A stretch of DNA of 64,000 nucleotides from Nitrospirales bacterium (GTDB taxonomy: Bacteria; Nitrospirota; Nitrospiria; Nitrospirales; UBA8639): assembly GCA_029261255.1 (NCBI GenBank), contig JAJDBQ010000005.1, positions 1 through 64,000 on the forward strand, written 5' to 3'. The notes below the pieces were generated by a model, which was not told the DNA's origin, did no database searches, and saw nothing but the letters and a program-made list of their open reading frames with translations. The position numbers and the translations under genes were made by a program. Positions 1-64,000 of the stretch are shown piece by piece. Every line of letters starts with the position of its first letter. Position 1 is the first letter of the stretch.

Positions 1-1
1 G

Positions 2-121
2 CTCCTGTATGAATTTCATCATAATGCCCCGAACAAAGCGCTAGAATATTATAAAGAGTATGTCAATTTAGGCGGACAAGATGAACGAATTACCAAACTC
101 CTCAAACGTGTCAGGTCATGA
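2..121 (+). CDS. TPR-repeat protein, C-terminal end (partial)
   Basis: The reading frame is open from the left edge to a TGA that overlaps the tonB start codon (ATGA). The 39 visible residues resemble the last residues of the TPR protein at 28785-29843: both have YEFH, then a run ending Y-x-x-Y-[LV]-x-LGG-x-D-x-R-I. This is therefore the end of a paralogous periplasmic TPR protein. Its stop/start overlap with tonB suggests translational coupling in a TPR-tonB-exbB-exbD operon. The start lies outside the window. Confidence 0.8.
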   Translation, partial: LLYEFHHNAPNKALEYYKEYVNLGGQDERITKLLKRVRS

Positions 122-1014
122 CAGAAACCGCTCTTGATCAAAATTCAGACACCCGAATCTTTCTTCTCAGCGCATTAGGGAGCCTGGTGTTGCACGGAAT
201 GCTCATGGCCGGCCTGATCTATATGCCACAAGCTCCTGCGGTGAAAGATGAACCACCACCCGTTCAAGTGACCTTGTTGCCAGCACCAGAAGTGGCTCAA
301 ACACCACAAGCTCCCACCCCACCAATAGAACCACGGATGGCAACGCCGAAAACACCCTCGCCACACATGCCGCCAACACCCACCCCTCGTTCTCAATCTT
401 CGCCCCCCCCATTGCAGCAGGCCTCATTGCAACCACCAACACCAGTGAAGCTCTCTCCTTTAACACCACCCATACCAACGAAACCGATTTTGAAAGATAG
501 ACGAGCCTCCCAAGCAATGAAAGCCAGAAACATGATGAAAATGCGAGTGCCCACGCAAACCCAACGGACAACATCCGCTTTCCCAAACGTGAAAACTCGA
601 AGCAACCCTGTCAATCATGGTAGCCCTCCGATAGCGACGGCAAGAAAAAAACGCACGACAGCACGGCCGCTCCCAGCGCCGCCGTCGTTGGCAAGACCAA
701 CAACACTGACTGCTAGTGCACCGATTCAAACTGCATCGACCACGACCCGACCTAACGTTATTTCATCATCCAAACCCATCTACCCTCGAATCGCGCGGGA
801 ATCCGGATGGGAAGGAACCGTCATCGTTCGCACGTTGATCGACACGATCGGCAAACCAAAGCAACTGAAGATTCGAAAAAGCTGTGGACACCCCACATTA
901 GATCAAGCCGCACAGGATGCCGTGCAACGTTGGACCTTTCAACCAGCAAAAGATGGGAATATTCCCATCTCAAAATGGGTGGATATTCCTATTAAATTTG
1001 ATCTCAACAGTTAA
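118..1014 (+). CDS. tonB: TonB energy transducer
   Basis: TonB couples the inner-membrane proton gradient to outer-membrane TonB-dependent receptors. The 298-residue protein has one N-terminal membrane segment (about residues 14-36), a long proline-rich periplasmic spacer (about 38-130) and a Ser/Thr/Arg-rich stretch. It ends in a C-terminal TonB domain (about 215-298) with the typical YPxxA...GWEG pattern. It is followed directly by exbB and exbD and starts inside the stop codon of an upstream TPR gene. The spacer contains a run of eight C at 403-410 that could slip. It probably serves the four receptors found downstream. The family is clear; the receptor partners are inferred from proximity. 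Confidence 0.93.
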   Translation: MTETALDQNSDTRIFLLSALGSLVLHGMLMAGLIYMPQAPAVKDEPPPVQVTLLPAPEVAQTPQAPTPPIEPRMATPKTPSPHMPPTPTPRSQSSPPPLQQASLQPPTPVKLSPLTPPIPTKPILKDRRASQAMKARNMMKMRVPTQTQRTTSAFPNVKTRSNPVNHGSPPIATARKKRTTARPLPAPPSLARPTTLTASAPIQTASTTTRPNVISSSKPIYPRIARESGWEGTVIVRTLIDTIGKPKQLKIRKSCGHPTLDQAAQDAVQRWTFQPAKDGNIPISKWVDIPIKFDLNS

Positions 1015-1043
1015 CGATCTATCGCAACAAGGAAGATATCTGA

Positions 1044-1643
1044 ATGGAATTTCTCAACATACTCATGAAGGGCGGCTGGATGATGATTCCGATCATCGCC
1101 TGCTCTCTCTTAGCTTTCACCATCACCATCGAACGGTTCATCTATTTTAAAAATTTCAATGCGAGTCGATTCGCACCAAAAATGCTTTCGCTCATCGAAC
1201 AAGAGAAATTTACCGATGCCCTCGCGGTGGCTGAGCAACAACCGAGCCCAGTCCTTCGGGTGGTTGCGGCTGGCGTCATCCAGCGTGCGAGCCACCCAAC
1301 GAAAGCCATGGAAGCCACCGCCATTGCGGAACTCACCAAAATGAAACGAGGCCTTCCCGCCATGGATACCGTCATCACCCTGGGCCCTCTTTTGGGACTA
1401 TTGGGAACCATCATCGGGATGGTTGATTCATTTGGCATCATGTCTGAATCTGGATTGGGAAACCCTCATGCCGTCACGGGAGGTGTGGCAGAAGCATTAA
1501 TTTGTACGGCAGCCGGAATCTTTGTGGCGGTCACGACTCTCATTCCGTATAACTTTTTCAGCGCGCGTATGGAACAAGAAACAGAAAAAATTGAACATTA
1601 TGCGACAAAAACTGAAGCGGCTCTGCAAAGCCTTGTCGACTGA
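1044..1643 (+). CDS. exbB: ExbB proton channel subunit (MotA/TolQ/ExbB family)
   Basis: ExbB forms the pentameric inner-membrane channel that, with ExbD, powers TonB. The 199-residue protein has the family pattern of three membrane segments: one near residues 12-33, one around 110-130 (a GPLLGLLGTIIGM motif) and one around 145-170. A cytoplasmic domain lies between the first two. An AAGGAAG ribosome site precedes the ATG. It lies 29 bp after tonB and 8 bp before exbD, so one operon is likely. TolQ is the alternative family member, but the tonB neighbour favours ExbB. Confidence 0.93.
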   Translation: MEFLNILMKGGWMMIPIIACSLLAFTITIERFIYFKNFNASRFAPKMLSLIEQEKFTDALAVAEQQPSPVLRVVAAGVIQRASHPTKAMEATAIAELTKMKRGLPAMDTVITLGPLLGLLGTIIGMVDSFGIMSESGLGNPHAVTGGVAEALICTAAGIFVAVTTLIPYNFFSARMEQETEKIEHYATKTEAALQSLVD

Positions 1644-1651
1644 ACTCAATC

Positions 1652-2062
1652 ATGAGATTACCTGCAGCAGCCAAAAAAAAACCGCGCATCGAAATCATAC
1701 CAATGATTGACACCATGTTTTTCCTTCTGGTGTTTTTCATGATTGCCACGTTGTCCATGACGATTCAACAAGGCATGCCAGTCTCGCTCCCGACCGCTGA
1801 ATCTTCGACAGATACCAAGACTGAGAATGTGTCACTCACTCTGACTGAAGACGGCGGACTCTATTACAACAAAGAAGTCATTACCTTACAGGAACTCGAG
1901 CAACGACTTGTGAATCTTCGGCAAACAGCAACAGACCCTTCCTTATTGATCAATGCCGACAAACAAGTCCCACATGGACGAGTCATAAAAGTTATGGATC
2001 TCATTCGACTGAGTGGCATCACGAGCATGGGTATCGCGACAGAACCTTCATCTGCAGAATAA
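1652..2062 (+). CDS. exbD: ExbD proton channel subunit (ExbD/TolR family)
   Basis: ExbD is the single-pass partner of ExbB. The 136-residue protein has a short basic N-terminus and one membrane segment (about residues 15-38). The conserved membrane aspartate, in the motif PMIDTMFFLL, is residue 20 and is the proton-pathway residue in this family. A periplasmic domain of about 95 residues follows. The gene sits 8 bp after exbB; I see no clear ribosome site, which is consistent with translational coupling. Confidence 0.92.
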   Translation: MRLPAAAKKKPRIEIIPMIDTMFFLLVFFMIATLSMTIQQGMPVSLPTAESSTDTKTENVSLTLTEDGGLYYNKEVITLQELEQRLVNLRQTATDPSLLINADKQVPHGRVIKVMDLIRLSGITSMGIATEPSSAE

Positions 2063-2080
2063 AGAGCACGAAAACAATCT

Positions 2081-2470
2081 ATGTCATTTCCACGTTCCTC
2101 CCGTCTCACATCATCTCTGGCCCTCAAGAAAGCAGGCACCCCGTCGGCCTTCACCTCTCTTCTGATCGCCGGGCTTCTTGGCATCCACCTTATTCTCATG
2201 ACGGTTGGAACATTTTGTGCGTCTACTGCAATCAATCCCAATTCTGCTCACCATGAGGATCATCAAACATCAACATCTATCCTCTGTGTCTGGGCGTGCC
2301 AGGTTGGGCAAATAGCGGCTTCAGCCACGCCAACAGAAAACCTGACCTCACTTCCCCTGCTCATCCTTCTTGGGATCATCATTCCCCTCACGATTCCCGT
2401 TATATGTTCTCCCTTCTCCTTTGCATCCCCCCGTGGACCCCCATTGCTGTCAGTCTCCGTCTATTCCTAA
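2081..2470 (+). CDS. Small secreted His/Cys protein, DUF2946-like (copy 1)
   Basis: This is a 129-residue protein with a hydrophobic N-terminal segment (about residues 24-47), a His-rich patch (HHEDH) and a C-V-W-A-C-Q core. A second hydrophobic stretch follows and the tail contains S-P-R-G-P-P. The same layout recurs in three other genes in this window (2978, 22482, 25706), so it is a real paralogous family. The layout resembles, from memory, the DUF2946 family of small proteins found beside TonB-dependent copper receptors. Metal binding by the His and Cys residues is an inference. It lies 18 bp after exbD and may be the last gene of that operon. Confidence 0.6.
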   Translation: MSFPRSSRLTSSLALKKAGTPSAFTSLLIAGLLGIHLILMTVGTFCASTAINPNSAHHEDHQTSTSILCVWACQVGQIAASATPTENLTSLPLLILLGIIIPLTIPVICSPFSFASPRGPPLLSVSVYS

Positions 2471-2662
2471 TTTCTAAGAGTGATGTCAGTGCTTCACCTG
2501 GAAGGAAATCAGAAATCTTCCATCGCATGGTGAGTTTTTAAGCACGAAGACGCGACATCTTGAATCCCAAGAAGGTTGATTCAGGAATCGTGAAATGATC
2601 TCTACAATTTTTTGTGACAAACGTGAAGAACACCGTTATTCGCGTGGCAAGGAGGGCAAACC

Positions 2663-2869
2663 ATGAATCAAGAATTGTTACGTGTCGGCGAAGCCGCTAA
2701 AGCGTTAAACGTCAGCCGCTGGACGATTTACCGCTGGGTAGAAGAAGACCGCCTCAAAGCCACAAAGATAGGCAAAGGGAGCTTGCGAATCTTCCGTGAT
2801 TCTATCGACACGTTGGTTGAACTCAACCGAAAAGACTATTGGGAACCTGTGCCGACAGGAACACGATAA
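2663..2869 (+). CDS. Excisionase/MerR-type helix-turn-helix DNA-binding protein
   Basis: This 68-residue protein is almost entirely one winged-helix DNA-binding domain of the excisionase (HTH_17) type. It shows LLRVGEAAKALNVSRWTIYRWV followed by a G-S-L-R-I wing and a final helix. A ribosome site (AAGGAGG) lies upstream of the ATG. The family includes phage excisionases, but many are chromosomal regulators. No integrase or phage gene is nearby, so it is more likely a local transcription regulator. The target is unknown. Confidence 0.8.
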   Translation: MNQELLRVGEAAKALNVSRWTIYRWVEEDRLKATKIGKGSLRIFRDSIDTLVELNRKDYWEPVPTGTR

Positions 2870-2883
2870 TTTTTTATCTGATG

Positions 2884-2911
2884 TGTTGCAGGAGACGGCA
2901 CCCATCTGTAG
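2884..2911 (+). promoter_or_regulatory. Recurring 28-nt TGTTGCA...GTAG element (site A)
   Basis: This is one of four sites of identical length sharing TGTTGCA at positions 1-7, GC at 15-16, AT at 21-22 and TAG at 26-28. It lies 66 bp upstream of the small His/Cys gene at 2978. Position 8 is G here, where the other three sites have T. It could be an operator or an ECF-type promoter. Confidence 0.45.
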
Positions 2912-2977
2912 ATGAACATCCACAAAAGGCGTAGGGTGGTGTTGAGGGTGATAACCCATAAACTTCCTGGATAACTC

Positions 2978-3286
2978 ATGAGTCCTCAATCTGTTCAAAA
3001 AATTCTGGCCGTTGGACTTGGGCTATGGCTCCTTGTTGTCACTACCGCATTGGCTAGTCCTATGACAGGGCATGCCGTCGATCATCACCACACGCAGCAA
3101 AGTCACTCTCAACCCTGGTGTGATTGGATGTGTAAGGCCAGTCACGCAATTCACACACCATCGGCCTCACTTATTCAATCATACGGTGTTCTCACATCAG
3201 CCTACCACCCCCCTCACACTCATCACCTGTCTTTCCTCATTTCATCAGCAGATTCGCGAGCACCGCCAGCCTTCTCGCTCTCTTAA
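2978..3286 (+). CDS. Small secreted His/Cys protein, DUF2946-like (copy 2)
   Basis: This 102-residue protein has an N-terminal signal-like hydrophobic segment (about residues 9-27), then a His-rich stretch (DHHHTQQSHSQ) and the core W-C-D-W-M-C-K. The tail contains S-R-A-P-P. It is a paralogue of the proteins at 2081, 22482 and 25706. A site of the recurring 28-nt element lies 66 bp upstream. It is followed by the secreted-protein gene at 3494, exactly as copy 3 (22482) is followed by its paralogue at 22953. Metal binding in the envelope is inferred from composition only. Confidence 0.65.
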   Translation: MSPQSVQKILAVGLGLWLLVVTTALASPMTGHAVDHHHTQQSHSQPWCDWMCKASHAIHTPSASLIQSYGVLTSAYHPPHTHHLSFLISSADSRAPPAFSLS

Positions 3287-3330
3287 GCTGTTCGTTGGCA
3301 TCACACAGTAAATGCCAACGGCCCGGAACT

Positions 3331-3440
3331 GTTCAAAAAAGTCCATGCAGCAAGCCCACAGCCAATTTCAGGCGCGGAGAATTTCATTCGTCCGGGAGCA
3401 TCGGAAATTGGGGAAAACGTCGCTGTCGGATTTTTTCAAC
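3331..3440. repeat. ~110 bp imperfect palindromic intergenic repeat (copy A)
   Basis: The ends are inverted: TTCAAAAAAGTCC at the left and GGATTTTTTCAAC at the right. The interior matches the elements at 19481-19590 (opposite orientation) and 39386-39495. Lengths are nearly identical. It sits between two genes and has no coding capacity. The A/T-rich ends flanking a long stem could also act as a bidirectional terminator. Confidence 0.75.
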
Positions 3441-3493
3441 ACGCCCCAGAACGGGAACCTCTGAGTGTCTTTCATTTGAGGAGGTGATGAACA

Positions 3494-4243
3494 ATGTTTC
3501 TTACTCAATATACATTCCGACGTCGGGTGACAAGATGGAGCATCGTGCTCGTAACCGTATTCAGTATCTCAGCGCTTCCGTTATCAGCATATGCCGAGCA
3601 TTTGCTTGCTCTTAGATTAGCCCCAACACCCTTTAGCCCAAGCATGTGCAAAATTTCCAAGGAAGGCTCATTCATCAGAATTCTTGCAGCAAAACATCGA
3701 AATCTTTTTCTCCAAATTGTTCCTGGACAATACCATCCCAGGAATAAGGAAAAATCCAGGCAGAAAGACTATGTCCATTTTGTCACGCTGGCTGACTTGA
3801 CGGACGGGAAAATCGTAGGCGCTGCGATTGCTTTTGACAATCGGCATGCCGTGATCTTTGATGACGCACATCCTAAAGGCCTTTCTCGTCCCAAATTTCT
3901 AACACGACTACCTGAGCAGCAACGTCTCATTGCTGAAATGGCATTAAATACTTTTTTACGCCTCCACTCCATTTTCAATGCAGCCGTCGACTCTTGACTC
4001 CCTCATCCCGCAATTCCTGACTATGAAAATGATGATCATGTGTTACGAATTGAGGGAGGACAACTCACATTTAAAAATCTTGTAGAACACTACAACCAAC
4101 AGCCCGCATCCTCTGAAAAGCTCTATTTTTTTGAATCAGGTATGAGAAACGGCTACGTCGATCCTGAAGCTGGGAAAGGTACTAACATCAGTTACCACGC
4201 CATGAATCCACTTAACTTTTACGTCCCAACCTCTTTTCCCTAA
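3494..4243 (+). pseudogene. Secreted protein interrupted by in-frame TGA (paralogue of 22953 gene)
   Basis: A signal peptide (about residues 12-34) opens a protein that aligns along its whole length with the protein at 22953-23693. A TGA at 3995-3997 falls exactly where the paralogue has a Cys codon (...AA-[IV]-D-[TS]-Cys). The frame continues open to 4243 with conserved blocks (ESGM, DPEAG, NPLNFYVP). A good ribosome site (GGAGGTGA) precedes the ATG. Only two residues are candidates for pairing: Cys in FSPSMC and the TGA position. A nonsense mutation is the simplest reading; selenocysteine or readthrough is the alternative, though I see no convincing SECIS hairpin after the TGA. The function is unknown. 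Confidence 0.65.
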
Positions 4244-4272
4244 CATACCCAATCATTTTCGCAGAAGAAGAC

Positions 4273-4302
4273 TGTAGCATATGTATGTATTCGTAGGTAG
4301 AC
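4273..4302 (+). promoter_or_regulatory. Variant of the recurring element (TGTAGCAT...GTAGGTAGAC)
   Basis: TGTAGCAT is followed after 10 nt by TCGTAGGTAGAC, about 120 bp upstream of the P460-like gene. The same two blocks occur upstream of the beta-propeller gene at 24398 (24271-24310), but there they are 20 nt apart, one helical turn more. This suggests a binding site tolerant of a full-turn insertion. Confidence 0.35.
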
Positions 4303-4423
4303 AAACTTATGAACTAATCCCTATCCTGAGTGGGAAAACTGAGCAAATGGAACACGTCATGATGTTGCATCGTCTCTCTGCATTCTTACAGGGTTTCTCA
4401 AAAATAACAGGAGGTAGCGGGCT

Positions 4424-4972
4424 ATGAAGAAGTTTGTGTTCATGACTATCATGTTGACAGTCATTGGATGTTCGTCCATGTCGATGACTCCCGTTGCACA
4501 ATCTGGCGGTATGCCGAAGGACGGGGAACTAGACTTCCCGAAAGACTACACCACCTTCCCAACATTCTTGAAGGGCATCCAAAAGCCAAATGCGGTTCGG
4601 GATCTGTATATCAATTCAACTGGGGCCGAAGCCCATCATGGAAAACCCTTTGCCAATGAATCCATCTTAGTCATGGAAATTTACAAGGCCAAGAAAGGTG
4701 ACGGTGAAGCGTTCGAGAAAGATAGCGATGGCCATCTCATAAAAGATGGTCTTGCCAAAGTGTATGTGATGCAAAAAGGCGCAGGCTGGGGAAAGCATGC
4801 ACCGGAAGGCCTCCAAAATGGAGATTGGATCTATTCAGCATTCACGCCGAATGGGGATCGCTTAGAGGTGGAATATGCCAAATGCCGGAGTTGTCATCTT
4901 CCCTTGGGTGATGCCAAAGATTACGTTCAGCGCTATGACGAATATTTTGAGAAACGAGTGCACATGCACTAA
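4424..4972 (+). CDS. Cytochrome P460-family lipoprotein
   Basis: This 182-residue protein has a lipoprotein signal (lipobox V-I-G-C at about residue 16). The body matches the cytochrome P460 family: a TTFPTFLKGIQKPNAVRDLY block, a K-V-Y-V-M-Q-K-G-A-G-W-G block and a C-terminal C-R-S-C-H heme c attachment motif. P460 enzymes oxidise hydroxylamine in ammonia oxidisers and use a Lys-heme crosslink; I cannot assign the crosslinking Lys by eye. A lipid anchor places it at the periplasmic face of a membrane. A GGAGGTAG ribosome site precedes the ATG. Its role here (nitrogen-oxide or peroxide chemistry) is inferred only from the family. Confidence 0.85.
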   Translation: MKKFVFMTIMLTVIGCSSMSMTPVAQSGGMPKDGELDFPKDYTTFPTFLKGIQKPNAVRDLYINSTGAEAHHGKPFANESILVMEIYKAKKGDGEAFEKDSDGHLIKDGLAKVYVMQKGAGWGKHAPEGLQNGDWIYSAFTPNGDRLEVEYAKCRSCHLPLGDAKDYVQRYDEYFEKRVHMH

Positions 4973-5032
4973 GCGTGAGAGTGGCAGAACTCTCATTTTT
5001 CCCCGCAGACACTCGTGTTTCTTCTTACATGT

Positions 5033-5109
5033 TCCAAGGTAGGCTCTTCCTCCTGACCTTGGACCACAGGGTGAAGGCATTTGGACCGACCTCCTTGGCC
5101 TTCACCCTG
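5033..5109 (+). promoter_or_regulatory. Double hairpin with Shine-Dalgarno-complementary loops (copy 1)
   Basis: The first hairpin pairs TCCAAGGT (5033-5040) with ACCTTGGA (5056-5063). The second pairs CAGGGTGAAGGC (5067-5078) with GCCTTCACCCTG (5098-5109), a perfect 12 bp stem. Both loops contain CCTCC. GACCTCC in the second loop is complementary over 7 nt to GGAGGTC, the ribosome site of the small gene at 5162. There is no T-run after this copy, unlike copies 2 and 3. Confidence 0.6.
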
Positions 5110-5161
5110 GCCTTTTCACAGCAAGACCAGTCTATTTTTGCCCCTAAAATGGAGGTCACAG

Positions 5162-5341
5162 ATGGACAAACAGGACAGAACCTTTTCCCACCAACTGGCC
5201 CGTCAACTTAGAATCCAAGACCTTCAAGGTCGATGGCGAAGAGTCTCCAGCCTAAGCCTCGCAGACTTTGAAGAACTCTGGAATGAAACAGCGGGGGAAA
5301 TACGTGAATGGAAAGGCTCGGAAGAGTTCAATCATGATTAA
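5162..5341 (+). CDS. Small hypothetical protein
   Basis: This 59-residue, Gln/Arg/Glu-rich, soluble-looking protein has no signal peptide and no recognised domain. The ATG at 5162 is chosen because GGAGGTC lies 5-11 bp upstream. The frame is open further upstream to 5081, but that would run through the hairpin element. The ribosome site is complementary to the loop of the upstream hairpin, so expression may be structure-controlled. Confidence 0.5.
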   Translation: MDKQDRTFSHQLARQLRIQDLQGRWRRVSSLSLADFEELWNETAGEIREWKGSEEFNHD

Positions 5342-5715
5342 GCGGAACGTCAGTCTACATTAACCTAAGCACAGTAATTGAGATCATGAACAAATTCAGA
5401 CTGTCGGGAAAGCATCGTTTCCTTTCTTTAATCTTCGACTACCTCGGCTTCTACAATCCCAAGGCTGATTACCTGAATCGTTAACGTCTAGCGATTCCTT
5501 TCTCCATCACCCCATACATTTCAACCTCTCGTCTGCCGAATAACCCGACAAAAATTCCTCGAATGTTGCATGCAGTAGCATGCATGAGTAGAACAGTTTT
5601 CAAACCTTTTGGTATCTTTCCCCGCCCGTTCGTTTCATCCTTCGAAATGGCTTAGTCCAAGAAATCATCTTTTTATTTTTCATACTTATTGCAGCGTAAA
5701 GGAGTAAAGACAGAC
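5342..5715 (+). other. Intergenic region upstream of receptor 1
   Basis: There is no convincing gene in this stretch. It holds one copy of the recurring 28-nt element (5564-5591). It also has ACTTATTGCAGCGTAA at 5684-5699, next to the ribosome site; the latter differs at only two positions from 15105-15120. Confidence 0.5.
5564..5591 (+). promoter_or_regulatory. Recurring 28-nt element (site B)
   Basis: It matches the shared pattern TGTTGCAT, GC at 15-16, AT at 21-22 and TAG at 26-28. Inside it TGCATGC-AGTA-GCATGCA forms a perfect 7 bp inverted repeat. It lies 125 bp upstream of the TonB-dependent receptor start at 5716. Confidence 0.5.
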
Positions 5716-7866
5716 ATGAAGAAGCTTGGTGTGCTCTCGACCTCGAGTGTGTCTCTCGCATTGATGACAGTAATCAGCTCCCCGTTCTTCACCGCATTTC
5801 TCGTGTTCGGTGAAACGACTGAATTAGAGAGAGATACGACAGTGACGGTGGCGGCCAGACAAGACAGTCCTGATACGCTTGCTTCCTCCAACACGACCGA
5901 CAATTCGTATTTCACGCTTGGCGAAGTTGTGGTCACAGGATCCGCAACTGGACCTCTCAAGAGCCAGGACGTCCTCACATCCGTCGATATCTTAGGAGCC
6001 GACGTCGTGGAAAATCGGAATGTCGATTTTGCATGGGAACTCTTTCGGCAAGCCCCGGGAGTCATGACCACAAATTTCAATCAAGGGGGAGTCTCTGGAA
6101 AATTTTCCTTTCGCGGGTTCAATGGCGAAGGAGAAATCAATGCCATTAAACTCTTGATCGATGGCATTCCAAGCAATACGAATTCTGGAAACATGGAGTT
6201 TTTGGACATGGTCTTTCCGCTGGATATCCAATCGATCGAGGTCATCCGAGGGACCAACGATGCCAGGTACGGATTACACAACATTGCGGGCAACGCGAAT
6301 GTCTTCACCCGCACTGGAGGCAATTACACCAAGGCACGCATCAGTTACGGAAGTTTCGGGACGGTTGATGTGCAAGCCTCTTCGGGCTTCGAGACTGGTG
6401 GATTCTCACAAAACTATTTTGCCGCCTATCGTGAAACTGATGGCTATCGGGATCATTCAGATTTGAACAGATACACCTTTGCAGGAAAATGGTTTTACTC
6501 TCCGCCGAGCGCCAGCTACAAAGTCGGACTCATTGCCCGATTATATGAAAGTGAAGCTGATTCCCCTGGCTATCTCACCATGGATGAATCACGCAGCCGC
6601 CCAAAAAAATCTCCGTCGTTTAATAATTTTGACGGGACTGAACGACAAATTAAGACCGTCAGCGGGCACTTCGATGCCGACGTGACGTCGGATCTCTTCT
6701 TTTCTCTGAAAAGTTATGTCAATAAGTTCGATCGAACCCGCTTTGTGAAATTTACTGCCGCAAATCCTCAACAAGAACGAATTACTGATGAGCTGCAATA
6801 CGGGGCCATTGCCACACTGACCTACCGACCTCACATCCCGTGGTTCGATGATTTTGTGCTAGAAGGCGGCTTTGATTTCCAACAACAAGAAAATGAAAAC
6901 ATTCGTTATACGGCGATACAACGGCGGCGGCAGGAGCTCACTCGCAATCAAGAATTCGACTTCCTGATCTATGGCGGGTTTTTACAAGCCGTCATCAAAC
7001 CAGTACATTGGCTCAAGCTTGTTCCTGCCGTGCGAATCGATTCCGCTGATGGCGACTTAGTCAATCGTCCGACGGATACAAGCCCCAGTACCGTGTTAGA
7101 TCTCAATGACTATGATGCGATCTGGCAACCAAAATTCAGTGCCGTCATTACCCCCATTGAAGGTTATAGTCTCTATGGGAATTGGGGACGCACGTTTCAG
7201 GTTGGCATTGAGGCCGGAGCGTATCAACAGCTCAATGGGCCAGAGCTCAAACCCTCAATTAATGATGGCTGGGAGATGGGCATAAAGCTGAGTCCCGTCA
7301 CATGGATGGAAGGGCGCATCGCCTATTGGGAGCAGACGGCCGACGACGAAGTGCGACGATTGTTTACTGGCTCCGGCGAGAGTGAGAACATCGGTAAAAC
7401 CAAGCGCCGAGGATTTGATGCACAACTCCGTGCGAGACCCATCAATCCCCTCTCCATCTGGGCAGCCTTCTCCTGGCAAGAAGGGATCATTAAAAAACCA
7501 GGCCCACTCGAAAGCGGCAACAAAAATAATGAGATTGATCATATCCCTGACTATGTGGTTTCTGGCGGAGTTGATTATCAAATAACGCCGGCCGTCCGAG
7601 GGTCTTTCTCTATCTTTGCGCAAGGTGACTATTTCTTGAACAGAGAAAATGACACACGCCAATTTGGTGATTATTATCTCGTCAACCTAGGACTGTTTTA
7701 TCAAATCAACAAATATCTTGGATTAGACTTTCAAGTGACCAATCTCACCGACAAATATTATGAATATGTATGGGATGCAGGAAGCTCTCTCCACTCACCG
7801 GGTGATGGCCGAGCATTCTATGGTGCCCTAAATGTTGAATTCGACTTGTTAGACAAAATCTTATAG
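5716..7866 (+). CDS. TonB-dependent outer-membrane receptor 1
   Basis: The protein has 716 residues from the ATG at 5716, which has AAAGGAG 12 bp upstream; an in-frame ATG at 5689 lacks this. A signal peptide is followed by a plug domain. The plug has the TonB-box-like GEVVVTGSA region, then LIDGIPS, IEVIRG and a GxANVFTRTGG-type end. A 22-strand-type barrel with alternating aromatic segments completes it. There is no N-terminal STN signalling domain. The PepSY gene starts 6 bp after its stop, so the two are co-transcribed. The substrate is probably a metal chelate; which one cannot be read from sequence. Confidence 0.9.
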   Translation: MKKLGVLSTSSVSLALMTVISSPFFTAFLVFGETTELERDTTVTVAARQDSPDTLASSNTTDNSYFTLGEVVVTGSATGPLKSQDVLTSVDILGADVVENRNVDFAWELFRQAPGVMTTNFNQGGVSGKFSFRGFNGEGEINAIKLLIDGIPSNTNSGNMEFLDMVFPLDIQSIEVIRGTNDARYGLHNIAGNANVFTRTGGNYTKARISYGSFGTVDVQASSGFETGGFSQNYFAAYRETDGYRDHSDLNRYTFAGKWFYSPPSASYKVGLIARLYESEADSPGYLTMDESRSRPKKSPSFNNFDGTERQIKTVSGHFDADVTSDLFFSLKSYVNKFDRTRFVKFTAANPQQERITDELQYGAIATLTYRPHIPWFDDFVLEGGFDFQQQENENIRYTAIQRRRQELTRNQEFDFLIYGGFLQAVIKPVHWLKLVPAVRIDSADGDLVNRPTDTSPSTVLDLNDYDAIWQPKFSAVITPIEGYSLYGNWGRTFQVGIEAGAYQQLNGPELKPSINDGWEMGIKLSPVTWMEGRIAYWEQTADDEVRRLFTGSGESENIGKTKRRGFDAQLRARPINPLSIWAAFSWQEGIIKKPGPLESGNKNNEIDHIPDYVVSGGVDYQITPAVRGSFSIFAQGDYFLNRENDTRQFGDYYLVNLGLFYQINKYLGLDFQVTNLTDKYYEYVWDAGSSLHSPGDGRAFYGALNVEFDLLDKIL

Positions 7867-7872
7867 AACAAG

Positions 7873-9003
7873 ATGCCCGAAAAACGGCGAAACAAGGCCC
7901 GAAAGGTATGGCGGAATGTGCACATTTCTTTCGGCCTTGTTGTTGGCCTCCTCTTTGTGTTGACTGGACTCACTGGGAGTCTCCTCGTATTCTATATCGA
8001 AATTGATGAATGGCTGAATCCTGAGGTTACCTTCTCGCCAACCGAAGAATCATGGCAATCCTATGAGGACATGTTTCAAGCGCTCCGAACAGCGCACCCT
8101 ACCCGCGAACATTCCTGGCGGCTAGAAGTCCCATCTAGTCAAGGGCGGATGATCACTGCCCGCTATTACAAACCTAAAGAAACCGCTGACATCTCCTTTG
8201 CACCGCTGATGGTCTGGGTGAATCCCCATACAGTGGAGATCGTCAGCAGCCGCCTGTGGGGTACATTCCCCATGACTTGGCTCTATAATCTGCACTACCG
8301 GTTGTTACTCGACATGACTGGTAAGACTATTCTCACCTTTGTCGGTGTCTGTATCCTATTCTCACTCGGGACTGGCGTGTATTTATGGTGGCCAACAACA
8401 CGAAACCTCAGGCCGGCATTCACGTTGCAGACAAATGGCAGCACCAAACGTGTGCTGTATGATCTACACAAGCTCAATGGGATCTATGCCTTGATCTTTC
8501 TCCTTATACTTGTCGCTACCGGTACCTTGCTAGACTTTCCCTGGGTAGAACCAATGGTGGGCTCAATTTCTCAATTATATGAGCCACCTCGCACAGACTC
8601 CGTGTCAAACCAAGTGTCAGCACGAATCTCGGTTGATCAGGCCGTGGCCATCGGACAGGCACGTTTCCCAAATGCCAGGGTCAAATGGATTGAAACTCCT
8701 AATGGTCTAACAGGGAGTTATCGCATCAATCTCTGGCAGCAGGGTGAACCTAGTCGGCGATTTCCAAAAACCAATGTCTGGATTGACCAGTACACAGGAC
8801 ACGTGCTTTCCAGTCGAGATATCAAAGATGATTCTGCCGGCGACACATTCTTGCGCTGGCTCCATCCACTCCACAGCGGTCAAGTCTTGGGATTACCTGG
8901 ACGAATTCTGGTCTGTCTCTCCGGGTTGATACCCCTCGTCTTATATGTCACCGGAATCACCATGTGGTGGAGACGCCGAACAAGTAAGACAGTTCCCCCA
9001 TAA
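7873..9003 (+). CDS. PepSY-associated transmembrane protein 1
   Basis: This 376-residue inner-membrane protein opens with W-R-N-V-H-x-S-x-G and a first helix (about residues 16-40). It then has a periplasmic PepSY-type region, two or three central helices (about 145-225) and a last helix near 345-368. Conserved His residues occur in the first helix, in LHYRLL and in LHPLHSG. PepSY_TM proteins beside TonB-dependent receptors are thought to handle the imported metal complex, possibly as heme-dependent reductases. It is 6 bp downstream of receptor 1 and has a paralogue at 13643. Confidence 0.85.
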   Translation: MPEKRRNKARKVWRNVHISFGLVVGLLFVLTGLTGSLLVFYIEIDEWLNPEVTFSPTEESWQSYEDMFQALRTAHPTREHSWRLEVPSSQGRMITARYYKPKETADISFAPLMVWVNPHTVEIVSSRLWGTFPMTWLYNLHYRLLLDMTGKTILTFVGVCILFSLGTGVYLWWPTTRNLRPAFTLQTNGSTKRVLYDLHKLNGIYALIFLLILVATGTLLDFPWVEPMVGSISQLYEPPRTDSVSNQVSARISVDQAVAIGQARFPNARVKWIETPNGLTGSYRINLWQQGEPSRRFPKTNVWIDQYTGHVLSSRDIKDDSAGDTFLRWLHPLHSGQVLGLPGRILVCLSGLIPLVLYVTGITMWWRRRTSKTVPP

Positions 9004-9172
9004 CATCTTAGTAAGCTTCATCGAAAAAAAAATTGAACAAGGGCAACTCGCCTCAACACCTTTCAGGCAAAGGCCATGAGTTTCTTTCGAAACGAAACCA
9101 CACTGATCCAAGAGAAGGACAAAGGTCTCGACCGTAATCTGATCGAAACATTCCCTTTCAACATGGCCCTGT

Positions 9173-9206
9173 AGTATGCATTGATATATGTAGCATGGAT
9201 AAGTAG
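9173..9206 (+). promoter_or_regulatory. Variant of the recurring element upstream of the sigma factor
   Basis: The 3' half (GTAGCATGGATAAGTAG) matches site B (5575-5591) at 15 of 17 positions. The 5' TATGCAT block is about 6 nt further away than in the 28-nt sites. It ends 34 bp before the sigma-factor start codon, a promoter-like distance. Confidence 0.35.
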
Positions 9207-9240
9207 TTTATAAGGATAAAAGATTGCTATAGATGACCAC

Positions 9241-9768
9241 ATGTTTCTCTCTTTAGACCTGGAAGAACTTTTTCATTCATACCATCATTCTCTCGTGACG
9301 TACCTTCGCCGCCTGATGAAGTGTTCTCACTTCGCTGAAGAAGTTGCGCAAGATACGTATCTACGACTTCGAGCAAAAGGGCCAACGACCACAACAATCA
9401 ATCACCCTCGAGCGTACCTCTTTCGCACGGCGCACAATCTGGCGATGGATCAGCTCGCGAAACATTCTACTGAATGGAAACACCGCAGTTCTAGCGAAAT
9501 ACCGATTGATATTCCCAGTCCAACACCACAACCGGATACCATCGCTGAATCTCGACAACGTTTGCACAAAATCGCGACTGCCTTGAACGAACTTCCTGAA
9601 GCATGCCGTCAGGCGTTTATTCTGAATAAAATTCACCACATGACACATGCGGAAATTGCGCAGATACTCAATGTATCCCAAAGCATGATAGAAAAACATC
9701 TCATGCGAGCCCTTGCTCATTGCCGCGCAAAACTTCAGGACGAGAAGCCCAACTCTTCTTTCCTCTAA
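9241..9768 (+). CDS. FecI-type ECF RNA polymerase sigma factor
   Basis: This 175-residue protein has sigma region 2 (about residues 10-75, with YLRRLMKCSHFAEEVAQDTYLR and RAYLFRTAHNLAMDQ). Sigma region 4 follows (about 110-165, with LPEACRQAFILNKIHHMTHAEIAQILNVSQSMIEKHL). It is the FecI class that transcribes TonB-dependent receptor operons when released by its FecR partner. The FecR-like gene begins about 250 bp downstream and is followed by an STN-domain receptor, giving the classic fecI-fecR-fecA arrangement. The gap to fecR is unusually long. Confidence 0.92.
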   Translation: MFLSLDLEELFHSYHHSLVTYLRRLMKCSHFAEEVAQDTYLRLRAKGPTTTTINHPRAYLFRTAHNLAMDQLAKHSTEWKHRSSSEIPIDIPSPTPQPDTIAESRQRLHKIATALNELPEACRQAFILNKIHHMTHAEIAQILNVSQSMIEKHLMRALAHCRAKLQDEKPNSSFL

Positions 9769-10019
9769 GAACTCTACTACCCCTTTTCAGTGTCGACGTT
9801 TTCCCAAAACTTGCCTCGTCAGAGCCCGGATAGTGAGGAAGAAAACCTCTGAACCAGTCTCAGTAGGAAAGACCTATTCACTATGCTACCGTTAAGGAAT
9901 CGTTGAATGACTTTATGCAAAGAAAACCATGAGGTGCCACAGAATTGTGCAACCTATGACTGTGACTCAACTGATATCCGATTTTCTCACCCGATAGACA
10001 CCATCCGTCCGGATTTCCC

Positions 10020-11015
10020 GTGAAGCAGGAACACTCCAATCATTCCTCAGATTCTGACCAAGCGGCTTTGGAGTGGTTGATTCGATTGACATCGGGTAAG
10101 ACATCGAGTCAAGAACAGCAAGCATTTGACAACTGGGTCGCCGCCGATCCTGCGCATCGCCAGTCTTATGAAAACATTCTGAAAGTATGGAAGGAAACGG
10201 AACAGCTTGGTTATGACCAAAAGACTGGACGGGTCACAGTCCCCCATAATCCACGATATATAAAAAGGAGAAAACGGTCTCGAGGGAATTGGCAAACTCC
10301 CGCTCTGGCTGCAACATCTGTATTGGCCACATGCCTCTTTGTCATGTGGTGGACGGGATGGCATTGGCTGTTAATCAGCGACTACACAACCGATGAACTT
10401 CGACAAACGGTCCACCTTTCTCATGGCGTGACCATGACACTTGATGCCCAAACGGTTCTGGACATCAACGAACTTCCCGGAAAGACTCAAGTAAGATTGC
10501 GATCCGGTGCAGCCTGGTTCAAGGTCGAAAATACAATTGATGAACATCTCGTTCAAATCATCACTGACCATATAGCGGTGACCTCACTTGGAACGGAGTT
10601 TCTTGTCGAACAGCGTGTTTCCCATCAATTCGTTGCCGTCACTGAGCATGCTGTAGAACTAGCCTCTCGATCCTTTCCTTCTCAGCACACTCGACTTGAA
10701 GAAGGGCATGGCATATCCCTTGATGCCGGCTCAACTGCACCCTGGCGCGAAAGGCCTATTGATCCTGCGGTCATCGGCGCTTGGCGTCATGGCCGACTTG
10801 TTTTCGAAAACGCATCATTACAGCATGTCATTCAGCGCCTGGATGATTACCATCCAGGAATACTGCTCATCACTGATAACACCCTCCGCTATCAAAAGGT
10901 GAGCGGTGTCTTTGACATCGATCACCCAGATCAAGCTCTCGCCTCGCTGCAACTCACCTTTTCTCTCAAAATTCGTCGGATTTCCCCTTACCTGGTATTA
11001 GTCTCGAAATCCTGA
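10020..11015 (+). CDS. FecR-type anti-sigma factor/sensor
   Basis: This 331-residue single-pass membrane protein has an N-terminal cytoplasmic DUF4880 domain (about residues 12-65, ending in DPAHRQSYENILKVW). A membrane segment lies near 93-113. A periplasmic FecR domain (about 120-225, including LGTEFLVE) and a C-terminal STN-like domain (about 255-330) complete it. It relays occupancy of the receptor at 11140 to the sigma factor at 9241. The start codon is GTG with no strong ribosome site; the exact start is uncertain. Confidence 0.9.
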   Translation: MKQEHSNHSSDSDQAALEWLIRLTSGKTSSQEQQAFDNWVAADPAHRQSYENILKVWKETEQLGYDQKTGRVTVPHNPRYIKRRKRSRGNWQTPALAATSVLATCLFVMWWTGWHWLLISDYTTDELRQTVHLSHGVTMTLDAQTVLDINELPGKTQVRLRSGAAWFKVENTIDEHLVQIITDHIAVTSLGTEFLVEQRVSHQFVAVTEHAVELASRSFPSQHTRLEEGHGISLDAGSTAPWRERPIDPAVIGAWRHGRLVFENASLQHVIQRLDDYHPGILLITDNTLRYQKVSGVFDIDHPDQALASLQLTFSLKIRRISPYLVLVSKS

Positions 11016-11139
11016 ATCTGTCTCCAACGCTACATTTTTTCAACATTTCATTGAGGGAGAAACTCCTTCAACCCGTCTATAGCTATATCACGGAAAATCA
11101 TTCTGTTTTATTCAATTTACATCCTAGGGTAGGAGAGTT

Positions 11140-13602
11140 ATGTCAACCGCCAAACAATTAAGGCCCATCACTGCATTTTGGCTATCGAGAATCAGTCTTT
11201 TGCTCATTCTAATTCACAGTTACGTTGGACCCACAACGTCTGAAGCCAGAGTTCCTCACGATCACCAGGAAGAAATAGCCATCGATTTTCAAATTCCCGC
11301 TCAGACCTTATCCTCAGCTCTGACACAATTTGCTAATCAATCGGACCTGTTTTTGGTCTATAAAAGCGAGCTCACCCAGGGTCATCACACAACAGATGTC
11401 ATCGGGAAATTTACACCCGATCAAGCTTTAGGACTCTTGCTGCGCGAGACAGATCTGCTATACCGCACAACAGATTCCAGTACCGTCATGATTAATGAAG
11501 GCCTCCCACATCATCAACTGCAGGCGATGGCCGAAGAGCCACCTGGGGTTGAGATCAACACGTCTACCAGCCAACCAGTCCCGGAGGGAAATGTCGAAAC
11601 TCTTCCGGAAGTATATGTCCCGGGCTTTAAGCTGTTGCAAAAATCTTACAGCCTCCCCAATGCTACGACCGCCACCAAGACCGATACACCGATCATGCAA
11701 ACTCCAGTTTCTATTCAGGTGCTCCCGAAGCAAGTTCTGAATGATCAACAGACGATCAGACTGGAACGAGTCTTAGAGAATGTCAGCGGCATCTATCAAG
11801 AGCAGGGATTTAATCTCACCCAAATTTTCAATGTCAGAGGGTTTCAGACCTTCACGTACTATCGAGATGGCATGCCTATTGAGGGTGCACTACTGCAGAT
11901 CGGTCCACGAGAAATGGGGAATATCGAGCGCATTGAGGTCCTGAAAGGACCGGCTTCGTTTCTCTATGGTCGTATTAATCCAGGGGGCTTAGTGAATCTC
12001 GTCACCAAACAACCGCTGGCTCAACCTTACTATTCCCTGCAACAGCAGTTCGGTTCGTTTCAGCGCTACCGCACCACCGCAGATGCCACCGGACCGCTGA
12101 CCAAAGACGACACCGTGATTTACCGAATAAATTTCACTCATGAAAGCTCCGATTCGTTTCGTGATTTCATCGAGGGGGAAAGAATCTTCGTGGCCCCAGT
12201 CGTGCGCTGGAACATCAACAACCGGACGCAAATAACCTTCGAACTGGAGTTTCAACACGACGAAAATGTCGCTGACTGGGGCATTCCGGCCGTCGGTGAC
12301 CGACCAGCCGACATTCCGCGTAGCCGAAACCTGAGCGGGGAATCATTCAATGAGGCCAAATCTGATTCTCTTTTAGGAGGGTTTCATTGGTCCCATAACT
12401 TTGACGACAACTGGTCACTAACCCACCGATTCAATATGTTATTTACCAAGGAAGATGATCTTGGGTCTTTTCCACTAGCGGTTGGAGCGGATGGCCGGAC
12501 GCTTTCGCGGGCTGTTGCCGGATTTAAAGACAACGAAACCGATGTGTATTTCACAACAATGAATATCACCGGGTCATTTCAAACCTTAGGACTCGAACAC
12601 ACCATACTTATCGGCGGAGATTACTATAATTTGACAACTACTGGTGACTTTTTGGATGGCCCACTTAACTCGGTGGATATTTTCAATCCTGTGTTTTCTA
12701 CGGGACCTGCAGTCGTCAGTGCAGAGTTTCCTATCGACAACCACAAAGAACGGTTCGGGATCTATATCCAAGACCAGATCGCACTCCCGTTTAATCTCTA
12801 CCTCATGGCCGGTGGACGATTTGATTTCGTCAAAGTAGAAGATAACATTAGAAACGCAAAACAGGACGAAGAGGCCCTGAAGCCCAGAGTCGGACTGCTC
12901 TGGCAGCCTTTGTCTCAACTCTCGTTCTATGGCAGTTATGTAGAAAGTTTCGGTAGTGACGATTTTTTTATCGTCAATCCGGATGGGACCACACTCGATC
13001 CCGATACAGCCCAGCAATGGGAAGGTGGAATGAAAGCCGAACTATTCGATGGTCGTCTTCAGGGGACACTCGCCTTTTATCATTTAACGAAACAGAATAT
13101 TTCCACGCCTGACTCACTCATCGCAGGTTTTTCACGTGCCGTTGGAGAAGCCAGAAATCGCGGCATCGAACTCGACGTGACCGCTGAAATTCTTCCTGGC
13201 TGGCAGACGATCGGCGCTTATTCCTATATCGATTCCGAAATCACTAAAGGGAATAAGGGCAATCGCTTTGCCAACGTCCCACGCCACGGTGGTTCGTTTT
13301 GGACCACCTATGAAATTCAGGAAGGTAATCTGCGTGGGCTCACCCTTGGCACCGGAGTTGTGGCACGAAGCGAGCGAGAGGCGGACAACGCCAATACCGT
13401 GCAGTTGCCAGGCTACGCACTTGTCCATCTACTGAGTCGTTATTCGTGGACTCTCGGGTCATCACGAATGACGGCTCAGTTGAACGTGGACAACCTATTC
13501 AACAAGGAATACTTTCCGAGTAGCTTCAACGGTCGAAATCGAATTGATACAGGCGCACCACGCACATTCTTGGGATCCTTGCGCGTAGAATTTGGCGCAT
13601 AG
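11140..13602 (+). CDS. TonB-dependent siderophore-type receptor with STN signalling domain
   Basis: The protein has 820 residues. After a signal peptide come an STN domain (about residues 48-115, FQIPAQTLSSALTQFANQSDL...) that contacts FecR, then a plug (about 175-295, with QTPVSIQVLP, VRGFQTF, RDGMP, IERIEVLKGPASFLYG and GGLVNLVTKQP). A barrel ends in F-G-A. These are hallmarks of the FpvA/FecA-type siderophore receptor family. TAGGAGA precedes the ATG. The fecI-fecR pair upstream and the PepSY gene 40 bp downstream support a regulated metallophore uptake operon. Confidence 0.93.
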   Translation: MSTAKQLRPITAFWLSRISLLLILIHSYVGPTTSEARVPHDHQEEIAIDFQIPAQTLSSALTQFANQSDLFLVYKSELTQGHHTTDVIGKFTPDQALGLLLRETDLLYRTTDSSTVMINEGLPHHQLQAMAEEPPGVEINTSTSQPVPEGNVETLPEVYVPGFKLLQKSYSLPNATTATKTDTPIMQTPVSIQVLPKQVLNDQQTIRLERVLENVSGIYQEQGFNLTQIFNVRGFQTFTYYRDGMPIEGALLQIGPREMGNIERIEVLKGPASFLYGRINPGGLVNLVTKQPLAQPYYSLQQQFGSFQRYRTTADATGPLTKDDTVIYRINFTHESSDSFRDFIEGERIFVAPVVRWNINNRTQITFELEFQHDENVADWGIPAVGDRPADIPRSRNLSGESFNEAKSDSLLGGFHWSHNFDDNWSLTHRFNMLFTKEDDLGSFPLAVGADGRTLSRAVAGFKDNETDVYFTTMNITGSFQTLGLEHTILIGGDYYNLTTTGDFLDGPLNSVDIFNPVFSTGPAVVSAEFPIDNHKERFGIYIQDQIALPFNLYLMAGGRFDFVKVEDNIRNAKQDEEALKPRVGLLWQPLSQLSFYGSYVESFGSDDFFIVNPDGTTLDPDTAQQWEGGMKAELFDGRLQGTLAFYHLTKQNISTPDSLIAGFSRAVGEARNRGIELDVTAEILPGWQTIGAYSYIDSEITKGNKGNRFANVPRHGGSFWTTYEIQEGNLRGLTLGTGVVARSEREADNANTVQLPGYALVHLLSRYSWTLGSSRMTAQLNVDNLFNKEYFPSSFNGRNRIDTGAPRTFLGSLRVEFGA

Positions 13603-13642
13603 AATTTTCTATGGTACTCGCAGTTAGTCGATAGACAAACGC

Positions 13643-14971
13643 ATGACTCGAAACCTCTGGGTCTGGCTCCATCGATGGGCGGGGCTGGTGATGGCTGGCT
13701 TTTTAATTCTTGCTGGCCTCACCGGTAGCTTGATGGCGTTTTATCCCGAGCTAGAAGAGGCCCTCAATCCGCAGTATTATCCTACGTCGCAAGCTGGCAA
13801 CCCTCTCGACCTGGCAACCCTCATCGAGCGGGCAGAATTCCTCGCCCCGGAAGGCGAGGTCGAGGGAGTGTGGCTCCAGAGTTTTATGGACAACACGGTG
13901 GTTTGGGTTATTCCCAAAGACCCAGACCGACCGCTCACCTTCAATCAACTAATCTTTGATCCTGTGACTGGCCAAGAGTTGGGCCGGCGTCAGTTCGGAG
14001 CTCTTTCCGACGGACTCGGGAATCTGATGTCCTTCATCTACGACTTCCACTACAGTTTATCTTTGAACATGTACGGAGTGTGGGCACTGGGCATTTGCGC
14101 GTTGATCTGGATCATTGATTGTTTTATCGGCCTGTACCTGACGTTCCCAGTAAGACGGAGCACACAACAACCAACGCCAGATCCTGTCCAGGCAGCTCTG
14201 TCATCTCAAGAATCGCTCATGCCTGAGAAAAGGTTGGCTGAAGACTCTGGAATGCCGAGGGTCGGTCGCTCTTGGTGGACCCGTTGGAAACCGGCCTGGA
14301 AGATTCGGTGTACCAAAAGCCGATACCGGTTCAACTTTGACCTGCATCGAGCGGGTGGCTTGTGGCTGTGGCTGGCGTTCCTCATCTTTGCCTGGTCCGG
14401 GGTCTATATGAATCTTTGGGATACGGTCTATACCTGGACCACCCAGACCGTATTCGAATACAAAACTCCTTGGACCGAGTTGCCGGAATTGGACCCGCCC
14501 ATGACCAAGCCGGGCCTGTCATGGCGCGACGCACAAACACGGGGCGAACACCTCATGGCCGAACAAGCCAACGAGCATGGCTTTACGATCGAATCGCCTC
14601 ATATGTTGTATCTGCATCGCGCGAAAAGTGTGTACGAGTATGGCATTCGCAGTTCTCTGGACTTTCAAGGCCCACGCCGCAGTTTCACGAAAATCTTTTT
14701 CGATGCCCACACCGGCGAGCAAAAATTATTGCTGCTCCCATCCAGGCAATACACCGGCAACACCCTCACCAACTGGCTGGTCTCGCTGCACGAGGCCAAT
14801 GTGTTTGGTCTGCCCTACCGGATCTTTGTCTGTGTACTGGGACTCCTGACCGTCATGCTCTCCGTAACCGGCGTAATCATCTGGCTTAAAAAACTGCGGA
14901 GTCGGAAAATTGCGAAGAACAGACGGAGTACAATACGCACAACCAACCACGCCCATTCCTCGCGGCCATGA
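13643..14971 (+). CDS. PepSY-associated transmembrane protein 2
   Basis: This 442-residue inner-membrane protein opens with LWVWLHRWAGLVMAGFLILAGLTGSLMAFYPELEEALNP, the PepSY_TM signature. Further helices lie near 145-170, 235-260 and 395-415. Conserved His residues are in LHRW, FDLHRAGG and LHEANVFGLPYR. It is longer than its paralogue at 7873, with a charged insert (about 172-220). It follows the STN receptor, so it probably processes the ligand imported by that receptor. Confidence 0.87.
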   Translation: MTRNLWVWLHRWAGLVMAGFLILAGLTGSLMAFYPELEEALNPQYYPTSQAGNPLDLATLIERAEFLAPEGEVEGVWLQSFMDNTVVWVIPKDPDRPLTFNQLIFDPVTGQELGRRQFGALSDGLGNLMSFIYDFHYSLSLNMYGVWALGICALIWIIDCFIGLYLTFPVRRSTQQPTPDPVQAALSSQESLMPEKRLAEDSGMPRVGRSWWTRWKPAWKIRCTKSRYRFNFDLHRAGGLWLWLAFLIFAWSGVYMNLWDTVYTWTTQTVFEYKTPWTELPELDPPMTKPGLSWRDAQTRGEHLMAEQANEHGFTIESPHMLYLHRAKSVYEYGIRSSLDFQGPRRSFTKIFFDAHTGEQKLLLLPSRQYTGNTLTNWLVSLHEANVFGLPYRIFVCVLGLLTVMLSVTGVIIWLKKLRSRKIAKNRRSTIRTTNHAHSSRP

Positions 14972-15412
14972 TGCGACCCATAGTGAAGAGGAAGCCTTGA
15001 TTTCAGCTCTCATTTGTTGCATCGGTGTGCGATGATGACTAGACAGCAATGGATGTCATCCTTTAAAACTAGCATTGTTCGCTAATGCTGATTACGCTCC
15101 CCCGACTTACTGCAACGTAAGAATGGCAGACGGATTTCCCTTTATCCAGGTTGAAGCATAGGGAGAGAGCCTTCCTGCCCCTTCACCCTGTCTGTCTCTT
15201 ATGTACGGCATGGGCTCGATACGACGCCATCAGGATTTCTTCGACAAAGAAACGAAGTGCCTGCCAGGTGATCACGACATACCCTGGACATCTTCTCTTG
15301 AACAGAAAGAATATTCGCTACTCTGTGCAAGAGCACAACATCCTTTGCCATCAGCAAGCGCGTCAATTGTCGTTTTTTAGGACATCCCCCTCATTCCGGT
15401 TAACTTTCAATT
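14972..15412 (+). other. Intergenic region between PepSY 2 and beta-propeller 1
   Basis: I find no convincing gene here; a 117-codon frame from 15151 lacks family features and overlaps the beta-propeller start. The stretch contains the recurring 28-nt element (15015-15042) and the 16-nt sequence at 15105-15120 shared with 5684-5699. Confidence 0.5.
15015..15042 (+). promoter_or_regulatory. Recurring 28-nt element (site C)
   Basis: It matches the fixed positions of the family: TGTTGCAT at 1-8, GC at 15-16, AT at 21-22 and TAG at 26-28. CATCG-GTGTG-CGATG forms an inner inverted repeat. It is 371 bp upstream of the beta-propeller gene at 15413. Confidence 0.45.
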
Positions 15413-16663
15413 ATGACGAGGCATTTCTCTCTTACCGCCATCGCGCTGACGCTAGTCATAGCTACAAGCTCATGCCAGCCGGCAGAACCACCCGTACTCC
15501 CTAAACAGGTAATTGAAAATCCCGCTGCCGACGGTTCACGTCTTCCTCGTGTAACATCGTTACCCGGGGGAGGAATGATTATGAGCTGGGTAGAACCGTC
15601 ACAAAACGGATATAGCCTCAAGTTTGCGATCTACCAACATGACCAATGGATACGCCAAGGCGAGGTTGCACGGGGCTCTAATTGGTTTATCAACTGGGCA
15701 GACTTCCCGTCTGTCATTGCAATCGACCAGTCGTTTTGGCTCGCACACTGGTTGGTCAAACACCCTGGGGGAGGTGCGTACCATTACAACATCGCAACAT
15801 CTTTTTCCAAGGATGCGGGACAGACCTGGAGCATGCCGCAATCCCCTCATCATGATGAATCTGCGGCCGAACATGGATTTGCTTCGATCTTTCGCGTCGG
15901 CAAGGAGGCAGGAATGATCTGGTTAGATGGGCGGGAGTCCGTTCAATCCAAGACCCAGAACGCGTTGGCAGAAGGCTCCAACAACTATCAATTGCGTTAT
16001 TCACGCCTACGCCGCAATGGCAACTTTGATGCGGAACAGGTGCTTGACCATAATACCTGTACCTGCTGCGGGACAACGGTTGCCGTCACGACAGCCGGGC
16101 CGGTAGCCGCTTGGCGCAGCCGAACCGATGAGGAAATTCGCGACAACTACGTGGCACGATTACGCAATGGACAATGGTCAGTTCCTCAACCTCTCGGTTC
16201 AGAAGGTTGGGAGATCAACGGATGCCCAGTGAATGGTCCCATGCTAGCCGCCCGTGGTATGGACGTTGCCGCAACCTGGTTTTCAGCAGAAGGTGATCAT
16301 CCACGCGTCCGTGCCGCCTTTTCTCGTGATGGCGGGCAGACCTTCTATCAGACAATCGAAATAGACGAAATTGATCCTTTCGGGCGTGTGGGTGTCGCGT
16401 GGATTGATAACCGCACAGCGGTCGTATCTTGGATGACCGCGCTGAATGCCGCAACAAAGAAATCTCACCTAGCACTACGAACAGTCTCTGTCGATGGCTC
16501 CATAGGTCCGATACAGCGCGTGAGCGCCATCAGCGGCGGACGAGACACTGGCTTCCCGCAACTGGTTGCTGATAAGACAGGCTTACTGCTCGTCTGGACA
16601 GGGAAAACTCCTAAACACGGGATTCACACAATCTGGGTTCCTTCTCACGAATTGTCTCGTTGA
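15413..16663 (+). CDS. Secreted Asp-box beta-propeller (sialidase-like fold) with CxCC motif, copy 1
   Basis: This 416-residue lipoprotein has a lipobox ending S-S-C at about residue 21. Asp-box repeats of BNR/sialidase type are visible (SFSKDAGQTWS near 122, AAFSRDGGQTFYQ near 300). A C-T-C-C motif near residue 218 and a G-C-P near 270 are conserved in the paralogue at 24398. The fold is that of sialidases, but I see no reason to assign sialidase activity. The four shared Cys suggest a metal or heme site. It lies between TonB-receptor gene sets. Annotation pipelines would probably call it exo-alpha-sialidase. Confidence 0.75.
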   Translation: MTRHFSLTAIALTLVIATSSCQPAEPPVLPKQVIENPAADGSRLPRVTSLPGGGMIMSWVEPSQNGYSLKFAIYQHDQWIRQGEVARGSNWFINWADFPSVIAIDQSFWLAHWLVKHPGGGAYHYNIATSFSKDAGQTWSMPQSPHHDESAAEHGFASIFRVGKEAGMIWLDGRESVQSKTQNALAEGSNNYQLRYSRLRRNGNFDAEQVLDHNTCTCCGTTVAVTTAGPVAAWRSRTDEEIRDNYVARLRNGQWSVPQPLGSEGWEINGCPVNGPMLAARGMDVAATWFSAEGDHPRVRAAFSRDGGQTFYQTIEIDEIDPFGRVGVAWIDNRTAVVSWMTALNAATKKSHLALRTVSVDGSIGPIQRVSAISGGRDTGFPQLVADKTGLLLVWTGKTPKHGIHTIWVPSHELSR

Positions 16664-17201
16664 ACGGACGAGAGACAGAATGTATAAATTCCACGCTAAT
16701 TAAGAAAACCAATCCAACTCTTCCATCTACGCCCCTCCTCATCTCTAGAATTTCACCAGAGATACAGCATCGTTCTGACGCTAGGTTAGCTTAAATTTCA
16801 TCTAGCACAACCGCAAGCCATCAATCTGATAGTGCACTGTTCGATGCGGCAGCAAGGCACAAATTGCTGTTCGTGCATCGAAAAAAAATCAACGAAATGT
16901 CACATCTGTTGCATCAGTTAGCAATGATCCGTAGATACGTTTACATGAATTGAGCAATCATCATTGCGCCGCAAGAAAGACAACAAATGTCTTCCTTGCC
17001 AATTGATCCACACGACATTCTCTGCCGCTCTCCACTCCTACGGGAATCACGACTGTCCACCATGAGTGACGAGTTTTCCAAGAGAGGGTCGCCCCATGTC
17101 CATGTTCCAGATATGTGCTTGGATCATCCGATACGTATGAGTTTTTTCAATGACATACATCTTTTCTTGTCATCTATTTTTTACATTCAAGAGGAGAACG
17201 A
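16664..17201 (+). other. Intergenic region upstream of receptor 3
   Basis: No supported gene is seen. A 72-codon frame (16987-17205) has no family features and merely ends at the receptor start. The recurring 28-nt element lies at 16907-16934. GAGGAG at 17191-17196 is the receptor ribosome site. Confidence 0.5.
16907..16934 (+). promoter_or_regulatory. Recurring 28-nt element (site D)
   Basis: It fits the pattern TGTTGCAT, GC at 15-16, AT at 21-22 and GTAG at 25-28, with TTGC...GCAA as a local inverted repeat. It lies 267 bp upstream of the receptor gene at 17202. Confidence 0.5.
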
Positions 17202-19460
17202 ATGAAGGCCAACGTTGCCCACAAACCCGAGAAGGAAAGTCAGCATGTCCGTTCAATAGAAGCATCTCACGACTCCGAGACGAAACACCACTCCTTGAAT
17301 CACCAAGATAGCGACCGACATCGACCCAAATGGCGGATGCTGATCATCAGCAGCATTGCCGGCTTGCTCTTTGCTGGTGAAGGATTAGCCGCCACTGAGG
17401 AAAAAGTCACGACACTTCCCACGGTGAACGTAACCGACACACCGTTACCTGGGAAACTGGTCTACATGGAAGGGATTCCCTTGGATAAACCAACCCCCAC
17501 AGGAAGTCGGTTGGGACTGACAATCCAAGAAATTCCTGGAAGTATAGATGTCGTGACCTCGAAAACCATGAGAGAGCGAGGATACAACACCACATTACAA
17601 GCCTTAGAAAGTGCCGTTGGCGTCGCCAGCGGAAACTGTTTCGGTCTCGTCTGTTTTTCCATGCGAGGCTTTGCCGACGTCACCAGCATACCTGTCCTCT
17701 TCAATGGCAACCGATACCCCGGACTCGCCATCATTCCCCGCTCCACGTTCAACTACGCAAACATTGAGTTGATTAAAGGCGCTTCATCCGTCTTACATGG
17801 ATTGGGTTCGACGATTGGCGCCGTCAATTACATCACGAAACCAGCAGATGGCATCGAAAATCGAGAACTTGAAATCAGCTATGGCTCGTGGAATAAACGA
17901 AGAATCGGGCTCGGCGCCGGCGGCAAGATCAGCGACCGAATCGCCTATCGGCTGGATGGACATTACGTGGCCGCTGATAACGGGTCGTATGGATTTGTCG
18001 AGCGCACCAGCTATGAGGACTTCCATCTATCCGGAGAAGTCGCCATGGATGTCACCACGAACCTCCGCGCCAGCGTCAACGTGGATGCGTTTAGAGACCG
18101 CGGCGAAGGCTATTTCGGCACCCCCCTGGTCAACGGAAAAATCAAGAAGAGTATCATTCGCAATAACTACAATATTGACAATGACCGAATGGTAAAAAAT
18201 ATCCTCTGGAACAGCATCAACTTGAAATGGCGTATCATGGAGGGTTTACAGGTTCACAATGAAACCTACATGAATTTGGAGCAACGGGACTGGAAAAACG
18301 TCGAATCCTATAATTTTAACGAAGTCACAGGATTGGTAGATCGATCAGATTTTTTCCGCACCGACCATGACCAGCGCATCTATGGCAATCGTTTGAATGT
18401 GATCACAGATCATTCCATCGCGAGCTTGAAGAACAAGGTCTTAGTCGGTGTGGATATGTCCTGGAACCGACATCAGCGAGACAGCAACTCGCCCTTTGGC
18501 GGCACAGACTCAGTAGATTTGCGCAATCCGGATCCTGGATTCTTTAATTCGCCGGACCCACAAATTGCCCAGCGTCGAACAAAAGTCAGCAGTGTCGGAT
18601 TGTATGCTGAAGATTTCCTCAACGTGACGAAAAGCCTCAAATTGGCCTTATCCTATCGCCTCGATATCTCCAAGGTTAAGTCGTTCGATTTGGAGAATAG
18701 TCAGAACAATTTCGAAAGAACCTTTTACGGCAATTCATGGCGAATTGGCGCTTTATACGATATTACACCAACATTCACCCTCTACGGTCAGTGGAGTGCG
18801 GCCGCCGAACCGCCGTCTCAGATTGTCACCCTACCGGTCACCAGAAAAGACTTTCGACTGATAAAAAGTCGCCAATGGGAAGTGGGAGTCAAAGGATCTT
18901 TTTTCGAAGATCGCGTCCAAGCCACCTTGGCCTTATACGATCTGACACGGGAAAATATCTTAACGCGTGACACTAGCAACCCAGACACTGTTCAACAGAT
19001 CGGACAACAGTCATCTCAGGGTATAGAACTGGCACTAGGGTATCGACCTACAGAGCAATGGGCCTTCGATGCCAACCTAGCGTTAGTCGATGCTCAGTAC
19101 GACAGGTTCGCAGACAACGTCTCTGGAGTCGGTGTTTCTCGCAAAGGCAATCGTCCCACAGACGTGCCTGAAGTCATCGGGAACTTTTGGGCCATGTATC
19201 AACCCACAGAGCGCTGGCGACTCGGCGTCGGTGTTCACTACGTTGGCGCACGCTGGGCCAATCGGGCGAATACCATCAATATGGAAGAATATGTCACAGT
19301 CGATGCCGTACTCGCCTTCAAATATGCCACGGGCGAATTGTCGATTCATGGGCGCAATCTGAATGACGCACTCTACGCCAATCGATCCTATAACAGCGGT
19401 AGACAGGTACTGCTCGGCGAATCACGAGCCTGGGAAGTGATGTGGCGAATGGATCTTTAA
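17202..19460 (+). CDS. TonB-dependent outer-membrane receptor 3 with long N-terminal leader
   Basis: The protein has 752 residues. The hydrophobic core of the signal peptide is only reached at residues 46-58, behind a 45-residue hydrophilic, His-rich leader. The GAGGAG ribosome site supports the upstream ATG, so the leader is probably translated. After cleavage near residue 64 come a TonB-box-like TLPTVNVTD, a plug (LTIQEIPGSIDVVT, MRGFADV, LIKGASSVLHGLGS, GAVNYITKPA) and a siderophore-receptor type barrel ending VMWRMDL. No STN domain is present. The ligand is unknown. Confidence 0.9.
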   Translation: MKANVAHKPEKESQHVRSIEASHDSETKHHSLNHQDSDRHRPKWRMLIISSIAGLLFAGEGLAATEEKVTTLPTVNVTDTPLPGKLVYMEGIPLDKPTPTGSRLGLTIQEIPGSIDVVTSKTMRERGYNTTLQALESAVGVASGNCFGLVCFSMRGFADVTSIPVLFNGNRYPGLAIIPRSTFNYANIELIKGASSVLHGLGSTIGAVNYITKPADGIENRELEISYGSWNKRRIGLGAGGKISDRIAYRLDGHYVAADNGSYGFVERTSYEDFHLSGEVAMDVTTNLRASVNVDAFRDRGEGYFGTPLVNGKIKKSIIRNNYNIDNDRMVKNILWNSINLKWRIMEGLQVHNETYMNLEQRDWKNVESYNFNEVTGLVDRSDFFRTDHDQRIYGNRLNVITDHSIASLKNKVLVGVDMSWNRHQRDSNSPFGGTDSVDLRNPDPGFFNSPDPQIAQRRTKVSSVGLYAEDFLNVTKSLKLALSYRLDISKVKSFDLENSQNNFERTFYGNSWRIGALYDITPTFTLYGQWSAAAEPPSQIVTLPVTRKDFRLIKSRQWEVGVKGSFFEDRVQATLALYDLTRENILTRDTSNPDTVQQIGQQSSQGIELALGYRPTEQWAFDANLALVDAQYDRFADNVSGVGVSRKGNRPTDVPEVIGNFWAMYQPTERWRLGVGVHYVGARWANRANTINMEEYVTVDAVLAFKYATGELSIHGRNLNDALYANRSYNSGRQVLLGESRAWEVMWRMDL

Positions 19461-19480
19461 AGAAAATATTGGAAAAGGAA

Positions 19481-19590
19481 TGTTGAAAAAAGCCGTCAGT
19501 GGCGTTCTCGCCTTTTTGCCGTGTTCACGTACTGAGAGCATGCTACGCGCGTCGAAAAGGCTGCGGGCTTGCTGGACGAACTTTTTCAAT
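19481..19590. repeat. ~110 bp imperfect palindromic intergenic repeat (copy C, reverse orientation)
   Basis: It begins TGTTGAAAAAAGCCGTCAG and ends GCTGGACGAACTTTTTCAA. It matches the reverse complement of the elements at 3331 and 39386. It lies 20 bp downstream of receptor 3 and could serve as its terminator. Confidence 0.75.
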
Positions 19591-19949
19591 CATTCCATCG
19601 GCGATTGACATCGCTGAGATGATGAGCATTTATGGACTATAGGAATGCAATATTTAGCAAGCCAAAAAGGGAAAGCCGACGGATAGTTGGCGCTCTGTCA
19701 CGAATTTGAGTTAGGTGAAACTCCTGATGCTTTGTATCCCAATGCAATTCCTAGAGTTTATTCGTTGCATCACAACATTTACCATGATGGGCATAGCTCG
19801 AAAGACAACAATGTACCGGAAGAGCGAGTAGAGTCCAGACTGAAACTCAAGTAAGTGCTCGCGTAAAACCATTGAAGCAATGTGTTTGGTAGATTGGTGT
19901 AATATGTTACCGGAATGTCAAACCTAAAAGGTTCGGAGGAACAATAGGC
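19591..19949 (+). other. Intergenic region
   Basis: There is no gene here. A degraded relative of the recurring element (CGTTGCATCAC...CATGATGG...TAG, 34 nt) is seen at 19763-19796. Confidence 0.4.
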
Positions 19950-20210
19950 ATGTCCATCATTAAATTCTCAAAGGAAGAAAAAGATCACATCATCCCACTC
20001 ATTCAACAATACTTACAAAAAGAATTGGATTGTGAAGTAGGAAGGTTTGATGCAGAATTTTTACTTGATTTCTTTTCAAAGGAAATTGGTGGCTATATGT
20101 ACAACAGAGCATTAACAGATGTCCATGCACTGTTAGCGCATCACCTTGAATTACAAGCAGAATCAATTAACGGACTTGAGAAACCAGTTCCGTCAATAAG
20201 GAAGACGTAA
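19950..20210 (+). CDS. DUF2164 family protein
   Basis: This 86-residue soluble protein matches the DUF2164 pattern: I-x-F-S-K-E-E-K-D, I-Q-x-Y-L-Q-K-E-L-D-x-E-x-G-R-F-D-A-E-F-L-L-D-F-F and G-x-Y-x-Y-N-R-A-L-x-D. A GGAGGA ribosome site lies 10 bp upstream of the ATG. The family is widespread and of unknown function. It stands alone here, with no operon partner. Confidence 0.85.
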   Translation: MSIIKFSKEEKDHIIPLIQQYLQKELDCEVGRFDAEFLLDFFSKEIGGYMYNRALTDVHALLAHHLELQAESINGLEKPVPSIRKT

Positions 20211-20452
20211 AAAACCTATTGTTATAAATTCATCAAGAATACAACACATACGAGTACGTCGCTTCACGCAGACAGACACAATCATCGTCGTTTTTTAGAG
20301 AAAAATCACCACTCCTTGGCCTCTTGGTGAATTCGAAATTAAATCGCGTGCCGAAGCTCTCGAGTAACGAATCGTACCCCGGAGTCATCGCTTCCAACGA
20401 TTAGTCGCAGCCGATCAGCTTCAAGCTCGAGCAGAGAGTGCGTGAGGCAGAG

Positions 20453-20944
20453 TTATCGTTTATAGACGCGATGACAGGCCACACAAGCCTGTAATGTCCG
20501 TGCGAGTGCAGGAAGAATACGAGGAAGCTCTTTGGAAGAAATTTCCTTTGACAAATCTTCAGCAGCATGATGATGTGCCATGGCCAAATCATGGTATTCA
20601 GGAGGGAAGTTTCTTGGCATCTGTCGTCTCATGGCTTCTCGATGTTTCGCAAAACCCAATTGATCCTCCGTCACATCATGCGCCAATTGAAAATCTTCCT
20701 TCCCCAAAGCAGCAACAATCTGAGACACCGCTTCTAAATGTGCACGCATCACGATATTTAATGCTTCCTGCGCGTCGGAATCCAAGCCAAGTGTCACGAG
20801 GGCATCAGATGGTTCTGGATTAACCACATCATGTTGAGATCGACTATTGTGATCATGAGACGAATGAACAGAACACCCCATGATCACCACCGAACAAACA
20901 ATCACAAACAAGAACCATCTAATCATCGTTTGTACAAACATCAT
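20453..20944 (-). CDS. Cytochrome c-type lipoprotein (cytochrome c-prime-like)
   Basis: Starting at one of two adjacent ATGs (20944 or 20941, with GAGAGGA upstream), the protein has a lipoprotein signal ending V-I-M-G-C. A His-rich linker follows, then a helical body of about 120 residues, and a C-terminal C-V-A-C-H heme attachment site ending CHRVYKR. One heme motif at the end of a helical bundle is the pattern of cytochromes c-prime. It is probably anchored at the periplasmic face. The frame is open further upstream, but that extension has no signal-like sequence. The partner and electron donor are unknown. Confidence 0.75.
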   Translation of the reverse strand: MMFVQTMIRWFLFVIVCSVVIMGCSVHSSHDHNSRSQHDVVNPEPSDALVTLGLDSDAQEALNIVMRAHLEAVSQIVAALGKEDFQLAHDVTEDQLGFAKHREAMRRQMPRNFPPEYHDLAMAHHHAAEDLSKEISSKELPRILPALARTLQACVACHRVYKR

Positions 20945-21283
20945 ACGTCCTCTCGTAGAAAAAATAACCAACGGTTCCCCTGCACATCGGCAGAATAACA
21001 TCCATTCATTTCCAGAGAGACAGAAGTAATTGCGTCCGTCTTTCATTTTGACGAAAAATCACCCAAGAAAACAATTTCACATCTGTGTTGAAATTCAATA
21101 AACCACCACCTTGATTTGCCCCCTCTAGTGAAGCAACCAACATGCTCATACGTAAACGGGGCTCCACTCTGAACACTCATGCAAGAAGTTGTTACCACAT
21201 GCCCCGTTCATATCTCGATAAAACACGCCGTGCACCAACAACCTTACGGCATCAATATTGAACTACATGCTTGTTCTCTGTGG

Positions 21284-21318
21284 AAAAAAAGAGGCTCAGC
21301 CTTACGCGAGACTGAACC
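21284..21318 (-). terminator. Rho-independent terminator of the 21383 gene
   Basis: On the minus strand GGTTCAG pairs with CTGAGCC across a 12 nt loop, with one G-T wobble. It is followed by CTCTTTTTTT. It lies about 65 bp downstream of the stop codon at 21383. Confidence 0.7.
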
Positions 21319-21382
21319 CCTTTCTCATTAACTACGACACTAACCTCCGTTGTGTCCTTCTGTTAGGCCGTTGTCTTCACTC

Positions 21383-21943
21383 CTATTCATCATCATGGTT
21401 CTCATCCTCTCCGGGAGCCGTGAGAAGATTGACCGTGACGGTATTGCCGTTATCAAAACCAAAATGAATTCTCTTTTTCCCAGAATTCGCTAAGGCTATA
21501 TCCGTAATATTCACTTCTCTTCCCGATTCAGCAAGCAGATCACCTTTAATGACATCGACATCCAAATCAGCATGATACACGCAATCTCGACCAGGTTTTG
21601 AAATATCTTTAATAAACTCGAGTTCAACAGGAACCAGTGCAGAACCAGATTCGCTTGCTGACCCAACTAGGACTTGAAGCGGAGTCTCACCGTTTCTGTT
21701 ACACGGTACTTTCATGGCGACATGCCCTCCCACAACTTGGAGTGGAGTGACATCTTCTAACAACATAAAATCTTCGCCCCGTAGGGATTGCTTTAACACT
21801 ATCGTTCCGGTTGCCTGAAACGAAGCGTCGCCGGGCTCCCCATCTCCATCAGCCAGAGCCGTTTGCACAGCAAACATCCCGAATACGAGTAGTACAGCCA
21901 TACTGACTCCAACTGCCACGCTTGTTCTTGCAATACCTCTCAT
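21383..21943 (-). CDS. Secreted hypothetical protein
   Basis: This 186-residue protein starts at the ATG at 21943, which has GGGAGGA 7 bp upstream. A signal peptide (about residues 8-31) leads to an acidic beta-rich domain with two Cys (in VPCNRNG and GRDCVYHAD) that may form a disulfide. The tail is acidic (GEDENHDDE). I do not recognise the family. It is monocistronic with its own terminator. Between it and the next plus-strand gene (22482) about 500 bp hold no gene that I can support. Confidence 0.65.
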   Translation of the reverse strand: MRGIARTSVAVGVSMAVLLVFGMFAVQTALADGDGEPGDASFQATGTIVLKQSLRGEDFMLLEDVTPLQVVGGHVAMKVPCNRNGETPLQVLVGSASESGSALVPVELEFIKDISKPGRDCVYHADLDVDVIKGDLLAESGREVNITDIALANSGKKRIHFGFDNGNTVTVNLLTAPGEDENHDDE

Positions 21944-22481
21944 AGCATGTCCTCCCAAGGCTCCCTAAAAACAAGAACGACTCGTCTCGAATGCGACTGT
22001 TTCTTCGTGCAAAATCCCAGATTCATTCGATGGAATGAGCATTCTAGCCTTGGCCAGCCTCACACACTTCTTAAGAAGAAGCGTGATGTAAAGAAAATTA
22101 AGTAAATACGGAATTCTTCCCTTATGTCTTTCTACGCCTTCATTGAAGAAACTGTCTACTCCTGTTTTCCAACTTATGCCTACCCATGCAACAAAAAACG
22201 TAGATGCCTACTCTAAACCAGAGCGTCAGAGACCTGACGCTAGAATTTTCCAAAACTCCGAGCAGCTGGAATATTCAATATGCCTCATCAAAACTCAGTC
22301 TTCCTTGACTGTCGTTGAAATGAGAATATCTATTCCTGCTGAATAGTATTTCAACAGGTCGAGAACATTCTCGATGTCTAAAAAGTGTAGTATCAGGAGG
22401 CACCGATAGGTGGAAAAATTGTCGCGAACCCGATATGTTGATCAGAGTAGTTGGATATTAGACTTCTCACTTCCTTGAGCT
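21944..22481. other. Intergenic region between divergent genes
   Basis: No gene supported; a 67-codon frame from 22143 has no recognisable features. ATGTTGATCAGAGTAG near 22435-22450 weakly resembles the 3' half of the recurring element found upstream of the other TonB-region genes. Confidence 0.4.
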
Positions 22482-22799
22482 ATGAATCCACTTCCTCAAT
22501 CATCATTCATGCAAAATTTTTTATCTGTACTCGTAGGAGTCAGTTTTCTCTTTGTCAGCACGGCTCTGACACAAAACCTTTCGCTACACCCTGAGCACGT
22601 TGGGCATGACCAACAGACGCATGAGCAAGATTGGTGCAGTTGGTCTTGCCAAGCAGGGCAAGGGCTTCATGTTCTCCCAACGTTTGTAGAAAATTCTCCA
22701 CAGGTTCTCGCTTTCCTGGACATTCCTCGTCCGGCACTTCCCAATCTCGAATCCATCAATCACCCAACCTCTCGCGGCCCTCCTCTTCTTCTTACATAA
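22482..22799 (+). CDS. Small secreted His/Cys protein, DUF2946-like (copy 3)
   Basis: This 105-residue protein has a hydrophobic N-terminal segment (about residues 10-30), a His-rich stretch (HPEHVGHDQQTHEQ), the core W-C-S-W-S-C-Q-A and a tail with S-R-G-P-P. It is the clearest counterpart of the protein at 2978, and like it precedes a member of the 250-residue secreted family. Metal binding in the envelope is an inference from composition. Confidence 0.65.
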   Translation: MNPLPQSSFMQNFLSVLVGVSFLFVSTALTQNLSLHPEHVGHDQQTHEQDWCSWSCQAGQGLHVLPTFVENSPQVLAFLDIPRPALPNLESINHPTSRGPPLLLT

Positions 22800-22952
22800 T
22801 CGTTCGGTTGTACTCCTGTGATGATGGCAGCGCCTTCGCCGCGTTCCTAGGCATGTTCTTGCTGCCCTTATCGCCGAATCTAGACGCCTGAGATTCATCC
22901 GTCACTCTCAAAAAACGGATTTCTTGGGCACTATGTGGGGAAGGAAATCGCC

Positions 22953-23693
22953 ATGAAAACGACACTACTGAAAAGATGTCGAAACAGAATCAGAATATTC
23001 ACTCAAGGAATGGGAAGCCTCATACTTCTGATGCTATTCGCGGCTCCCGCTCATGCTGAAGAGGTATTCAGTCTCACGTTAGATTCTAGACCGTTCAGCC
23101 CAGGCCTCTGTAAGAAGCAACTGAAGAAGACCAGTATCAGAATTAAGGCCGTCGGCCATCGTGACCTCGTTATTCAACGGATTCCTGGGCAACATGTCCC
23201 TCAGAATTTTGGAGAGGCACGACGAAAAAATTATACGCATTTCATCACGTTGAATGATCTTTCGAATGGAACGCTGCTTCATGGGGCAGTGGCATTTCGA
23301 ATTGATCGAGCCATCATTTTTTCAGAGAACAGGCCGACTGGCATGTCTCGACGAGCCTTTGTGTCCACACTCCCTCCAAAACAACAAGCCATTGCCATTC
23401 AAGCCCTGAACACTTTTTTACGACTCCAACCCATCATCAATGCCGCCATCGATACATGTCGCCCCTATCCACCAACGGTCACGTATGGGACCGACGATGA
23501 AATTGATCGAATTGAAGTTGGAAGGCGGGACTATCGCACCATGATTGAAGCGTATAACAACAATCCTACGCCTCAACAGCCGCTCTTTATTCACGAAGCT
23601 GGCATGTCCGATGGGTTCTTCGATCCGGAGGCAGATCAACAGAGAACCGTGAGTTATCAAGCGTTAAATCCGTTAAGTTTTTATGTGCCATAA
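22953..23693 (+). CDS. Secreted hypothetical protein (intact paralogue of 3494 gene)
   Basis: The protein has 246 residues from the ATG at 22953, which has GGGGAAGGAA upstream; an in-frame GTG at 22935 is less likely. A signal peptide ends near A-H-A-E. The mature protein opens with a FSLTLDSRPFSPGLC block and contains a second Cys in A-A-I-D-T-C. It ends with HEAGMSDGFFDPEA and NPLSFYVP. Only two Cys are obvious in the mature part, so a disulfide is plausible. The paralogue at 3494 has TGA in place of the second. I do not recognise the family. Confidence 0.7.
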   Translation: MKTTLLKRCRNRIRIFTQGMGSLILLMLFAAPAHAEEVFSLTLDSRPFSPGLCKKQLKKTSIRIKAVGHRDLVIQRIPGQHVPQNFGEARRKNYTHFITLNDLSNGTLLHGAVAFRIDRAIIFSENRPTGMSRRAFVSTLPPKQQAIAIQALNTFLRLQPIINAAIDTCRPYPPTVTYGTDDEIDRIEVGRRDYRTMIEAYNNNPTPQQPLFIHEAGMSDGFFDPEADQQRTVSYQALNPLSFYVP

Positions 23694-23731
23694 AGTTACT
23701 ACCTTCTGAAGGCACAGAGGAACAACGAGGT

Positions 23732-23813
23732 TTCAAGGTAGGATCTCCTCCTGGCCTTGGATCGCAGGGTGAAGGCATTTGGACCGACCTCCTTGGCCTT
23801 CACCCTGTTTTTT
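23732..23813 (+). terminator. Double hairpin with Shine-Dalgarno-complementary loops and T-run (copy 2)
   Basis: The first hairpin pairs TTCAAGG (23732-23738) with CCTTGGA. The second pairs CAGGGTGAAGGC (23765-23776) with GCCTTCACCCTG (23796-23807) and is followed by TTTTTT. Compared with copy 1 the stem changes keep pairing through G-T wobbles. The 19 nt second loop is identical to copy 1 and contains GACCTCC. It follows the 22953 gene by about 40 bp. Confidence 0.75.
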
Positions 23814-23876
23814 ATTTCGACCCCACTACGACAATCACCCAGGTCACTACAGAGTACAAATTCCCGAGCTCATTTC

Positions 23877-24023
23877 ATGAGTCCTGAATCCCCACAAGAA
23901 CTTGTCGTGCATCTAGAGTCAATTGGCAGGCGTAAAATTCAGGAAATGTTTGTCGAAAGCCCCAGCGTCTCCTTTCCGTTCCCCACCTACGTGCATTTCG
24001 TTCGAAAAACTGGAAGACATTAA
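23877..24023 (+). CDS. Small hypothetical protein
   Basis: This is a 48-codon frame starting at an ATG at 23877. I see no strong ribosome site and no domain. It occupies the same place relative to the hairpin element as the small gene at 5162, but the two proteins are not similar. It may be noncoding. Confidence 0.2.
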   Translation: MSPESPQELVVHLESIGRRKIQEMFVESPSVSFPFPTYVHFVRKTGRH

Positions 24024-24204
24024 ATCGACATAGACAACCATACGGCTCGTTGTCGACCTTGATGTAGCATCCGCTGGCAGACGGCGGTAGAACAGAGATC
24101 GTGAAGTGAGCTATATCTTGTTCAAATTGATGAAATTTATTTTCACTCTTCCTGTATCAAGTAGAACTGCGAGGAGGCAATCTGACCTTCAAGCAGGTTC
24201 TGCT

Positions 24205-24254
24205 CAGGGTGAAGGCGTTTGGAGCGAGCTCCTTGGCCTTCACCCTGTTTTTTT
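24205..24254 (+). terminator. Hairpin terminator (copy 3 of the repeated stem)
   Basis: CAGGGTGAAGGC (24205-24216) pairs with GCCTTCACCCTG (24236-24247) and is followed by seven T. The loop differs from copies 1 and 2 at three positions but keeps CTCCTTG. The first hairpin of the other copies is not evident here. Confidence 0.75.
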
Positions 24255-24270
24255 ACTCAGATCAAGAAAT

Positions 24271-24310
24271 TGTAGCATTGGTAGGTAAACGTCAGCAGTC
24301 GTAGGTAGAC
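24271..24310 (+). promoter_or_regulatory. Variant of the recurring element upstream of beta-propeller 2
   Basis: TGTAGCAT and TCGTAGGTAGAC are both identical to blocks at 4273-4302, but separated by 20 nt instead of 10. The inserted turn carries another GTAGGTAAAC. It lies about 88 bp before the gene at 24398. Confidence 0.35.
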
Positions 24311-24397
24311 CGATCCGCACACTAAGACTATCGTCTACAGTTCGTAATATCACAAACAATCCGATGTTTTTATCATTTCGATACCTGGGGGCTCATT

Positions 24398-25690
24398 ATG
24401 TCTTGCCATACAAAAGTTCTTGCAGTACTGAGTTTTCTCTCACTACTAATCATCACTCCAAGCTTAAGTGATGCCGACCAGAATTTGAAAATCCCGCCCA
24501 TCGAATTTGGAGAAAAGCTTCGCTTCGATCATCAGACGAAAAGAATTTCCGGACCTGCCATTCAATTGTCGGAAACAGGCCTGTTTCATTTGGCATGGAT
24601 TGAAGCAAACCAAAAAGACCTCAACACCTATTACGTTCACGCACCCCTTCAGTCAGAAACGTTTCCTCAACCAATACGCGTCAATCCTAAGTCCACCCTA
24701 GCCGCTTCACTCCATGCACCACCAGCCATGGCATTGGGAGATCAAAACGAGGTATATCTCACATGGACAACTCCTCACCCGAAAGCCAACGGCAAACTGT
24801 TTACCAGCTTGCTACTCCTAAGCCGTTCGCTCGACGGGGGAAAGACCTTTCTCGATCCTATTCAAGTGAATGACGACAACGCCGTCACCGGCCATTCCTT
24901 TGACAATCTGACCGTGAGCCCAAACGGCTCCATCCACATGGTCTGGCTTGATGCCCGTGAAGGGAAAAAGGATCCTTCCACGTATTCGTCATTTTCTCAA
25001 GACCAAGGCCAGACCCTTTCACCTAACCTGAAAATCGACGATATGGCATGTGTCTGTTGCCGAACACATGCCACTGTCGCCCAGGATGGGACGGTCTATT
25101 TGGCCTGGCGAAAAATTTACTCTGGTGGCATTCGAGAAACTGTCGTCGCCAGTTCTACGAATAATGGCGCAACATTTTCCTCTCCCGTCATTGTCGGAAA
25201 TGATCGTTGGGCGTTCGAGGGGTGTCCCCATCGTCCCGCAACAATGGGGACTGACCAACAAGGGCGTTTATTTGTCACCTGGTACACAGAAGGCCCCGAT
25301 GACATCCCGGGAGTGTATATCGCTTTTTCAGATGATCGAGGAAAAACCTTCACCCCTCGACGGCAATTGAACCTCTCCAAAGGAACTTTCCCAGATCACC
25401 CTCAACTGGCAGTTGATCGCGAAGGCCGCCTTCTCGTGATTTGGGAAGAACAGTCTCCCGTCAGGCGTGAAGTAGTCATCAGCTATTCATTGGACCGAGG
25501 GCTTACGTTCAGCTCACCGCAAAAACTAAATAAGAAAAAATCCAAACATCCAGCCGTTGCTCTCAATTCCCAGGGTCAAGCCATCTTGGCCTGGCAAGAG
25601 CAAATTAAATTTCCGGGCTGGCACACCGTTGTTCAACCCATCACCTGGCCAAATCTCGCCACTCCCTTGCTTAGCTCGCATCAACCATAA
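24398..25690 (+). CDS. Secreted Asp-box beta-propeller with CxCC motif, copy 2
   Basis: This 430-residue protein has a signal peptide (about residues 8-25). At least five Asp-box motifs are visible (S-L-D-G-G-K-T-F, F-S-Q-D-Q-G-Q-T, S-T-N-N-G-A-T-F, F-S-D-D-R-G-K-T-F, S-L-D-R-G-L-T-F), as expected for a six-bladed propeller. C-V-C-C near residue 213 and G-C-P near 272 match the paralogue at 15413. It heads an apparent operon: propeller, small His/Cys protein (15 bp later), TonB-dependent receptor, TPR protein. A role in capturing or delivering the receptor ligand is inferred from this order. Confidence 0.78.
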   Translation: MSCHTKVLAVLSFLSLLIITPSLSDADQNLKIPPIEFGEKLRFDHQTKRISGPAIQLSETGLFHLAWIEANQKDLNTYYVHAPLQSETFPQPIRVNPKSTLAASLHAPPAMALGDQNEVYLTWTTPHPKANGKLFTSLLLLSRSLDGGKTFLDPIQVNDDNAVTGHSFDNLTVSPNGSIHMVWLDAREGKKDPSTYSSFSQDQGQTLSPNLKIDDMACVCCRTHATVAQDGTVYLAWRKIYSGGIRETVVASSTNNGATFSSPVIVGNDRWAFEGCPHRPATMGTDQQGRLFVTWYTEGPDDIPGVYIAFSDDRGKTFTPRRQLNLSKGTFPDHPQLAVDREGRLLVIWEEQSPVRREVVISYSLDRGLTFSSPQKLNKKKSKHPAVALNSQGQAILAWQEQIKFPGWHTVVQPITWPNLATPLLSSHQP

Positions 25691-25705
25691 ACTCCTAGAC
25701 GACCT

Positions 25706-26020
25706 ATGAAGCAGGGAATTCGTTTCATCATCGTATCGCTCGTGCTCGTACATCTCTCGCTATTCGGGATGGCGGCTTTTTGTCAGACCGAACTTCAATC
25801 ATCGTCTCGAACCCACAACCACACGACAGACGACAACAGCACGCATTCTGACTACTGTCGTTGGTCGTGCCAAGTCAGCACGACCACTCCCACTCTGGCT
25901 CAAGGCACACCCTTGATCAATCTGCCTATTTGGGATCAGCACAACTCCCTTCGCCTTTCTTTTCAGCCAAACACTCATGTCGTCTTACGATTTCTCTCCC
26001 CTCGGGCTCCACCAGTCTAG
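25706..26020 (+). CDS. Small secreted His/Cys protein, DUF2946-like (copy 4)
   Basis: This 104-residue protein has a hydrophobic segment (about residues 6-25), a His/Asp-rich stretch (HNHTTDDNSTHSD), the core Y-C-R-W-S-C-Q and the tail S-P-R-A-P-P-V. It lies 15 bp after the propeller gene and about 215 bp before a TonB-dependent receptor. This is the copy whose context most directly ties the family to receptor-mediated uptake. Confidence 0.65.
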   Translation: MKQGIRFIIVSLVLVHLSLFGMAAFCQTELQSSSRTHNHTTDDNSTHSDYCRWSCQVSTTTPTLAQGTPLINLPIWDQHNSLRLSFQPNTHVVLRFLSPRAPPV

Positions 26021-26234
26021 CCTTCTCAAATATCGCGTCGAACAGCAAGCATCGTGAGGTTACTTTGGGGTTTGGAATAACGTTCATCCCTCAAACTCAC
26101 TGGCGGATTAATACGTAATGGGGACGGGATCTCATCCGTTCAGCTTACGCTCTCTGGCCCTCAAACTTTCGATGCCGAGTATTCAGAAAAATATTTATTC
26201 ATCGACTTATTCATTTTAAAAGGAGCTCAGATCT

Positions 26235-28538
26235 GTGAACATGCGACAAAGTACATTTTCATCACTCTTTCACACGATACCCCTTAGCATGGCCATCATT
26301 TTCCTAACTATGAGTCTTTCTCTTTCGCCGGCTTTTGCTGCCTCCCCTTCGCCGACTCAAGGAGAGTTACTTCAACAGCAGACGACGCTAGAGCAGGAAC
26401 TCGCGACCCTTCAGGAGCAACTACGTCGTGTTCAAGCGGAGCTTGAAGCCTTAGATACGCCCACCGATGCCTCTTCATCAACGGAGGCGGCAAAGACCGC
26501 CCTGAAAAAACAAGAAGTAACCGTGTTAGATGAAATTTCGGTTGTCAGCACTCGCCTTCTACAAACACCCCGAGGAACCACCCGTTCAACAGTCAAACGA
26601 AATCAGATTGACAACCAACCGGCGAAAGACTTCAGGGAGTCCCTGGAAAGCCAACCTGGAATCATTCTACGCAAACGCAATGGCCCACGTGACTACAGTA
26701 TTGCCATTCGAGGATTTGGAGCGAAACAAGCATTCGGTGTCCAGAAGATTCGGCTGTTTGAAGATGGGTTTGACGTCACCCAATCCGACGGACTATCTCG
26801 CTTGGATTTGCAAGACCCCTGGTTCATGGAAGCCATCGATGTCGAACGTGGCGCCTCATCCGCTATATACGGCAACTATGCTCTGGGTGGAATCGTCAAT
26901 TTTCGAACGCGGCGAGGACGTGATATCAATGGAGTAGAAACATTTACCAGCGTGGGGAGTTACGGTTATCAAAAATATGGAACGGCTATCGGGAAAGAAT
27001 ACAAACATATGGATGCTGCCGTCTTTTTCAGTCATGAACGAGGCGATGGATATCAAGATCACAGCGATTTTTCGACCACCACGGTCGATGCCAATTTTCG
27101 ATTCAAAATTGATGATCATCAAACGTTTTTCTTTAAGGCAGCCAACAATGATTTGAATGTCCTGACTCCTCAACGGCTCACACTTACACAATTCCAAACC
27201 CAACCGAAACAGGCGGGCACGCTAGCAAAAGCCAATGACCGTTCTCGCCGTGACCACCGAACCATCATTGGCGGACGATACACCAATCAAATTACTCCGG
27301 ACACAGAGGTCTCCCTCACTGGCGTTTATGATAATAAAGATATCAATCAAAAATTTGGGATTACGTTAGATCAAGAGCAACCCAATTGGAAAACGCGTGC
27401 TGATGTGCGGAATGTGCACAAGGTCTTCGGGATGCCACTTCGCAGTCATGGTGGAATATTTTTTGAGTACCTTGAAACGGAAACTACGAATTTCCGCAAC
27501 TTACGTGATGGTAAAGGCAGCAAGCAAAATGCCATTAACAACCAGCGTGGATCCATCAGGAATTTGGGATTTCGAATTCGCGAAGAATTGGATCTGACCT
27601 CTCAATGGACTATCGCGGCAGGACTAGGGTACGAGCGAACCCATTTATCAGTCGATCAAATTAATTATGGATTTTTCAGCGGGACAGTAACAAACCAAGC
27701 AAGTGCCAACCGTAAGTTTCATAATGTGGCCCCCGATGTCTCTATCGAATTTCATCCCAACGAACATGACCGATACTGGACGCGCGTGTCGGGTGGGTAT
27801 GGGACACCAAATTTTGGCAACCTCACGACCGCTCCAACTGGGTTACCTGGTGCCAACAATGACCTCGATGACGAACGGAGTATCAATCTTGAGCTAGGTG
27901 GCCAAGTTCACCTTCATCCTCGCTTCAATTTCCAGCTGGTCGGATTTTGGAATTTCTTTAAGGACGAGCTGGTTAATCAAGCGGTCGGAGGTGGTGGCGG
28001 AAACTTTGCAACCAATGCAGATTCTTCAGAATATCGAGGGATCGAAGTCGCCGCAGAATGGATGCCTCTTGACGGACTCACGCTTTCTGCAGCCTATACC
28101 TATGTCAATGCCGAGTTCACTGATTATACGGATACGATTCTTGTAGGAGGCGTTGGGACCGATGTTAATCGCGATGACAATAAGGTCCCTGCAGTTGAGC
28201 CACATGTATTGAATTTTCGAACCGCCTATGATCATCTTTCAGGGTTAGGCGGCTGGATTGAGGTCTCATGGATTGACGACTATTATGTGAATAATGCCAA
28301 TACGTTAAAGGCTCAAGCTGCCACCGTCGTGAACGTGAACCTCCACTATGCCGAAGACGTTGAGTGGGGATGGGTTCGCTTATTCAAGGCTTACGTACAG
28401 GTCGATAATCTCTTCGATCAAACGTATATGGGTAGCGGGGCCATCGTGTCTGACAGCACCACTGATGCATCCAAACAAGCATTTCTCCTCGCGCCTCCCC
28501 TCTCTGTTTTTGGAGGGATCACACTAGGACTGTTCTAA
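26235..28538 (+). CDS. TonB-dependent outer-membrane receptor 4 with N-terminal coiled coil
   Basis: The 767-residue protein is read from a GTG at 26235 with AAAAGGAG 10 bp upstream. The signal peptide (to about residue 36) is followed by a periplasmic coiled coil of about 35 residues (LLQQQTTLEQELATLQEQLRR...), then a TonB-box-like EISVVST. The plug has RESLESQPGIILRKR, IRGFGAKQ, DGFDVTQSDG and VERGASSAIYGNYALGG, and the barrel ends in GLF. The sequence resembles FecA-like iron-citrate receptors without the STN domain. The coiled coil is unusual and may contact a partner such as the TPR protein downstream. Confidence 0.9.
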   Translation: MNMRQSTFSSLFHTIPLSMAIIFLTMSLSLSPAFAASPSPTQGELLQQQTTLEQELATLQEQLRRVQAELEALDTPTDASSSTEAAKTALKKQEVTVLDEISVVSTRLLQTPRGTTRSTVKRNQIDNQPAKDFRESLESQPGIILRKRNGPRDYSIAIRGFGAKQAFGVQKIRLFEDGFDVTQSDGLSRLDLQDPWFMEAIDVERGASSAIYGNYALGGIVNFRTRRGRDINGVETFTSVGSYGYQKYGTAIGKEYKHMDAAVFFSHERGDGYQDHSDFSTTTVDANFRFKIDDHQTFFFKAANNDLNVLTPQRLTLTQFQTQPKQAGTLAKANDRSRRDHRTIIGGRYTNQITPDTEVSLTGVYDNKDINQKFGITLDQEQPNWKTRADVRNVHKVFGMPLRSHGGIFFEYLETETTNFRNLRDGKGSKQNAINNQRGSIRNLGFRIREELDLTSQWTIAAGLGYERTHLSVDQINYGFFSGTVTNQASANRKFHNVAPDVSIEFHPNEHDRYWTRVSGGYGTPNFGNLTTAPTGLPGANNDLDDERSINLELGGQVHLHPRFNFQLVGFWNFFKDELVNQAVGGGGGNFATNADSSEYRGIEVAAEWMPLDGLTLSAAYTYVNAEFTDYTDTILVGGVGTDVNRDDNKVPAVEPHVLNFRTAYDHLSGLGGWIEVSWIDDYYVNNANTLKAQAATVVNVNLHYAEDVEWGWVRLFKAYVQVDNLFDQTYMGSGAIVSDSTTDASKQAFLLAPPLSVFGGITLGLF

Positions 28539-28559
28539 GCACCCTTGGGCTATTGCTCT

Positions 28560-28591
28560 CCAGGGCTCTTCCCGTAGAGGAAGGGCCCTGG
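28560..28591 (+). terminator. Stem-loop after receptor 4
   Basis: CCAGGGC-TCTTCC pairs with GGAAG-GGCCCTGG around a short loop, 22 bp after the receptor stop codon. No T-run follows, so it may stabilise the mRNA or attenuate readthrough into the TPR gene rather than terminate strongly. Confidence 0.5.
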
Positions 28592-28784
28592 ACCTCTGAG
28601 TAAGTTAAGTGCCATATTCTCATCGATAAGCAATATGACGATTTCAGAGAAGAGGCTGTATTCTTTTATCCTTTACAGGTGGCAGCCTATAATAATCTCA
28701 CATTCTTAAACAGAATCATGATCACGAACCTACCTGCTTATGTATTTTTTCTTTTCATCGAATAACTCAAAATTGAGGTTGGTT

Positions 28785-29843
28785 ATGACTATCTTTTCTA
28801 AGCCTTCATCTTTCCATCAATGGCTCATACCGTTTATTGTTCTCATTGCCTTCAGCGTTGGGATTTGGCCCATGGCTGGGTTTGGGCATCCAGCAGGCGA
28901 CTTCTATCAGAATGCTGCTAAAGCGGTTCAGAGCAAGAATCTTCAGCAGGCTGAATCTCTTCTTGAGCAAGCTCTATCAGAATTTCCGTCTTACGCCGAA
29001 GCTCATCATCTTTTAGGATTAGTTCAGTATCAACGGAGACAAGATGCCAGCATGGCCATTCCAGCCCTACAGGAAGCCGTGAAACTGAATCCTAACTTTG
29101 CGCAAGCCCATTATGACTTGGGATTGCTATACCTGCATCAGGAACAATTTGGAGAAGCACGAACGTCAATTCAACAAACGCTCTCTCTTTACCCAAAATT
29201 TTGGGAAGCTCGACTCACGCTGGCTAAGACGTTTGATCATACCGGAGACACGGACAAGGCCATACAAGAATATGAAACCGTTCTCACACAGGAGCCCTTC
29301 GCTTCCGAGGCGTTATTTCATCTGGCGTACCATCTGATGCAAAAGAATCAACCAGAGCGTGCTCAAGAACTGCTCACACAGTTAACGACACACGACTCAC
29401 AACATGCTGAAGGCTGGTACTTGCGGGGCCGCCTATTCGAAAAAGATCAGCAGTTCGATCAAGCCATCGAAGCCTATGAACAGGTGATACTTCACGATCC
29501 AGAGCACACCGACACTCATTATAATCTTGGATTTCTGTATCAACAGAAAGACCTACCCGACAAAGCTATTGAGCATTTCCAGCGAGTCACTCAATTAAAA
29601 CCCACCGATGCTGAAGCCTATGTAAATTTGGGTGTGTTGTTGATCGGAGAAAAACAATTGGACAAGGCAGAAGAGGTCTACCAGAAAGCCTTAGGATTAC
29701 AGCCTAACTCCGTGGAAGGACAATTCAATATGGGCGCCTTTTACGAATTTCACAAAGAAGACCTTGAGCAAGCCAAGATACATTATATAAAGTATTTGGA
29801 GTTAGGCGGCACAGACGGTCGAATACAAGAATTGATGAAATAA
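28785..29843 (+). CDS. Secreted TPR-repeat protein
   Basis: The ATG at 28785 (TGAGG upstream) is preferred over 28740. The 352-residue protein has a signal peptide (cleavage probably after G-F-G) and about eight tetratricopeptide repeats covering residues 40-350, of the form A-x-x-x-Y-x-x-A-L-x-L-x-P. TPR arrays are scaffolds for protein contacts; here the setting is the periplasm. The C-terminus is similar to the partial gene at the left edge of the window, which precedes tonB. This suggests the protein belongs with TonB-dependent uptake. Confidence 0.85.
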   Translation: MTIFSKPSSFHQWLIPFIVLIAFSVGIWPMAGFGHPAGDFYQNAAKAVQSKNLQQAESLLEQALSEFPSYAEAHHLLGLVQYQRRQDASMAIPALQEAVKLNPNFAQAHYDLGLLYLHQEQFGEARTSIQQTLSLYPKFWEARLTLAKTFDHTGDTDKAIQEYETVLTQEPFASEALFHLAYHLMQKNQPERAQELLTQLTTHDSQHAEGWYLRGRLFEKDQQFDQAIEAYEQVILHDPEHTDTHYNLGFLYQQKDLPDKAIEHFQRVTQLKPTDAEAYVNLGVLLIGEKQLDKAEEVYQKALGLQPNSVEGQFNMGAFYEFHKEDLEQAKIHYIKYLELGGTDGRIQELMK

Positions 29844-29873
29844 GATATTCATCATCATTCTCTGAACCAAGAA

Positions 29874-30270
29874 TCAACCCCCTACTTTTAACCTTAACTC
29901 ACGTATGAAAAAAACAATGGATTCTGGATCCGTTGAATCCACCCTGATGGCATACAACTCCTCTTCTTGAGTAAACAGCTCTTCGATTTCCTGTTGGCGT
30001 TCCAGAATGTTGACGGTCGCATCTGACGCATCATGGCCTTCACAGACCTTCGTTCTATTCTCTCCACTAGAACCGTATTTGGAGCAACCACATCCATGTG
30101 GAATAATCCACGAATGAATATGTTACTGGCTTTTTGATTTTATAGGCGTACCCACCGGGTAAGAAGACCTACGAAATATGGGTTTCCACCGGCCGCACTT
30201 GATCAACCCAGTGAGGATATGATTCGGAATCTTCCAATCCTTGAACCAATGCAGTAGGAATCTCCCTCAT
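29874..30270 (-). pseudogene. Remnant of bifunctional aminoglycoside phosphotransferase/ATP-binding protein
   Basis: On the minus strand a start at 30270 opens ...ESYPHWVDQVRPVETHIS, then a TAG where the family has Trp, then VFLPGGYAYKIKKPV. After about 60 bp the frame jumps to the family C-terminus (VAPNTVLVERIERRSV). A further frameshift near 30030 then gives HDASDATVNILERQQEIEEL to a stop at 29874. The whole central kinase part (roughly 400 residues) is missing. These blocks match the N- and C-terminal ends of the family as I recall it. A nonsense codon, a large deletion and a frameshift together show a dead gene. Confidence 0.75.
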
Positions 30271-30446
30271 AGCAACGATTGATGACAATAATGGCCAAAA
30301 ATTTGTCGTTTGTCGAAACCTATGATTCCCCTCATAGCATCCAATATTTCGTTGAATTGAAATCGTAAGGATCAAATACCTTTGCCAGACTTGTGATAAA
30401 AATCTCCAACCAGGTAAACTGTCATATACTCATATACGGGGAACCT

Positions 30447-31055
30447 ATGTTAAGACGAATTAAATGGCTTTTCTTTCTTTGCCTACTCATGATCGTTGTT
30501 GGAGTGTTGGCCGCCCTGTGGCTTCTCCCAGGCACTTTTTCTGCTAAATCAGCTCCACCCGAATGGGAAATCAAGATTGCCAGATTTATTCGCCATATGG
30601 CTACGCCAAGTCATTTCCTCAAAATGTCCAATCCTGTTCAGCTATCTTCGGAGATCTTAGCGGAAGCTCGACATCATTTTGCCGACCATTGCGCGACCTG
30701 CCATGCCAATGATGGCAGTGGAAAAACATCTATGGGGCCAAATTTTTATCCCCCTGTACCAGACCTTCGCGATCCAGTCATTCAAGATATGCAAGATGGA
30801 GAGCTTTTTTACGTGATTCATTTTGGCATTCGTTTCACCGGCATGCCAGCCTGGGGAAAGGGAGCTCCTGAAGAAGATCAGGAAAGTTGGAATCTGGTTC
30901 ATTTTATTCGGCAGTTGCCAAATATTACTCCAGAAGAAATTGCAGAAATGAAAAAAGATAATCCGATGTCTCGTACCGAACGCGAGCAACAAGATATGCT
31001 TGATCAATTCTTATCCGGTGAGGATGTGGATCCAGCCACAGCTCATCATCATTAA
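30447..31055 (+). CDS. Membrane-anchored mono-heme cytochrome c
   Basis: The ATG at 30447 (GGGGAA upstream) is preferred over 30393. The 202-residue protein has an N-terminal membrane anchor or signal (about residues 6-27) and a cytochrome c domain (about 75-165). The heme motif is C-A-T-C-H-A-N-D-G and the likely axial Met is in FTGMPAWG. A charged helical tail ends in HHH. It heads a three-gene set with the proteins at 31080 and 31439 (gaps of 24 and 32 bp). It probably carries electrons in the periplasm; the partner is unknown. Confidence 0.85.
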   Translation: MLRRIKWLFFLCLLMIVVGVLAALWLLPGTFSAKSAPPEWEIKIARFIRHMATPSHFLKMSNPVQLSSEILAEARHHFADHCATCHANDGSGKTSMGPNFYPPVPDLRDPVIQDMQDGELFYVIHFGIRFTGMPAWGKGAPEEDQESWNLVHFIRQLPNITPEEIAEMKKDNPMSRTEREQQDMLDQFLSGEDVDPATAHHH

Positions 31056-31079
31056 TGTGTTTACTGAAGGAGTATGGTC

Positions 31080-31406
31080 ATGAAACAAATGAGTCATCTA
31101 CTGATTCTCGTTGCACTTCTTATTCTTCCTGGATTCGCTTGGGGTCATGGCGATGCTTCCCATGTCATGGGTACGGTCACAACGATGGAAGATGATTATG
31201 TCGTTGTGAAAACCGCTAAAGGTGATTCAGTTTCTCTGGCTTTTCAACTCGAGACCATTTTCCAACAAAATGGTATCCACAAGAAGGATGCTCGCCCACA
31301 AGTGGGTGACCGATTGGTCGCCGAAGTCACAAAGAAAGGTCTGCCGGAAAACCGCGACTGGGTTGCCACCGAAATCACCTTTGCCACGCCCAAGGCAAAA
31401 CCCTAA
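31080..31406 (+). CDS. Small periplasmic hypothetical protein (OB-fold-like)
   Basis: This 108-residue protein has a signal peptide ending A-W-G. Its beta-rich domain (HVMGTVTTMEDDYVVVKTAKGDSVSLAF...VGDRLVAEVTKK) resembles small DUF5666-type OB-fold proteins. The ATG at 31080 is chosen because AAGGAG sits 6-8 bp before it and abuts the alternative ATG at 31074. It lies between a cytochrome c and an Slp-type lipoprotein. Function unknown. Confidence 0.65.
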   Translation: MKQMSHLLILVALLILPGFAWGHGDASHVMGTVTTMEDDYVVVKTAKGDSVSLAFQLETIFQQNGIHKKDARPQVGDRLVAEVTKKGLPENRDWVATEITFATPKAKP

Positions 31407-31438
31407 GCCCGATTTTCGGGCCAGAAGAGGTCAGCCCG

Positions 31439-32047
31439 ATGATTCATTCTTATATGGTTTCTACATATCCCATACACACAATTTTCAAATTTGCAGTGGT
31501 CGTCGGCCTTTTGATATTCAGCGCAGGCTGCACACAACCGTATAAGGCGACGCTTCCAGCCGATCTGACCACTCAGCTCAACCACTCGTTGTCCTTCTCG
31601 CAAATCAAAGCATTTCCAGATGAGCATAAAGGCAAACTGGTTATCCTCGGCGGGCAAATCCTCTCAGCAAAACGGCTCGCCGATTCGACAGAACTTGTCA
31701 TCCTTCAATTGCCGCTTATCAAACAACGAGAGCCCTCAACGGAATTAACTCATTCTCAAGGTCGGTATATCGCCTATCAGCAGACATTCCTTGATCCAGC
31801 CACCGTTCCTCCTGGAACCCGAATCACCCTCGTTGGAGAGCTATCAGGATCTGTCACTCAACCACTCGATGAGACGGACTATACCTACCCCACACTGATG
31901 ATCAAACAGTTCAACATTTGGCCCACCTATTCCTCAGACTACCGCCGCTATGACCAACCATACCCCTACTGGGGAGCATATCCCTATAGCCATCCATATT
32001 GGGGCCCTCGCGGTCGATTTTTCGGACGTTACCCCTTTTGGTACTAG
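31439..32047 (+). CDS. slp: Slp-family outer-membrane lipoprotein
   Basis: This 202-residue protein has a lipoprotein signal (lipobox F-S-A-G-C). The Slp domain follows (F-S-Q-I-K-A-F-P-D-E-H-K-G-K-L-V-I-L-G-G-Q-I, ...GRYIAYQQTFLDPATVPPGTRITLVGELSG...). A Tyr/Pro/Trp-rich tail (residues 165-202) follows; similar tails occur in other Slp proteins. Slp is a stationary-phase, starvation-induced outer-membrane lipoprotein in E. coli. It ends the apparent operon with the cytochrome at 30447. Confidence 0.85.
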   Translation: MIHSYMVSTYPIHTIFKFAVVVGLLIFSAGCTQPYKATLPADLTTQLNHSLSFSQIKAFPDEHKGKLVILGGQILSAKRLADSTELVILQLPLIKQREPSTELTHSQGRYIAYQQTFLDPATVPPGTRITLVGELSGSVTQPLDETDYTYPTLMIKQFNIWPTYSSDYRRYDQPYPYWGAYPYSHPYWGPRGRFFGRYPFWY

Positions 32048-32166
32048 TAGAGAGAAAAATGTAAGGAGAGAGGACCCCGCTCTCGGAAAATATGCTGTTC
32101 CACAGGTTGTCAGCGGAAAGTAAGAAATGATCAAGCTCTCCGTGTAGATCGGAGCAATCGAATGAC

Positions 32167-32203
32167 AAAAAAATGCTAGGAGAATGCTTCCACTCTCCTA
32201 GCA
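32167..32203 (-). terminator. Rho-independent terminator of the 32258 gene
   Basis: On the minus strand TGCTAGGAGA pairs perfectly with TCTCCTAGCA around a 10 nt loop and is followed by TTTTTTT. It lies about 55 bp past the stop codon of the minus-strand gene. Confidence 0.85.
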
Positions 32204-32257
32204 ACTATATTTGAGAAATAAAACTGAAACGGTCTTAAGAATGCGTCATCGTCAACC

Positions 32258-33853
32258 TTACAAATGAGGTTGAGAATCTACTTCCACTTCTTTTAAATGG
32301 ACCTTGGCTTGTTCATCAGTAGCATGTTCAACGACATGTTCTTCAGACTGATGAACCGCTGTCGTTGATTCTTCCGTGACAGCTTCTGCTGGCGTGGCTT
32401 CTGAAACATCCATCTGAGGTTCTTGGACCTGGATCTCAACTGCATGCTCTTCCACCTCATGAACTGCTGTTGCCGGCTCTTCCGTGACAGCTTCTGCAGG
32501 CATGGCTTCTGATACATCCATCGTATGTTCTTGGACCTGGGTCTCAACTGCATGCTCTTCCACCTGATGTACCGCTTTTGTTGGTTCGTGAACCGAAGAT
32601 TCTATAGGCATCAGCTCTGACATATCCATGTCCATTGGATGTTCAGGCTCGTGGATAGTCACTGAAGGTTCAACAAGACCGTCTTGTTTTACTCCCTTGT
32701 CTAAGCTGCCCTCACCGACAAGATGTTGATCATCGATGGGCTGCGCATCAAGAATGTTATGCTCAACGGCTTCATGATGCATCGATGCATGTGCGTCAGG
32801 GGTCGACTCTTTCGTTGCTTCTTCACTCACAATATTTTTCATACCAGCGTCCAGTGAACCATCTTCCGTGGCCGAATCCGCTAACTTCGATGGTGGATGC
32901 TCCTCGTTCAACAGCTGTTCAATTTCTTCTAAGTCCTGTATTTCGTTGACTGGTCCCTTGGTAGCCACTTCTGTTTCAGTCTTGTGTTCAACCTGGCCCT
33001 CGTGTTCAGGTGATTGATCTTGAACCGACAAATCCTGGTCTACGGAATTTTCTGTTGGTTCGGCTGGAAGTGCTGCTTCAACCGTGTTGTCATCAATCGC
33101 GGCTTCGACATTTCCTTCAGGGCTTTGCGTATCAAGCGACACCGGAACGACAAACGTCGTGCTCGAGAAGTCGGCGACTAATCCAACCGTGTCATTTCCG
33201 CCATCCAACACGAGCACAATATCGGTCCCAGGATTCTTCCATTCGGCAACCATCACGAGATGACCACGCATGACCGCTTGTCCCCACAGACTAGAATCAT
33301 ACTGATAGAGTTCGTCTAACCAAATCTCTTGCACAGATGTTGGTTCACCATAGCTTTGCTTAATCCAATTTTTTACCGTGTTGAAATCTTGAACAAATTC
33401 CACTGCATCATCATGCTGAGGCTCGAACACATATTTGGCTTGTCCTAAATGATTCTCATAAAAACTATAGGTTAACGCTGCTTCAATTCCTTCGATTTGC
33501 GTATGATACGCGACTCGTTGTTCATAATCCGCCAACACCGGTGACTGCAAATCCCATGATGACTGGACGAGTTCGTTGTCTTTGACTTCTTGAACACTCA
33601 TACCCCAATCAGTGCTCCGTCGCTCAAGTGTTTTTGGTTGAGATGGCATCACCATTTTTTTCATGACTGATGGTTCAGCCTGATGCTGAGTTGGCGCCAT
33701 GAGCAAATTGCCATTCGAATCACGATGCCGGGTGAGATGTACATAGTCCGAATTACTTGCGGCATAACTTGTCGCCAACAATGATGTCCCTAACACCGCC
33801 ACCGTGCTCATCAAGAAAAAATGTGTTTTCATAGCAGTTCTCATTTTCCTCAT
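32258..33853 (-). CDS. Acidic secreted protein with C-terminal tandem repeats
   Basis: The start is uncertain: 33853 (AGGAA upstream) or 33832, which begins exactly at the signal peptide M-K-T-H-F-F. After the signal, about 250 residues form a folded domain with alternating hydrophobic segments (a YHTQIEGIEAALTYSFYENH region). The rest is acidic and low-complexity, rich in Glu, Val, Ala and His. It contains a 36-residue tandem repeat near the C-terminus (EHAVE-[TI]-QVQE... VSEA-[MT]-PAEAVTEE). I do not recognise the family. The tail looks like a disordered envelope or surface segment. Confidence 0.65.
   Translation of the reverse strand: MRKMRTAMKTHFFLMSTVAVLGTSLLATSYAASNSDYVHLTRHRDSNGNLLMAPTQHQAEPSVMKKMVMPSQPKTLERRSTDWGMSVQEVKDNELVQSSWDLQSPVLADYEQRVAYHTQIEGIEAALTYSFYENHLGQAKYVFEPQHDDAVEFVQDFNTVKNWIKQSYGEPTSVQEIWLDELYQYDSSLWGQAVMRGHLVMVAEWKNPGTDIVLVLDGGNDTVGLVADFSSTTFVVPVSLDTQSPEGNVEAAIDDNTVEAALPAEPTENSVDQDLSVQDQSPEHEGQVEHKTETEVATKGPVNEIQDLEEIEQLLNEEHPPSKLADSATEDGSLDAGMKNIVSEEATKESTPDAHASMHHEAVEHNILDAQPIDDQHLVGEGSLDKGVKQDGLVEPSVTIHEPEHPMDMDMSELMPIESSVHEPTKAVHQVEEHAVETQVQEHTMDVSEAMPAEAVTEEPATAVHEVEEHAVEIQVQEPQMDVSEATPAEAVTEESTTAVHQSEEHVVEHATDEQAKVHLKEVEVDSQPHL
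32350..32575 (-). repeat. 108 bp in-frame tandem repeat
   Basis: Two adjacent units with a 108 bp (36 codon) period lie in the 3' part of the gene at 32258; CTTCCGTGAC recurs at 32371 and 32479. A third, degenerate start is seen further 5' in the gene. Copy-number change here would keep the reading frame. Confidence 0.75.
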
Positions 33854-33998
33854 GGTTCCTAATCGTTTGAATGATTCGAGTTCGCCAGCAGACAGGCAAA
33901 AGGCGAGGCTCAACGCCACCGTTCATCAATCTCTATAGAATACTGTCGGTTATTGATCAGAGAACTTAAGAGGAAGGGGAGAAAATCCTGAATAATGC

Positions 33999-34484
33999 TT
34001 AGTGCCAGGCTGGTTGACCACCCCAGTCTTCTCCACCCCTCAACATAGAAGAAGAGAGGATTTCAGCCCAGTGGTCACGGACATTGGCAAACATCTGCAA
34101 ATATCCTGAATACGTTGGTGGTTTTTGCATGTAACCATTCACACCTAATGTAGCGATTTGGAAAATATCTCTTGGGGCTTTGGATGTCGTCAACACAACA
34201 ACAGGGATACAGGATAGATCCTGATCTTTGCTCAATTCTTCCAACACCTCTTGTCCAGTCATGTAGGGCATATTGAGGTCTAGTAGAATCACGCTGGGCC
34301 GAGGAGCACTTTCTCGATTCTCATAGACTCCGCGACGATAGAGGTAATCCAGCAAATCGGTTCCGTCAGAGACCATCCGTAAGTGTTCGCCGATAGGCAT
34401 TTCTTCCCACGCTTCCCGGACCATCTCACAATCGTCGGGATTATCATCCACCAGCAACACAGTATGAATCGGACGCTCAACCAT
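33999..34484 (-). CDS. Single-domain response regulator (Rcp1-like)
   Basis: This 161-residue protein is a receiver domain without an output domain. It has the acidic pocket V-D-D-N (residues 13-14), the phosphoacceptor Asp69 in VILLDLNMP, T-T-S near 100 and the conserved Lys in Q-K-P-P near 116. The insert between strands resembles cyanobacterial Rcp1-type regulators that partner with phytochrome or PAS histidine kinases. No kinase is adjacent; the PAS-rich kinase at 48168 is one possible partner, but that is speculation. Confidence 0.9.
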   Translation of the reverse strand: MVERPIHTVLLVDDNPDDCEMVREAWEEMPIGEHLRMVSDGTDLLDYLYRRGVYENRESAPRPSVILLDLNMPYMTGQEVLEELSKDQDLSCIPVVVLTTSKAPRDIFQIATLGVNGYMQKPPTYSGYLQMFANVRDHWAEILSSSMLRGGEDWGGQPAWH

Positions 34485-34664
34485 TCACAGTTCCAATTTC
34501 TTAGTCTGAACGTTCTAAGCAGGTAAGTATCAGAAATCTCGTTTTCGAAGAAGACGTATACGTCTCCATGTTTATGTCGGCTCATTCTCCAAAAACTTGT
34601 GACAAGGTCCATGTTCATTAACGAAGCCAAGCAAGGCTTTTGGCAAATGAGGGAAAGATGACGT

Positions 34665-35303
34665 CTATGCGAGAACGGTGAGCTGCTGCCAAAGTTGTTG
34701 CGGCGGATCAGACTCTTGACGATTATCCCAACAGGAAGAGAGAAGTCGGACATGCCACCATTGCAAGAGTGCATCCCAACCAGTCACTCGAATCACATTG
34801 CGGTCATCAATTAGACGATTCCAAGGTTGATCCATGACAAAAGTCCGCGCCTCTACCGCTAGATAGCTCTGAATATGTTCAGGGTGATCATCAATCGCCA
34901 AAGTAATAGATTCGGGAATCTCAGTTTTTTCTTCTGTGTGATACAGGGCATCGAACGGAATTCCGTGCGTGGTGAGCCATTTCAATGTTTGTGGACGCGA
35001 ATATGAACGCCGTGCTGTCACAATGATAATGCGACAGGTTCGATGAATAACACCCAAGGCATATTTCGATCCAGGATACAAAGGCAACTGCGGAATAGAT
35101 TCTTCATGAAATCGCGTAAATATTTCCTCTAGAACCGACGCCTCAATTCCACTGTCATCTAAACCACCTGCACTACCATATGTTCCACCCGGCCATGGGT
35201 TACCGGTGACCAACTGAAACAAGCGCTGCACTTCTGGCTCCGCTCTTCCTAAAACATTATCAATATCAACGGCAAAACACGGTCGAATTTCAGATTTCAT
35301 TGA
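34665..35303 (-). CDS. HAD-superfamily 5'-nucleotidase-like protein
   Basis: This 212-residue protein starts at the ATG at 35303, which has GAGGAG upstream. The HAD motif I is F-A-V-D-I-D-N-V-L-G (nucleophile and acid/base Asp). Motif II is V-T-A-R in IIIVTARRSYS, and motif III/IV is LAIDDHPEHI. The layout fits the 5'(3')-deoxyribonucleotidase (NT5C) group within the HAD fold. The substrate cannot be set from sequence alone. The last residues (SDPPQQLWQQLTVLA) look like an unstructured tail. Confidence 0.75.
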   Translation of the reverse strand, partial: SMKSEIRPCFAVDIDNVLGRAEPEVQRLFQLVTGNPWPGGTYGSAGGLDDSGIEASVLEEIFTRFHEESIPQLPLYPGSKYALGVIHRTCRIIIVTARRSYSRPQTLKWLTTHGIPFDALYHTEEKTEIPESITLAIDDHPEHIQSYLAVEARTFVMDQPWNRLIDDRNVIRVTGWDALLQWWHVRLLSSCWDNRQESDPPQQLWQQLTVLA

Positions 35304-35688
35304 CACCAATTTCTCCTCGTGCACAAAGGTGGCGGATCGTTTAACCTAGAAACGGCAGTTTGGAACAAAAAAGCAGTGTAAGATATTACCGTGCATGGGG
35401 AATTAAAAAATTCGTGGTGACCCTATGAGTGATGAGAGACTTTTTAGTTTCCTCGCTGCATAAAGAGCTTATGTAGACTTTGATGATCTAACGGATGATT
35501 CTAGCTTTAAACCGACAGGCAATCACAAACGCGTTCTTGATCCTCGCCACCTTAAGAACTTTGCAATAGCAGAATCAAGTATCATCGCAACTCAGTCTGA
35601 CTCTGTTCTACACTATCCCCATCGGGCATATTCAAGAACGAGGAACGGAAAGCACATGGATGAATTAGATGAAAGAAAATGAGAACCC
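35304..35688. other. Intergenic region
   Basis: About 380 bp without a gene, repeat or clear hairpin that I can support. It is upstream of the HAD gene and downstream of the Lon-like gene on the same strand. Confidence 0.4.
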
Positions 35689-36498
35689 TTAAGGGGTCAA
35701 GCCGGCCGTAAGAGAATGCTGGGCCAGGACAGTTCGTAGCGGTCGATTCGTCAGCGCTAAATAGGCTTTACTAATAGAACCCACTGGCCGAACCTCCATG
35801 AGAAATGGAGTTTCCCAATCACCATCAGCCACATCTGGCTCTTCAGGAATTAAGACTTTGCGATAGTGTTGTTTATAGGCAGCTAGAATTTTCAACGGCA
35901 CGCCACCGACCGTTCCTACATGCCCATCAGCTGTCACTGTCCCAGTAAGGACGGTTTCTTCATCCACTGGTTCATTTTTTGCCAGCGCCACAATATTTAG
36001 CGCCGCCATCGCTGACAAACTTTCTCCGTATAAAGTCACGCCTGGGTAGGGTAACTGAAAACGGATAGTCCAAGAATCAGGATTCAAAGCCGCCGCTTTC
36101 ACAACCAGATGTAAGGCTTCAATGACAGACTGTTGAGCATAAGGAGAAAATTTTCCGGGCGTTGATTGAAATTGGACATCAAGTCCATCGTGATCACGAC
36201 GTTCAAGAAATTCCAATTGAATTTCGGCCACAATTCCAACTGCCTCTGCATTTTCATCTGTCGTTGTGCCCAGAATAGGAATGGTCGTCCGGATGTGCTT
36301 CAAGGGCCCATCTGTGTCGGAAGCCGCGTTGCTCCATGATGGCAGACTCAATGAAACGACCCCGACGAAGGCAAGGCTCACAAAAAGCGCAGAGGTCGTG
36401 AGAAATGCAATTGATCTCACGCAGAGAGAAGTCTGTGTGACAGAACTTTTAAAAAACCAACGGGAGCATGTGCGGGACGATACCGAAGAACCAACCAT
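35689..36498 (-). CDS. Membrane-anchored Lon-type (S16) protease domain protein
   Basis: The ATG at 36498 has a perfect GGAGG 6 bp upstream and is preferred over 36525. The 269-residue protein has an N-terminal membrane segment or signal (about residues 28-52). A stand-alone Lon proteolytic domain follows. The catalytic Ser is in G-E-S-L-S-A-M (Ser162) and the Lys in G-G-V-P-L-K-I-L-A-A (Lys203), with the conserved TGTVTADGHVGTVGG between them. There is no AAA module or Lon N-domain. Such stand-alone S16 domains are uncommon; a periplasmic or membrane-edge processing role is inferred. Confidence 0.8.
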   Translation of the reverse strand: MVGSSVSSRTCSRWFFKSSVTQTSLCVRSIAFLTTSALFVSLAFVGVVSLSLPSWSNAASDTDGPLKHIRTTIPILGTTTDENAEAVGIVAEIQLEFLERRDHDGLDVQFQSTPGKFSPYAQQSVIEALHLVVKAAALNPDSWTIRFQLPYPGVTLYGESLSAMAALNIVALAKNEPVDEETVLTGTVTADGHVGTVGGVPLKILAAYKQHYRKVLIPEEPDVADGDWETPFLMEVRPVGSISKAYLALTNRPLRTVLAQHSLTAGLTP

Positions 36499-36626
36499 CG
36501 CAAGCCTCCATAATGACGTCTTCATTCCCCTTCGGTGCTGCGTCAGGGGAACTTAAGTCTCGGAGGTTGGATGACAATATTATCTTCCTGCCATTTTTTA
36601 TGAGTATGAAAGCTATGGCATAGACA

Positions 36627-36815
36627 TCATCCTCTTTCTACTAAAGGAAAGAAGTTCAATGATGAGGAACATCCTGGAAAACTTGGCAAATCTTTCCTAC
36701 CCAGCCATTCATCATGAATGACTCCCTCATTAAGTACGATAGAGGGAGTACCGATAATGGCAGGATACTCACATAAGTGATCAATCATGCGCTGACGATC
36801 TGAAATCACGATAGG
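36627..36815 (-). pseudogene. Possible truncated thioredoxin/glutaredoxin-like remnant
   Basis: A minus-strand frame reads FPIVISDRQRMIDHLCEYPAIIGTPSIVL..., with a G-T-P-S-I-V-L-N stretch like the cis-Pro loop of the thioredoxin fold. It continues to a stop at 36627. The N-terminal half with the expected CxxC is absent, because the HD-GYP gene on the other strand begins there. It may be a leftover 3' end, or only chance similarity. Confidence 0.3.
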
Positions 36816-36826
36816 AAATCTACCCG

Positions 36827-38110
36827 ATGGCAAAAAAACGCATCCCAATTTCATCCGTCAAGGTAGGCATGTATCTCTGTGGGATTGATGGGTCCTGGTT
36901 GAACACGCCATTCCTCAGGCATCGATTTTTGATTGATTCGACTGCCGACATCGCCAAGCTACAAAAGTCTGGAATTCAAGCAATCACCATAGATACAGAA
37001 CGCGGACTTGATGACATATCGACAGCGGAAGTCGATCACCAAGAAGACCCACCGGAATCGATTGCTGAGACGCCATTACAAGTCAACGCCAAGCAATCAA
37101 TCTCTCCTGAAGTTGAACGAATCCAACATCTTCCTGATGAAGTCCAAGGAAAACTTTTAGGAGGAGAGCTCACCGCGATCACTCAAACCCGGAAATATAT
37201 GCTGGAAGGCGTACAAAATATCTTGGAGACGCTATCAAAGACCGGAGGGATTGCCATTGCAGAAGTGAATGATATGACGCGATCAATCATGGCTGAAACG
37301 CTTGACCATGAAGAAGCCTATATCGCACTGATTCGCACCAGAGACTTTTCTCCTGTGCTGTTCGAACACGCGTTAGCAGTGAGTACATTATCGGTGCTAC
37401 TTGCACGTTCTATCGGATTAGAAGATTCCGTATGCCAAGACCTGGCCACGGCTGGCCTCCTTCATGATGCCGGCCATGCGAAAATTCCAACAGCGCTACA
37501 ACGACCAATCCATGAATTCTCTCAGTCAGAATTAAAGATCTATCAAGCCCACCCCAAACGCGGACTAGATTTTTTGATGGAGCAAGCCACATTGCCCGAA
37601 CAAGTCCAAACATATATTCGTGAACATCATGTCGCCTTAGATGGATCTGGATATCCGGCAGATATTGATCCGGCCACCATTCAACCAGCCAGCCGCATCC
37701 TGCGCCTTGTTGATGAATATGATGAGCTGCTCACTGGTCATCAAAGTGGAAAGCCTCAAACGGTCCGAACAGCGCTTCAAACCCTCTATCAGCGAGGTAA
37801 AAAGGGGTCCTTGGATGTGGAGTTGGTCGGAAAATTCATTAATCTCATCGGCATTTATCCAACGTACAGCTTAGTTGAACTCAGCACGGGTGAACGAGGG
37901 ATTGTCACGGCCAACTCTCGAGAAAATCTGCTTCAACCCACCATATTGCTCATTCAAGATGCGGCTCACCAGCCGTTACCCGAACCCATTCCGTTTAATT
38001 TCTCCGTATTGGAAACGAATACTTCAAACCCCGAGATTGTCAAAATTTTACTGCCAGACGAAGTAGGCATTCAGCTCGATACCGTCTTAGAGGATTGGGT
38101 GACCTTGTAA
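36827..38110 (+). CDS. HD-GYP domain protein with DUF3391 N-terminus (copy 1)
   Basis: HD-GYP domains hydrolyse cyclic di-GMP. The 427-residue protein has an N-terminal DUF3391 domain (about residues 1-60, R-I-P-I-S-S-V-K-V-G-M-Y) and a linker. The HD-GYP domain spans about 175-370, with HD in LLHDAGHAKIP and the GYP motif in HHVALDGSGYP. The Lys usually following HDIG is His here. A C-terminal domain of about 110 residues resembles the tail of the paralogue at 46907. It likely tunes motility or pilus behaviour through c-di-GMP; the Tad locus is nearby. Confidence 0.9.
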   Translation: MAKKRIPISSVKVGMYLCGIDGSWLNTPFLRHRFLIDSTADIAKLQKSGIQAITIDTERGLDDISTAEVDHQEDPPESIAETPLQVNAKQSISPEVERIQHLPDEVQGKLLGGELTAITQTRKYMLEGVQNILETLSKTGGIAIAEVNDMTRSIMAETLDHEEAYIALIRTRDFSPVLFEHALAVSTLSVLLARSIGLEDSVCQDLATAGLLHDAGHAKIPTALQRPIHEFSQSELKIYQAHPKRGLDFLMEQATLPEQVQTYIREHHVALDGSGYPADIDPATIQPASRILRLVDEYDELLTGHQSGKPQTVRTALQTLYQRGKKGSLDVELVGKFINLIGIYPTYSLVELSTGERGIVTANSRENLLQPTILLIQDAAHQPLPEPIPFNFSVLETNTSNPEIVKILLPDEVGIQLDTVLEDWVTL

Positions 38111-38330
38111 AAATCTGCATCATCAATCTTCCAGTTCTCCACCATTTTTTCCCTTACCCATCAAAATATTTTCTAGATCATCCATAACCTTCGTATCCAG
38201 AGAGTCGAGAAAACAACCTCAGATTTCGGCAGTAGTCTCGAGCCCAAAGCAGTCCTTCGAGATCCATACAGATCTGGTAGCTCAACCTATCACGTCTTTG
38301 AAGAAGTTGATGGAGAACAGAGAGAGGGAT

Positions 38331-39263
38331 CTAGCGCACTGATGGAGAAGATGATAGCGAGATACTGGAACGTGAAAGATGAATAGGAGCCATACGCTCC
38401 AATGCTACTAACAGGGCCTGTGTTCCCGAGCGTCCATAGCCTTGGGCTTGTACGGCTTCATATAACTTGTGAACCACCGAGAGACCTGGAAGCAGTAAAC
38501 CCATTCGATTGGCGGCCACTAACGCCAAGCCCATGTCCTTAATGAAATGTTCCACAAAAAATCCTGGAGAAAAATCTTGTCGCAACATTTTTGGCGCGAG
38601 ATGATCCAATGTCCAGCACCCCGCAGCCCCCTGCCGAATAGACTCCAAGAGTTTTTCCCCATTTAAACCCGCCTGATGTGCATACAACAAGGCCTCGCAC
38701 ACCCCAATCATCGTCCCGGCAATCGTTATTTGATTGCACAACTTGGCATGCTGGCCACAACCGGCTGGACCATGATGAACTAAAACCTTGCCAAAGGTAT
38801 CTAGTATGGGGTGAAGAGTTTCAAATGCAGAAGAACTACCACCCACCATAATCGATAAGGTTCCCTGTTTCGCACCCACATCCCCTCCTGAGACTGGAGC
38901 ATCCAACGCAAATGCTTGTCGTTCGTAAGCACATTCGGCAATCTCTACTGCTAAGCTTGGATCCGATGTTGTAAAATCCACAAACATTTGACCAGGCCGA
39001 GACTGTGCTAATAACCCATTCTTACCTAAATAGATCTGCCGCACATCATTAGGAAACCCCAGCATGGTACACACCACATCAGCCTCGGCAAGAATACCAG
39101 CAGCAGCGTCAACCCACTGGGCCCCTTGCTCGAGAAGCCCTTCAGCCTTGGCTTTGGTGCGAGTATGAACCGTGAGCGGAAAATTCGCTCGAAGCAGATG
39201 TTCACACATAGAGGCACCCATAACTCCGGTGCCAATCCATCCGATTCTTATGGGAAAAGGCAT
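38331..39263 (-). CDS. NAD(P)-dependent beta-hydroxyacid dehydrogenase (3-hydroxyisobutyrate dehydrogenase family)
   Basis: The protein has 310 residues from the ATG at 39263; the upstream extension runs into a repeat. It opens with the Rossmann motif I-G-W-I-G-T-G-V-M-G-A-S-M. The family signature D-A-P-V-S-G-G-D-V-G-A-K-Q-G-T-L follows, then the catalytic Lys region C-G-Q-H-A-K-L-C-N-Q. The family includes 3-hydroxyisobutyrate, tartronate-semialdehyde and GLYR-type succinic semialdehyde reductases. The exact substrate cannot be told. I see no clear ribosome site at this start. Confidence 0.85.
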   Translation of the reverse strand: MPFPIRIGWIGTGVMGASMCEHLLRANFPLTVHTRTKAKAEGLLEQGAQWVDAAAGILAEADVVCTMLGFPNDVRQIYLGKNGLLAQSRPGQMFVDFTTSDPSLAVEIAECAYERQAFALDAPVSGGDVGAKQGTLSIMVGGSSSAFETLHPILDTFGKVLVHHGPAGCGQHAKLCNQITIAGTMIGVCEALLYAHQAGLNGEKLLESIRQGAAGCWTLDHLAPKMLRQDFSPGFFVEHFIKDMGLALVAANRMGLLLPGLSVVHKLYEAVQAQGYGRSGTQALLVALERMAPIHLSRSSISLSSSPSVR

Positions 39264-39385
39264 AGGCGCATGCGTAGAGAGAGGGGAGAAGGTAGTCACA
39301 GTAATCCTTTTGGGAGTGTTGAATAAAACGATTCGCCAGGAACACAAGCCCCATGGTCCCCTTGGACGCCAGAAGCCTTGGGTTG

Positions 39386-39495
39386 GTTTAAAAAAGTCCG
39401 TCCAGCAAGACCGCAACTAATTTCAGACGCGGAGCATACACTTTGTACGTGAGCACGGGAAACTGGTGAGAACCCCGCTGGTGACTTTTTTCAAC
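39386..39495. repeat. ~110 bp imperfect palindromic intergenic repeat (copy B)
   Basis: The left end is GTTTAAAAAAGTCCGTCCAG and the right end is CTGGTGACTTTTTTCAAC. It shares its interior with 3331-3440. It lies 15 bp after the agmatine deiminase stop codon, so it may serve as that gene's terminator. Confidence 0.8.
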
Positions 39496-39510
39496 CGGCC
39501 CTATGGATGG

Positions 39511-41019
39511 TTAATCGGAAACCGGCTGTTGTTGGGTGAGGCAATGAAGCGTCCCAAACCCCCACACGAGATCGACGGCATGAATACCCACCACCGTTCG
39601 GTCGGGAAATAGATCAGACAAGATGCCGAGTGCCACTCGATCATTCGGATCATTAAACGTAGGCACGATCACAACCGAATTGCCAATATAAAAATTTGCA
39701 TAACTCGCAGGGAGCCGCTGCCCATCAAAAAATAATGGTGAAGGCATTGGCAAGGCCACAATGCCAATTTTCCGACCGTCTTCACAGCGCATGCTTTGAA
39801 GCCGTTCCCGGTTCTCCGCAAGCGGCCGATAATTGTCATCAGAGGAATTGGACTCCTGACAGAGAACCACCGTATAGGGATCAACAAAGCGACAGAGATC
39901 ATCCACATGCCCATGCGTATCATCACCCGCGATACCCTGCCCCAACCACAACACTTGCGAAATCCCTAAGTACTCTCGAAACACGTCTTCATAATCTTCA
40001 CGAGAAAATCCCGGATTCCGAACCTGAATACGTTCGTCTAAGAGACATTCTTCAGTGGTCAACAACGTTCCCTGCCCATTCACATCTATGCTACCGCCCT
40101 CCAAAACGACCCCGCGCTTTTGGCGCGACACCGGAACAAGAGGAATCTGGAATTTGGCCGCAACACGTTCAGGAATCCGATTATCTTTTTGCCAATCTGG
40201 GTAACGTGCCCAAGCATTAAACTGAAATCTGGCAATACTAACCTGAGATTGCACCTCATCACTTTTCAGAAAAATCGGACCAAAATCACGGGTCCAACCG
40301 CGATTCGTGGGGATCCGTACAAACTCGACATGGTCGAATTCCACTCCAATACGTTCCAACACCCGACGAGCTTTCAATTCATGTGCTTTGTCATTGACCA
40401 GAATTTGCAGAATTTCATTCTGTGACAGATGGCGGACAATTTCTCCATACACCCATTGGATAGTTGCCATTTTCCCCGGCCAATCCGTCGTATTATGTGG
40501 CCAACCAATCCACGTCGCCTCATGCCGCTCCCACTCTGCCGGCATCCGCCACCCCAACTTCACTGAAAGCTGCTGGGCATCATCTCTCGCCCGTCTCTCT
40601 CGGCTTTGATTTCCCCTCTCCCTTCCAGAGAGAGGGGCGGACTGAGGGCCAAGACCACTTGAACTCTCTAAACTCCTCAATATCTCCTCCAAGACGTCAT
40701 CCGTTTTCATCAACACATCATCATTCCAAAACCGCAGCACCTGAAATCCCACACCCGTTAAATATTTTGTTCGTTCAGCATGAGCCTCTTCTTGTTCGAC
40801 ATGCTGCTCACCGTCCAACTCAATAATCAACATCCCTTCCAAACAACAAAAATCAACGATATAGACACCTATAGGATGTTGGCGTCTGAACTTCCAATCT
40901 TTGAGCTGCCCATTCTGAAGACGCATCCACAGCTTCTGTTCAGCGTCGGCCTGACCGCAGCGGAGGCGCTGTGCAAAAGATCGTAAGGTCGGTGGAATTC
41001 GTTTCACTGCTCCCCTCAC
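39511..41019 (-). CDS. aguA: Agmatine deiminase with N-terminal DUF559 nuclease-like domain (in-frame fusion)
   Basis: The frame runs 502 codons from a GTG inside a short repeat. Residues about 10-118 are a full DUF559 (Vsr/very-short-patch-like) domain with K-F-R-R-Q-H-P-I-G-x-Y-I-V-D-F and E-L-D-G-E-Q-H. A charged linker (P-L-S-G-R-E-R-G...) encodes another copy of the repeat. From about 152 it is agmatine deiminase, which converts agmatine to N-carbamoylputrescine. It starts LGWRMPAEWERHEATWIGWPHN, has R-D-F-G-P, G-G-S-I-D and D-D-T-H-G-H-V-D, and catalytic Cys493 in T-L-H-C-L-T-Q. The native deiminase may start at Met159 (40545, GGGGTGG upstream). The amidase of the next step is the next gene upstream. 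Confidence 0.85.
   Translation of the reverse strand: MRGAVKRIPPTLRSFAQRLRCGQADAEQKLWMRLQNGQLKDWKFRRQHPIGVYIVDFCCLEGMLIIELDGEQHVEQEEAHAERTKYLTGVGFQVLRFWNDDVLMKTDDVLEEILRSLESSSGLGPQSAPLSGRERGNQSRERRARDDAQQLSVKLGWRMPAEWERHEATWIGWPHNTTDWPGKMATIQWVYGEIVRHLSQNEILQILVNDKAHELKARRVLERIGVEFDHVEFVRIPTNRGWTRDFGPIFLKSDEVQSQVSIARFQFNAWARYPDWQKDNRIPERVAAKFQIPLVPVSRQKRGVVLEGGSIDVNGQGTLLTTEECLLDERIQVRNPGFSREDYEDVFREYLGISQVLWLGQGIAGDDTHGHVDDLCRFVDPYTVVLCQESNSSDDNYRPLAENRERLQSMRCEDGRKIGIVALPMPSPLFFDGQRLPASYANFYIGNSVVIVPTFNDPNDRVALGILSDLFPDRTVVGIHAVDLVWGFGTLHCLTQQQPVSD
40613..40648. repeat. Short GAGAGGGG palindromic repeat (copy 1)
   Basis: CCCCTCTCCCTTCCAGAGAGAGGGG followed by CGGACTGAGGG. It is the same type as 41011-41047 and 41115-41148. 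It lies inside the coding frame, at the DUF559-deiminase linker. Confidence 0.65.
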
Positions 41020-41047
41020 CTTAGTCCTCTCCCCTCCAGGGAGAGGA
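41011..41047. repeat. Short CCTCACCTT...GGGAGAGG palindromic repeat (copy 2)
   Basis: CCCCTCACCTTAGTCCTCTCC followed by a short loop and GGGAGAGG. The GTG start of the DUF559-deiminase frame lies within it. Confidence 0.7.
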
Positions 41048-41114
41048 AATAGAAAAACAAAATGAGATGAAAGATTGAAATCGCCATGACATGTGATGGA
41101 AACTCAAGAAAATT

Positions 41115-41148
41115 CCCTCTCCCTTTAAGGGAGAGGACAAGGTGAGGG
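41115..41148. repeat. Short palindromic repeat (copy 3, opposite orientation)
   Basis: CCCTCTCCCTTTAAGGGAGAGG followed by ACAAGGTGAGGG. Together with copy 2 it brackets the 5' flank of the DUF559 region, in the gap after the amidase gene. Confidence 0.7.
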
Positions 41149-41182
41149 TAAAAACATCAAACTAGTACGGAGCCCAGATAAA

Positions 41183-42061
41183 TCAATCAGCCTCATCCAA
41201 AAACCTCTTCGTCATCCCCTCATAGGCATCAATGCGGCGATCACGGAGGAAAGGCCAATTGCGACGGACCACTTCAATGCGCGTCAGATCAATATCCACG
41301 ACCAATGTTTCTTCTTCCTCCACTGAGGCCTGAGCAAGCACTCCGCCAAACGGGTCACAAACAAAGGAACTTCCCCAAAATTCCAGTCCGTCCCCGCCTG
41401 CTGGCGCTTCATGGCCAACCCGATTCACAGCCACTACAAACACACCATTGGCAATCGCATGGCTGCGTTGAATCGTCATCCAAGCATCACGTTGCGCCTG
41501 ACCCTCTTCAGCTTTTTCTTGAGGATGCCAGCCGATCGCCGTGGGATAGAACAAAATCTCGGCACCTAGCAACGCCGTCATTCGCGCGGCTTCGGGATAC
41601 CATTGATCCCAACAAATAAGAGGACCCACAGTGGCATGGGTCGTCTTGATGGCCTGAAACCCTTTGTCGCCAGGCGTAAAATAAAACTTTTCATAATAGG
41701 CAGGATCATCAGGAATATGCATCTTCCGATATAACCCAGCCATCTCTCCCTGTTCATTCAACACGACAAGAGAATTGTGATACACCCCAGCCGTCCGTCG
41801 CTCAAACACGGACACTAAAATGGTCACGCCATGTTTTTTGGCAATCTTGCTGAAGGTTTCAGTGGTAGGTCCTGGCACGGATTCAGCCAAATCAAACAAC
41901 GCCGGATCTTCCCGCTGACAAAAATATTGCGACCGAAACAACTCCGGTAGGCAAATAATCTGTGCGCCACTTTTCGTGGCTTCTTCAACTTTTGCAACAG
42001 CCCGCGCCAAATTCTCATCAGAATCAACCGAGCAGCCCATTTGAATCAATCCAGTTTTCAT
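41183..42061 (-). CDS. aguB: N-carbamoylputrescine amidase
   Basis: This 292-residue nitrilase-superfamily enzyme hydrolyses N-carbamoylputrescine to putrescine, the step after agmatine deiminase. The catalytic triad is visible: Glu40 in C-L-P-E-L-F, Lys113 in Y-R-K-M-H-I-P-D-D-P and Cys150 in P-L-I-C-W-D-Q-W-Y-P-E-A-A-R. The last motif is typical of this subfamily. The start at 42061 is the first ATG; a GTG precedes it. Neighbouring agmatine deiminase gives a two-gene putrescine route from agmatine. Confidence 0.93.
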   Translation of the reverse strand: MKTGLIQMGCSVDSDENLARAVAKVEEATKSGAQIICLPELFRSQYFCQREDPALFDLAESVPGPTTETFSKIAKKHGVTILVSVFERRTAGVYHNSLVVLNEQGEMAGLYRKMHIPDDPAYYEKFYFTPGDKGFQAIKTTHATVGPLICWDQWYPEAARMTALLGAEILFYPTAIGWHPQEKAEEGQAQRDAWMTIQRSHAIANGVFVVAVNRVGHEAPAGGDGLEFWGSSFVCDPFGGVLAQASVEEEETLVVDIDLTRIEVVRRNWPFLRDRRIDAYEGMTKRFLDEAD

Positions 42062-42090
42062 CACGCTTGAGAGGGAAAGTTATCTTTGAC

Positions 42091-42876
42091 TTATTCGTTG
42101 GTTCGCAACATGGCACAACCTGGGTCTCGGGCGACATACATGCCTGCGATTTTTCGATTATCTTCTTTAAACGCTTTGTGCCACCAACGTGCCGCATTCC
42201 ACAAATGTTCAGGGGCACTGTTACGTGAAGAGGCTCCTGGTGTCACTCCCATACCCAAATGCTCAAAAATAAACTCAATATACGCAGATGCGGGAATTGG
42301 TGTGCCTTCGCGCAACGGATTCGCTTTGGCACCCTGTGACCAGAGATAGCTCTGCCAAGCGCCTAGCATATTCCAAAAATTGTATCGCACGCGATCCGCA
42401 TTCCAGGATTTGGCGCGCCGAATTAATTTTCTTGCTTCCTCGTCAGACATACTTAAGGCCACTAACCCCACGTTGGCATCCACGGTTTTATCGTCATAGA
42501 GGCCTAGAGTCCCTTCATTCACGCCATTATTCTCAGGCTTAGAAAATTGTCCATTTCGAGGGAACAGAGGGATTTCAAGTATTTCCAGATTACTCAACGA
42601 CGTGCGCGAGGTCACCGGTTCAGCCACAACAAAGACGTGTGACCAGTAGCTCGGGCGCAGATCCCATCGCAACATCGCCTGTGCCATGCGCAGACTATGA
42701 CCCGGCAAGTCTCGGCTCCCCACCAATCCCACGGTCATGAGTCCACGATTACCTAAATCCTGTTTCCGAAATGAGGCAAAGGCATCATTAAAAAATTGCA
42801 AGTTAGTACGCTTCTCATACTTCTTGGTCCAATCTTTAATATCAGGATTTCTCGTGCTGGTTTGGGAATCACGCAT
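42091..42876 (-). CDS. Hypothetical protein, possibly permuted papain-like fold
   Basis: This 261-residue soluble protein has AAAGGA 10 bp before the ATG. I see S-Y-W-S-H-V-F-V-V near residue 80, then Y-N-F-W-N-M-L-G and N-P-L-R-E-G-T-P-I-P-A-S-A-Y-I-E-F-I-F-E-H-L-G near 205. This order (His block, then a helix where permuted NlpC/P60 or YiiX-type enzymes carry Cys) hints at that fold, but Ala stands where a catalytic Cys would be expected. The family assignment is tentative. It lies 26 bp upstream of the amidase. Confidence 0.6.
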   Translation of the reverse strand: MRDSQTSTRNPDIKDWTKKYEKRTNLQFFNDAFASFRKQDLGNRGLMTVGLVGSRDLPGHSLRMAQAMLRWDLRPSYWSHVFVVAEPVTSRTSLSNLEILEIPLFPRNGQFSKPENNGVNEGTLGLYDDKTVDANVGLVALSMSDEEARKLIRRAKSWNADRVRYNFWNMLGAWQSYLWSQGAKANPLREGTPIPASAYIEFIFEHLGMGVTPGASSRNSAPEHLWNAARWWHKAFKEDNRKIAGMYVARDPGCAMLRTNE

Positions 42877-42918
42877 GAGGCCGTCCTTTCTTCATATTTA
42901 TATAAACATACTCATTTG

Positions 42919-44370
42919 TTAACGTAGAAGTAATTCTTTATTGAACAATAGTTTCAAAGGTCCCCCTGTGCCCTGTGAGGGTGCATCTTCATCCCAGTCT
43001 AATTCAATGACTTGCGCGGGAAGACTCCATAATTCCAATTCAAAGCGAACACGAGGGACGCCTCCGACTTGGTTTCCAGGAAAGATTTTAACAAGTCCTA
43101 CGTTATTTTTAATGGTCATGATTTCAATATTGGCTTGCGGATCGATTCGCCAAACCGATTTCGCCCCTTGTGCATTGGGATGTATTGTTATTTTCTCCGG
43201 CGGGACCTCAGGCTTATCGTTCCCAGGATTGATCATGGCTGCTGGGGAAGCGATAAATTCAGGAACTCCGTAAGGTGCATCAGGAAATGGCCCATGAGCT
43301 TCCGCATAACGACCAGTGTGAATATCTCCAGATAAAATGACGATGTCATGCGGCAAACCATCTTGATTAGTCCCCGCTAGACTTCGTTCCAACACTCGCC
43401 ACAGACGGGCGTAATCTTTCGGGAAATTAGACAGAGAATGATCCAGAAAATTACCATCTTTCTGAAATAATGGTTGACCTAGAACCAAGACGCCAGGTCC
43501 CTGCAAGTTGGCTTGCCAGACCTCTAAAGCCACCCATTGGTCCTCGGACATAAAATGGCTGGTGCCCTTATCACGACAACGCTCTCGCTCAGAACGCGTA
43601 TCTGCCACAAAAAAAGAGACCGGCTCAATTGTGAAATCATACCACCGAGTCTGATTGGGATTAAGACAGGCTTGGAATTGGTGATATAACGTATCAGCCC
43701 AATGACCATATTTTTTGCGGTTATTGGCATCCCATGTTTGTGGCAAATGGACCTGTTTTTCAGGGTAGTCGTTCCAATATTCATGATCGTCACACGTAAT
43801 AAAATTTGGACAACTCTGCAAAGCTTCACGATAGAAAGCATCCCCCCAATATTGGCGATACCGTTTGGAAAATAGTTCAATAGCATTGTCACCTAAGTCC
43901 CAATCATTCGGCCAATCCAGATACACCTGATCACCAAGAAGCATTTTAAACTGAGGATTTGCCAACGCCTGTAGGTCTTTGAGCCCAGCACGGTAATATC
44001 CGTCTCGGTCATTGTTCTGCCAGAAACAGGAGGCAAAAAGAAAAGTGACCCCTTTTTCACTGACTCCATAGGGCAACGTAGACCAAGTGAAATCCTGGCT
44101 CTCATTGTTTGCTGACAGGGTGAGACAAAATCGCTCTCCTTCTGGAGGGGCGGGCATTGTGAGTGTGACAGTCAGCAGACCCATTCGACGTTTGAGGCCT
44201 GGTACTTTCGGTAGGAGTTCCCAATGAGTTGTACAAGAGACAGAGGAACCGCGACTGTTCACTCTCACCTCTGGCGGAGAGAAATTCTTTTCCCCTTTAC
44301 GCGAACACCAAATGACCCACCCCTGGCCATTGGACAGCGGTGCACCTGGGACGATCCATAGATTTTTCAT
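42919..44370 (-). CDS. PhoD-like alkaline phosphatase family protein
   Basis: This 483-residue metallophosphatase-like protein starts at the ATG at 44370. Metal-ligand motifs are visible: F-A-S-C-F-W, L-L-G-D-Q-V-Y-L-D-W, C-D-D-H-E-Y-W-N-D, V-A-D-T-R-S-E-R and I-L-S-G-D-I-H-T-G. These fit the PhoD/phospholipase D-like phosphodiesterase group. There is no signal peptide or Tat motif at the start, so it may be cytoplasmic, unlike classical PhoD. Several family members act on phosphodiesters; the substrate is unknown. Confidence 0.82.
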   Translation of the reverse strand: MKNLWIVPGAPLSNGQGWVIWCSRKGEKNFSPPEVRVNSRGSSVSCTTHWELLPKVPGLKRRMGLLTVTLTMPAPPEGERFCLTLSANNESQDFTWSTLPYGVSEKGVTFLFASCFWQNNDRDGYYRAGLKDLQALANPQFKMLLGDQVYLDWPNDWDLGDNAIELFSKRYRQYWGDAFYREALQSCPNFITCDDHEYWNDYPEKQVHLPQTWDANNRKKYGHWADTLYHQFQACLNPNQTRWYDFTIEPVSFFVADTRSERERCRDKGTSHFMSEDQWVALEVWQANLQGPGVLVLGQPLFQKDGNFLDHSLSNFPKDYARLWRVLERSLAGTNQDGLPHDIVILSGDIHTGRYAEAHGPFPDAPYGVPEFIASPAAMINPGNDKPEVPPEKITIHPNAQGAKSVWRIDPQANIEIMTIKNNVGLVKIFPGNQVGGVPRVRFELELWSLPAQVIELDWDEDAPSQGTGGPLKLLFNKELLLR

Positions 44371-44449
44371 AACGTGGATCAACTAGATCAAGATTGAAGT
44401 TGGCCTTAAATCCTATCACAAGCGAATATTCGGATCACTAGTCAATTGC

Positions 44450-45883
44450 TCACCCCACAGGGTCGCGAGAAACCCTGGGAAGGAGTTCCTTGTCTTCTTT
44501 TCGATTGTCCTCAAGTTCAGCTTCCGTTGAGCTGTCCCATTCTTCATCAGAAACCGGATCAATCGGTTGGTCCTTGACCAGCTGCCGAAGCGTGATGCCT
44601 TCTAGCGCGCCTTGCACGGCCGCATCTCGACGCATCAATAATTGGCTCACCTTATCAGTCCCAACAGCAAACCCTTGCGGCCCATTATGCAATTGATGCT
44701 GTACCACCTTCAAGACGTCAGCCACGGCAATCGCTTCAGGTGGCCGCGCCAAGACCAACCCTTTCGGTTTCTCCGTGCGTATCAGCATATTGGCTTGCAT
44801 CAAATCACCAATTAATGATTCTACAAACGTGAGAGGGACTCGTTGCACTCGTGCTAATTGTTCTTCTCTCAGCGGTGCTTTGCCTGATAAAAAACGTCGA
44901 GTAATATGTCCAAGCAGGGACAGAGTCACATACTCACGAAACAGCGGGGTTTGATGCTTTCGCCTGAGATGAAGCAAGTAGGCTGAGGGATGCTGATGAT
45001 AATAGGCAACTTGGGCCCCGGCCAAAACAATAAGCCATCCAACATACAACCAAATGAGAAAGAGAATGAGCACAGCAAAACTTGAATAGATCGCACTATA
45101 CCGGCTTGAGCTTGCCACGAAGGCCGCAAACGCCATCCCCGCAACTTGCCAGCATATGCCAGAAGTCAGGCCTCCGACGAATGCCGAACTGATGTTCACC
45201 GGTGTATTTGGCACAAATTTATACAAGAAGGTGAACAGCATACACATAAATAAGAAGGGCAAGAGATTCGTCAGTACCACTATGAGATAGCCAAATGGCT
45301 GAATCTCCATCGCTCGTTGAACCAACCAATGACTTTGGGAAGAGGCCATCAGACCGAATGCGGTAAACACAAAGACTGGACCAACTAAGACTACACTTAA
45401 ATAATCGGTGATGCGCCTCGCTAACGGACGACCAATTTCTATGCGCCAAATGGAATTGAGCGCCTCTTCTATTTTTTCAATCAGCGAATAGGTCGTATAA
45501 AAGAGCCCTGCGACACCCACCGCTCCTAAGACCCCAACTTTTAAGTTGTCGACAAACTGGATGATATTCGTGGTAATCTCCACGCCTTTTTCACCTAGCG
45601 GATCAAAGGCCTGAGAGAGGATGGGCTCAATTTGCTGATGAACGCCAAAAGCCTTCAACACAGAAAAGGTTACGGCCAGGAAGGGCACCATTGAGAGCAG
45701 AGTGGTATAGACAAGGCTTGTCGCCCGGATACTTAAAAAGCTTTCACGGAATTCTGTGGCTGCGACTAGGCCGAGGCGCAAACATTTCACGCCAAACTGG
45801 CGAAAGCCAGTGAGCTCATGAACACGCAACTTCCACACATCATGTTCACAAAAACGTATGATTCGATCGATTGTCGTCATCAT
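44450..45883 (-). CDS. YihY/BrkB family inner-membrane protein
   Basis: This 477-residue protein has about six membrane helices between residues 50 and 290. The YihY pattern is present: F-R-E-S-F-L-S-I-R-A-T-S-L-V-Y-T-T-L-L-S-M-V-P-F-L-A-V, then V-N-x-x-S-A-F-V-G-G and Y-x-x-I-Y-x-S-F-A-V-L-I-L-F-L-I-W-L-Y. A cytoplasmic C-terminal domain (about 310-477) resembles a winged helix, and its charged tail is disordered. The family was once called ribonuclease BN; its role is not settled. Confidence 0.88.
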   Translation of the reverse strand: MMTTIDRIIRFCEHDVWKLRVHELTGFRQFGVKCLRLGLVAATEFRESFLSIRATSLVYTTLLSMVPFLAVTFSVLKAFGVHQQIEPILSQAFDPLGEKGVEITTNIIQFVDNLKVGVLGAVGVAGLFYTTYSLIEKIEEALNSIWRIEIGRPLARRITDYLSVVLVGPVFVFTAFGLMASSQSHWLVQRAMEIQPFGYLIVVLTNLLPFLFMCMLFTFLYKFVPNTPVNISSAFVGGLTSGICWQVAGMAFAAFVASSSRYSAIYSSFAVLILFLIWLYVGWLIVLAGAQVAYYHQHPSAYLLHLRRKHQTPLFREYVTLSLLGHITRRFLSGKAPLREEQLARVQRVPLTFVESLIGDLMQANMLIRTEKPKGLVLARPPEAIAVADVLKVVQHQLHNGPQGFAVGTDKVSQLLMRRDAAVQGALEGITLRQLVKDQPIDPVSDEEWDSSTEAELEDNRKEDKELLPRVSRDPVG

Positions 45884-46050
45884 TGTCGTATCATTCCTTG
45901 ATCGCTACACTACAAAGAGCACTGAAAAATGTCTAGACAATCATTCGCTTCTTCATGTTGCTTCTCTGAAGCAGCTCTCGCGACACAACTGCAAGCATAC
46001 GTCCAACAAGTCATGTCACAGCAGCTCTTGATGAAACGGATTATCCATTC

Positions 46051-46611
46051 ATGGCCTTCATAAACGACAGATTCTTCTCCAGGACATGGATTCTGGTTCT
46101 CACCCTGTGCAGTTTGACTGGGTGTCCCACCTCCTCAGAATGGGATCAAGAATGGGAGTCTATTCAACGCAGCATTCGCGCTGGCGATCTGTCTAAAGCC
46201 CAATCCCAACTCAAGACTATCTTACCATCCATTCGAGAAAATGGTCCTAAAGATCAACGATATGCCGAAATTATCTACCAGCTAGGAGAGATTGCTCATC
46301 TTGAAGGAAACGACAATCAAGCCGAATCCTATTACTGGGAAGCATTGCCCCTCATCGTCCAATCCCTTGGCCCTGAGCACCTCCATATGGCTGACCCCCT
46401 AGACAAACTCGCCTCCATCTATCAGGAAAAAGGTGAGTTGAAGATTGCTTTACCGCTGTTTAAACGAGCACTAGCCATTCGAGAAAAAACATGGGGGGCA
46501 TCGGACCTGAGATTACTTCCAACACTGAAGCATTATCATGTCTTGCTGATGCTCGGTGATCAACATGAAGAAGCTATAAAAATCCTCACACGCATCTCAC
46601 GTCTTGATTGA
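46051..46611 (+). CDS. TPR lipoprotein
   Basis: This 186-residue protein has a lipobox L-T-G-C at about residue 25. Three or four tetratricopeptide repeats of the kinesin-light-chain type follow (Y-A-E-I-I-Y-Q-L-G-E-I-A-H-L-E-G, D-P-L-D-K-L-A-S-I-Y-Q-E-K-G-E and A-L-P-L-F-K-R-A-L-A-I-R-E-K). It is likely tethered to the inner or outer membrane as a scaffold. It is divergent from the YihY gene and upstream of an HD-GYP gene, with no evident operon partner. Confidence 0.8.
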   Translation: MAFINDRFFSRTWILVLTLCSLTGCPTSSEWDQEWESIQRSIRAGDLSKAQSQLKTILPSIRENGPKDQRYAEIIYQLGEIAHLEGNDNQAESYYWEALPLIVQSLGPEHLHMADPLDKLASIYQEKGELKIALPLFKRALAIREKTWGASDLRLLPTLKHYHVLLMLGDQHEEAIKILTRISRLD

Positions 46612-46906
46612 GCAAAGCAATTGTTCATCAACCCACCGTATCATTCTATCTCATCGTTCTCCTCTTGTAGTCATCTAACGGTATCGTTCAAAAACTGTGA
46701 AGAATTATTTGGTTTTTTTGACATAACCACGCCTATTCCTCAAAGTTATTGTCACCCCTGTTCTATTGCTCTTTTCCCATAATTACCTTACGATATTTAT
46801 CATTTTTCTCTGTACACATGACATTGATCATTCTGTACTTTTCCTCTATCTAATTTAGTCGTTACTTTAGGTGCAGTTTTCCTCTCCTCTATCCACCCCC
46901 TTTGCA

Positions 46907-48127
46907 ATGAAAAAACGCATTGCCATTCAAGATTTACGACCCGGTATGTATATCGCTGGGATGGATCAGTCCTGGTTTCAAACACCATTTCTCCGCCATA
47001 AATGGCTCGTGAAACGTGATGATGAAATTGCTCTGTTGCGGAGCTACGGGATTCAAGACGTCTTCATCGATACGGAAAAAGGAGCGGATGTCGCTGTGGA
47101 TTCCGACGAACAGGAATTGTCGCATACTCCGACAATCTCTGACGAACCGCTCCCACCTCCACATATGAGCTTCGGACCAAAACCTGAAGAAATTGAATCC
47201 GCTCGACTACTCCGTGCAGAAGCCATTTCGACAGTAGATGTGTTTTTCCGTCAAATGGAATCTTCGACTCCACAGCATCTTACGGATGTCCGTGCTGTCG
47301 TCGGCACTCTCTTAGATGGCCTCTTAGAATATCAAGACGCCATGGTGTCACTGATCCAAATGCGCCGCTTTGATGCCAAGCTGGCAACTCATAGCGTTGA
47401 TACGAGTGTTCTGGCGATGGCCATTGGACAAGACTATGGCTGCGATCCACAACAGCTTAAGCTTTTAGGGCTTGCGGCCATGGTCCACGACATCGGCCAA
47501 CTGCGCTTGCCACTCAATCTTTTGCGAAAAGTTCAGCCCTATTCTCCTCAAGACCATAAATTAATTCAGGCTCATTGTGACATGGGCGAAGCCATGCTTA
47601 ATCAATTCCCTGATTTTCCTCGAGAATCTAAACAAATGCTTCTGCACCATCATGAACGACTTGATGGATCTGGATATCCAACAGGTCTACGAGGACATGA
47701 TCTTTCTGAGTTGACTCAAATTTTGAGTATTGCTGATACGTATGATGCTCAGATCAGCGGTCGTTGCAGCCAACCACCCGCCCCTCCTTCACGAGCCTTA
47801 TCCGAACTCTATCGGGCAGCTGTAGCTGGTCAGTACGCCACCAAATTAGTCCAGCGACTTATTCATCTCTTAGGCGTGTATCCTATTGGTTCACTCGTCA
47901 GGTTGAACACCGGGGAACAAGCCGTCGTGATCTGGGTTCATAGCCATTCTCGTCTCACTCCCACGATTAAATTACTCAAAAATTCATCGGGAGAGCCAGT
48001 GGAGGAACAAGAAATTATTGACCTGTCTTCTCAAACAACACACGAGACGTCACGCACAATTCAAGAATCCATCAACCCCCATGAAGCCGGATGGGATATG
48101 TCCAAGATTTTAGATTCGCTATGGTAA
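46907..48127 (+). CDS. HD-GYP domain protein with DUF3391 N-terminus (copy 2)
   Basis: The protein has 406 residues from the ATG at 46907, aligned to the start of the paralogue at 36827; a GTG at 46871 is the alternative. It has DUF3391 (K-R-I-A-I-Q-D-L-R-P-G-M-Y) and HD-GYP with V-H-D-I-G-Q-L-R-L-P and H-H-H-E-R-L-D-G-S-G-Y-P. The metal-ligand HD and GYP motifs are intact, but the usual Lys after HDIG is Gln. Its stop is 40 bp before a hybrid histidine kinase, so a shared c-di-GMP/phosphorelay circuit is plausible. Confidence 0.9.
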   Translation: MKKRIAIQDLRPGMYIAGMDQSWFQTPFLRHKWLVKRDDEIALLRSYGIQDVFIDTEKGADVAVDSDEQELSHTPTISDEPLPPPHMSFGPKPEEIESARLLRAEAISTVDVFFRQMESSTPQHLTDVRAVVGTLLDGLLEYQDAMVSLIQMRRFDAKLATHSVDTSVLAMAIGQDYGCDPQQLKLLGLAAMVHDIGQLRLPLNLLRKVQPYSPQDHKLIQAHCDMGEAMLNQFPDFPRESKQMLLHHHERLDGSGYPTGLRGHDLSELTQILSIADTYDAQISGRCSQPPAPPSRALSELYRAAVAGQYATKLVQRLIHLLGVYPIGSLVRLNTGEQAVVIWVHSHSRLTPTIKLLKNSSGEPVEEQEIIDLSSQTTHETSRTIQESINPHEAGWDMSKILDSLW

Positions 48128-48167
48128 GAGGCACGCACCCGATGTCCTTTTCTTTCACTTTCGATCA

Positions 48168-50867
48168 ATGAACCCACAACATCCCTTTCAGGAAATCAGT
48201 GAAATGGATCTCCCAAGCCTGACTCAAGCCCTGCGTTCATCCCAAGCATTTGTGCATACACTATTGGATTCTATCCATATTGGTATTTGTCAGGTAAATC
48301 CACAGGGACACATTCTTTCCCTGAATCTAGAGGGCGCACGAATTCTTCAGCGAACGGAACAATCATGTTTGGGCCAAAGTTTTCATGAACATACAGGCTG
48401 CCTTCATAGTGACCCTCTTACAGAAGAAAAAGATTGCCCCATTAGCCGGGTCCTCAAAACAGGGAAGGCTATTTGGACACAAAAATTGCTACTCCGACGA
48501 CCGAGTGGAGAAACACGCTGGGTGGAGTACCAATGTACGCTACTCACGGATCCTTACAACCCAGGCGCGTTGTTACTCTTTCGTGATTTAAGCCATCAAC
48601 TTGAACAACACGAAGAACATCAACACTTGGCCTCAATGCCTGAGGAAAGCCCGAATCCCATAGTAGAAGTAGATCCTCACGGACGGTTAACCTATGCCAA
48701 TCCAGCCATGATCGCGCTACTTGACACCTATCGCTTTCGAGAAGATGGAGTCCCACTCGTCCTACCGCCGGCCCTCACACACATTGCACGGGAATGCCTG
48801 AAATCCATGGCTCCTCTCAAAGGACTCACCGTCGCCATTGACCATCATCACTTTGATTGGACGTTTTCTCCCATACAGGCAATAGGCCTTGTCCGAGGGT
48901 ATGGCATAGACATCACCAATCATGTCCGCGTCAGACATAGCCTGTCTGTTTATCAATCACAATATTCCTCGTTTGTTGACTCGGCACATGAAGGTATCAT
49001 TTCGGCTGATCTCCACGGCACCATTGCTTCATGGAATCCTGCCGCCGAGGCAATATTCGGTTTTCAGCAGGACGAGATTATCGGCCAATCAATCCTCATA
49101 CTTTTAGAAGAAGGCTATCGAGATATTTATCGAAAAGAGCTGGAGGATCTGAGCGATGGAGAATTTGAGTCGCACTCCAGTCAGCAGCCTGTGGAATTAA
49201 CAGGACTTCGCAGCACTGGTGAATCTTTTCCCTTAGAAATTTCATTAACCAACTGGAAAGTCCGACTGGATACATATTATGGGTTTACCCTGAGAGATAT
49301 TTCAGATCGAAAAGACATTGAGCGTGCCCTCGTAGCAGAAAAAGATCGCTTGGTCACTACCCTGCAATCACTCGATGAAGGAATCCTTACCACCGATCGA
49401 GAAGGACGTATTACCTTTTTTAATCCCCTGGCAGAACAAATTACGGAATGGACACATCAGGAAGCAGTCGCTCGACCCTTTCAGGAAGTGCTCCGTTTAA
49501 ATAACGAAGTATCCAAAGAGGAAGATAAGGCGGCGTTCCAATTTTCTCCTGCACCCTCTGCCCTGACAGCCCCCAACACCCCAATGCAACTTATCACCAA
49601 ACACGGCCTTCAACGAACAATCGCCATACGAGAAACCCCCATTCGCGACCACAGTGGTCACCTGATAGGGACGGTGATCATGTTCCACGATACGATCAAT
49701 CGGCAGCGGCAAGAAGATGAACAACAACGCATTAGCAAACTCAATTCCCTCGGTGTATTGGCAGGAGGTCTTGCCCATGACTTCAACAACTTGCTCACCA
49801 CAATTCTTGGCAATGTCTTTGTTGTGAAATTGCGAATGATGCCCCAAGACCCTTTAGCTCAAAACCTCGAACAAGCCGAGCATGCGTGCCTTCGTGCCAA
49901 GGAACTCACCCAACAACTCCTCACATTTGCCAAAGGCGGCGCGCCCATCAAAACATCTGTCGCCCTGGGAGACCTCCTTCGGAAAAGTGCTATTTTTGCA
50001 TTGTCGGGTTCGTCAATTAGTTGCCATTTTGACATTCCCAATGATCTTTCTCCATTGGATGCCGATGCCAGTCAACTGCGCCAAGTGATCCAAAACATTA
50101 CGATTAATGCAAGACAGTCTATGCCTCAGAGCGGTCATTTTTCGATTCACGTTGAGAATACTACACTCCATACTCGACCGAGCCTCTCAACAATTTCGTT
50201 ACCTCCTGGAGACTACGTCAAGATAGCATTTATGGATCAGGGGAAGGGAATGACCGAGCAGGAATTACTTAATATTTTCGACCCATACTTCACCACAAAA
50301 CCCGGTGCATCTGGATTGGGCCTTGCCGCCGCACATAGCATCATTCAGCAACATCATGGACACATCAGTGTCCATTCTGAACGAGGTAAAGGCTCAACGT
50401 TCACCGTGTACCTACCTTCGTCATATTCTATTGTTGATGTTGACCCTCAAGACATTCCGAAAGGACGTGGCCGAATCTTGGTGATGGACGATGAACAGAG
50501 CATCTGCAGGATGGTCGAGGATGCGCTCACTCAATTCGGCTATGAAGTCACAACGACTCGGGATGGTCAGATGGCCATTGATGTGTTTTCCGAATCCTTA
50601 ACCAGTGGAAAGACTTTTGATGCGGTAATCTTAGATCTAACAATACCAGGTGGCATGGGTGGAAAAGAAGCGATTCAACATCTTCGAAAGTTAGATCCAC
50701 ACCTTAAAGCCCTTGTGACGAGTGGGTATTCTGACGACCCCATTATGGCAGATTTCCAAACATATGGCTTTCAAGGCATCTTGGTGAAACCCTACAAGAT
50801 CATTGATCTTGCCAAAACCCTAGAATCCTTATGCGCTCAATCTAATGGCAAAAAATTAGTTGATTGA
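48168..50867 (+). CDS. Hybrid sensor histidine kinase with four PAS-type domains
   Basis: This 899-residue, apparently soluble protein has PAS-like domains at about 30-140, 150-255, 265-385 and 395-520. The HisKA/dimerisation region carries phospho-His537 in G-G-L-A-H-D-F-N-N-L-L-T. A GHKL ATPase (about 600-755) has N-I-T-I-N-A-R-Q-S, D-Q-G-K-G-M and G-L-G-L-A-A-A. A C-terminal receiver domain (about 775-890) has phosphoacceptor Asp823 in V-I-L-D-L-T-I-P. No membrane helix is seen, so the signal is intracellular. It may be co-transcribed with the HD-GYP gene just upstream. Confidence 0.93.
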   Translation: MNPQHPFQEISEMDLPSLTQALRSSQAFVHTLLDSIHIGICQVNPQGHILSLNLEGARILQRTEQSCLGQSFHEHTGCLHSDPLTEEKDCPISRVLKTGKAIWTQKLLLRRPSGETRWVEYQCTLLTDPYNPGALLLFRDLSHQLEQHEEHQHLASMPEESPNPIVEVDPHGRLTYANPAMIALLDTYRFREDGVPLVLPPALTHIARECLKSMAPLKGLTVAIDHHHFDWTFSPIQAIGLVRGYGIDITNHVRVRHSLSVYQSQYSSFVDSAHEGIISADLHGTIASWNPAAEAIFGFQQDEIIGQSILILLEEGYRDIYRKELEDLSDGEFESHSSQQPVELTGLRSTGESFPLEISLTNWKVRLDTYYGFTLRDISDRKDIERALVAEKDRLVTTLQSLDEGILTTDREGRITFFNPLAEQITEWTHQEAVARPFQEVLRLNNEVSKEEDKAAFQFSPAPSALTAPNTPMQLITKHGLQRTIAIRETPIRDHSGHLIGTVIMFHDTINRQRQEDEQQRISKLNSLGVLAGGLAHDFNNLLTTILGNVFVVKLRMMPQDPLAQNLEQAEHACLRAKELTQQLLTFAKGGAPIKTSVALGDLLRKSAIFALSGSSISCHFDIPNDLSPLDADASQLRQVIQNITINARQSMPQSGHFSIHVENTTLHTRPSLSTISLPPGDYVKIAFMDQGKGMTEQELLNIFDPYFTTKPGASGLGLAAAHSIIQQHHGHISVHSERGKGSTFTVYLPSSYSIVDVDPQDIPKGRGRILVMDDEQSICRMVEDALTQFGYEVTTTRDGQMAIDVFSESLTSGKTFDAVILDLTIPGGMGGKEAIQHLRKLDPHLKALVTSGYSDDPIMADFQTYGFQGILVKPYKIIDLAKTLESLCAQSNGKKLVD

Positions 50868-51119
50868 AACTTTGCTCAGCATAGAGCCACGTGACTCATT
50901 CAGCTCTTTACATTCTCTATATCCAATCAACACTTAAATATGTACCAGCAATGAGGAAAATTAGAGAGACCAGATGAAGACAGGCTTGCCGCACGGAATG
51001 AGAGGAAATTTCTCTTCAAAATCTCAACCTGATAGCTTCAGAATATTTCAGATCTTTCCATGTAAGTGATGTACAAAAATTTTGAGTCCTAAGGATCTAT
51101 CTTAGCCCTTCCTTTTCTT

Positions 51120-52106
51120 TTACAAGCATGTTGGGTATTGTCGAATTAATGTTTCTTGTTGAATCATAGGAAGCCTTTGAAACATCCGATTACTGACGGT
51201 TAAATTCTCTTTAGCTTTTTCATAAAACGTCGGTTGGACTTCAATAGCTTTTTCAAAACACCTTGATGCTCGTGCAAACTGTCCTTCATCAAGAAAAGCG
51301 ACTCCCAAATTATTGTAGGCCTTAGCCGGATCCATTCCACGGGCATAGGCATCATACGCCAAGTCATAATCTCCTAACTTCGTCAAGGCCAAACCAAGAT
51401 TGTTAGCAATCTTCTTGTTCCCCCCCCCAGCCTGCAAGGCCTGCTGAAACGTTCTGACAGCATTGCCATACTGCTGGTCAAGATAATAGGCCATACCCAA
51501 ATTATTCAAAATAGCAGAATTATTGGCTTCTTGCGCTAGAGCCACATGATACATATTGATCGCATCTTTATGAGCATTACGACGATCTGCAACAATTCCT
51601 AAATAATTTGTGGACGTCCACAAGCCTGAATCGTAGAGTAGAGCCGCTTGAAATTCGCGTTCAGCTTCAACATCTTTTTCCATTTTCAATAAAGCCCGTC
51701 CCATTCCTTCATAGGCTGCGGCAAAATTCAAATCATAGTCTAGAATTTCATGGAAGTGATTATAGGCTTCCTGAGATGATCCTTTTTCTAAATAAATAAC
51801 CGCTAATTTATAGTGTGCAGATATACGTCCCGGCTCCAAGTTTAAGGCTTTCTCGTATTGTTCCTTGGCTGTTTGAAAATTGCCTTGCTGGAAATGAGCA
51901 TCCCCTAATTTTTCATAATCACTTCGTGTCATTTCTGCTGTCAAATCAATTTCAGGTTGGACTTTCGTATCCACTCCCGCTTTTTGTCGATCTAAGATTT
52001 GCTGATAATGCTCATCTTGAACAGAAAAGTTCGATTGCTCTTTGGTACCGCAGGCATTGGATACCAAGAACAAGCCGATTAGACTGAACATCCATATTTT
52101 ATTCAT
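51120..52106 (-). CDS. tadD: TPR lipoprotein of the Tad pilus locus (TadD-like)
   Basis: The protein has 328 residues from the ATG at 52106 (GGGAG upstream); a lipobox ends S-N-A-C near residue 19. About seven TPRs cover residues 60-290, with many G-x-A-Y-x-x-x-x-x-Y-x-x-A-x-x-x-F units. Downstream of tadC in the same direction, it fits the TadD/pilotin-like TPR position. A run of nine C (nine G on the coding strand) at 51420-51428, encoding Gly-Gly-Gly, is a slippage-prone tract that could switch the gene off and on. Confidence 0.78.
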   Translation of the reverse strand: MNKIWMFSLIGLFLVSNACGTKEQSNFSVQDEHYQQILDRQKAGVDTKVQPEIDLTAEMTRSDYEKLGDAHFQQGNFQTAKEQYEKALNLEPGRISAHYKLAVIYLEKGSSQEAYNHFHEILDYDLNFAAAYEGMGRALLKMEKDVEAEREFQAALLYDSGLWTSTNYLGIVADRRNAHKDAINMYHVALAQEANNSAILNNLGMAYYLDQQYGNAVRTFQQALQAGGGNKKIANNLGLALTKLGDYDLAYDAYARGMDPAKAYNNLGVAFLDEGQFARASRCFEKAIEVQPTFYEKAKENLTVSNRMFQRLPMIQQETLIRQYPTCL

Positions 52107-52253
52107 GATCCCCACTCCCTAAAAATTGTTAACAAATTCTTTACCGTTTTTCCTTCTGACCTAAATCTATTAAAAATACAAACCTCAATGGACTTTCTTG
52201 GGAGCATTGCTTACATTCTCTTACAAAATCACCCTCGAAGATAAAATGAATCG

Positions 52254-53201
52254 TTAGAAAGCTGAAAAATTTTGCATGAGCCGAATCACTCCGGGGCCTG
52301 CGATCACAATCATTAAACTTGGAAAAATAAATAGAATCAGTGGAATCATGAGCTTCACGGCCAACTGCGCAGCTTTTTCTTCGGCTTTCAAGCGACGAGT
52401 CATTCTCATAGAATCTGAATGCACACGTAGTGCCTGCCCAATGCTGGTTCCAAATCTGTCAGTTTGAATCAAGAGAGCCACAAGACTTCGAATATCCTCT
52501 AAATCTGTTCGTTGAACAAGATTGCGAAGGGCTTGTTCTCGCGAAAGCCCAGCGCGCAACTCAAGATTGAGGAGAGTGAATTCTTCTCCAAGCTCTTTAT
52601 GCCCCGAGCTAATTTCTAGACCAACGCGATTCATCGCCTGATCCAATCCCAAGCCAGCTTCCACACACACAACCATAAGATCTAACGCATCGGGAAACCC
52701 ATCAACGAGTAGCTCTTTTCGTTTTGTGATAGCAGAACTCAACCACAATTGTGGACCATAAAACCCAGCAACCATACACAGTACTAAAATCCCAGGAAAG
52801 GCATATGGGGAAGACATCCCTTTGGTCGCTTCAGTGCCAAAAATAAGAAAACCCACTCCAAGGAAAACCGCGAGGATTATCCGAGAGCCGAGAAAATTTA
52901 TTGGAGCCCGAGCGCTTCGGTAGCCAGCACTCACAAGCTTCTCACGAACATGGGAAACTTGCGCTTGATCTTTTGGCTGACCGACCTTCCCTAAACGGTC
53001 TACCACATACTCAAAGGCCTGTTGAAAGACACTCGATTTTTTCTCAGGAGCTTTCCCTCTGGATACCTTAGCGGATTCTCCGCTCACTCGATCACCCCAG
53101 TCTGATTTTTGCTGTTTGGATTGATAGAATGTATAGGCACTCCAACCCAACATCGACATCATGAAGAACACTAAAATACAAATAAGAAGAAGTGGTTCCA
53201 T
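52254..53201 (-). CDS. tadC: Tad pilus inner-membrane protein TadC
   Basis: This 315-residue type II secretion F-domain protein has an N-terminal helix, paired helices near 105-150, a cytoplasmic domain (A-L-D-L-M-V-V-C-V-E-A-G-L-G-L-D-Q-A-M) and a C-terminal helix (I-P-L-I-L-F-I-F-P-S-L-M-I-V). It forms the pilus platform with TadB and is driven by the TadA ATPase. The gene starts 6 bp after tadB. Confidence 0.92.
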   Translation of the reverse strand: MEPLLLICILVFFMMSMLGWSAYTFYQSKQQKSDWGDRVSGESAKVSRGKAPEKKSSVFQQAFEYVVDRLGKVGQPKDQAQVSHVREKLVSAGYRSARAPINFLGSRIILAVFLGVGFLIFGTEATKGMSSPYAFPGILVLCMVAGFYGPQLWLSSAITKRKELLVDGFPDALDLMVVCVEAGLGLDQAMNRVGLEISSGHKELGEEFTLLNLELRAGLSREQALRNLVQRTDLEDIRSLVALLIQTDRFGTSIGQALRVHSDSMRMTRRLKAEEKAAQLAVKLMIPLILFIFPSLMIVIAGPGVIRLMQNFSAF

Positions 53202-53207
53202 TGAGGT

Positions 53208-54182
53208 TTAGACCTTTATTTGAATCATATTTTTCATAACAAATGCCCCAAGCAACATCATGAAAGCTCCACCGCCCATCATGATATGTCCCAAAGGATC
53301 TTCAAACAATAGAGTCATATACTCTTCATTAAGAGTCCACAGAACTCCCGCCATCACAAACGGCAAGGCAATGAGTATATACGCGGAGATCTTTCCTTCA
53401 GCAGAAAGTGCTTGCACTCGACCCAATAATTCATATCGTTGCCGGATCAACCGACTAATAGCTTCAATGATTTCTGCTAAATTCCCCCCTGTTTCTCGTT
53501 GAACACTTAACGCAGTGACAAAAAACTTCAAATCAGCACACTCAACACGAGTTGTCAAATTCCCCAGTGCCTCAGGAACATCGATACCAAAGGAGATTTC
53601 TTCAACCGTTCGAGCGAACTCAGGACCAACAGGATCAGGGAATTCATCACCTACCATTTTCATGCCAACCGAGAAGGCATGCCCTGCTCGAAGGGCACGA
53701 GCCATCAAATCAAGGGCTTCTGGTAATTGGCGCTGAAAGCTCGCAAACCGCTTCTTCCTCTTCATCTTCACGGCCAACCAAGGGACGAAAGACGTCGCGA
53801 CGCCTAAGGCCAAAGCCGCGGGCAACCCCCAATCTTTGTATGCCCCAAACAATCCGCCCACCATCCCCAAGCAACCGCTCAGCAAAAAAAACACACCGAG
53901 AGGCATTTTGCTATTGGCTTGCTGCAATAACTGCTCTAGTCCACCAAAGTTGCTGGCGGAAGTGAGCAAGGCTTGCATCCAGGGAACGTCACTCAGCTTT
54001 CGTTTCCGTAAGATCTCTTGTTCTGCAACCTTTTCATTTCCCTCAGCACGCTTTGCTGATCCCCGCAACCGTCGCTTCATCGTCCGTTGATGAGGGCTAA
54101 TATATTGATGGTAAAAGAAATACCCACCTTCAATCAGTAAAATCAACGACAGAAAAATCCCAAGACCTATGACAATTGTCAT
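53208..54182 (-). CDS. tadB: Tad pilus inner-membrane protein TadB
   Basis: The protein has 324 residues from the ATG at 54182 (AGGAG upstream). It has an N-terminal membrane helix, central helices and a T2SF domain with A-L-D-L-M-A-R-A-L-R-A-G-H-A-F and R-E-T-G-G-N-L-A-E-I-I-E. It ends in two C-terminal helices. It is paired with TadC as the assembly platform of the Flp pilus. Confidence 0.92.
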   Translation of the reverse strand: MTIVIGLGIFLSLILLIEGGYFFYHQYISPHQRTMKRRLRGSAKRAEGNEKVAEQEILRKRKLSDVPWMQALLTSASNFGGLEQLLQQANSKMPLGVFFLLSGCLGMVGGLFGAYKDWGLPAALALGVATSFVPWLAVKMKRKKRFASFQRQLPEALDLMARALRAGHAFSVGMKMVGDEFPDPVGPEFARTVEEISFGIDVPEALGNLTTRVECADLKFFVTALSVQRETGGNLAEIIEAISRLIRQRYELLGRVQALSAEGKISAYILIALPFVMAGVLWTLNEEYMTLLFEDPLGHIMMGGGAFMMLLGAFVMKNMIQIKV

Positions 54183-54257
54183 ACGCATTCTCCTACGACA
54201 CAAAATTCTCGTCTGAGAATAACAGCAGAAAACCCAAAGATGACGTATTGCATCTTC

Positions 54258-55583
54258 TTAGACTTCATAGATTTTCTCCGGATCAAAAATACTCAGATCG
54301 CACTCAATTCCCAAGGCCTTAAATCGCTCAACAAATTTGGGGCGAACGCCAGTTGCTCGGAAGATTCCATGAACTTTTCGTTCCGAATCGAGTCCAGTTT
54401 GTTGAAAGTTAAAAATTTCCTGTATAGTAATCGTTTCACCTTCCATGCCGACGATCTCGGATAAACTCGTCGTTTTTCGTGATCCATCGGATAACCGAGT
54501 CTGCTGCAACACCACATCAATGGCAGAACTAATGTAATGACGTAATGCCTTTGTCGCTAAATTAAGACCAGCCATCGCAACCAACGTTTCCACACGAGTC
54601 AAGCAATCACGTGGGGTATTAGCGTGAATCGTGGTTAATGATCCATCATGACCAGTATTCATTGCTTGAAGCATATCCAAACATTCCCCGCTCCTCACCT
54701 CACCCATGACAATCCGATCAGGACGCATGCGCAAACAGTTTTTGACAAGTTCCCGTTGCGAAACTTCCCCTCGGCCCTCAACATTGGGCGGTCGGGTCTC
54801 TAAACGAACGACATGATCCTGGCGTAACTGCAGCTCCGCTGAATCCTCGATCGTCACAATACGTTCATCATCTGGGATAAATCCCGATAAGATGTTCAAA
54901 ATAGTCGTTTTTCCACAACCCGTACCACCGGAAATGATAATATTGAGTCGTGCTTCCACAATTCCCCGAAGAAGTTCCGCTATTTCTGGGGTTAAGGATT
55001 TCTTGTCTACGAGATCTTGAATTACCAACTTATCTTTAGAAAACTTTCTAATGGAAATAGAGGAGCCATCCAAGGCGAGTGGGGGGATAATAGCGTTTAC
55101 ACGAGACCCGTCTAACAAACGTGCATCGCACATTGGAGACGATTCATCAATCCGGCGCCCCACTGCCGACACAATTTTTTCGATAATTTTCCGCAAATGA
55201 CTTTCATCCCGAAATCTCACATCAGTTAAGACAAGTTTGCCATTCCGTTCCACATAAATCTGATCGCACCGATTCACCAAAATATCGTTCACACTTTGAT
55301 CTTGGACTAATGGTTCCAACGGTCCAAGCCCCATAACCTCATGTTGTATATCAGAAATGAGGGATTCCCGCTCCTTCATACTGAGAGGGACTTCTTCGCT
55401 TTCCAGCAATTCAGTCACGAGCTTGTTTAGCTCGGCTTTTAGAAGCTCATCATCCAGCGATGCGACAATTGTCAGATCTAATGCATCAATCACTTGCCGA
55501 TGAAGACGTTCCTTCAGGGGACTAAGATCCATGACTTCTGGTCCAGCCCCTTCCCCTACATCACTCCACTCGGATTGAAACAT
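54258..55583 (-). CDS. tadA: Tad pilus ATPase TadA/CpaF
   Basis: This 441-residue type II/IV secretion ATPase has an N-terminal helical domain, then Walker A I-I-S-G-G-T-G-C-G-K-T-T. The Asp and His boxes include E-D-S-A-E-L-Q-L and R-P-P-N-V-E-G-R-G-E-V; R-P-D-R-I-V-M-G-E-V-R is the Walker B/Asp-box region and T-G-H-D-G-S-L-T-T-I-H-A-N is also typical. It powers Flp pilus assembly. GGGGG lies upstream of the ATG. Confidence 0.95.
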   Translation of the reverse strand: MFQSEWSDVGEGAGPEVMDLSPLKERLHRQVIDALDLTIVASLDDELLKAELNKLVTELLESEEVPLSMKERESLISDIQHEVMGLGPLEPLVQDQSVNDILVNRCDQIYVERNGKLVLTDVRFRDESHLRKIIEKIVSAVGRRIDESSPMCDARLLDGSRVNAIIPPLALDGSSISIRKFSKDKLVIQDLVDKKSLTPEIAELLRGIVEARLNIIISGGTGCGKTTILNILSGFIPDDERIVTIEDSAELQLRQDHVVRLETRPPNVEGRGEVSQRELVKNCLRMRPDRIVMGEVRSGECLDMLQAMNTGHDGSLTTIHANTPRDCLTRVETLVAMAGLNLATKALRHYISSAIDVVLQQTRLSDGSRKTTSLSEIVGMEGETITIQEIFNFQQTGLDSERKVHGIFRATGVRPKFVERFKALGIECDLSIFDPEKIYEV

Positions 55584-55628
55584 ATCGTCTTATTCCCCCT
55601 TAGATCACAATATTGATCAAATAAATAT

Positions 55629-56876
55629 TCACGTAGCAGGCTGCGTTTGCTTAGATTTAAAAGGACTCAACCAACCAAAAGCAGAAGCTTTTGCCTGCGG
55701 TTTACTTGCTTGATCATCAAAAGAAAAGGCAAAATCCATATATGACTTACCCACGGATGTTTTAGGAGCCGTTTCAATCAACGGCTTTCCGCTGTTAACT
55801 GAATGACTGACCGACGGATAATCATTGGGAACCAGCCAGTGAGCCTTTTGTTTCAGTATTTCTTCGGTCTCCACTAACACATCTTTTTCGCCTGATAAAT
55901 AACGATTCATAATTAGCCGCAATTTACTCTGAGGAAATCCAGATCCACGAAGTAATTCCAAAATCCGCTTCGTCCGGTGAACAACAGGAACCATTAACGT
56001 CGAAGTCACCAAAATCAAAGACGCCAATTCCATAGCCTTCTTTGTCGTCAGATCCAAGACGTGACCACAATCAAGCACGATATAGTCAAAGTTGGCTTGG
56101 AGCATACGCAACGTGCTTTCAACACAATCTGGACTTAACCGCCCAGTACTCAAGTCATCATAGCCGGATGCGAGAATCTGCAATCCCGACTCACACTTCG
56201 TTAAGATTCGGAATAAGAACGCTTGATCCACTCTGGATGGATCGGCGGCAATATCACGAAAACTATGGGTCGGTTGAATATCAAGATACAGTGGGAGATC
56301 TCCTCCATGTTGATTCACATCAACCAGCACGACTCTTGGTTCGCCAGGTAATTTCATCAAAGCTGCCGCCGTGTTAACCGCCATGCTTGTCGTCCCCACA
56401 CCACCCTTCCCTCCAAAGAATGCCAAGACCTTTCCGTCTTTTTTGATTGGTGCATCGTTCGTAACCATCGCAGTAGCACGTTCCTGAAAGCGCGAGAGGG
56501 CATCTTCGACTTCTTGCTTCTGTATGGGTTGAGCAAGAAATTCTTTAGCTCCAGAGCGCATGGCCTCCAACAAAATAGCTGAATCCAACTTGGAGGCAGT
56601 CAGAAAGATTTCGGTGCCCCTTGCGGCTTTGACTAAATCTCGAATAACGGAGAATGTCTCCTCGGGATTGTCGTGTAACTCTAAAATAAGAAGCGAAGCA
56701 GGAGTGGTATCCTTGTTCTCCTTGACTTGAAATCCATCTTTCTCGGCAACAATCTCTTCGAAGACCTTCTTGGTTTCGACACTTTGAATGGACAGGTCAA
56801 CCCTGAAGGTCGACTTAGTGGAATCGGCCGTACCACCACCTGATGCACGCTTAGGTTTCCAGCTTGACTCGGCCAT
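55629..56876 (-). CDS. cpaE: TadZ/CpaE-like ATPase (MinD/ParA family)
   Basis: The protein has 415 residues from the ATG at 56876 (GGAGG upstream, inside the end of the previous gene). The N-terminal half (about 20-130) is receiver-like (A-S-L-L-I-L-E-L, L-E-A-M-R-S-G-A-K-E-F-L). The C-terminal half is a deviant Walker A ATPase (F-F-G-G-K-G-G-V-G-T-T-S-M-A, then V-D-V-N-Q-H-G-G-D-L). CpaE/TadZ places the Tad apparatus at the cell pole. It overlaps operon neighbours closely. Confidence 0.92.
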   Translation of the reverse strand: MAESSWKPKRASGGGTADSTKSTFRVDLSIQSVETKKVFEEIVAEKDGFQVKENKDTTPASLLILELHDNPEETFSVIRDLVKAARGTEIFLTASKLDSAILLEAMRSGAKEFLAQPIQKQEVEDALSRFQERATAMVTNDAPIKKDGKVLAFFGGKGGVGTTSMAVNTAAALMKLPGEPRVVLVDVNQHGGDLPLYLDIQPTHSFRDIAADPSRVDQAFLFRILTKCESGLQILASGYDDLSTGRLSPDCVESTLRMLQANFDYIVLDCGHVLDLTTKKAMELASLILVTSTLMVPVVHRTKRILELLRGSGFPQSKLRLIMNRYLSGEKDVLVETEEILKQKAHWLVPNDYPSVSHSVNSGKPLIETAPKTSVGKSYMDFAFSFDDQASKPQAKASAFGWLSPFKSKQTQPAT

Positions 56877-56877
56877 C

Positions 56878-57255
56878 CTATTTTCCTCCACTAAATATTA
56901 TGTTGCCACCACCGCCTTTTTTTTCCTCAAACGGTCCCTTTTCAAATATTTTATGATACCTGTTTACCGTATGTTGAGCTGGCAAACCACCCATTCCTTC
57001 AAGTGGCACTAAAGAATTTCCTGCTTGAGGATTAAGTATCTGGCTTTCCTTCGCATAGCGATAGGCATTCCCATAATGTACACTTAAATGGACCGGTTGA
57101 GTGGCCCAAGGAGAAAGCACTTGATCGCTCTTCCCCATGGCTAAAGGCCGACGACCATTGTCTTCTTTCATAGTTGGCCACACACCACAACCCGTCATTC
57201 CTAAACAGACAATGCCAATTACTCCAACAACATACATAAAATTTTTCCGTCGCAT
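56878..57255 (-). CDS. Small lipoprotein in the CpaD position of the Tad locus
   Basis: The protein has 125 residues from the ATG at 57255 (AAGGAG upstream), with lipobox M-T-G-C near residue 23. The mature part is short, with Gly-rich ends, and I do not recognise a domain. In other Tad operons CpaD/TadB-type lipoproteins sit between the secretin and cpaE and help pilot the secretin. This gene has that place (stop 1 bp before the cpaE ATG) but not obvious sequence similarity. Confidence 0.6.
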   Translation of the reverse strand: MRRKNFMYVVGVIGIVCLGMTGCGVWPTMKEDNGRRPLAMGKSDQVLSPWATQPVHLSVHYGNAYRYAKESQILNPQAGNSLVPLEGMGGLPAQHTVNRYHKIFEKGPFEEKKGGGGNIIFSGGK

Positions 57256-57284
57256 GAGATTCTCCTTTTCCCTCTTATCACTCA

Positions 57285-58745
57285 TCAGGGTGCAAGATGA
57301 CCAAAGACACCTTCTATTCCGCCGTTACCATAAGGCGTACGAGTCGCTAACCGAGGTTCTCCCACCTGATAAGCTTCCGAAGGTCGCGGAACATCTTTCT
57401 CGGGATACACGCCTTCCAGATATCCCATCAACATGAGCTCAAAATCATTCGGCTCCAAATAGTGATCGGTTGGCAACGTTTGCTCCACCAGATTGAGTGG
57501 TTTCACTAAATGTGGCGTGACGATCACAATCAGCTCTGTTTCATTTTTTTCAAAGGAGGTGCTCCGAAATAAGGCTCCGAGGATTGGGATATCGCCTAAA
57601 ACGGGATATTTAGCAATAGTTTCACGAATATTATCTTGAAGCATTCCAGCAATGGCAAAACTCTGTCCATCCCCCAACTCCACCACAGTTTTCACTCGAC
57701 GGGTAATCAGAGCCGGGACTTGGAATCCGCCCAATTGAATTCCATTGGCAAAATCCAATTCTGAAACCTCAGGGTTCACGACAATAGAAATACGTTCATT
57801 CGAAAGAACCGTCGGAGTAAATTTCAAGCCGACACCAAATTCCTTATACTTAATACTAAGCGTATTAAAGGTTTGAGGGATGGGAACAGGAAACTCCCCG
57901 CCCACAAGGAATGACGCAGCCTGACCACTCTCAGTAATCAACGTTGGTTCAGCCAACGATTTTGACAACCCATGTTCTTTCAACATATCCAGCGTTACGG
58001 TCCAGGCATCATTACCGACATTAAATCCCAAGAATGCATTGGCAGCCTGGGAAGCAAATACGGTTATACCCCCTGCGCCTTCTGGATCTGCTTCGAAGGT
58101 GCTTAACTCATTCAATCTACCAATGGAAAAATCACGCTCACCTAATTGCCTTCTGGTAAAATTCACGCCCAGCCTGTTCAATAACCCGCGTTGCATCTCT
58201 GCAATTTTGACTTCCATCATGACCTGTTGCACGCCACCAACTTGCATCATATTGAGAATTTTCTTCGGTGCAAATGGCTCAGCGATGACCAACGCCCGAT
58301 TCAAGGCCTCAACATTCGTGACCGGACCTCCCACGGTAATATGTTCGTTGCTCGCCGTAACTTGCAAGCCTGGTTCGTCTGGCAGCAAGGTATGGAGTTG
58401 TTCTTTCAAGCGCGTCACGTCAGGCGTCACTCGAACCTCCAGCACATTGGAGACTTTGCCATTCTGACTCCACAGAGTTAGCGTGGTCGTACCAATCTTT
58501 TTTGCGGTGACATAGACCTGCTTAGTCGAAAGAACGATCGTGTCGGCTATCTTAGGCTCTGCGAGAGAAGCCCTCTTGAAAATGTTGGGAGTCTCAACTA
58601 TTTTTGATGTTCCCACTGTCAAGTCTAATGATTGAGGAGAATCAATTTGAGAAGTCTGGTACGTCAAACCTTCTCCCCAGACCGGACTACTAAGCAAGAG
58701 GCTCAAAGTAATCATCATCAGTTGTTGCTTAAAAAAACATGGCAT
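57285..58745 (-). CDS. cpaC: Tad pilus outer-membrane secretin (RcpA/CpaC)
   Basis: This 486-residue protein has a signal peptide ending V-W-G. An N-terminal pilus-assembly domain (Q-S-L-D-L-T-V-G-T-S-K-I-V-E-T-P) is followed by BON-like repeats and the secretin domain (about 240-430). The latter has V-P-A-L-I-T-R-R-V-K-T-V-V-E-L-G-D-G-Q-S-F-A-I-A-G-M-L and V-L-G-D-I-P-I-L-G-A-L-F-R-S. It forms the outer-membrane pore for Flp fibres. A potential ribosome site (GTAGG) is upstream. Confidence 0.95.
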   Translation of the reverse strand: MPCFFKQQLMMITLSLLLSSPVWGEGLTYQTSQIDSPQSLDLTVGTSKIVETPNIFKRASLAEPKIADTIVLSTKQVYVTAKKIGTTTLTLWSQNGKVSNVLEVRVTPDVTRLKEQLHTLLPDEPGLQVTASNEHITVGGPVTNVEALNRALVIAEPFAPKKILNMMQVGGVQQVMMEVKIAEMQRGLLNRLGVNFTRRQLGERDFSIGRLNELSTFEADPEGAGGITVFASQAANAFLGFNVGNDAWTVTLDMLKEHGLSKSLAEPTLITESGQAASFLVGGEFPVPIPQTFNTLSIKYKEFGVGLKFTPTVLSNERISIVVNPEVSELDFANGIQLGGFQVPALITRRVKTVVELGDGQSFAIAGMLQDNIRETIAKYPVLGDIPILGALFRSTSFEKNETELIVIVTPHLVKPLNLVEQTLPTDHYLEPNDFELMLMGYLEGVYPEKDVPRPSEAYQVGEPRLATRTPYGNGGIEGVFGHLAP

Positions 58746-58824
58746 AATTGTACCTACTTATGGTTAACGTGGGTGAAATCCTAATGATCCCCTGCTATTA
58801 AAACGTCCTAGATAGCATCATTCT

Positions 58825-59640
58825 TTAAAAACGTCGAACCGCTTTATCTTTCCCTTTGATCACTTCTACCCTGACACCGGTACCTCTTTTTGGAGCAAGT
58901 TGATATGACCTCGTAAGATCCGAAAATTTTGCACCTCTAGTCTTCTGAATTTCAGCATTGAGAGGGCTCCGAAGTGCCAACCGAATTTGTCCACCATTTT
59001 CAGCCATTGCTAGTTTCTCCGCCTCTTCTAAGGTCACTTCAAGAGTAATAACTTTGACTGCCTTCGGCTCTTCCTCATCATCGACTCGTTCCATTTGCGT
59101 GCCGGTAGCCAAAACCCGAGCATTTTCCAATACCACTTTGGTGATCTGTGGATCCTTTGTCCGACCTGGGCGAGCAAACGTCACCATCACATCCACACGA
59201 TCTCCAGGCTTCACAAATCCGGGAAGACCCACAACTTCATTGACCTTCACAGACATAGCACGTTTTTGCGGATCCATCACCGCACTTACTCCTCCTGTGG
59301 TGACATCAATAGGAGCCAGCTTGGACTCCATAATCGGTTCGTTTTTCTTGAGATTCGCTAAGACCACTCGCCCCTTTAAGTCTTCAGCTTTTGTGAAATG
59401 TCCAACGGGTAGTGTGTCCTCGGGATAGGAGACTAATCGGATAAACTCGTCTGTAAGCGGCGTCCCCCAAGGTACATCGTCACTCGCTATAGCTATTTGC
59501 GATCCCACAACTTCCACCACCGGTATTGCTTCGGGCTCACTTCCCTGCTGCCCTGCAAGCCATTGATAGATTAAAACCGTGGTTACTAAAGCGATTCCGA
59601 TCGCTGCACCTAAAAATAACAGTGGACGATTTTGCCCCAT
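58825..59640 (-). CDS. cpaB: Flp pilus assembly protein CpaB/RcpC
   Basis: The protein has 271 residues from the ATG at 59640, with a GAGGAGG ribosome site. An N-terminal helix (about 8-26) is followed by an SAF domain (V-V-G-S-Q-I-A-I-A-S-D-D-V-P-W-G-T-P-L) and a second domain (A-M-S-V-K-V-N-E-V-V-G-L-P-G-F-V-K-P-G-D-R-V-D-V). This is the standard CpaB layout. It is a periplasmic partner of the secretin, whose gene follows directly. Confidence 0.93.
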   Translation of the reverse strand: MGQNRPLLFLGAAIGIALVTTVLIYQWLAGQQGSEPEAIPVVEVVGSQIAIASDDVPWGTPLTDEFIRLVSYPEDTLPVGHFTKAEDLKGRVVLANLKKNEPIMESKLAPIDVTTGGVSAVMDPQKRAMSVKVNEVVGLPGFVKPGDRVDVMVTFARPGRTKDPQITKVVLENARVLATGTQMERVDDEEEPKAVKVITLEVTLEEAEKLAMAENGGQIRLALRSPLNAEIQKTRGAKFSDLTRSYQLAPKRGTGVRVEVIKGKDKAVRRF

Positions 59641-59804
59641 CACACTTCCTCCTCGTTATATCTTTGTTTGCTAGTCAATTTTCAACATTCCACATCGTTG
59701 TCGATGAAACTGAGGGACCAGTCCCATTTTTTATGCCTTATATGCCAATATCGGATTTCATATTGATGTTCTTTAGTCTTTTCGTCACCACTGCATTAAC
59801 TATC

Positions 59805-60335
59805 TTAGACAACCCGAAACCACTGATACCCCTCCCCAATGAGAGTTCCAAGTCCAATGACAAGTGCATATCGCAATTTTGGTAGAGAAGTTTCTTCCAA
59901 TGAAGTGGCTACATTGGCCTTCATAAAGACCAAAGTGACAAACAAGACCATTATCCTTTCGGCTGTACGCGACAACCCTAAATGCCAAATCATCACAGCC
60001 ACGGCATATAATCCACCTAGCAAAGAAGCAATAAGAAATCCTATAAAGACGTTAAGAGGGCCAACAATTGCCCCCACGGCGGCAAGCAACTTCACGTCAC
60101 CCGCGCCCATACCGCCATACATGTAGAAACCCAGTAGAAGCACGAACCCCAAACCCAAGCCTTCCAAGCTAAAGACAATCCCGGCTCCAGAGGCTGAGAA
60201 AGCATGAAACCCAAGTCCGATAAGAGCCAAGGAAAACGTGAGTAAATTGGGCACGCGGCTGGAGCGAACATCCGTTATGCCCGCAACCAGAAGCCCCAAT
60301 AACAAAACACCATACATTATGAATTGTGTGGTCAT
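59805..60335 (-). CDS. cpaA: Prepilin peptidase (TadV/CpaA, A24 family)
   Basis: This 176-residue membrane protein has about five helices. The aspartyl catalytic motifs are G-I-T-D-V-R-S-S-R-V-P-N and G-A-G-D-V-K-L-L-A-A-V-G. It cleaves Flp prepilin and the TadE-type pseudopilins before assembly. It is short, as usual for TadV enzymes that lack the methylase part of PilD. Confidence 0.93.
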   Translation of the reverse strand: MTTQFIMYGVLLLGLLVAGITDVRSSRVPNLLTFSLALIGLGFHAFSASGAGIVFSLEGLGLGFVLLLGFYMYGGMGAGDVKLLAAVGAIVGPLNVFIGFLIASLLGGLYAVAVMIWHLGLSRTAERIMVLFVTLVFMKANVATSLEETSLPKLRYALVIGLGTLIGEGYQWFRVV

Positions 60336-60755
60336 AACCGTTTTCGCTCTTATCCTCTTCCTTTAATTTAGAGCCTAGGCCACTAAATGTGCTCAGGAAT
60401 GATCGATGTTCAACAGGGTATTAGTCGGCAACTTTTTCGCAATCTGTAGGAAGGAAAACTAATGACCCGAAAGGCCAAGGACAAAAAACCATGCTCCCTC
60501 AAAGAACGAATACAGCAACCAGTTGATCTTCAATGTCTGGAAAAGGTTTAGAAAAGGCGGAAAGTGGAGATGCCAATGACTCAGGTAGGTTGATACAAAA
60601 GGAAAGCAAGAACCGACTTCGCATCCATCACAGATGCTAAACAATCAAAAAGGCTTGATAATGAAAGAACCTCTCTGCATAGAGGCACAACACGTACACC
60701 AATAGGGAATATCTCAATCTTTCACCAACAAGCCCTACTGGAGTCACGCGTTTGT
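60336..60755 (-). other. Intergenic region within the Tad locus
   Basis: About 420 bp between the TadE-like gene and the peptidase gene. No gene is supported: the 61-codon minus frame at 60459-60644 has no pilin-like or other recognised features. Confidence 0.4.
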
Positions 60756-61319
60756 TCAATAAATTGCTGTGGCGACCATAATAGGATCCGGATCCAGCGC
60801 TGCACCGCCAAAAAAGGCTAGATCGAGGAACCCGGCAAGGGGCGTCAATGGATTATGTTTATAATAGATCCGAACCACTGAGAATTGTTGCATTTGAGCA
60901 ATTCCGTTCACATCTTCCTGTAGATACGCCAATAATTCTGGAGTGAGACCACAATCCGCAGCAGAGCTAGGGGCAACAACTTCTGCCTCCGCTAAGGTTC
61001 CGCTGCCCCCTGTAGCTGCACAGACTGGAGGATTGCCCGCAGTCACTCTCGCCACAAAAAGAGCATAATTTTCTGGTTTATTGATAAAATCCAAGGAGTA
61101 GCTGGCATCAATAATAATGGCGTCGATGGTATTGGCATTCTCTAGATCACGTGAGTAGATACTGGCCCCTTCTCTAACTAAATGCGAGATCATATTGCGT
61201 TCATGAATTTGTGATCCAAACTCGACAACTGCAAACGCCAGGGCCGTAAAGACCATGAACATCATCAAAAACTCCAGAGAGACAACGCCTTGATTTGACT
61301 GAAGCATTGGTCGTTTCAT
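60756..61319 (-). CDS. tadE: TadE-like pseudopilin
   Basis: This 187-residue protein has an N-terminal segment Q-G-V-V-S-L-E-F-L-M-M-F-M-V-F-T-A-L-A. It is a TadE-type hydrophobic helix with a Gly/Glu arrangement suited to TadV cleavage, followed by a periplasmic domain with two Cys (in P-P-V-C-A-A-T and A-A-D-C-G-L). TadE-like minor pilins prime Flp pilus assembly. It follows the other TadE-like gene by about 35 bp. Confidence 0.82.
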   Translation of the reverse strand: MKRPMLQSNQGVVSLEFLMMFMVFTALAFAVVEFGSQIHERNMISHLVREGASIYSRDLENANTIDAIIIDASYSLDFINKPENYALFVARVTAGNPPVCAATGGSGTLAEAEVVAPSSAADCGLTPELLAYLQEDVNGIAQMQQFSVVRIYYKHNPLTPLAGFLDLAFFGGAALDPDPIMVATAIY

Positions 61320-61354
61320 AGCTCAATCTCTTTCTGATGGCTAGAGAAAATGGG

Positions 61355-61858
61355 TCAGGCCCCACCAAGAAAATCTTCATTGCGGTACGTGCCCTCCGCA
61401 TGAAGCACAAAATTATTGGCTGCGCCAAAGAACCCACCGATTAACGGTGTAGTAAATTGATGGGTGTAATCCACTTGGACTTTCATTAACTGGCCTGCCG
61501 TCCCAGCATCCGCAGGGTCCCCAGGTAGATCAGTAATAGGATTGATCTTAATGTCTGCTGGGACAAGTGTGAGAAACATGTTGGAATGGTCGGTAATGGC
61601 TTTGATAATGGAATCCTCTCGACTTAACTCCACCCCTCCCCCATCCAGTAGCTTAGTTCCTAAAAGCCCGACTCGAATACCCTCATGAGCAGCAAATTGC
61701 AGCGTATGCTGATGAAAATAGAACATCCCCATTTCTACAACTCCCAGGAATGCCAGCATAAAAGGCAGGATTGTCAGGCCAACTTCCACAGCTGCCGTTC
61801 CTCGATCGTTTCGGCACCGTTGAAACGGATGTCTCAGAATATGAAGTATCCTATTCAT
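61355..61858 (-). CDS. TadE-like pseudopilin (second copy)
   Basis: This 167-residue protein opens with a basic stretch, then R-G-T-A-A-V-E-V-G-L-T-I-L-P-F-M-L-A-F-L-G-V-V-E-M-G, the TadE/TadF-type membrane segment. The periplasmic part has no clear domain. AGGAGTAGGAG lies upstream of the ATG. It sits between the TadG-like gene and the tadE copy at 60756. Confidence 0.82.
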   Translation of the reverse strand: MNRILHILRHPFQRCRNDRGTAAVEVGLTILPFMLAFLGVVEMGMFYFHQHTLQFAAHEGIRVGLLGTKLLDGGGVELSREDSIIKAITDHSNMFLTLVPADIKINPITDLPGDPADAGTAGQLMKVQVDYTHQFTTPLIGGFFGAANNFVLHAEGTYRNEDFLGGA

Positions 61859-61925
61859 AATCGACTCCTACTCCTTCTTCTTACAGTGATGCCCTCAAAA
61901 TTTTCGCCTGGAAATTCTTGAATAG

Positions 61926-63371
61926 TTATTCGATCAAGACAAGTTTAATTCGATTGGCAATTTCTGCGAACGCATCGTGCAATTCTGTCGCGTCGGCCGC
62001 CTTAAGTTCAAAATCTTCGCCACTCGCAAGTTTCCCTAAAAATCCGTAATCTATACCACTCCCAAGTCCAACGGTATAAATTTTAAATTCCCTGACATCT
62101 TTGGCTTCTAACGCATGCTCCACCGCCATTTGCTGAGCAACAAGATCCCCATAATTCCTGAGCGTTTGGCGTGGGATGCAGCCATTGTGGTCCCATCCAA
62201 ATACAGGATTGGGCTTGTCATAAATTGTTGGCACAAATACCGAATAAGGATTGGGTACTAGACCGGGGTCTGGCGCTGGGCCATTTTGATCGTAGAGCGG
62301 ATCAAGAATCCACCACTTCCACGAATTTTTAGTAAGATTGCCAGTACAATTGCTGGTATATCGTGGACCATTCCCTACCCCAGTCCCGCTAGGTGTGGGT
62401 TCACCAGTGTCACCACCGACTGATAGCGTTGCCTCCTGTTGATCAAGTTTTTTCAATGAGAGTGGCTTGGAACCGCTAAACCGCACCGCAGCCTCTACTT
62501 GGGTACTACCATTTGTGGAAAATGGTGCCCTGAATGCTGTGGGCTGACCATCGGAAAAGAAAACAATATATTGACCAGTTCGTTCATTCTCGGCAACACC
62601 GATTTGATCAGACCATCCCATATCAACGCCCAGACCCTCCGTCCCATCGTCTTGGGCACGATCAAGCGCTTCTTCCGCATTCGTATAACCGTAGGCACTC
62701 AACGTACCAATTTCCGTGTCTAAGACATCAACAAACTGATCTGTGAGCGGGTATCGTTTCATAACCCCTGAAGAAAAAGTGACAAGCCCAATTTTATTGC
62801 GCGCATCACCTTCCAATGACTTGAAACTCTGTACGAAATCTTGAGCCGCCGTTCTTAATTCCCCTATCGCACCACTCATCGATCCCGATGTGTCTAAGAC
62901 CAACACAATCTCAAACTTCCGCAATTTGGCCACGCCTAAGGATCCAACTTTGGTCTTTTCGTGAGCAGCACCCATCACTGACGAAAGTGGATTCACCGCA
63001 TGGACGTGTGCACCGACCGTGATCTTTCCCTTTCCATCATCTTGCACATCGACCACTAAATTTTCTGTACCGACCATCCCTACCGGAAAGTTCGCTTTGG
63101 CCACTTCCTCGACCATCGTCTTTAACTCGGCTGGAGTGAAGTTCCCTGAGTTCGTCGCACCAGCAAAGGCAGCCCCATCCACAGATTTCGAAATTTCCGA
63201 TTGGATGGCATACCAGCGACCTACCTCAATCCCAAGCGCCACAATTCCAAACAACACGAGGATGGTAATAGCCGAAAATACAAAATATATGCCTTGTTGA
63301 TTGGCCATCGGGCCGCGATTGATGACACACGAAGCAATTGGAGCACATTCGTTTTTTTGGTGGTTACGCAT
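61926..63371 (-). CDS. tadG: TadG-like pilus protein with von Willebrand A domain
   Basis: The protein has about 481 residues from the ATG at 63371 (GAGG upstream); 63440 is an alternative. An N-terminal TadG membrane segment (Q-G-I-Y-F-V-F-S-A-I-T-I-L-V-L-F-G, with V-D-G-A-A-F-A-G-A after it) is followed by a vWA domain. Its MIDAS motif is L-V-L-D-T-S-G-S-M-S. A loop with I-G-V-A-E-N-E-R follows, and the tail is G-S-G-I-D-Y-G-F-L-G-K-L-A-S. Such proteins may anchor the pilus or bind ligands. It closes the pseudopilin set. Confidence 0.88.
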   Translation of the reverse strand: MRNHQKNECAPIASCVINRGPMANQQGIYFVFSAITILVLFGIVALGIEVGRWYAIQSEISKSVDGAAFAGATNSGNFTPAELKTMVEEVAKANFPVGMVGTENLVVDVQDDGKGKITVGAHVHAVNPLSSVMGAAHEKTKVGSLGVAKLRKFEIVLVLDTSGSMSGAIGELRTAAQDFVQSFKSLEGDARNKIGLVTFSSGVMKRYPLTDQFVDVLDTEIGTLSAYGYTNAEEALDRAQDDGTEGLGVDMGWSDQIGVAENERTGQYIVFFSDGQPTAFRAPFSTNGSTQVEAAVRFSGSKPLSLKKLDQQEATLSVGGDTGEPTPSGTGVGNGPRYTSNCTGNLTKNSWKWWILDPLYDQNGPAPDPGLVPNPYSVFVPTIYDKPNPVFGWDHNGCIPRQTLRNYGDLVAQQMAVEHALEAKDVREFKIYTVGLGSGIDYGFLGKLASGEDFELKAADATELHDAFAEIANRIKLVLIE

Positions 63372-63626
63372 ACGCACCTCGTCTCTTGTTGATAAAAGTA
63401 ATGGATCCACTGGCTTATATTGCTGCGCGGTTGGCCTCATCCCTCATCGCGGTTTCTGCCAGATGACGCTTTGTCAAGAAATTATCGGGCTCGCCTGGGT
63501 AGAACCCATAAGTCACTACCCATTATAGGCTTTTGCCAAGAACACATTATCAATGTGTCAGGAATCGAAATCATTTCACCGCCTACACGGTGACCAAGGA
63601 ACCCCTACCCTAATTTTAATGATCGC

Positions 63627-63803
63627 CTACCAAGTCATTAGGCCATGCAGGGTGGTAAAGAGACTGGACAATTTTGTTCCTACTGCCGTGACCGCGGTGA
63701 TAATCACAGCGGCAATGAGAGCTGCCAGCAATCCATATTCAATAGCCGTAGCGCCTTCGTCATCAACGACCAATGCTTTGATATGCTGTAAGGACCTCTT
63801 CAT
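63627..63803 (-). CDS. flp: Flp-type pilin
   Basis: This 58-residue prepilin starts at the ATG at 63803 (AGGAGAAGG upstream). A leader ends in E-G just before A-T-A-I-E-Y-G-L-L-A-A-L-I-A-A-V-I-I, with Glu5 and Tyr6 of the mature pilin, the Flp motif cleaved by TadV. The tail is K-L-S-S-L-F-T-T-L-H-G-L-M-T-W. It is the major pilin candidate for this locus; a second flp gene precedes it at the right edge. Confidence 0.92.
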   Translation of the reverse strand: MKRSLQHIKALVVDDEGATAIEYGLLAALIAAVIITAVTAVGTKLSSLFTTLHGLMTW

Positions 63804-63873
63804 ATGATGCCTTCTCCTAGCTGGATAATCGGAATGACCATCCATACTTTGTTCTTCCCTCATTAACAGTCCC

Positions 63874-63912
63874 GAGAGCCTTTTCTGACCTTCGTGACCA
63901 GAAAAGACTCTC
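63874..63912 (-). terminator. Stem-loop between the two pilin genes
   Basis: GAGAG-CC-TTTTCTG pairs with CAGAAAAG-A-CTCTC, leaving an 11 nt loop. It lies between two flp genes, where an attenuator or mRNA-stabilising stem would let the first pilin be made in excess of the rest. No T-run follows on the minus strand. Confidence 0.55.
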
Positions 63913-63938
63913 GACGCTGAAGAGTAACAAGACTCGTA

Positions 63939-64000
63939 TTAGCTGGCGCCAATCCCGGAGTCGATAGCCGTAAAGGCACTTTTTAATTTCGTACCAATTG
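63939..64000 (-). CDS. flp: Flp-type pilin, C-terminal end (partial)
   Basis: Entering from the right edge on the minus strand, the frame reads I-G-T-K-L-K-S-A-F-T-A-I-D-S-G-I-G-A-S and stops at 63939. This resembles the C-terminus of Flp pilins. The start is outside the window. Confidence 0.75.
   Translation of the reverse strand, partial: IGTKLKSAFTAIDSGIGAS

Follow-up and report, generated by a model that had tools for sequence, protein, structure and literature searches.

The 28-nucleotide element that recurs in the analysed window (64,000 nucleotides of a Nitrospirales genome) is a real promoter signal built from three or four 10-base direct repeats, and the promoters behind it are ordinary sigma-70 promoters. 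A BldC-like protein of 68 residues, encoded beside the first site, very probably reads these repeats. The region has the appearance of an uptake regulon not described before, which may respond to copper and which around half of the searched Nitrospirales genomes appear to share.

Architecture and occurrence of the element

The four sites singled out in the initial annotation (2884, 5564, 15015 and 16907) are, exactly as described, of one length and share TGTTGCA at positions 1–7, GC at 15–16, AT at 21–22 and TAG at 26–28, with T at position 8 in three of the four; they lie, as stated, upstream of a small His/Cys gene (2978), the TonB-dependent receptors 5689 and 17202, and the CxCC propeller 15413 (Table 1). 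Analysis of their register reveals direct repeats of 10 bp in tandem, with the consensus TGTWGCATNNGTNRGYANNSRTCAGTAGAC, three in number as a rule and four at some sites. Among the proposed variants with altered internal spacing, 24271 is indeed longer by 10 bp and contains four repeats; 4273 does lie upstream of the cytochrome P460 gene but is a complete, in-register three-repeat site of normal spacing; the variant placed at 9173 is a site in front of the ECF gene, but is located at 9189 and consists of two degenerate repeats with a -10; and 19763 is not a site. Three sites had escaped that list (22386 and 24063 on the forward strand, 22193–22155 on the reverse strand). A site-like sequence at 60886 is without a -10 and probably due to chance.

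Table 1. Sites, genes and candidate regulon members in the window, with predicted -10 elements
Feature	Position	Strand	Remarks
CruR/CutF-like ORF	2081–2470	+	CVWAC, 44 residues, RGPP near C-terminus; 192 nt upstream of regulator gene
BldC-like regulator gene	2663–2869	+	68 aa winged HTH (HTH_17); Shine-Dalgarno AAGGAGG upstream
Three-repeat site	2884–2912	+	GTTGCAGGAG ACGGCACCCA TCTGTAGATG; -10 TAGGGT 2932–2937; upstream of 2978
CutF/CruR-like ORF, small His/Cys	2978–3286	+	Candidate member; CDWMC, 41 residues, RAPP
Three-repeat site	4273–4301	+	-10 TATCCT 4322–4327; upstream of 4424
Cytochrome P460	4424–4972	+	Candidate member
Three-repeat site	5564–5592	+	GTTGCATGCA GTAGCATGCA TGAGTAGAAC; -10 TATCTT 5613–5618; upstream of 5689
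TonB-dependent receptor	5689–7866	+	Candidate member; then PepSY_TM protein 7873–9003
Degenerate two-repeat site	9189–9207	+	-10 TATAGA 9228–9233, seven nt before ECF sigma ATG (9241)
ECF sigma factor (FecI-type)	9241–9768	+	Probable regulon target, not reader
Candidate ECF (FecI-type) promoter	11053–11078	+	GAGGGAGAAACTCCTTCAACCCGTCT; before FecA-type receptor 11140; distinct from 28-nt motif
Three-repeat site	15015–15043	+	-10 TAAAAC 15064–15069; upstream of 15413
Secreted propeller with CTCC	15413–16663	+	Candidate member
Three-repeat site	16907–16935	+	Weak -10 AATCAT 16956–16961; upstream of 17202
TonB-dependent receptor	17202–19460	+	Candidate member
Four-repeat-length site	22193–22155	-	-10 TAGAAA 22134–22129; upstream of gene 21958–21383 (-)
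Three-repeat site	22386–22414	+	-10 TATGTT 22434–22439; upstream of 22482
CutF/CruR-like ORF	22482–22799	+	Candidate member; CSWSC, 41 residues, RGPP
Three-repeat site	24063–24091	+	-10 TATATC 24112–24117; first of two sites before 24398
Four-repeat site	24271–24334 (with -10)	+	GTAGCATTGG TAGGTAAACG TCAGCAGTCG TAGGTAGACC; -10 TATCGT 24329–24334; upstream of 24398
Propeller with CVCC	24398–25690	+	Candidate member; then DUF2946-like ORF 25706, TonB-dependent receptor 26235

The arrangement is far from random. The pattern TGTWGCAT-N16-GTAGA is expected by chance 0.003 times per window and 0.2 times per genome; with G required at position 15, a pattern search of the 4.36-Mb genome yields exactly four matches, all within the window, where two further sites differ from the pattern by one mismatch. 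Matches of the form TGAAGCATG...TTGTAGA, common to G000 and G031, fall outside the pattern. Across all fetched loci the spacing of the two blocks peaks at 17 (100 sites) and 27 (15 sites), with three more at 26, against 0–8 sites at any other spacing and 0–3 in a reverse-order control; the four-repeat sites carry exactly one extra 10-bp repeat at the same distance from the -10. Midway between the blocks stands a conserved GYA: at 21 sites from four genomes, G15 and Y16 are invariant and A17 is present in 19, and the central G was not demanded in the search that yielded the relatives' sites. The weight matrix used below was trained on the same sites that it scores in these four genomes.

Absence from relatives had been named in advance as a refuting outcome; the element was instead found in 113 of 236 Nitrospirales genomes, the reversed control giving no match in any of them. 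The P460 promoter site recurs in G024 and G031; the -10 and the near-leaderless layout of site 9189 are kept in G031 and G034, its repeats only partly. Four-repeat-length sites precede the G034 ortholog of receptor 17202 and, one base shorter, the G031 ortholog of propeller 24398. The motif is absent from those Nitrosomonas loci that carry orthologs of the propellers (L092, L093). The proposal of a shared regulatory element with a conserved centre in front of uptake genes, defining a local regulon, is borne out.

The -35 position falls on the last repeat (TAGAC); TAGAC[AC] agrees with TTGACA at up to five of six positions, and a TAnnnT -10 follows 17 or 18 bp downstream, within the 16–18 bp usual for sigma-70. 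TA occupies the expected -10 place at 96 of the 100 sites with three repeats and at 14 of the 15 with four; in a set of 19 sites it lies at offset 19 or 20 after GTAGA in 18, a score that no shuffle attains.

A BldC-like regulator gene accompanies the element

The regulator gene ends 14 bp before site 2884. It is missing from the list of open reading frames, which excluded those below 70 residues, and was found by tblastn with orthologs from the motif loci of other genomes. Its product matches PF12728 (HTH_17) with 43.7 bits (cutoff 27) and is a small single-domain MerR-like winged helix-turn-helix protein lacking a coiled coil or effector domain, as is usual in the BldC family. The AlphaFold model (pLDDT 85) has the order E5-7 H8-15 H19-27 E33-36 E40-44 H45-55; its top Foldseek matches are Pukovnik Xis (4j2n) and the BldC–DNA complexes (6ama, 6amk), and it superposes on DNA-bound BldC (6amk/6ama) at 1.0–1.4 Å. 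The sequence shares only some 24% identity with BldC, and a phage Xis is an equally good match.

The gene was found in most motif loci. Among the 236 genomes, 130 have the gene, 113 the motif, 109 both and 102 neither, leaving 25 discordant (Fisher 1e-39, a significance overstated since the genomes are related and not independent). Where gene and motif could both be mapped on one contig (65 genomes), they are less than 1 kb apart in 54 and on the same strand in all 65. Matrix sites lie near the gene in 11 of the 14 genomes that have it without the strict motif, compared with a single match in shuffled controls over the 17 loci scanned; at three tested loci, chosen by the gene alone, the matrix scan gave no site. 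The motif occurs without a detected gene in four genomes, three of them incomplete drafts and one 92% complete. The initial annotation held that the nature of the element could not be told from sequence, which was too pessimistic, because co-occurrence and adjacency indicate one candidate reader, the BldC-like protein. The association would also fit a different reader, acting on sites that belong to a mobile or inherited cluster.

BldC of Streptomyces (PDB 6AMK, 6AMA) is likewise a 68-residue winged helix-turn-helix protein of the same fold without sensor domain, and forms head-to-tail multimers on direct repeats whose number varies, with either repression or activation as the outcome (PMC5859096, PMC6428758); the three- and four-repeat sites, to which we infer that the protein described here binds, are comparable. 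The 9-bp AT-rich repeat of BldC, with its AATT and C-G pair (AATTNNNNC), is not found here, and since the present repeats are 10 bp long and centred on GYA, the contacts must differ from those of BldC with guanines 2' and 11'. The protein would work like BldC without being classed as a family member in the strict sense. Moreover, BldC governs development pleiotropically, whereas here a dedicated local regulon of the metal-uptake type is paired with CruR/CutF-like ORFs. Phage and ICE excisionases of the HTH_17 fold (Pukovnik Xis 4j2n, RdfS 8dgl) provide the closest PDB sequence match and the top fold match, but the sites here are promoters, and neither an integrase nor the ends of an element were noted in the vicinity. 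In the literature searched, mostly outside subscription journals, we found nothing that connects BldC or proteins of the excisionase type to copper, TonB receptors or Nitrospira.

CruR/CutF-like ORFs and a candidate copper signal

Copper is sensed by the leader peptides CruR of Bordetella pertussis and CutF of Rhodobacter (DUF2946; PMC9426467, PMC9973294), which are small ORFs with a cysteine pair about 41–45 residues before R[AG]PP and stand in front of a TonB receptor gene or a related one. Four ORFs of the window combine CxxC or CxxxC with R[AG]PP near the C-terminus in this way (CVWAC-44-RGPP, CDWMC-41-RAPP, CSWSC-41-RGPP and CRWSC-44-RAPP) and share the position. All remain below the gathering score of Pfam DUF2946, the best being 25706 (23.4 bits against 23.7) and the other three going unreported by the search; the positional equivalent of ORF 2081–2470 in L075 (13878–14225) matches DUF2946 weakly (E 0.0066). 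A difference from CruR and CutF is that one ORF here also precedes a transcription-factor gene: such an ORF ends 100–430 nt upstream of the BldC-like gene in 24 of 35 loci and was not seen at the other 11, some of which are at locus edges. A leader in this place would extend leader-peptide control to the whole regulon. A heavy-metal P-type ATPase is also encoded within the clusters. On these grounds copper is a fairly likely signal.

Proposed mechanism and alternative readings

We propose that the element serves as operator-promoter of a local regulon, on which the BldC-like protein would assemble head-to-tail along the 10-bp repeats, with GYA as their core, which adjoin the -35 region on its upstream side and overlap it. 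The promoter-proximal repeat (GTAGAC) doubles as the non-consensus -35 (TAGAC), and the four-repeat sites would accommodate one more protomer. The level of the protein, which is without sensor domain, is probably set by the putative copper-sensing, CruR/CutF-like leader ORF 2081–2470, and the regulon would therefore be on when copper is scarce. The receptors, P460, the propellers and the ECF gene would most likely be activated, and the ECF factor may then drive the FecA-type receptor from its separate promoter. Tentatively, this amounts to a two-tier copper circuit, in which a nascent-peptide sensor leader controls a sensorless, multimerising activator whose arrays end in a repeat that is also the -35, so that sigma-70 RNA polymerase might be recruited to the filament as its next unit; a circuit of this kind has perhaps not been described before. 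With a protomer bound to the last repeat, sigma region 4 could also be blocked rather than helped.

Activation is thus the direction that we consider rather probable, repression by the same protein being a less likely but substantial alternative. The multimer would then cover the -35, with which the last repeat coincides, and copper would raise its synthesis and shut off uptake; BldC itself represses many targets (PMC6428758, PMC5859096), and with CutF, in contrast to CruR, copper increases expression of the gene that follows. Against repression, the -35 departs from the consensus throughout (TAGAC), as it does in promoters that depend on an activator, and the repeats run upstream, not into the spacer.

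Regulators of the OmpR/PhoB family also bind direct repeats of 10–11 bp overlapping the -35, the tor boxes of TorR and the pho boxes of PhoB being tandem decamers or 11-mers that end at a sigma-70 -35. A reader of this family encoded elsewhere is nonetheless improbable. Each of the four genomes searched has 7–9 PF00486 matches, with four full-length orthogroups shared, and response regulators are named as the other direct-repeat binders beside BldC (PMC5859096), but no such two-component regulator is encoded in the annotated parts of the clusters, and the BldC-like gene does accompany them across the order.

The initial annotation had considered the two blocks (TGTTGCAT and GTAGA) as -35 and -10 of an ECF sigma factor such as that at 9241, a reading which must now be regarded as very improbable. 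A FecI-type gene is present in the locus, and FecI-type promoters likewise have two conserved blocks about 16–17 nt apart; the promoters are not such a pair, however, because a sigma-70-type -10 follows the last repeat at a fixed distance, 19–20 nt past the second box. Nor is the spacing fixed as in an ECF promoter: it is 17 or 27, extra repeats coming in 10-bp steps with unchanged -10 distance, and a conserved GYA stands in mid-spacer. Finally, the ECF factor has a candidate promoter of its own, conserved before two FecA-type receptors in L073 and near a gene of the FecA type in L076, with no further match within the window.

The operator of a classical metal repressor (Fur, Zur, CopY or CsoR), also suggested initially, would suit the metal-uptake type genes and the copper-linked ORFs, but is hardly credible for a direct repeat of variable number instead of a palindrome, at and upstream of the -35, with no such gene in the annotated cluster parts and a BldC-like one adjoining.

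Significance

BldC-like proteins are stated to occur in some 500 species (PMC5859096), and few of those outside Streptomyces have an assigned role. For the one described here, the operator is sharply defined, the candidate regulon is compact and a candidate input is at hand, so that operator code, repeat counting and sigma-70 coupling are testable at once. It offers a concrete hypothesis for the control of metal uptake, probably that of copper, in the Nitrospirales, many of which are nitrifiers.

Repeat organization of the sites

The four main 28-nt sites match exactly the description given in the initial annotation. Their core, TGTWGCAT-N16-GTAGA, has a chance expectation of 0.003 per window; with G at position 15 the pattern has exactly four matches in the 4.36-Mb genome, all within the window, and the same genome search placed two further window sites one mismatch from it. 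Three sites had been overlooked (see the table). Position 4273, taken earlier for a spacing variant, is a perfect site in register, and 19763, also listed as a related variant, is no site.

When the sequences are set out in blocks of 10 nt, each site resolves into tandem direct repeats, GYA recurring in every block; in relatives, the fullest examples run GTAGCATCCG TGAGCATCCG TCGGTAGAC as successive blocks. The three-repeat consensus, built from 21 sites in four genomes, is TGTWGCATNNGTNRGYANNSRTCAGTAGAC, with G15 and Y16 present in 21/21. Repeat number is seen to vary; in the window and at orthologous loci, TGTWGCA-N-GTAGA is matched exactly with spacings of 17, 27 and, once, 26, and no others. 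Weight-matrix scores of the sites (31.8–48.9) are set apart from those of the next-best matches (22 or less), most of which also lie upstream of orthologous genes.

Promoter context

In 18 of 19 sites GTAGA is followed, 19 or 20 nt on, by a TA dinucleotide, and the TATAAT match at that offset, summed over the 19 sites, exceeds that of all 20,000 shuffles. Across the full set, TA occupies the expected -10 position in 96/100 three-repeat and 14/15 four-repeat sites, and in few or none with other block spacings. Read most economically from these patterns, the sites would be sigma-70 promoters having their -35 (TAGAC[AC]) inside the last repeat and a spacer of 17 or 18, with the remaining repeats at about -60 to -40. 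Since the -35 would then fall within the last repeat, with a sigma-70-type -10 beyond GTAGA, the earlier proposal that the site itself is an ECF -35/-10 pair is strongly disfavoured. A separate FecI-type element, CATTGAGGGA-N-CCCGTCTA, precedes FecA-type receptors in the window and in relatives among the searched loci, and is what the ECF sigma factor encoded at 9241 would be expected to recognise. A two-repeat site, degenerate in sequence, lies upstream of that gene together with a near-leaderless -10; in three genomes the gene is seemingly near leaderless (TATAGA, TATATA or TATAAC about 7 nt ahead of the ATG).

A BldC-like candidate reader

Protein clustering across 13 motif loci brought out a small HTH protein, which belongs to Pfam HTH_17 and whose nearest PDB sequence is Pukovnik excisionase; its AlphaFold model (pLDDT 85) superposes on this excisionase and on DNA-bound BldC. 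BldC forms head-to-tail oligomers on direct repeats of variable number (two at whiI, four at smeA) and can activate or repress (PMC5859096, PMC6428758). Its sites have a 9-bp period and an AATT core, whereas those described here have a 10-bp period and a GYA core, and we therefore regard the system as BldC-like rather than a textbook member.

First-propeller orthologs occur in only 4/396 Nitrospirota genomes; the motif is far more widespread, being present in 113/236 Nitrospirales genomes (reversed control, 0 in each). Among these 236, gene and motif co-occur in 109, with motif only in 4, gene only in 21 and neither in 102, a distribution whose P value is descriptive, since related genomes are not independent. 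Where both are listed on one contig, they are less than 1 kb apart in 54/65 genomes and on the same strand in 65/65. Moreover, a matrix scan of loci picked by the gene alone in 14 "gene only" genomes found sites in 11, shuffled controls giving one match over 17 scanned loci. Two layouts recur: in one the site follows the gene by 56–106 bp, and in the other it precedes the gene by about 780 nt, a CruR-like ORF intervening, so the association outlasts rearrangement. The repeats are very probably bound by the 68-residue protein, which we believe somewhat more likely to activate than to repress. The literature searched contained no paper tying BldC- or excisionase-type proteins to copper, TonB receptors or Nitrospira.

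Coordinates of features in the window and in related loci (L numbers)
Feature	Locus	Position	Remark
BldC-like gene	window	2663-2869	68 aa; strong Shine-Dalgarno; stop 14 bp ahead of site 2884
Additional site	window	22386	
Additional site	window	24063	
Additional site	window	22193-22155	minus strand
Candidate FecI-type ECF promoter	window	11053-11078	with FecA-type receptor
Candidate FecI-type ECF promoter	L073	8962(-), 10905(-)	with FecA-type receptors
Candidate FecI-type ECF promoter	L076	13831	with FecA-type receptor
Near-leaderless ECF -10	window	9228-9241	
Near-leaderless ECF -10	L075	near 19543	
Near-leaderless ECF -10	L073	near 15578(-)	
About 370-nt gap upstream of BldC-like gene	L253, L264, L247, L256 and similar		
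FSPxxC paralogs	window	3494-3997, 22935-23693	secreted-type; no Pfam match
Receiver-only response regulator	window	33999-34484 (-)	
Receiver-only response regulator	L178	16519	
Receiver-only response regulator	L180	15730	
Receiver-only response regulator	L088	13938	
DUF559 nuclease-like/peptidyl-arginine deiminase (PAD_porph) domain fusion	window	39511-41019 (-)	
Rrf2-type HTH/BrkB membrane domain fusion	window	44450-45883 (-)	

Gene content and the probable signal

Pfam assignment of the window genes gives TonB-ExbB-ExbD, P460, four TonB-dependent receptors, PepSY_TM proteins, CruR/CutF-like ORFs, CxCC propellers and FecI-FecR-FecA. In Nitrospirales genomes often 3 to 8 sites fall in a single cluster of 10–40 kb, with TonB receptors, PepSY_TM, DUF2946-type ORFs and P460; one cluster annotated more closely includes a heavy-metal P-type ATPase carrying YHS domains. 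A receiver-only response regulator adjoins the cluster, conserved in four genomes.

CruR of Bordetella is a leader ORF that senses copper and controls a TonB transporter (PMC9426467); CutF of Rhodobacter, with CxxxC, uses a related mechanism of opposite sign (PMC9973294). The window holds four CxWxC/R[AG]PP ORFs, with 41–44 residues separating the motifs, whose membership in this group is based on motif and position, as just one of the four approaches the Pfam score. Each FSPxxC paralog follows such an ORF, the gene pair being duplicated in the window. In 24/35 loci an R[AG]PP-ending ORF stops 100–430 nt upstream of the BldC-like gene; in family f3 genomes about 370 nt separate the stop codon of the CruR-like ORF from the start of the BldC-like gene, a conserved gap that could be the seat of an RNA structure or a Rho site. 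Copper is on balance the probable signal. Loci in which a repeat site precedes both the regulator gene and the CruR-like ORF imply autoregulation.
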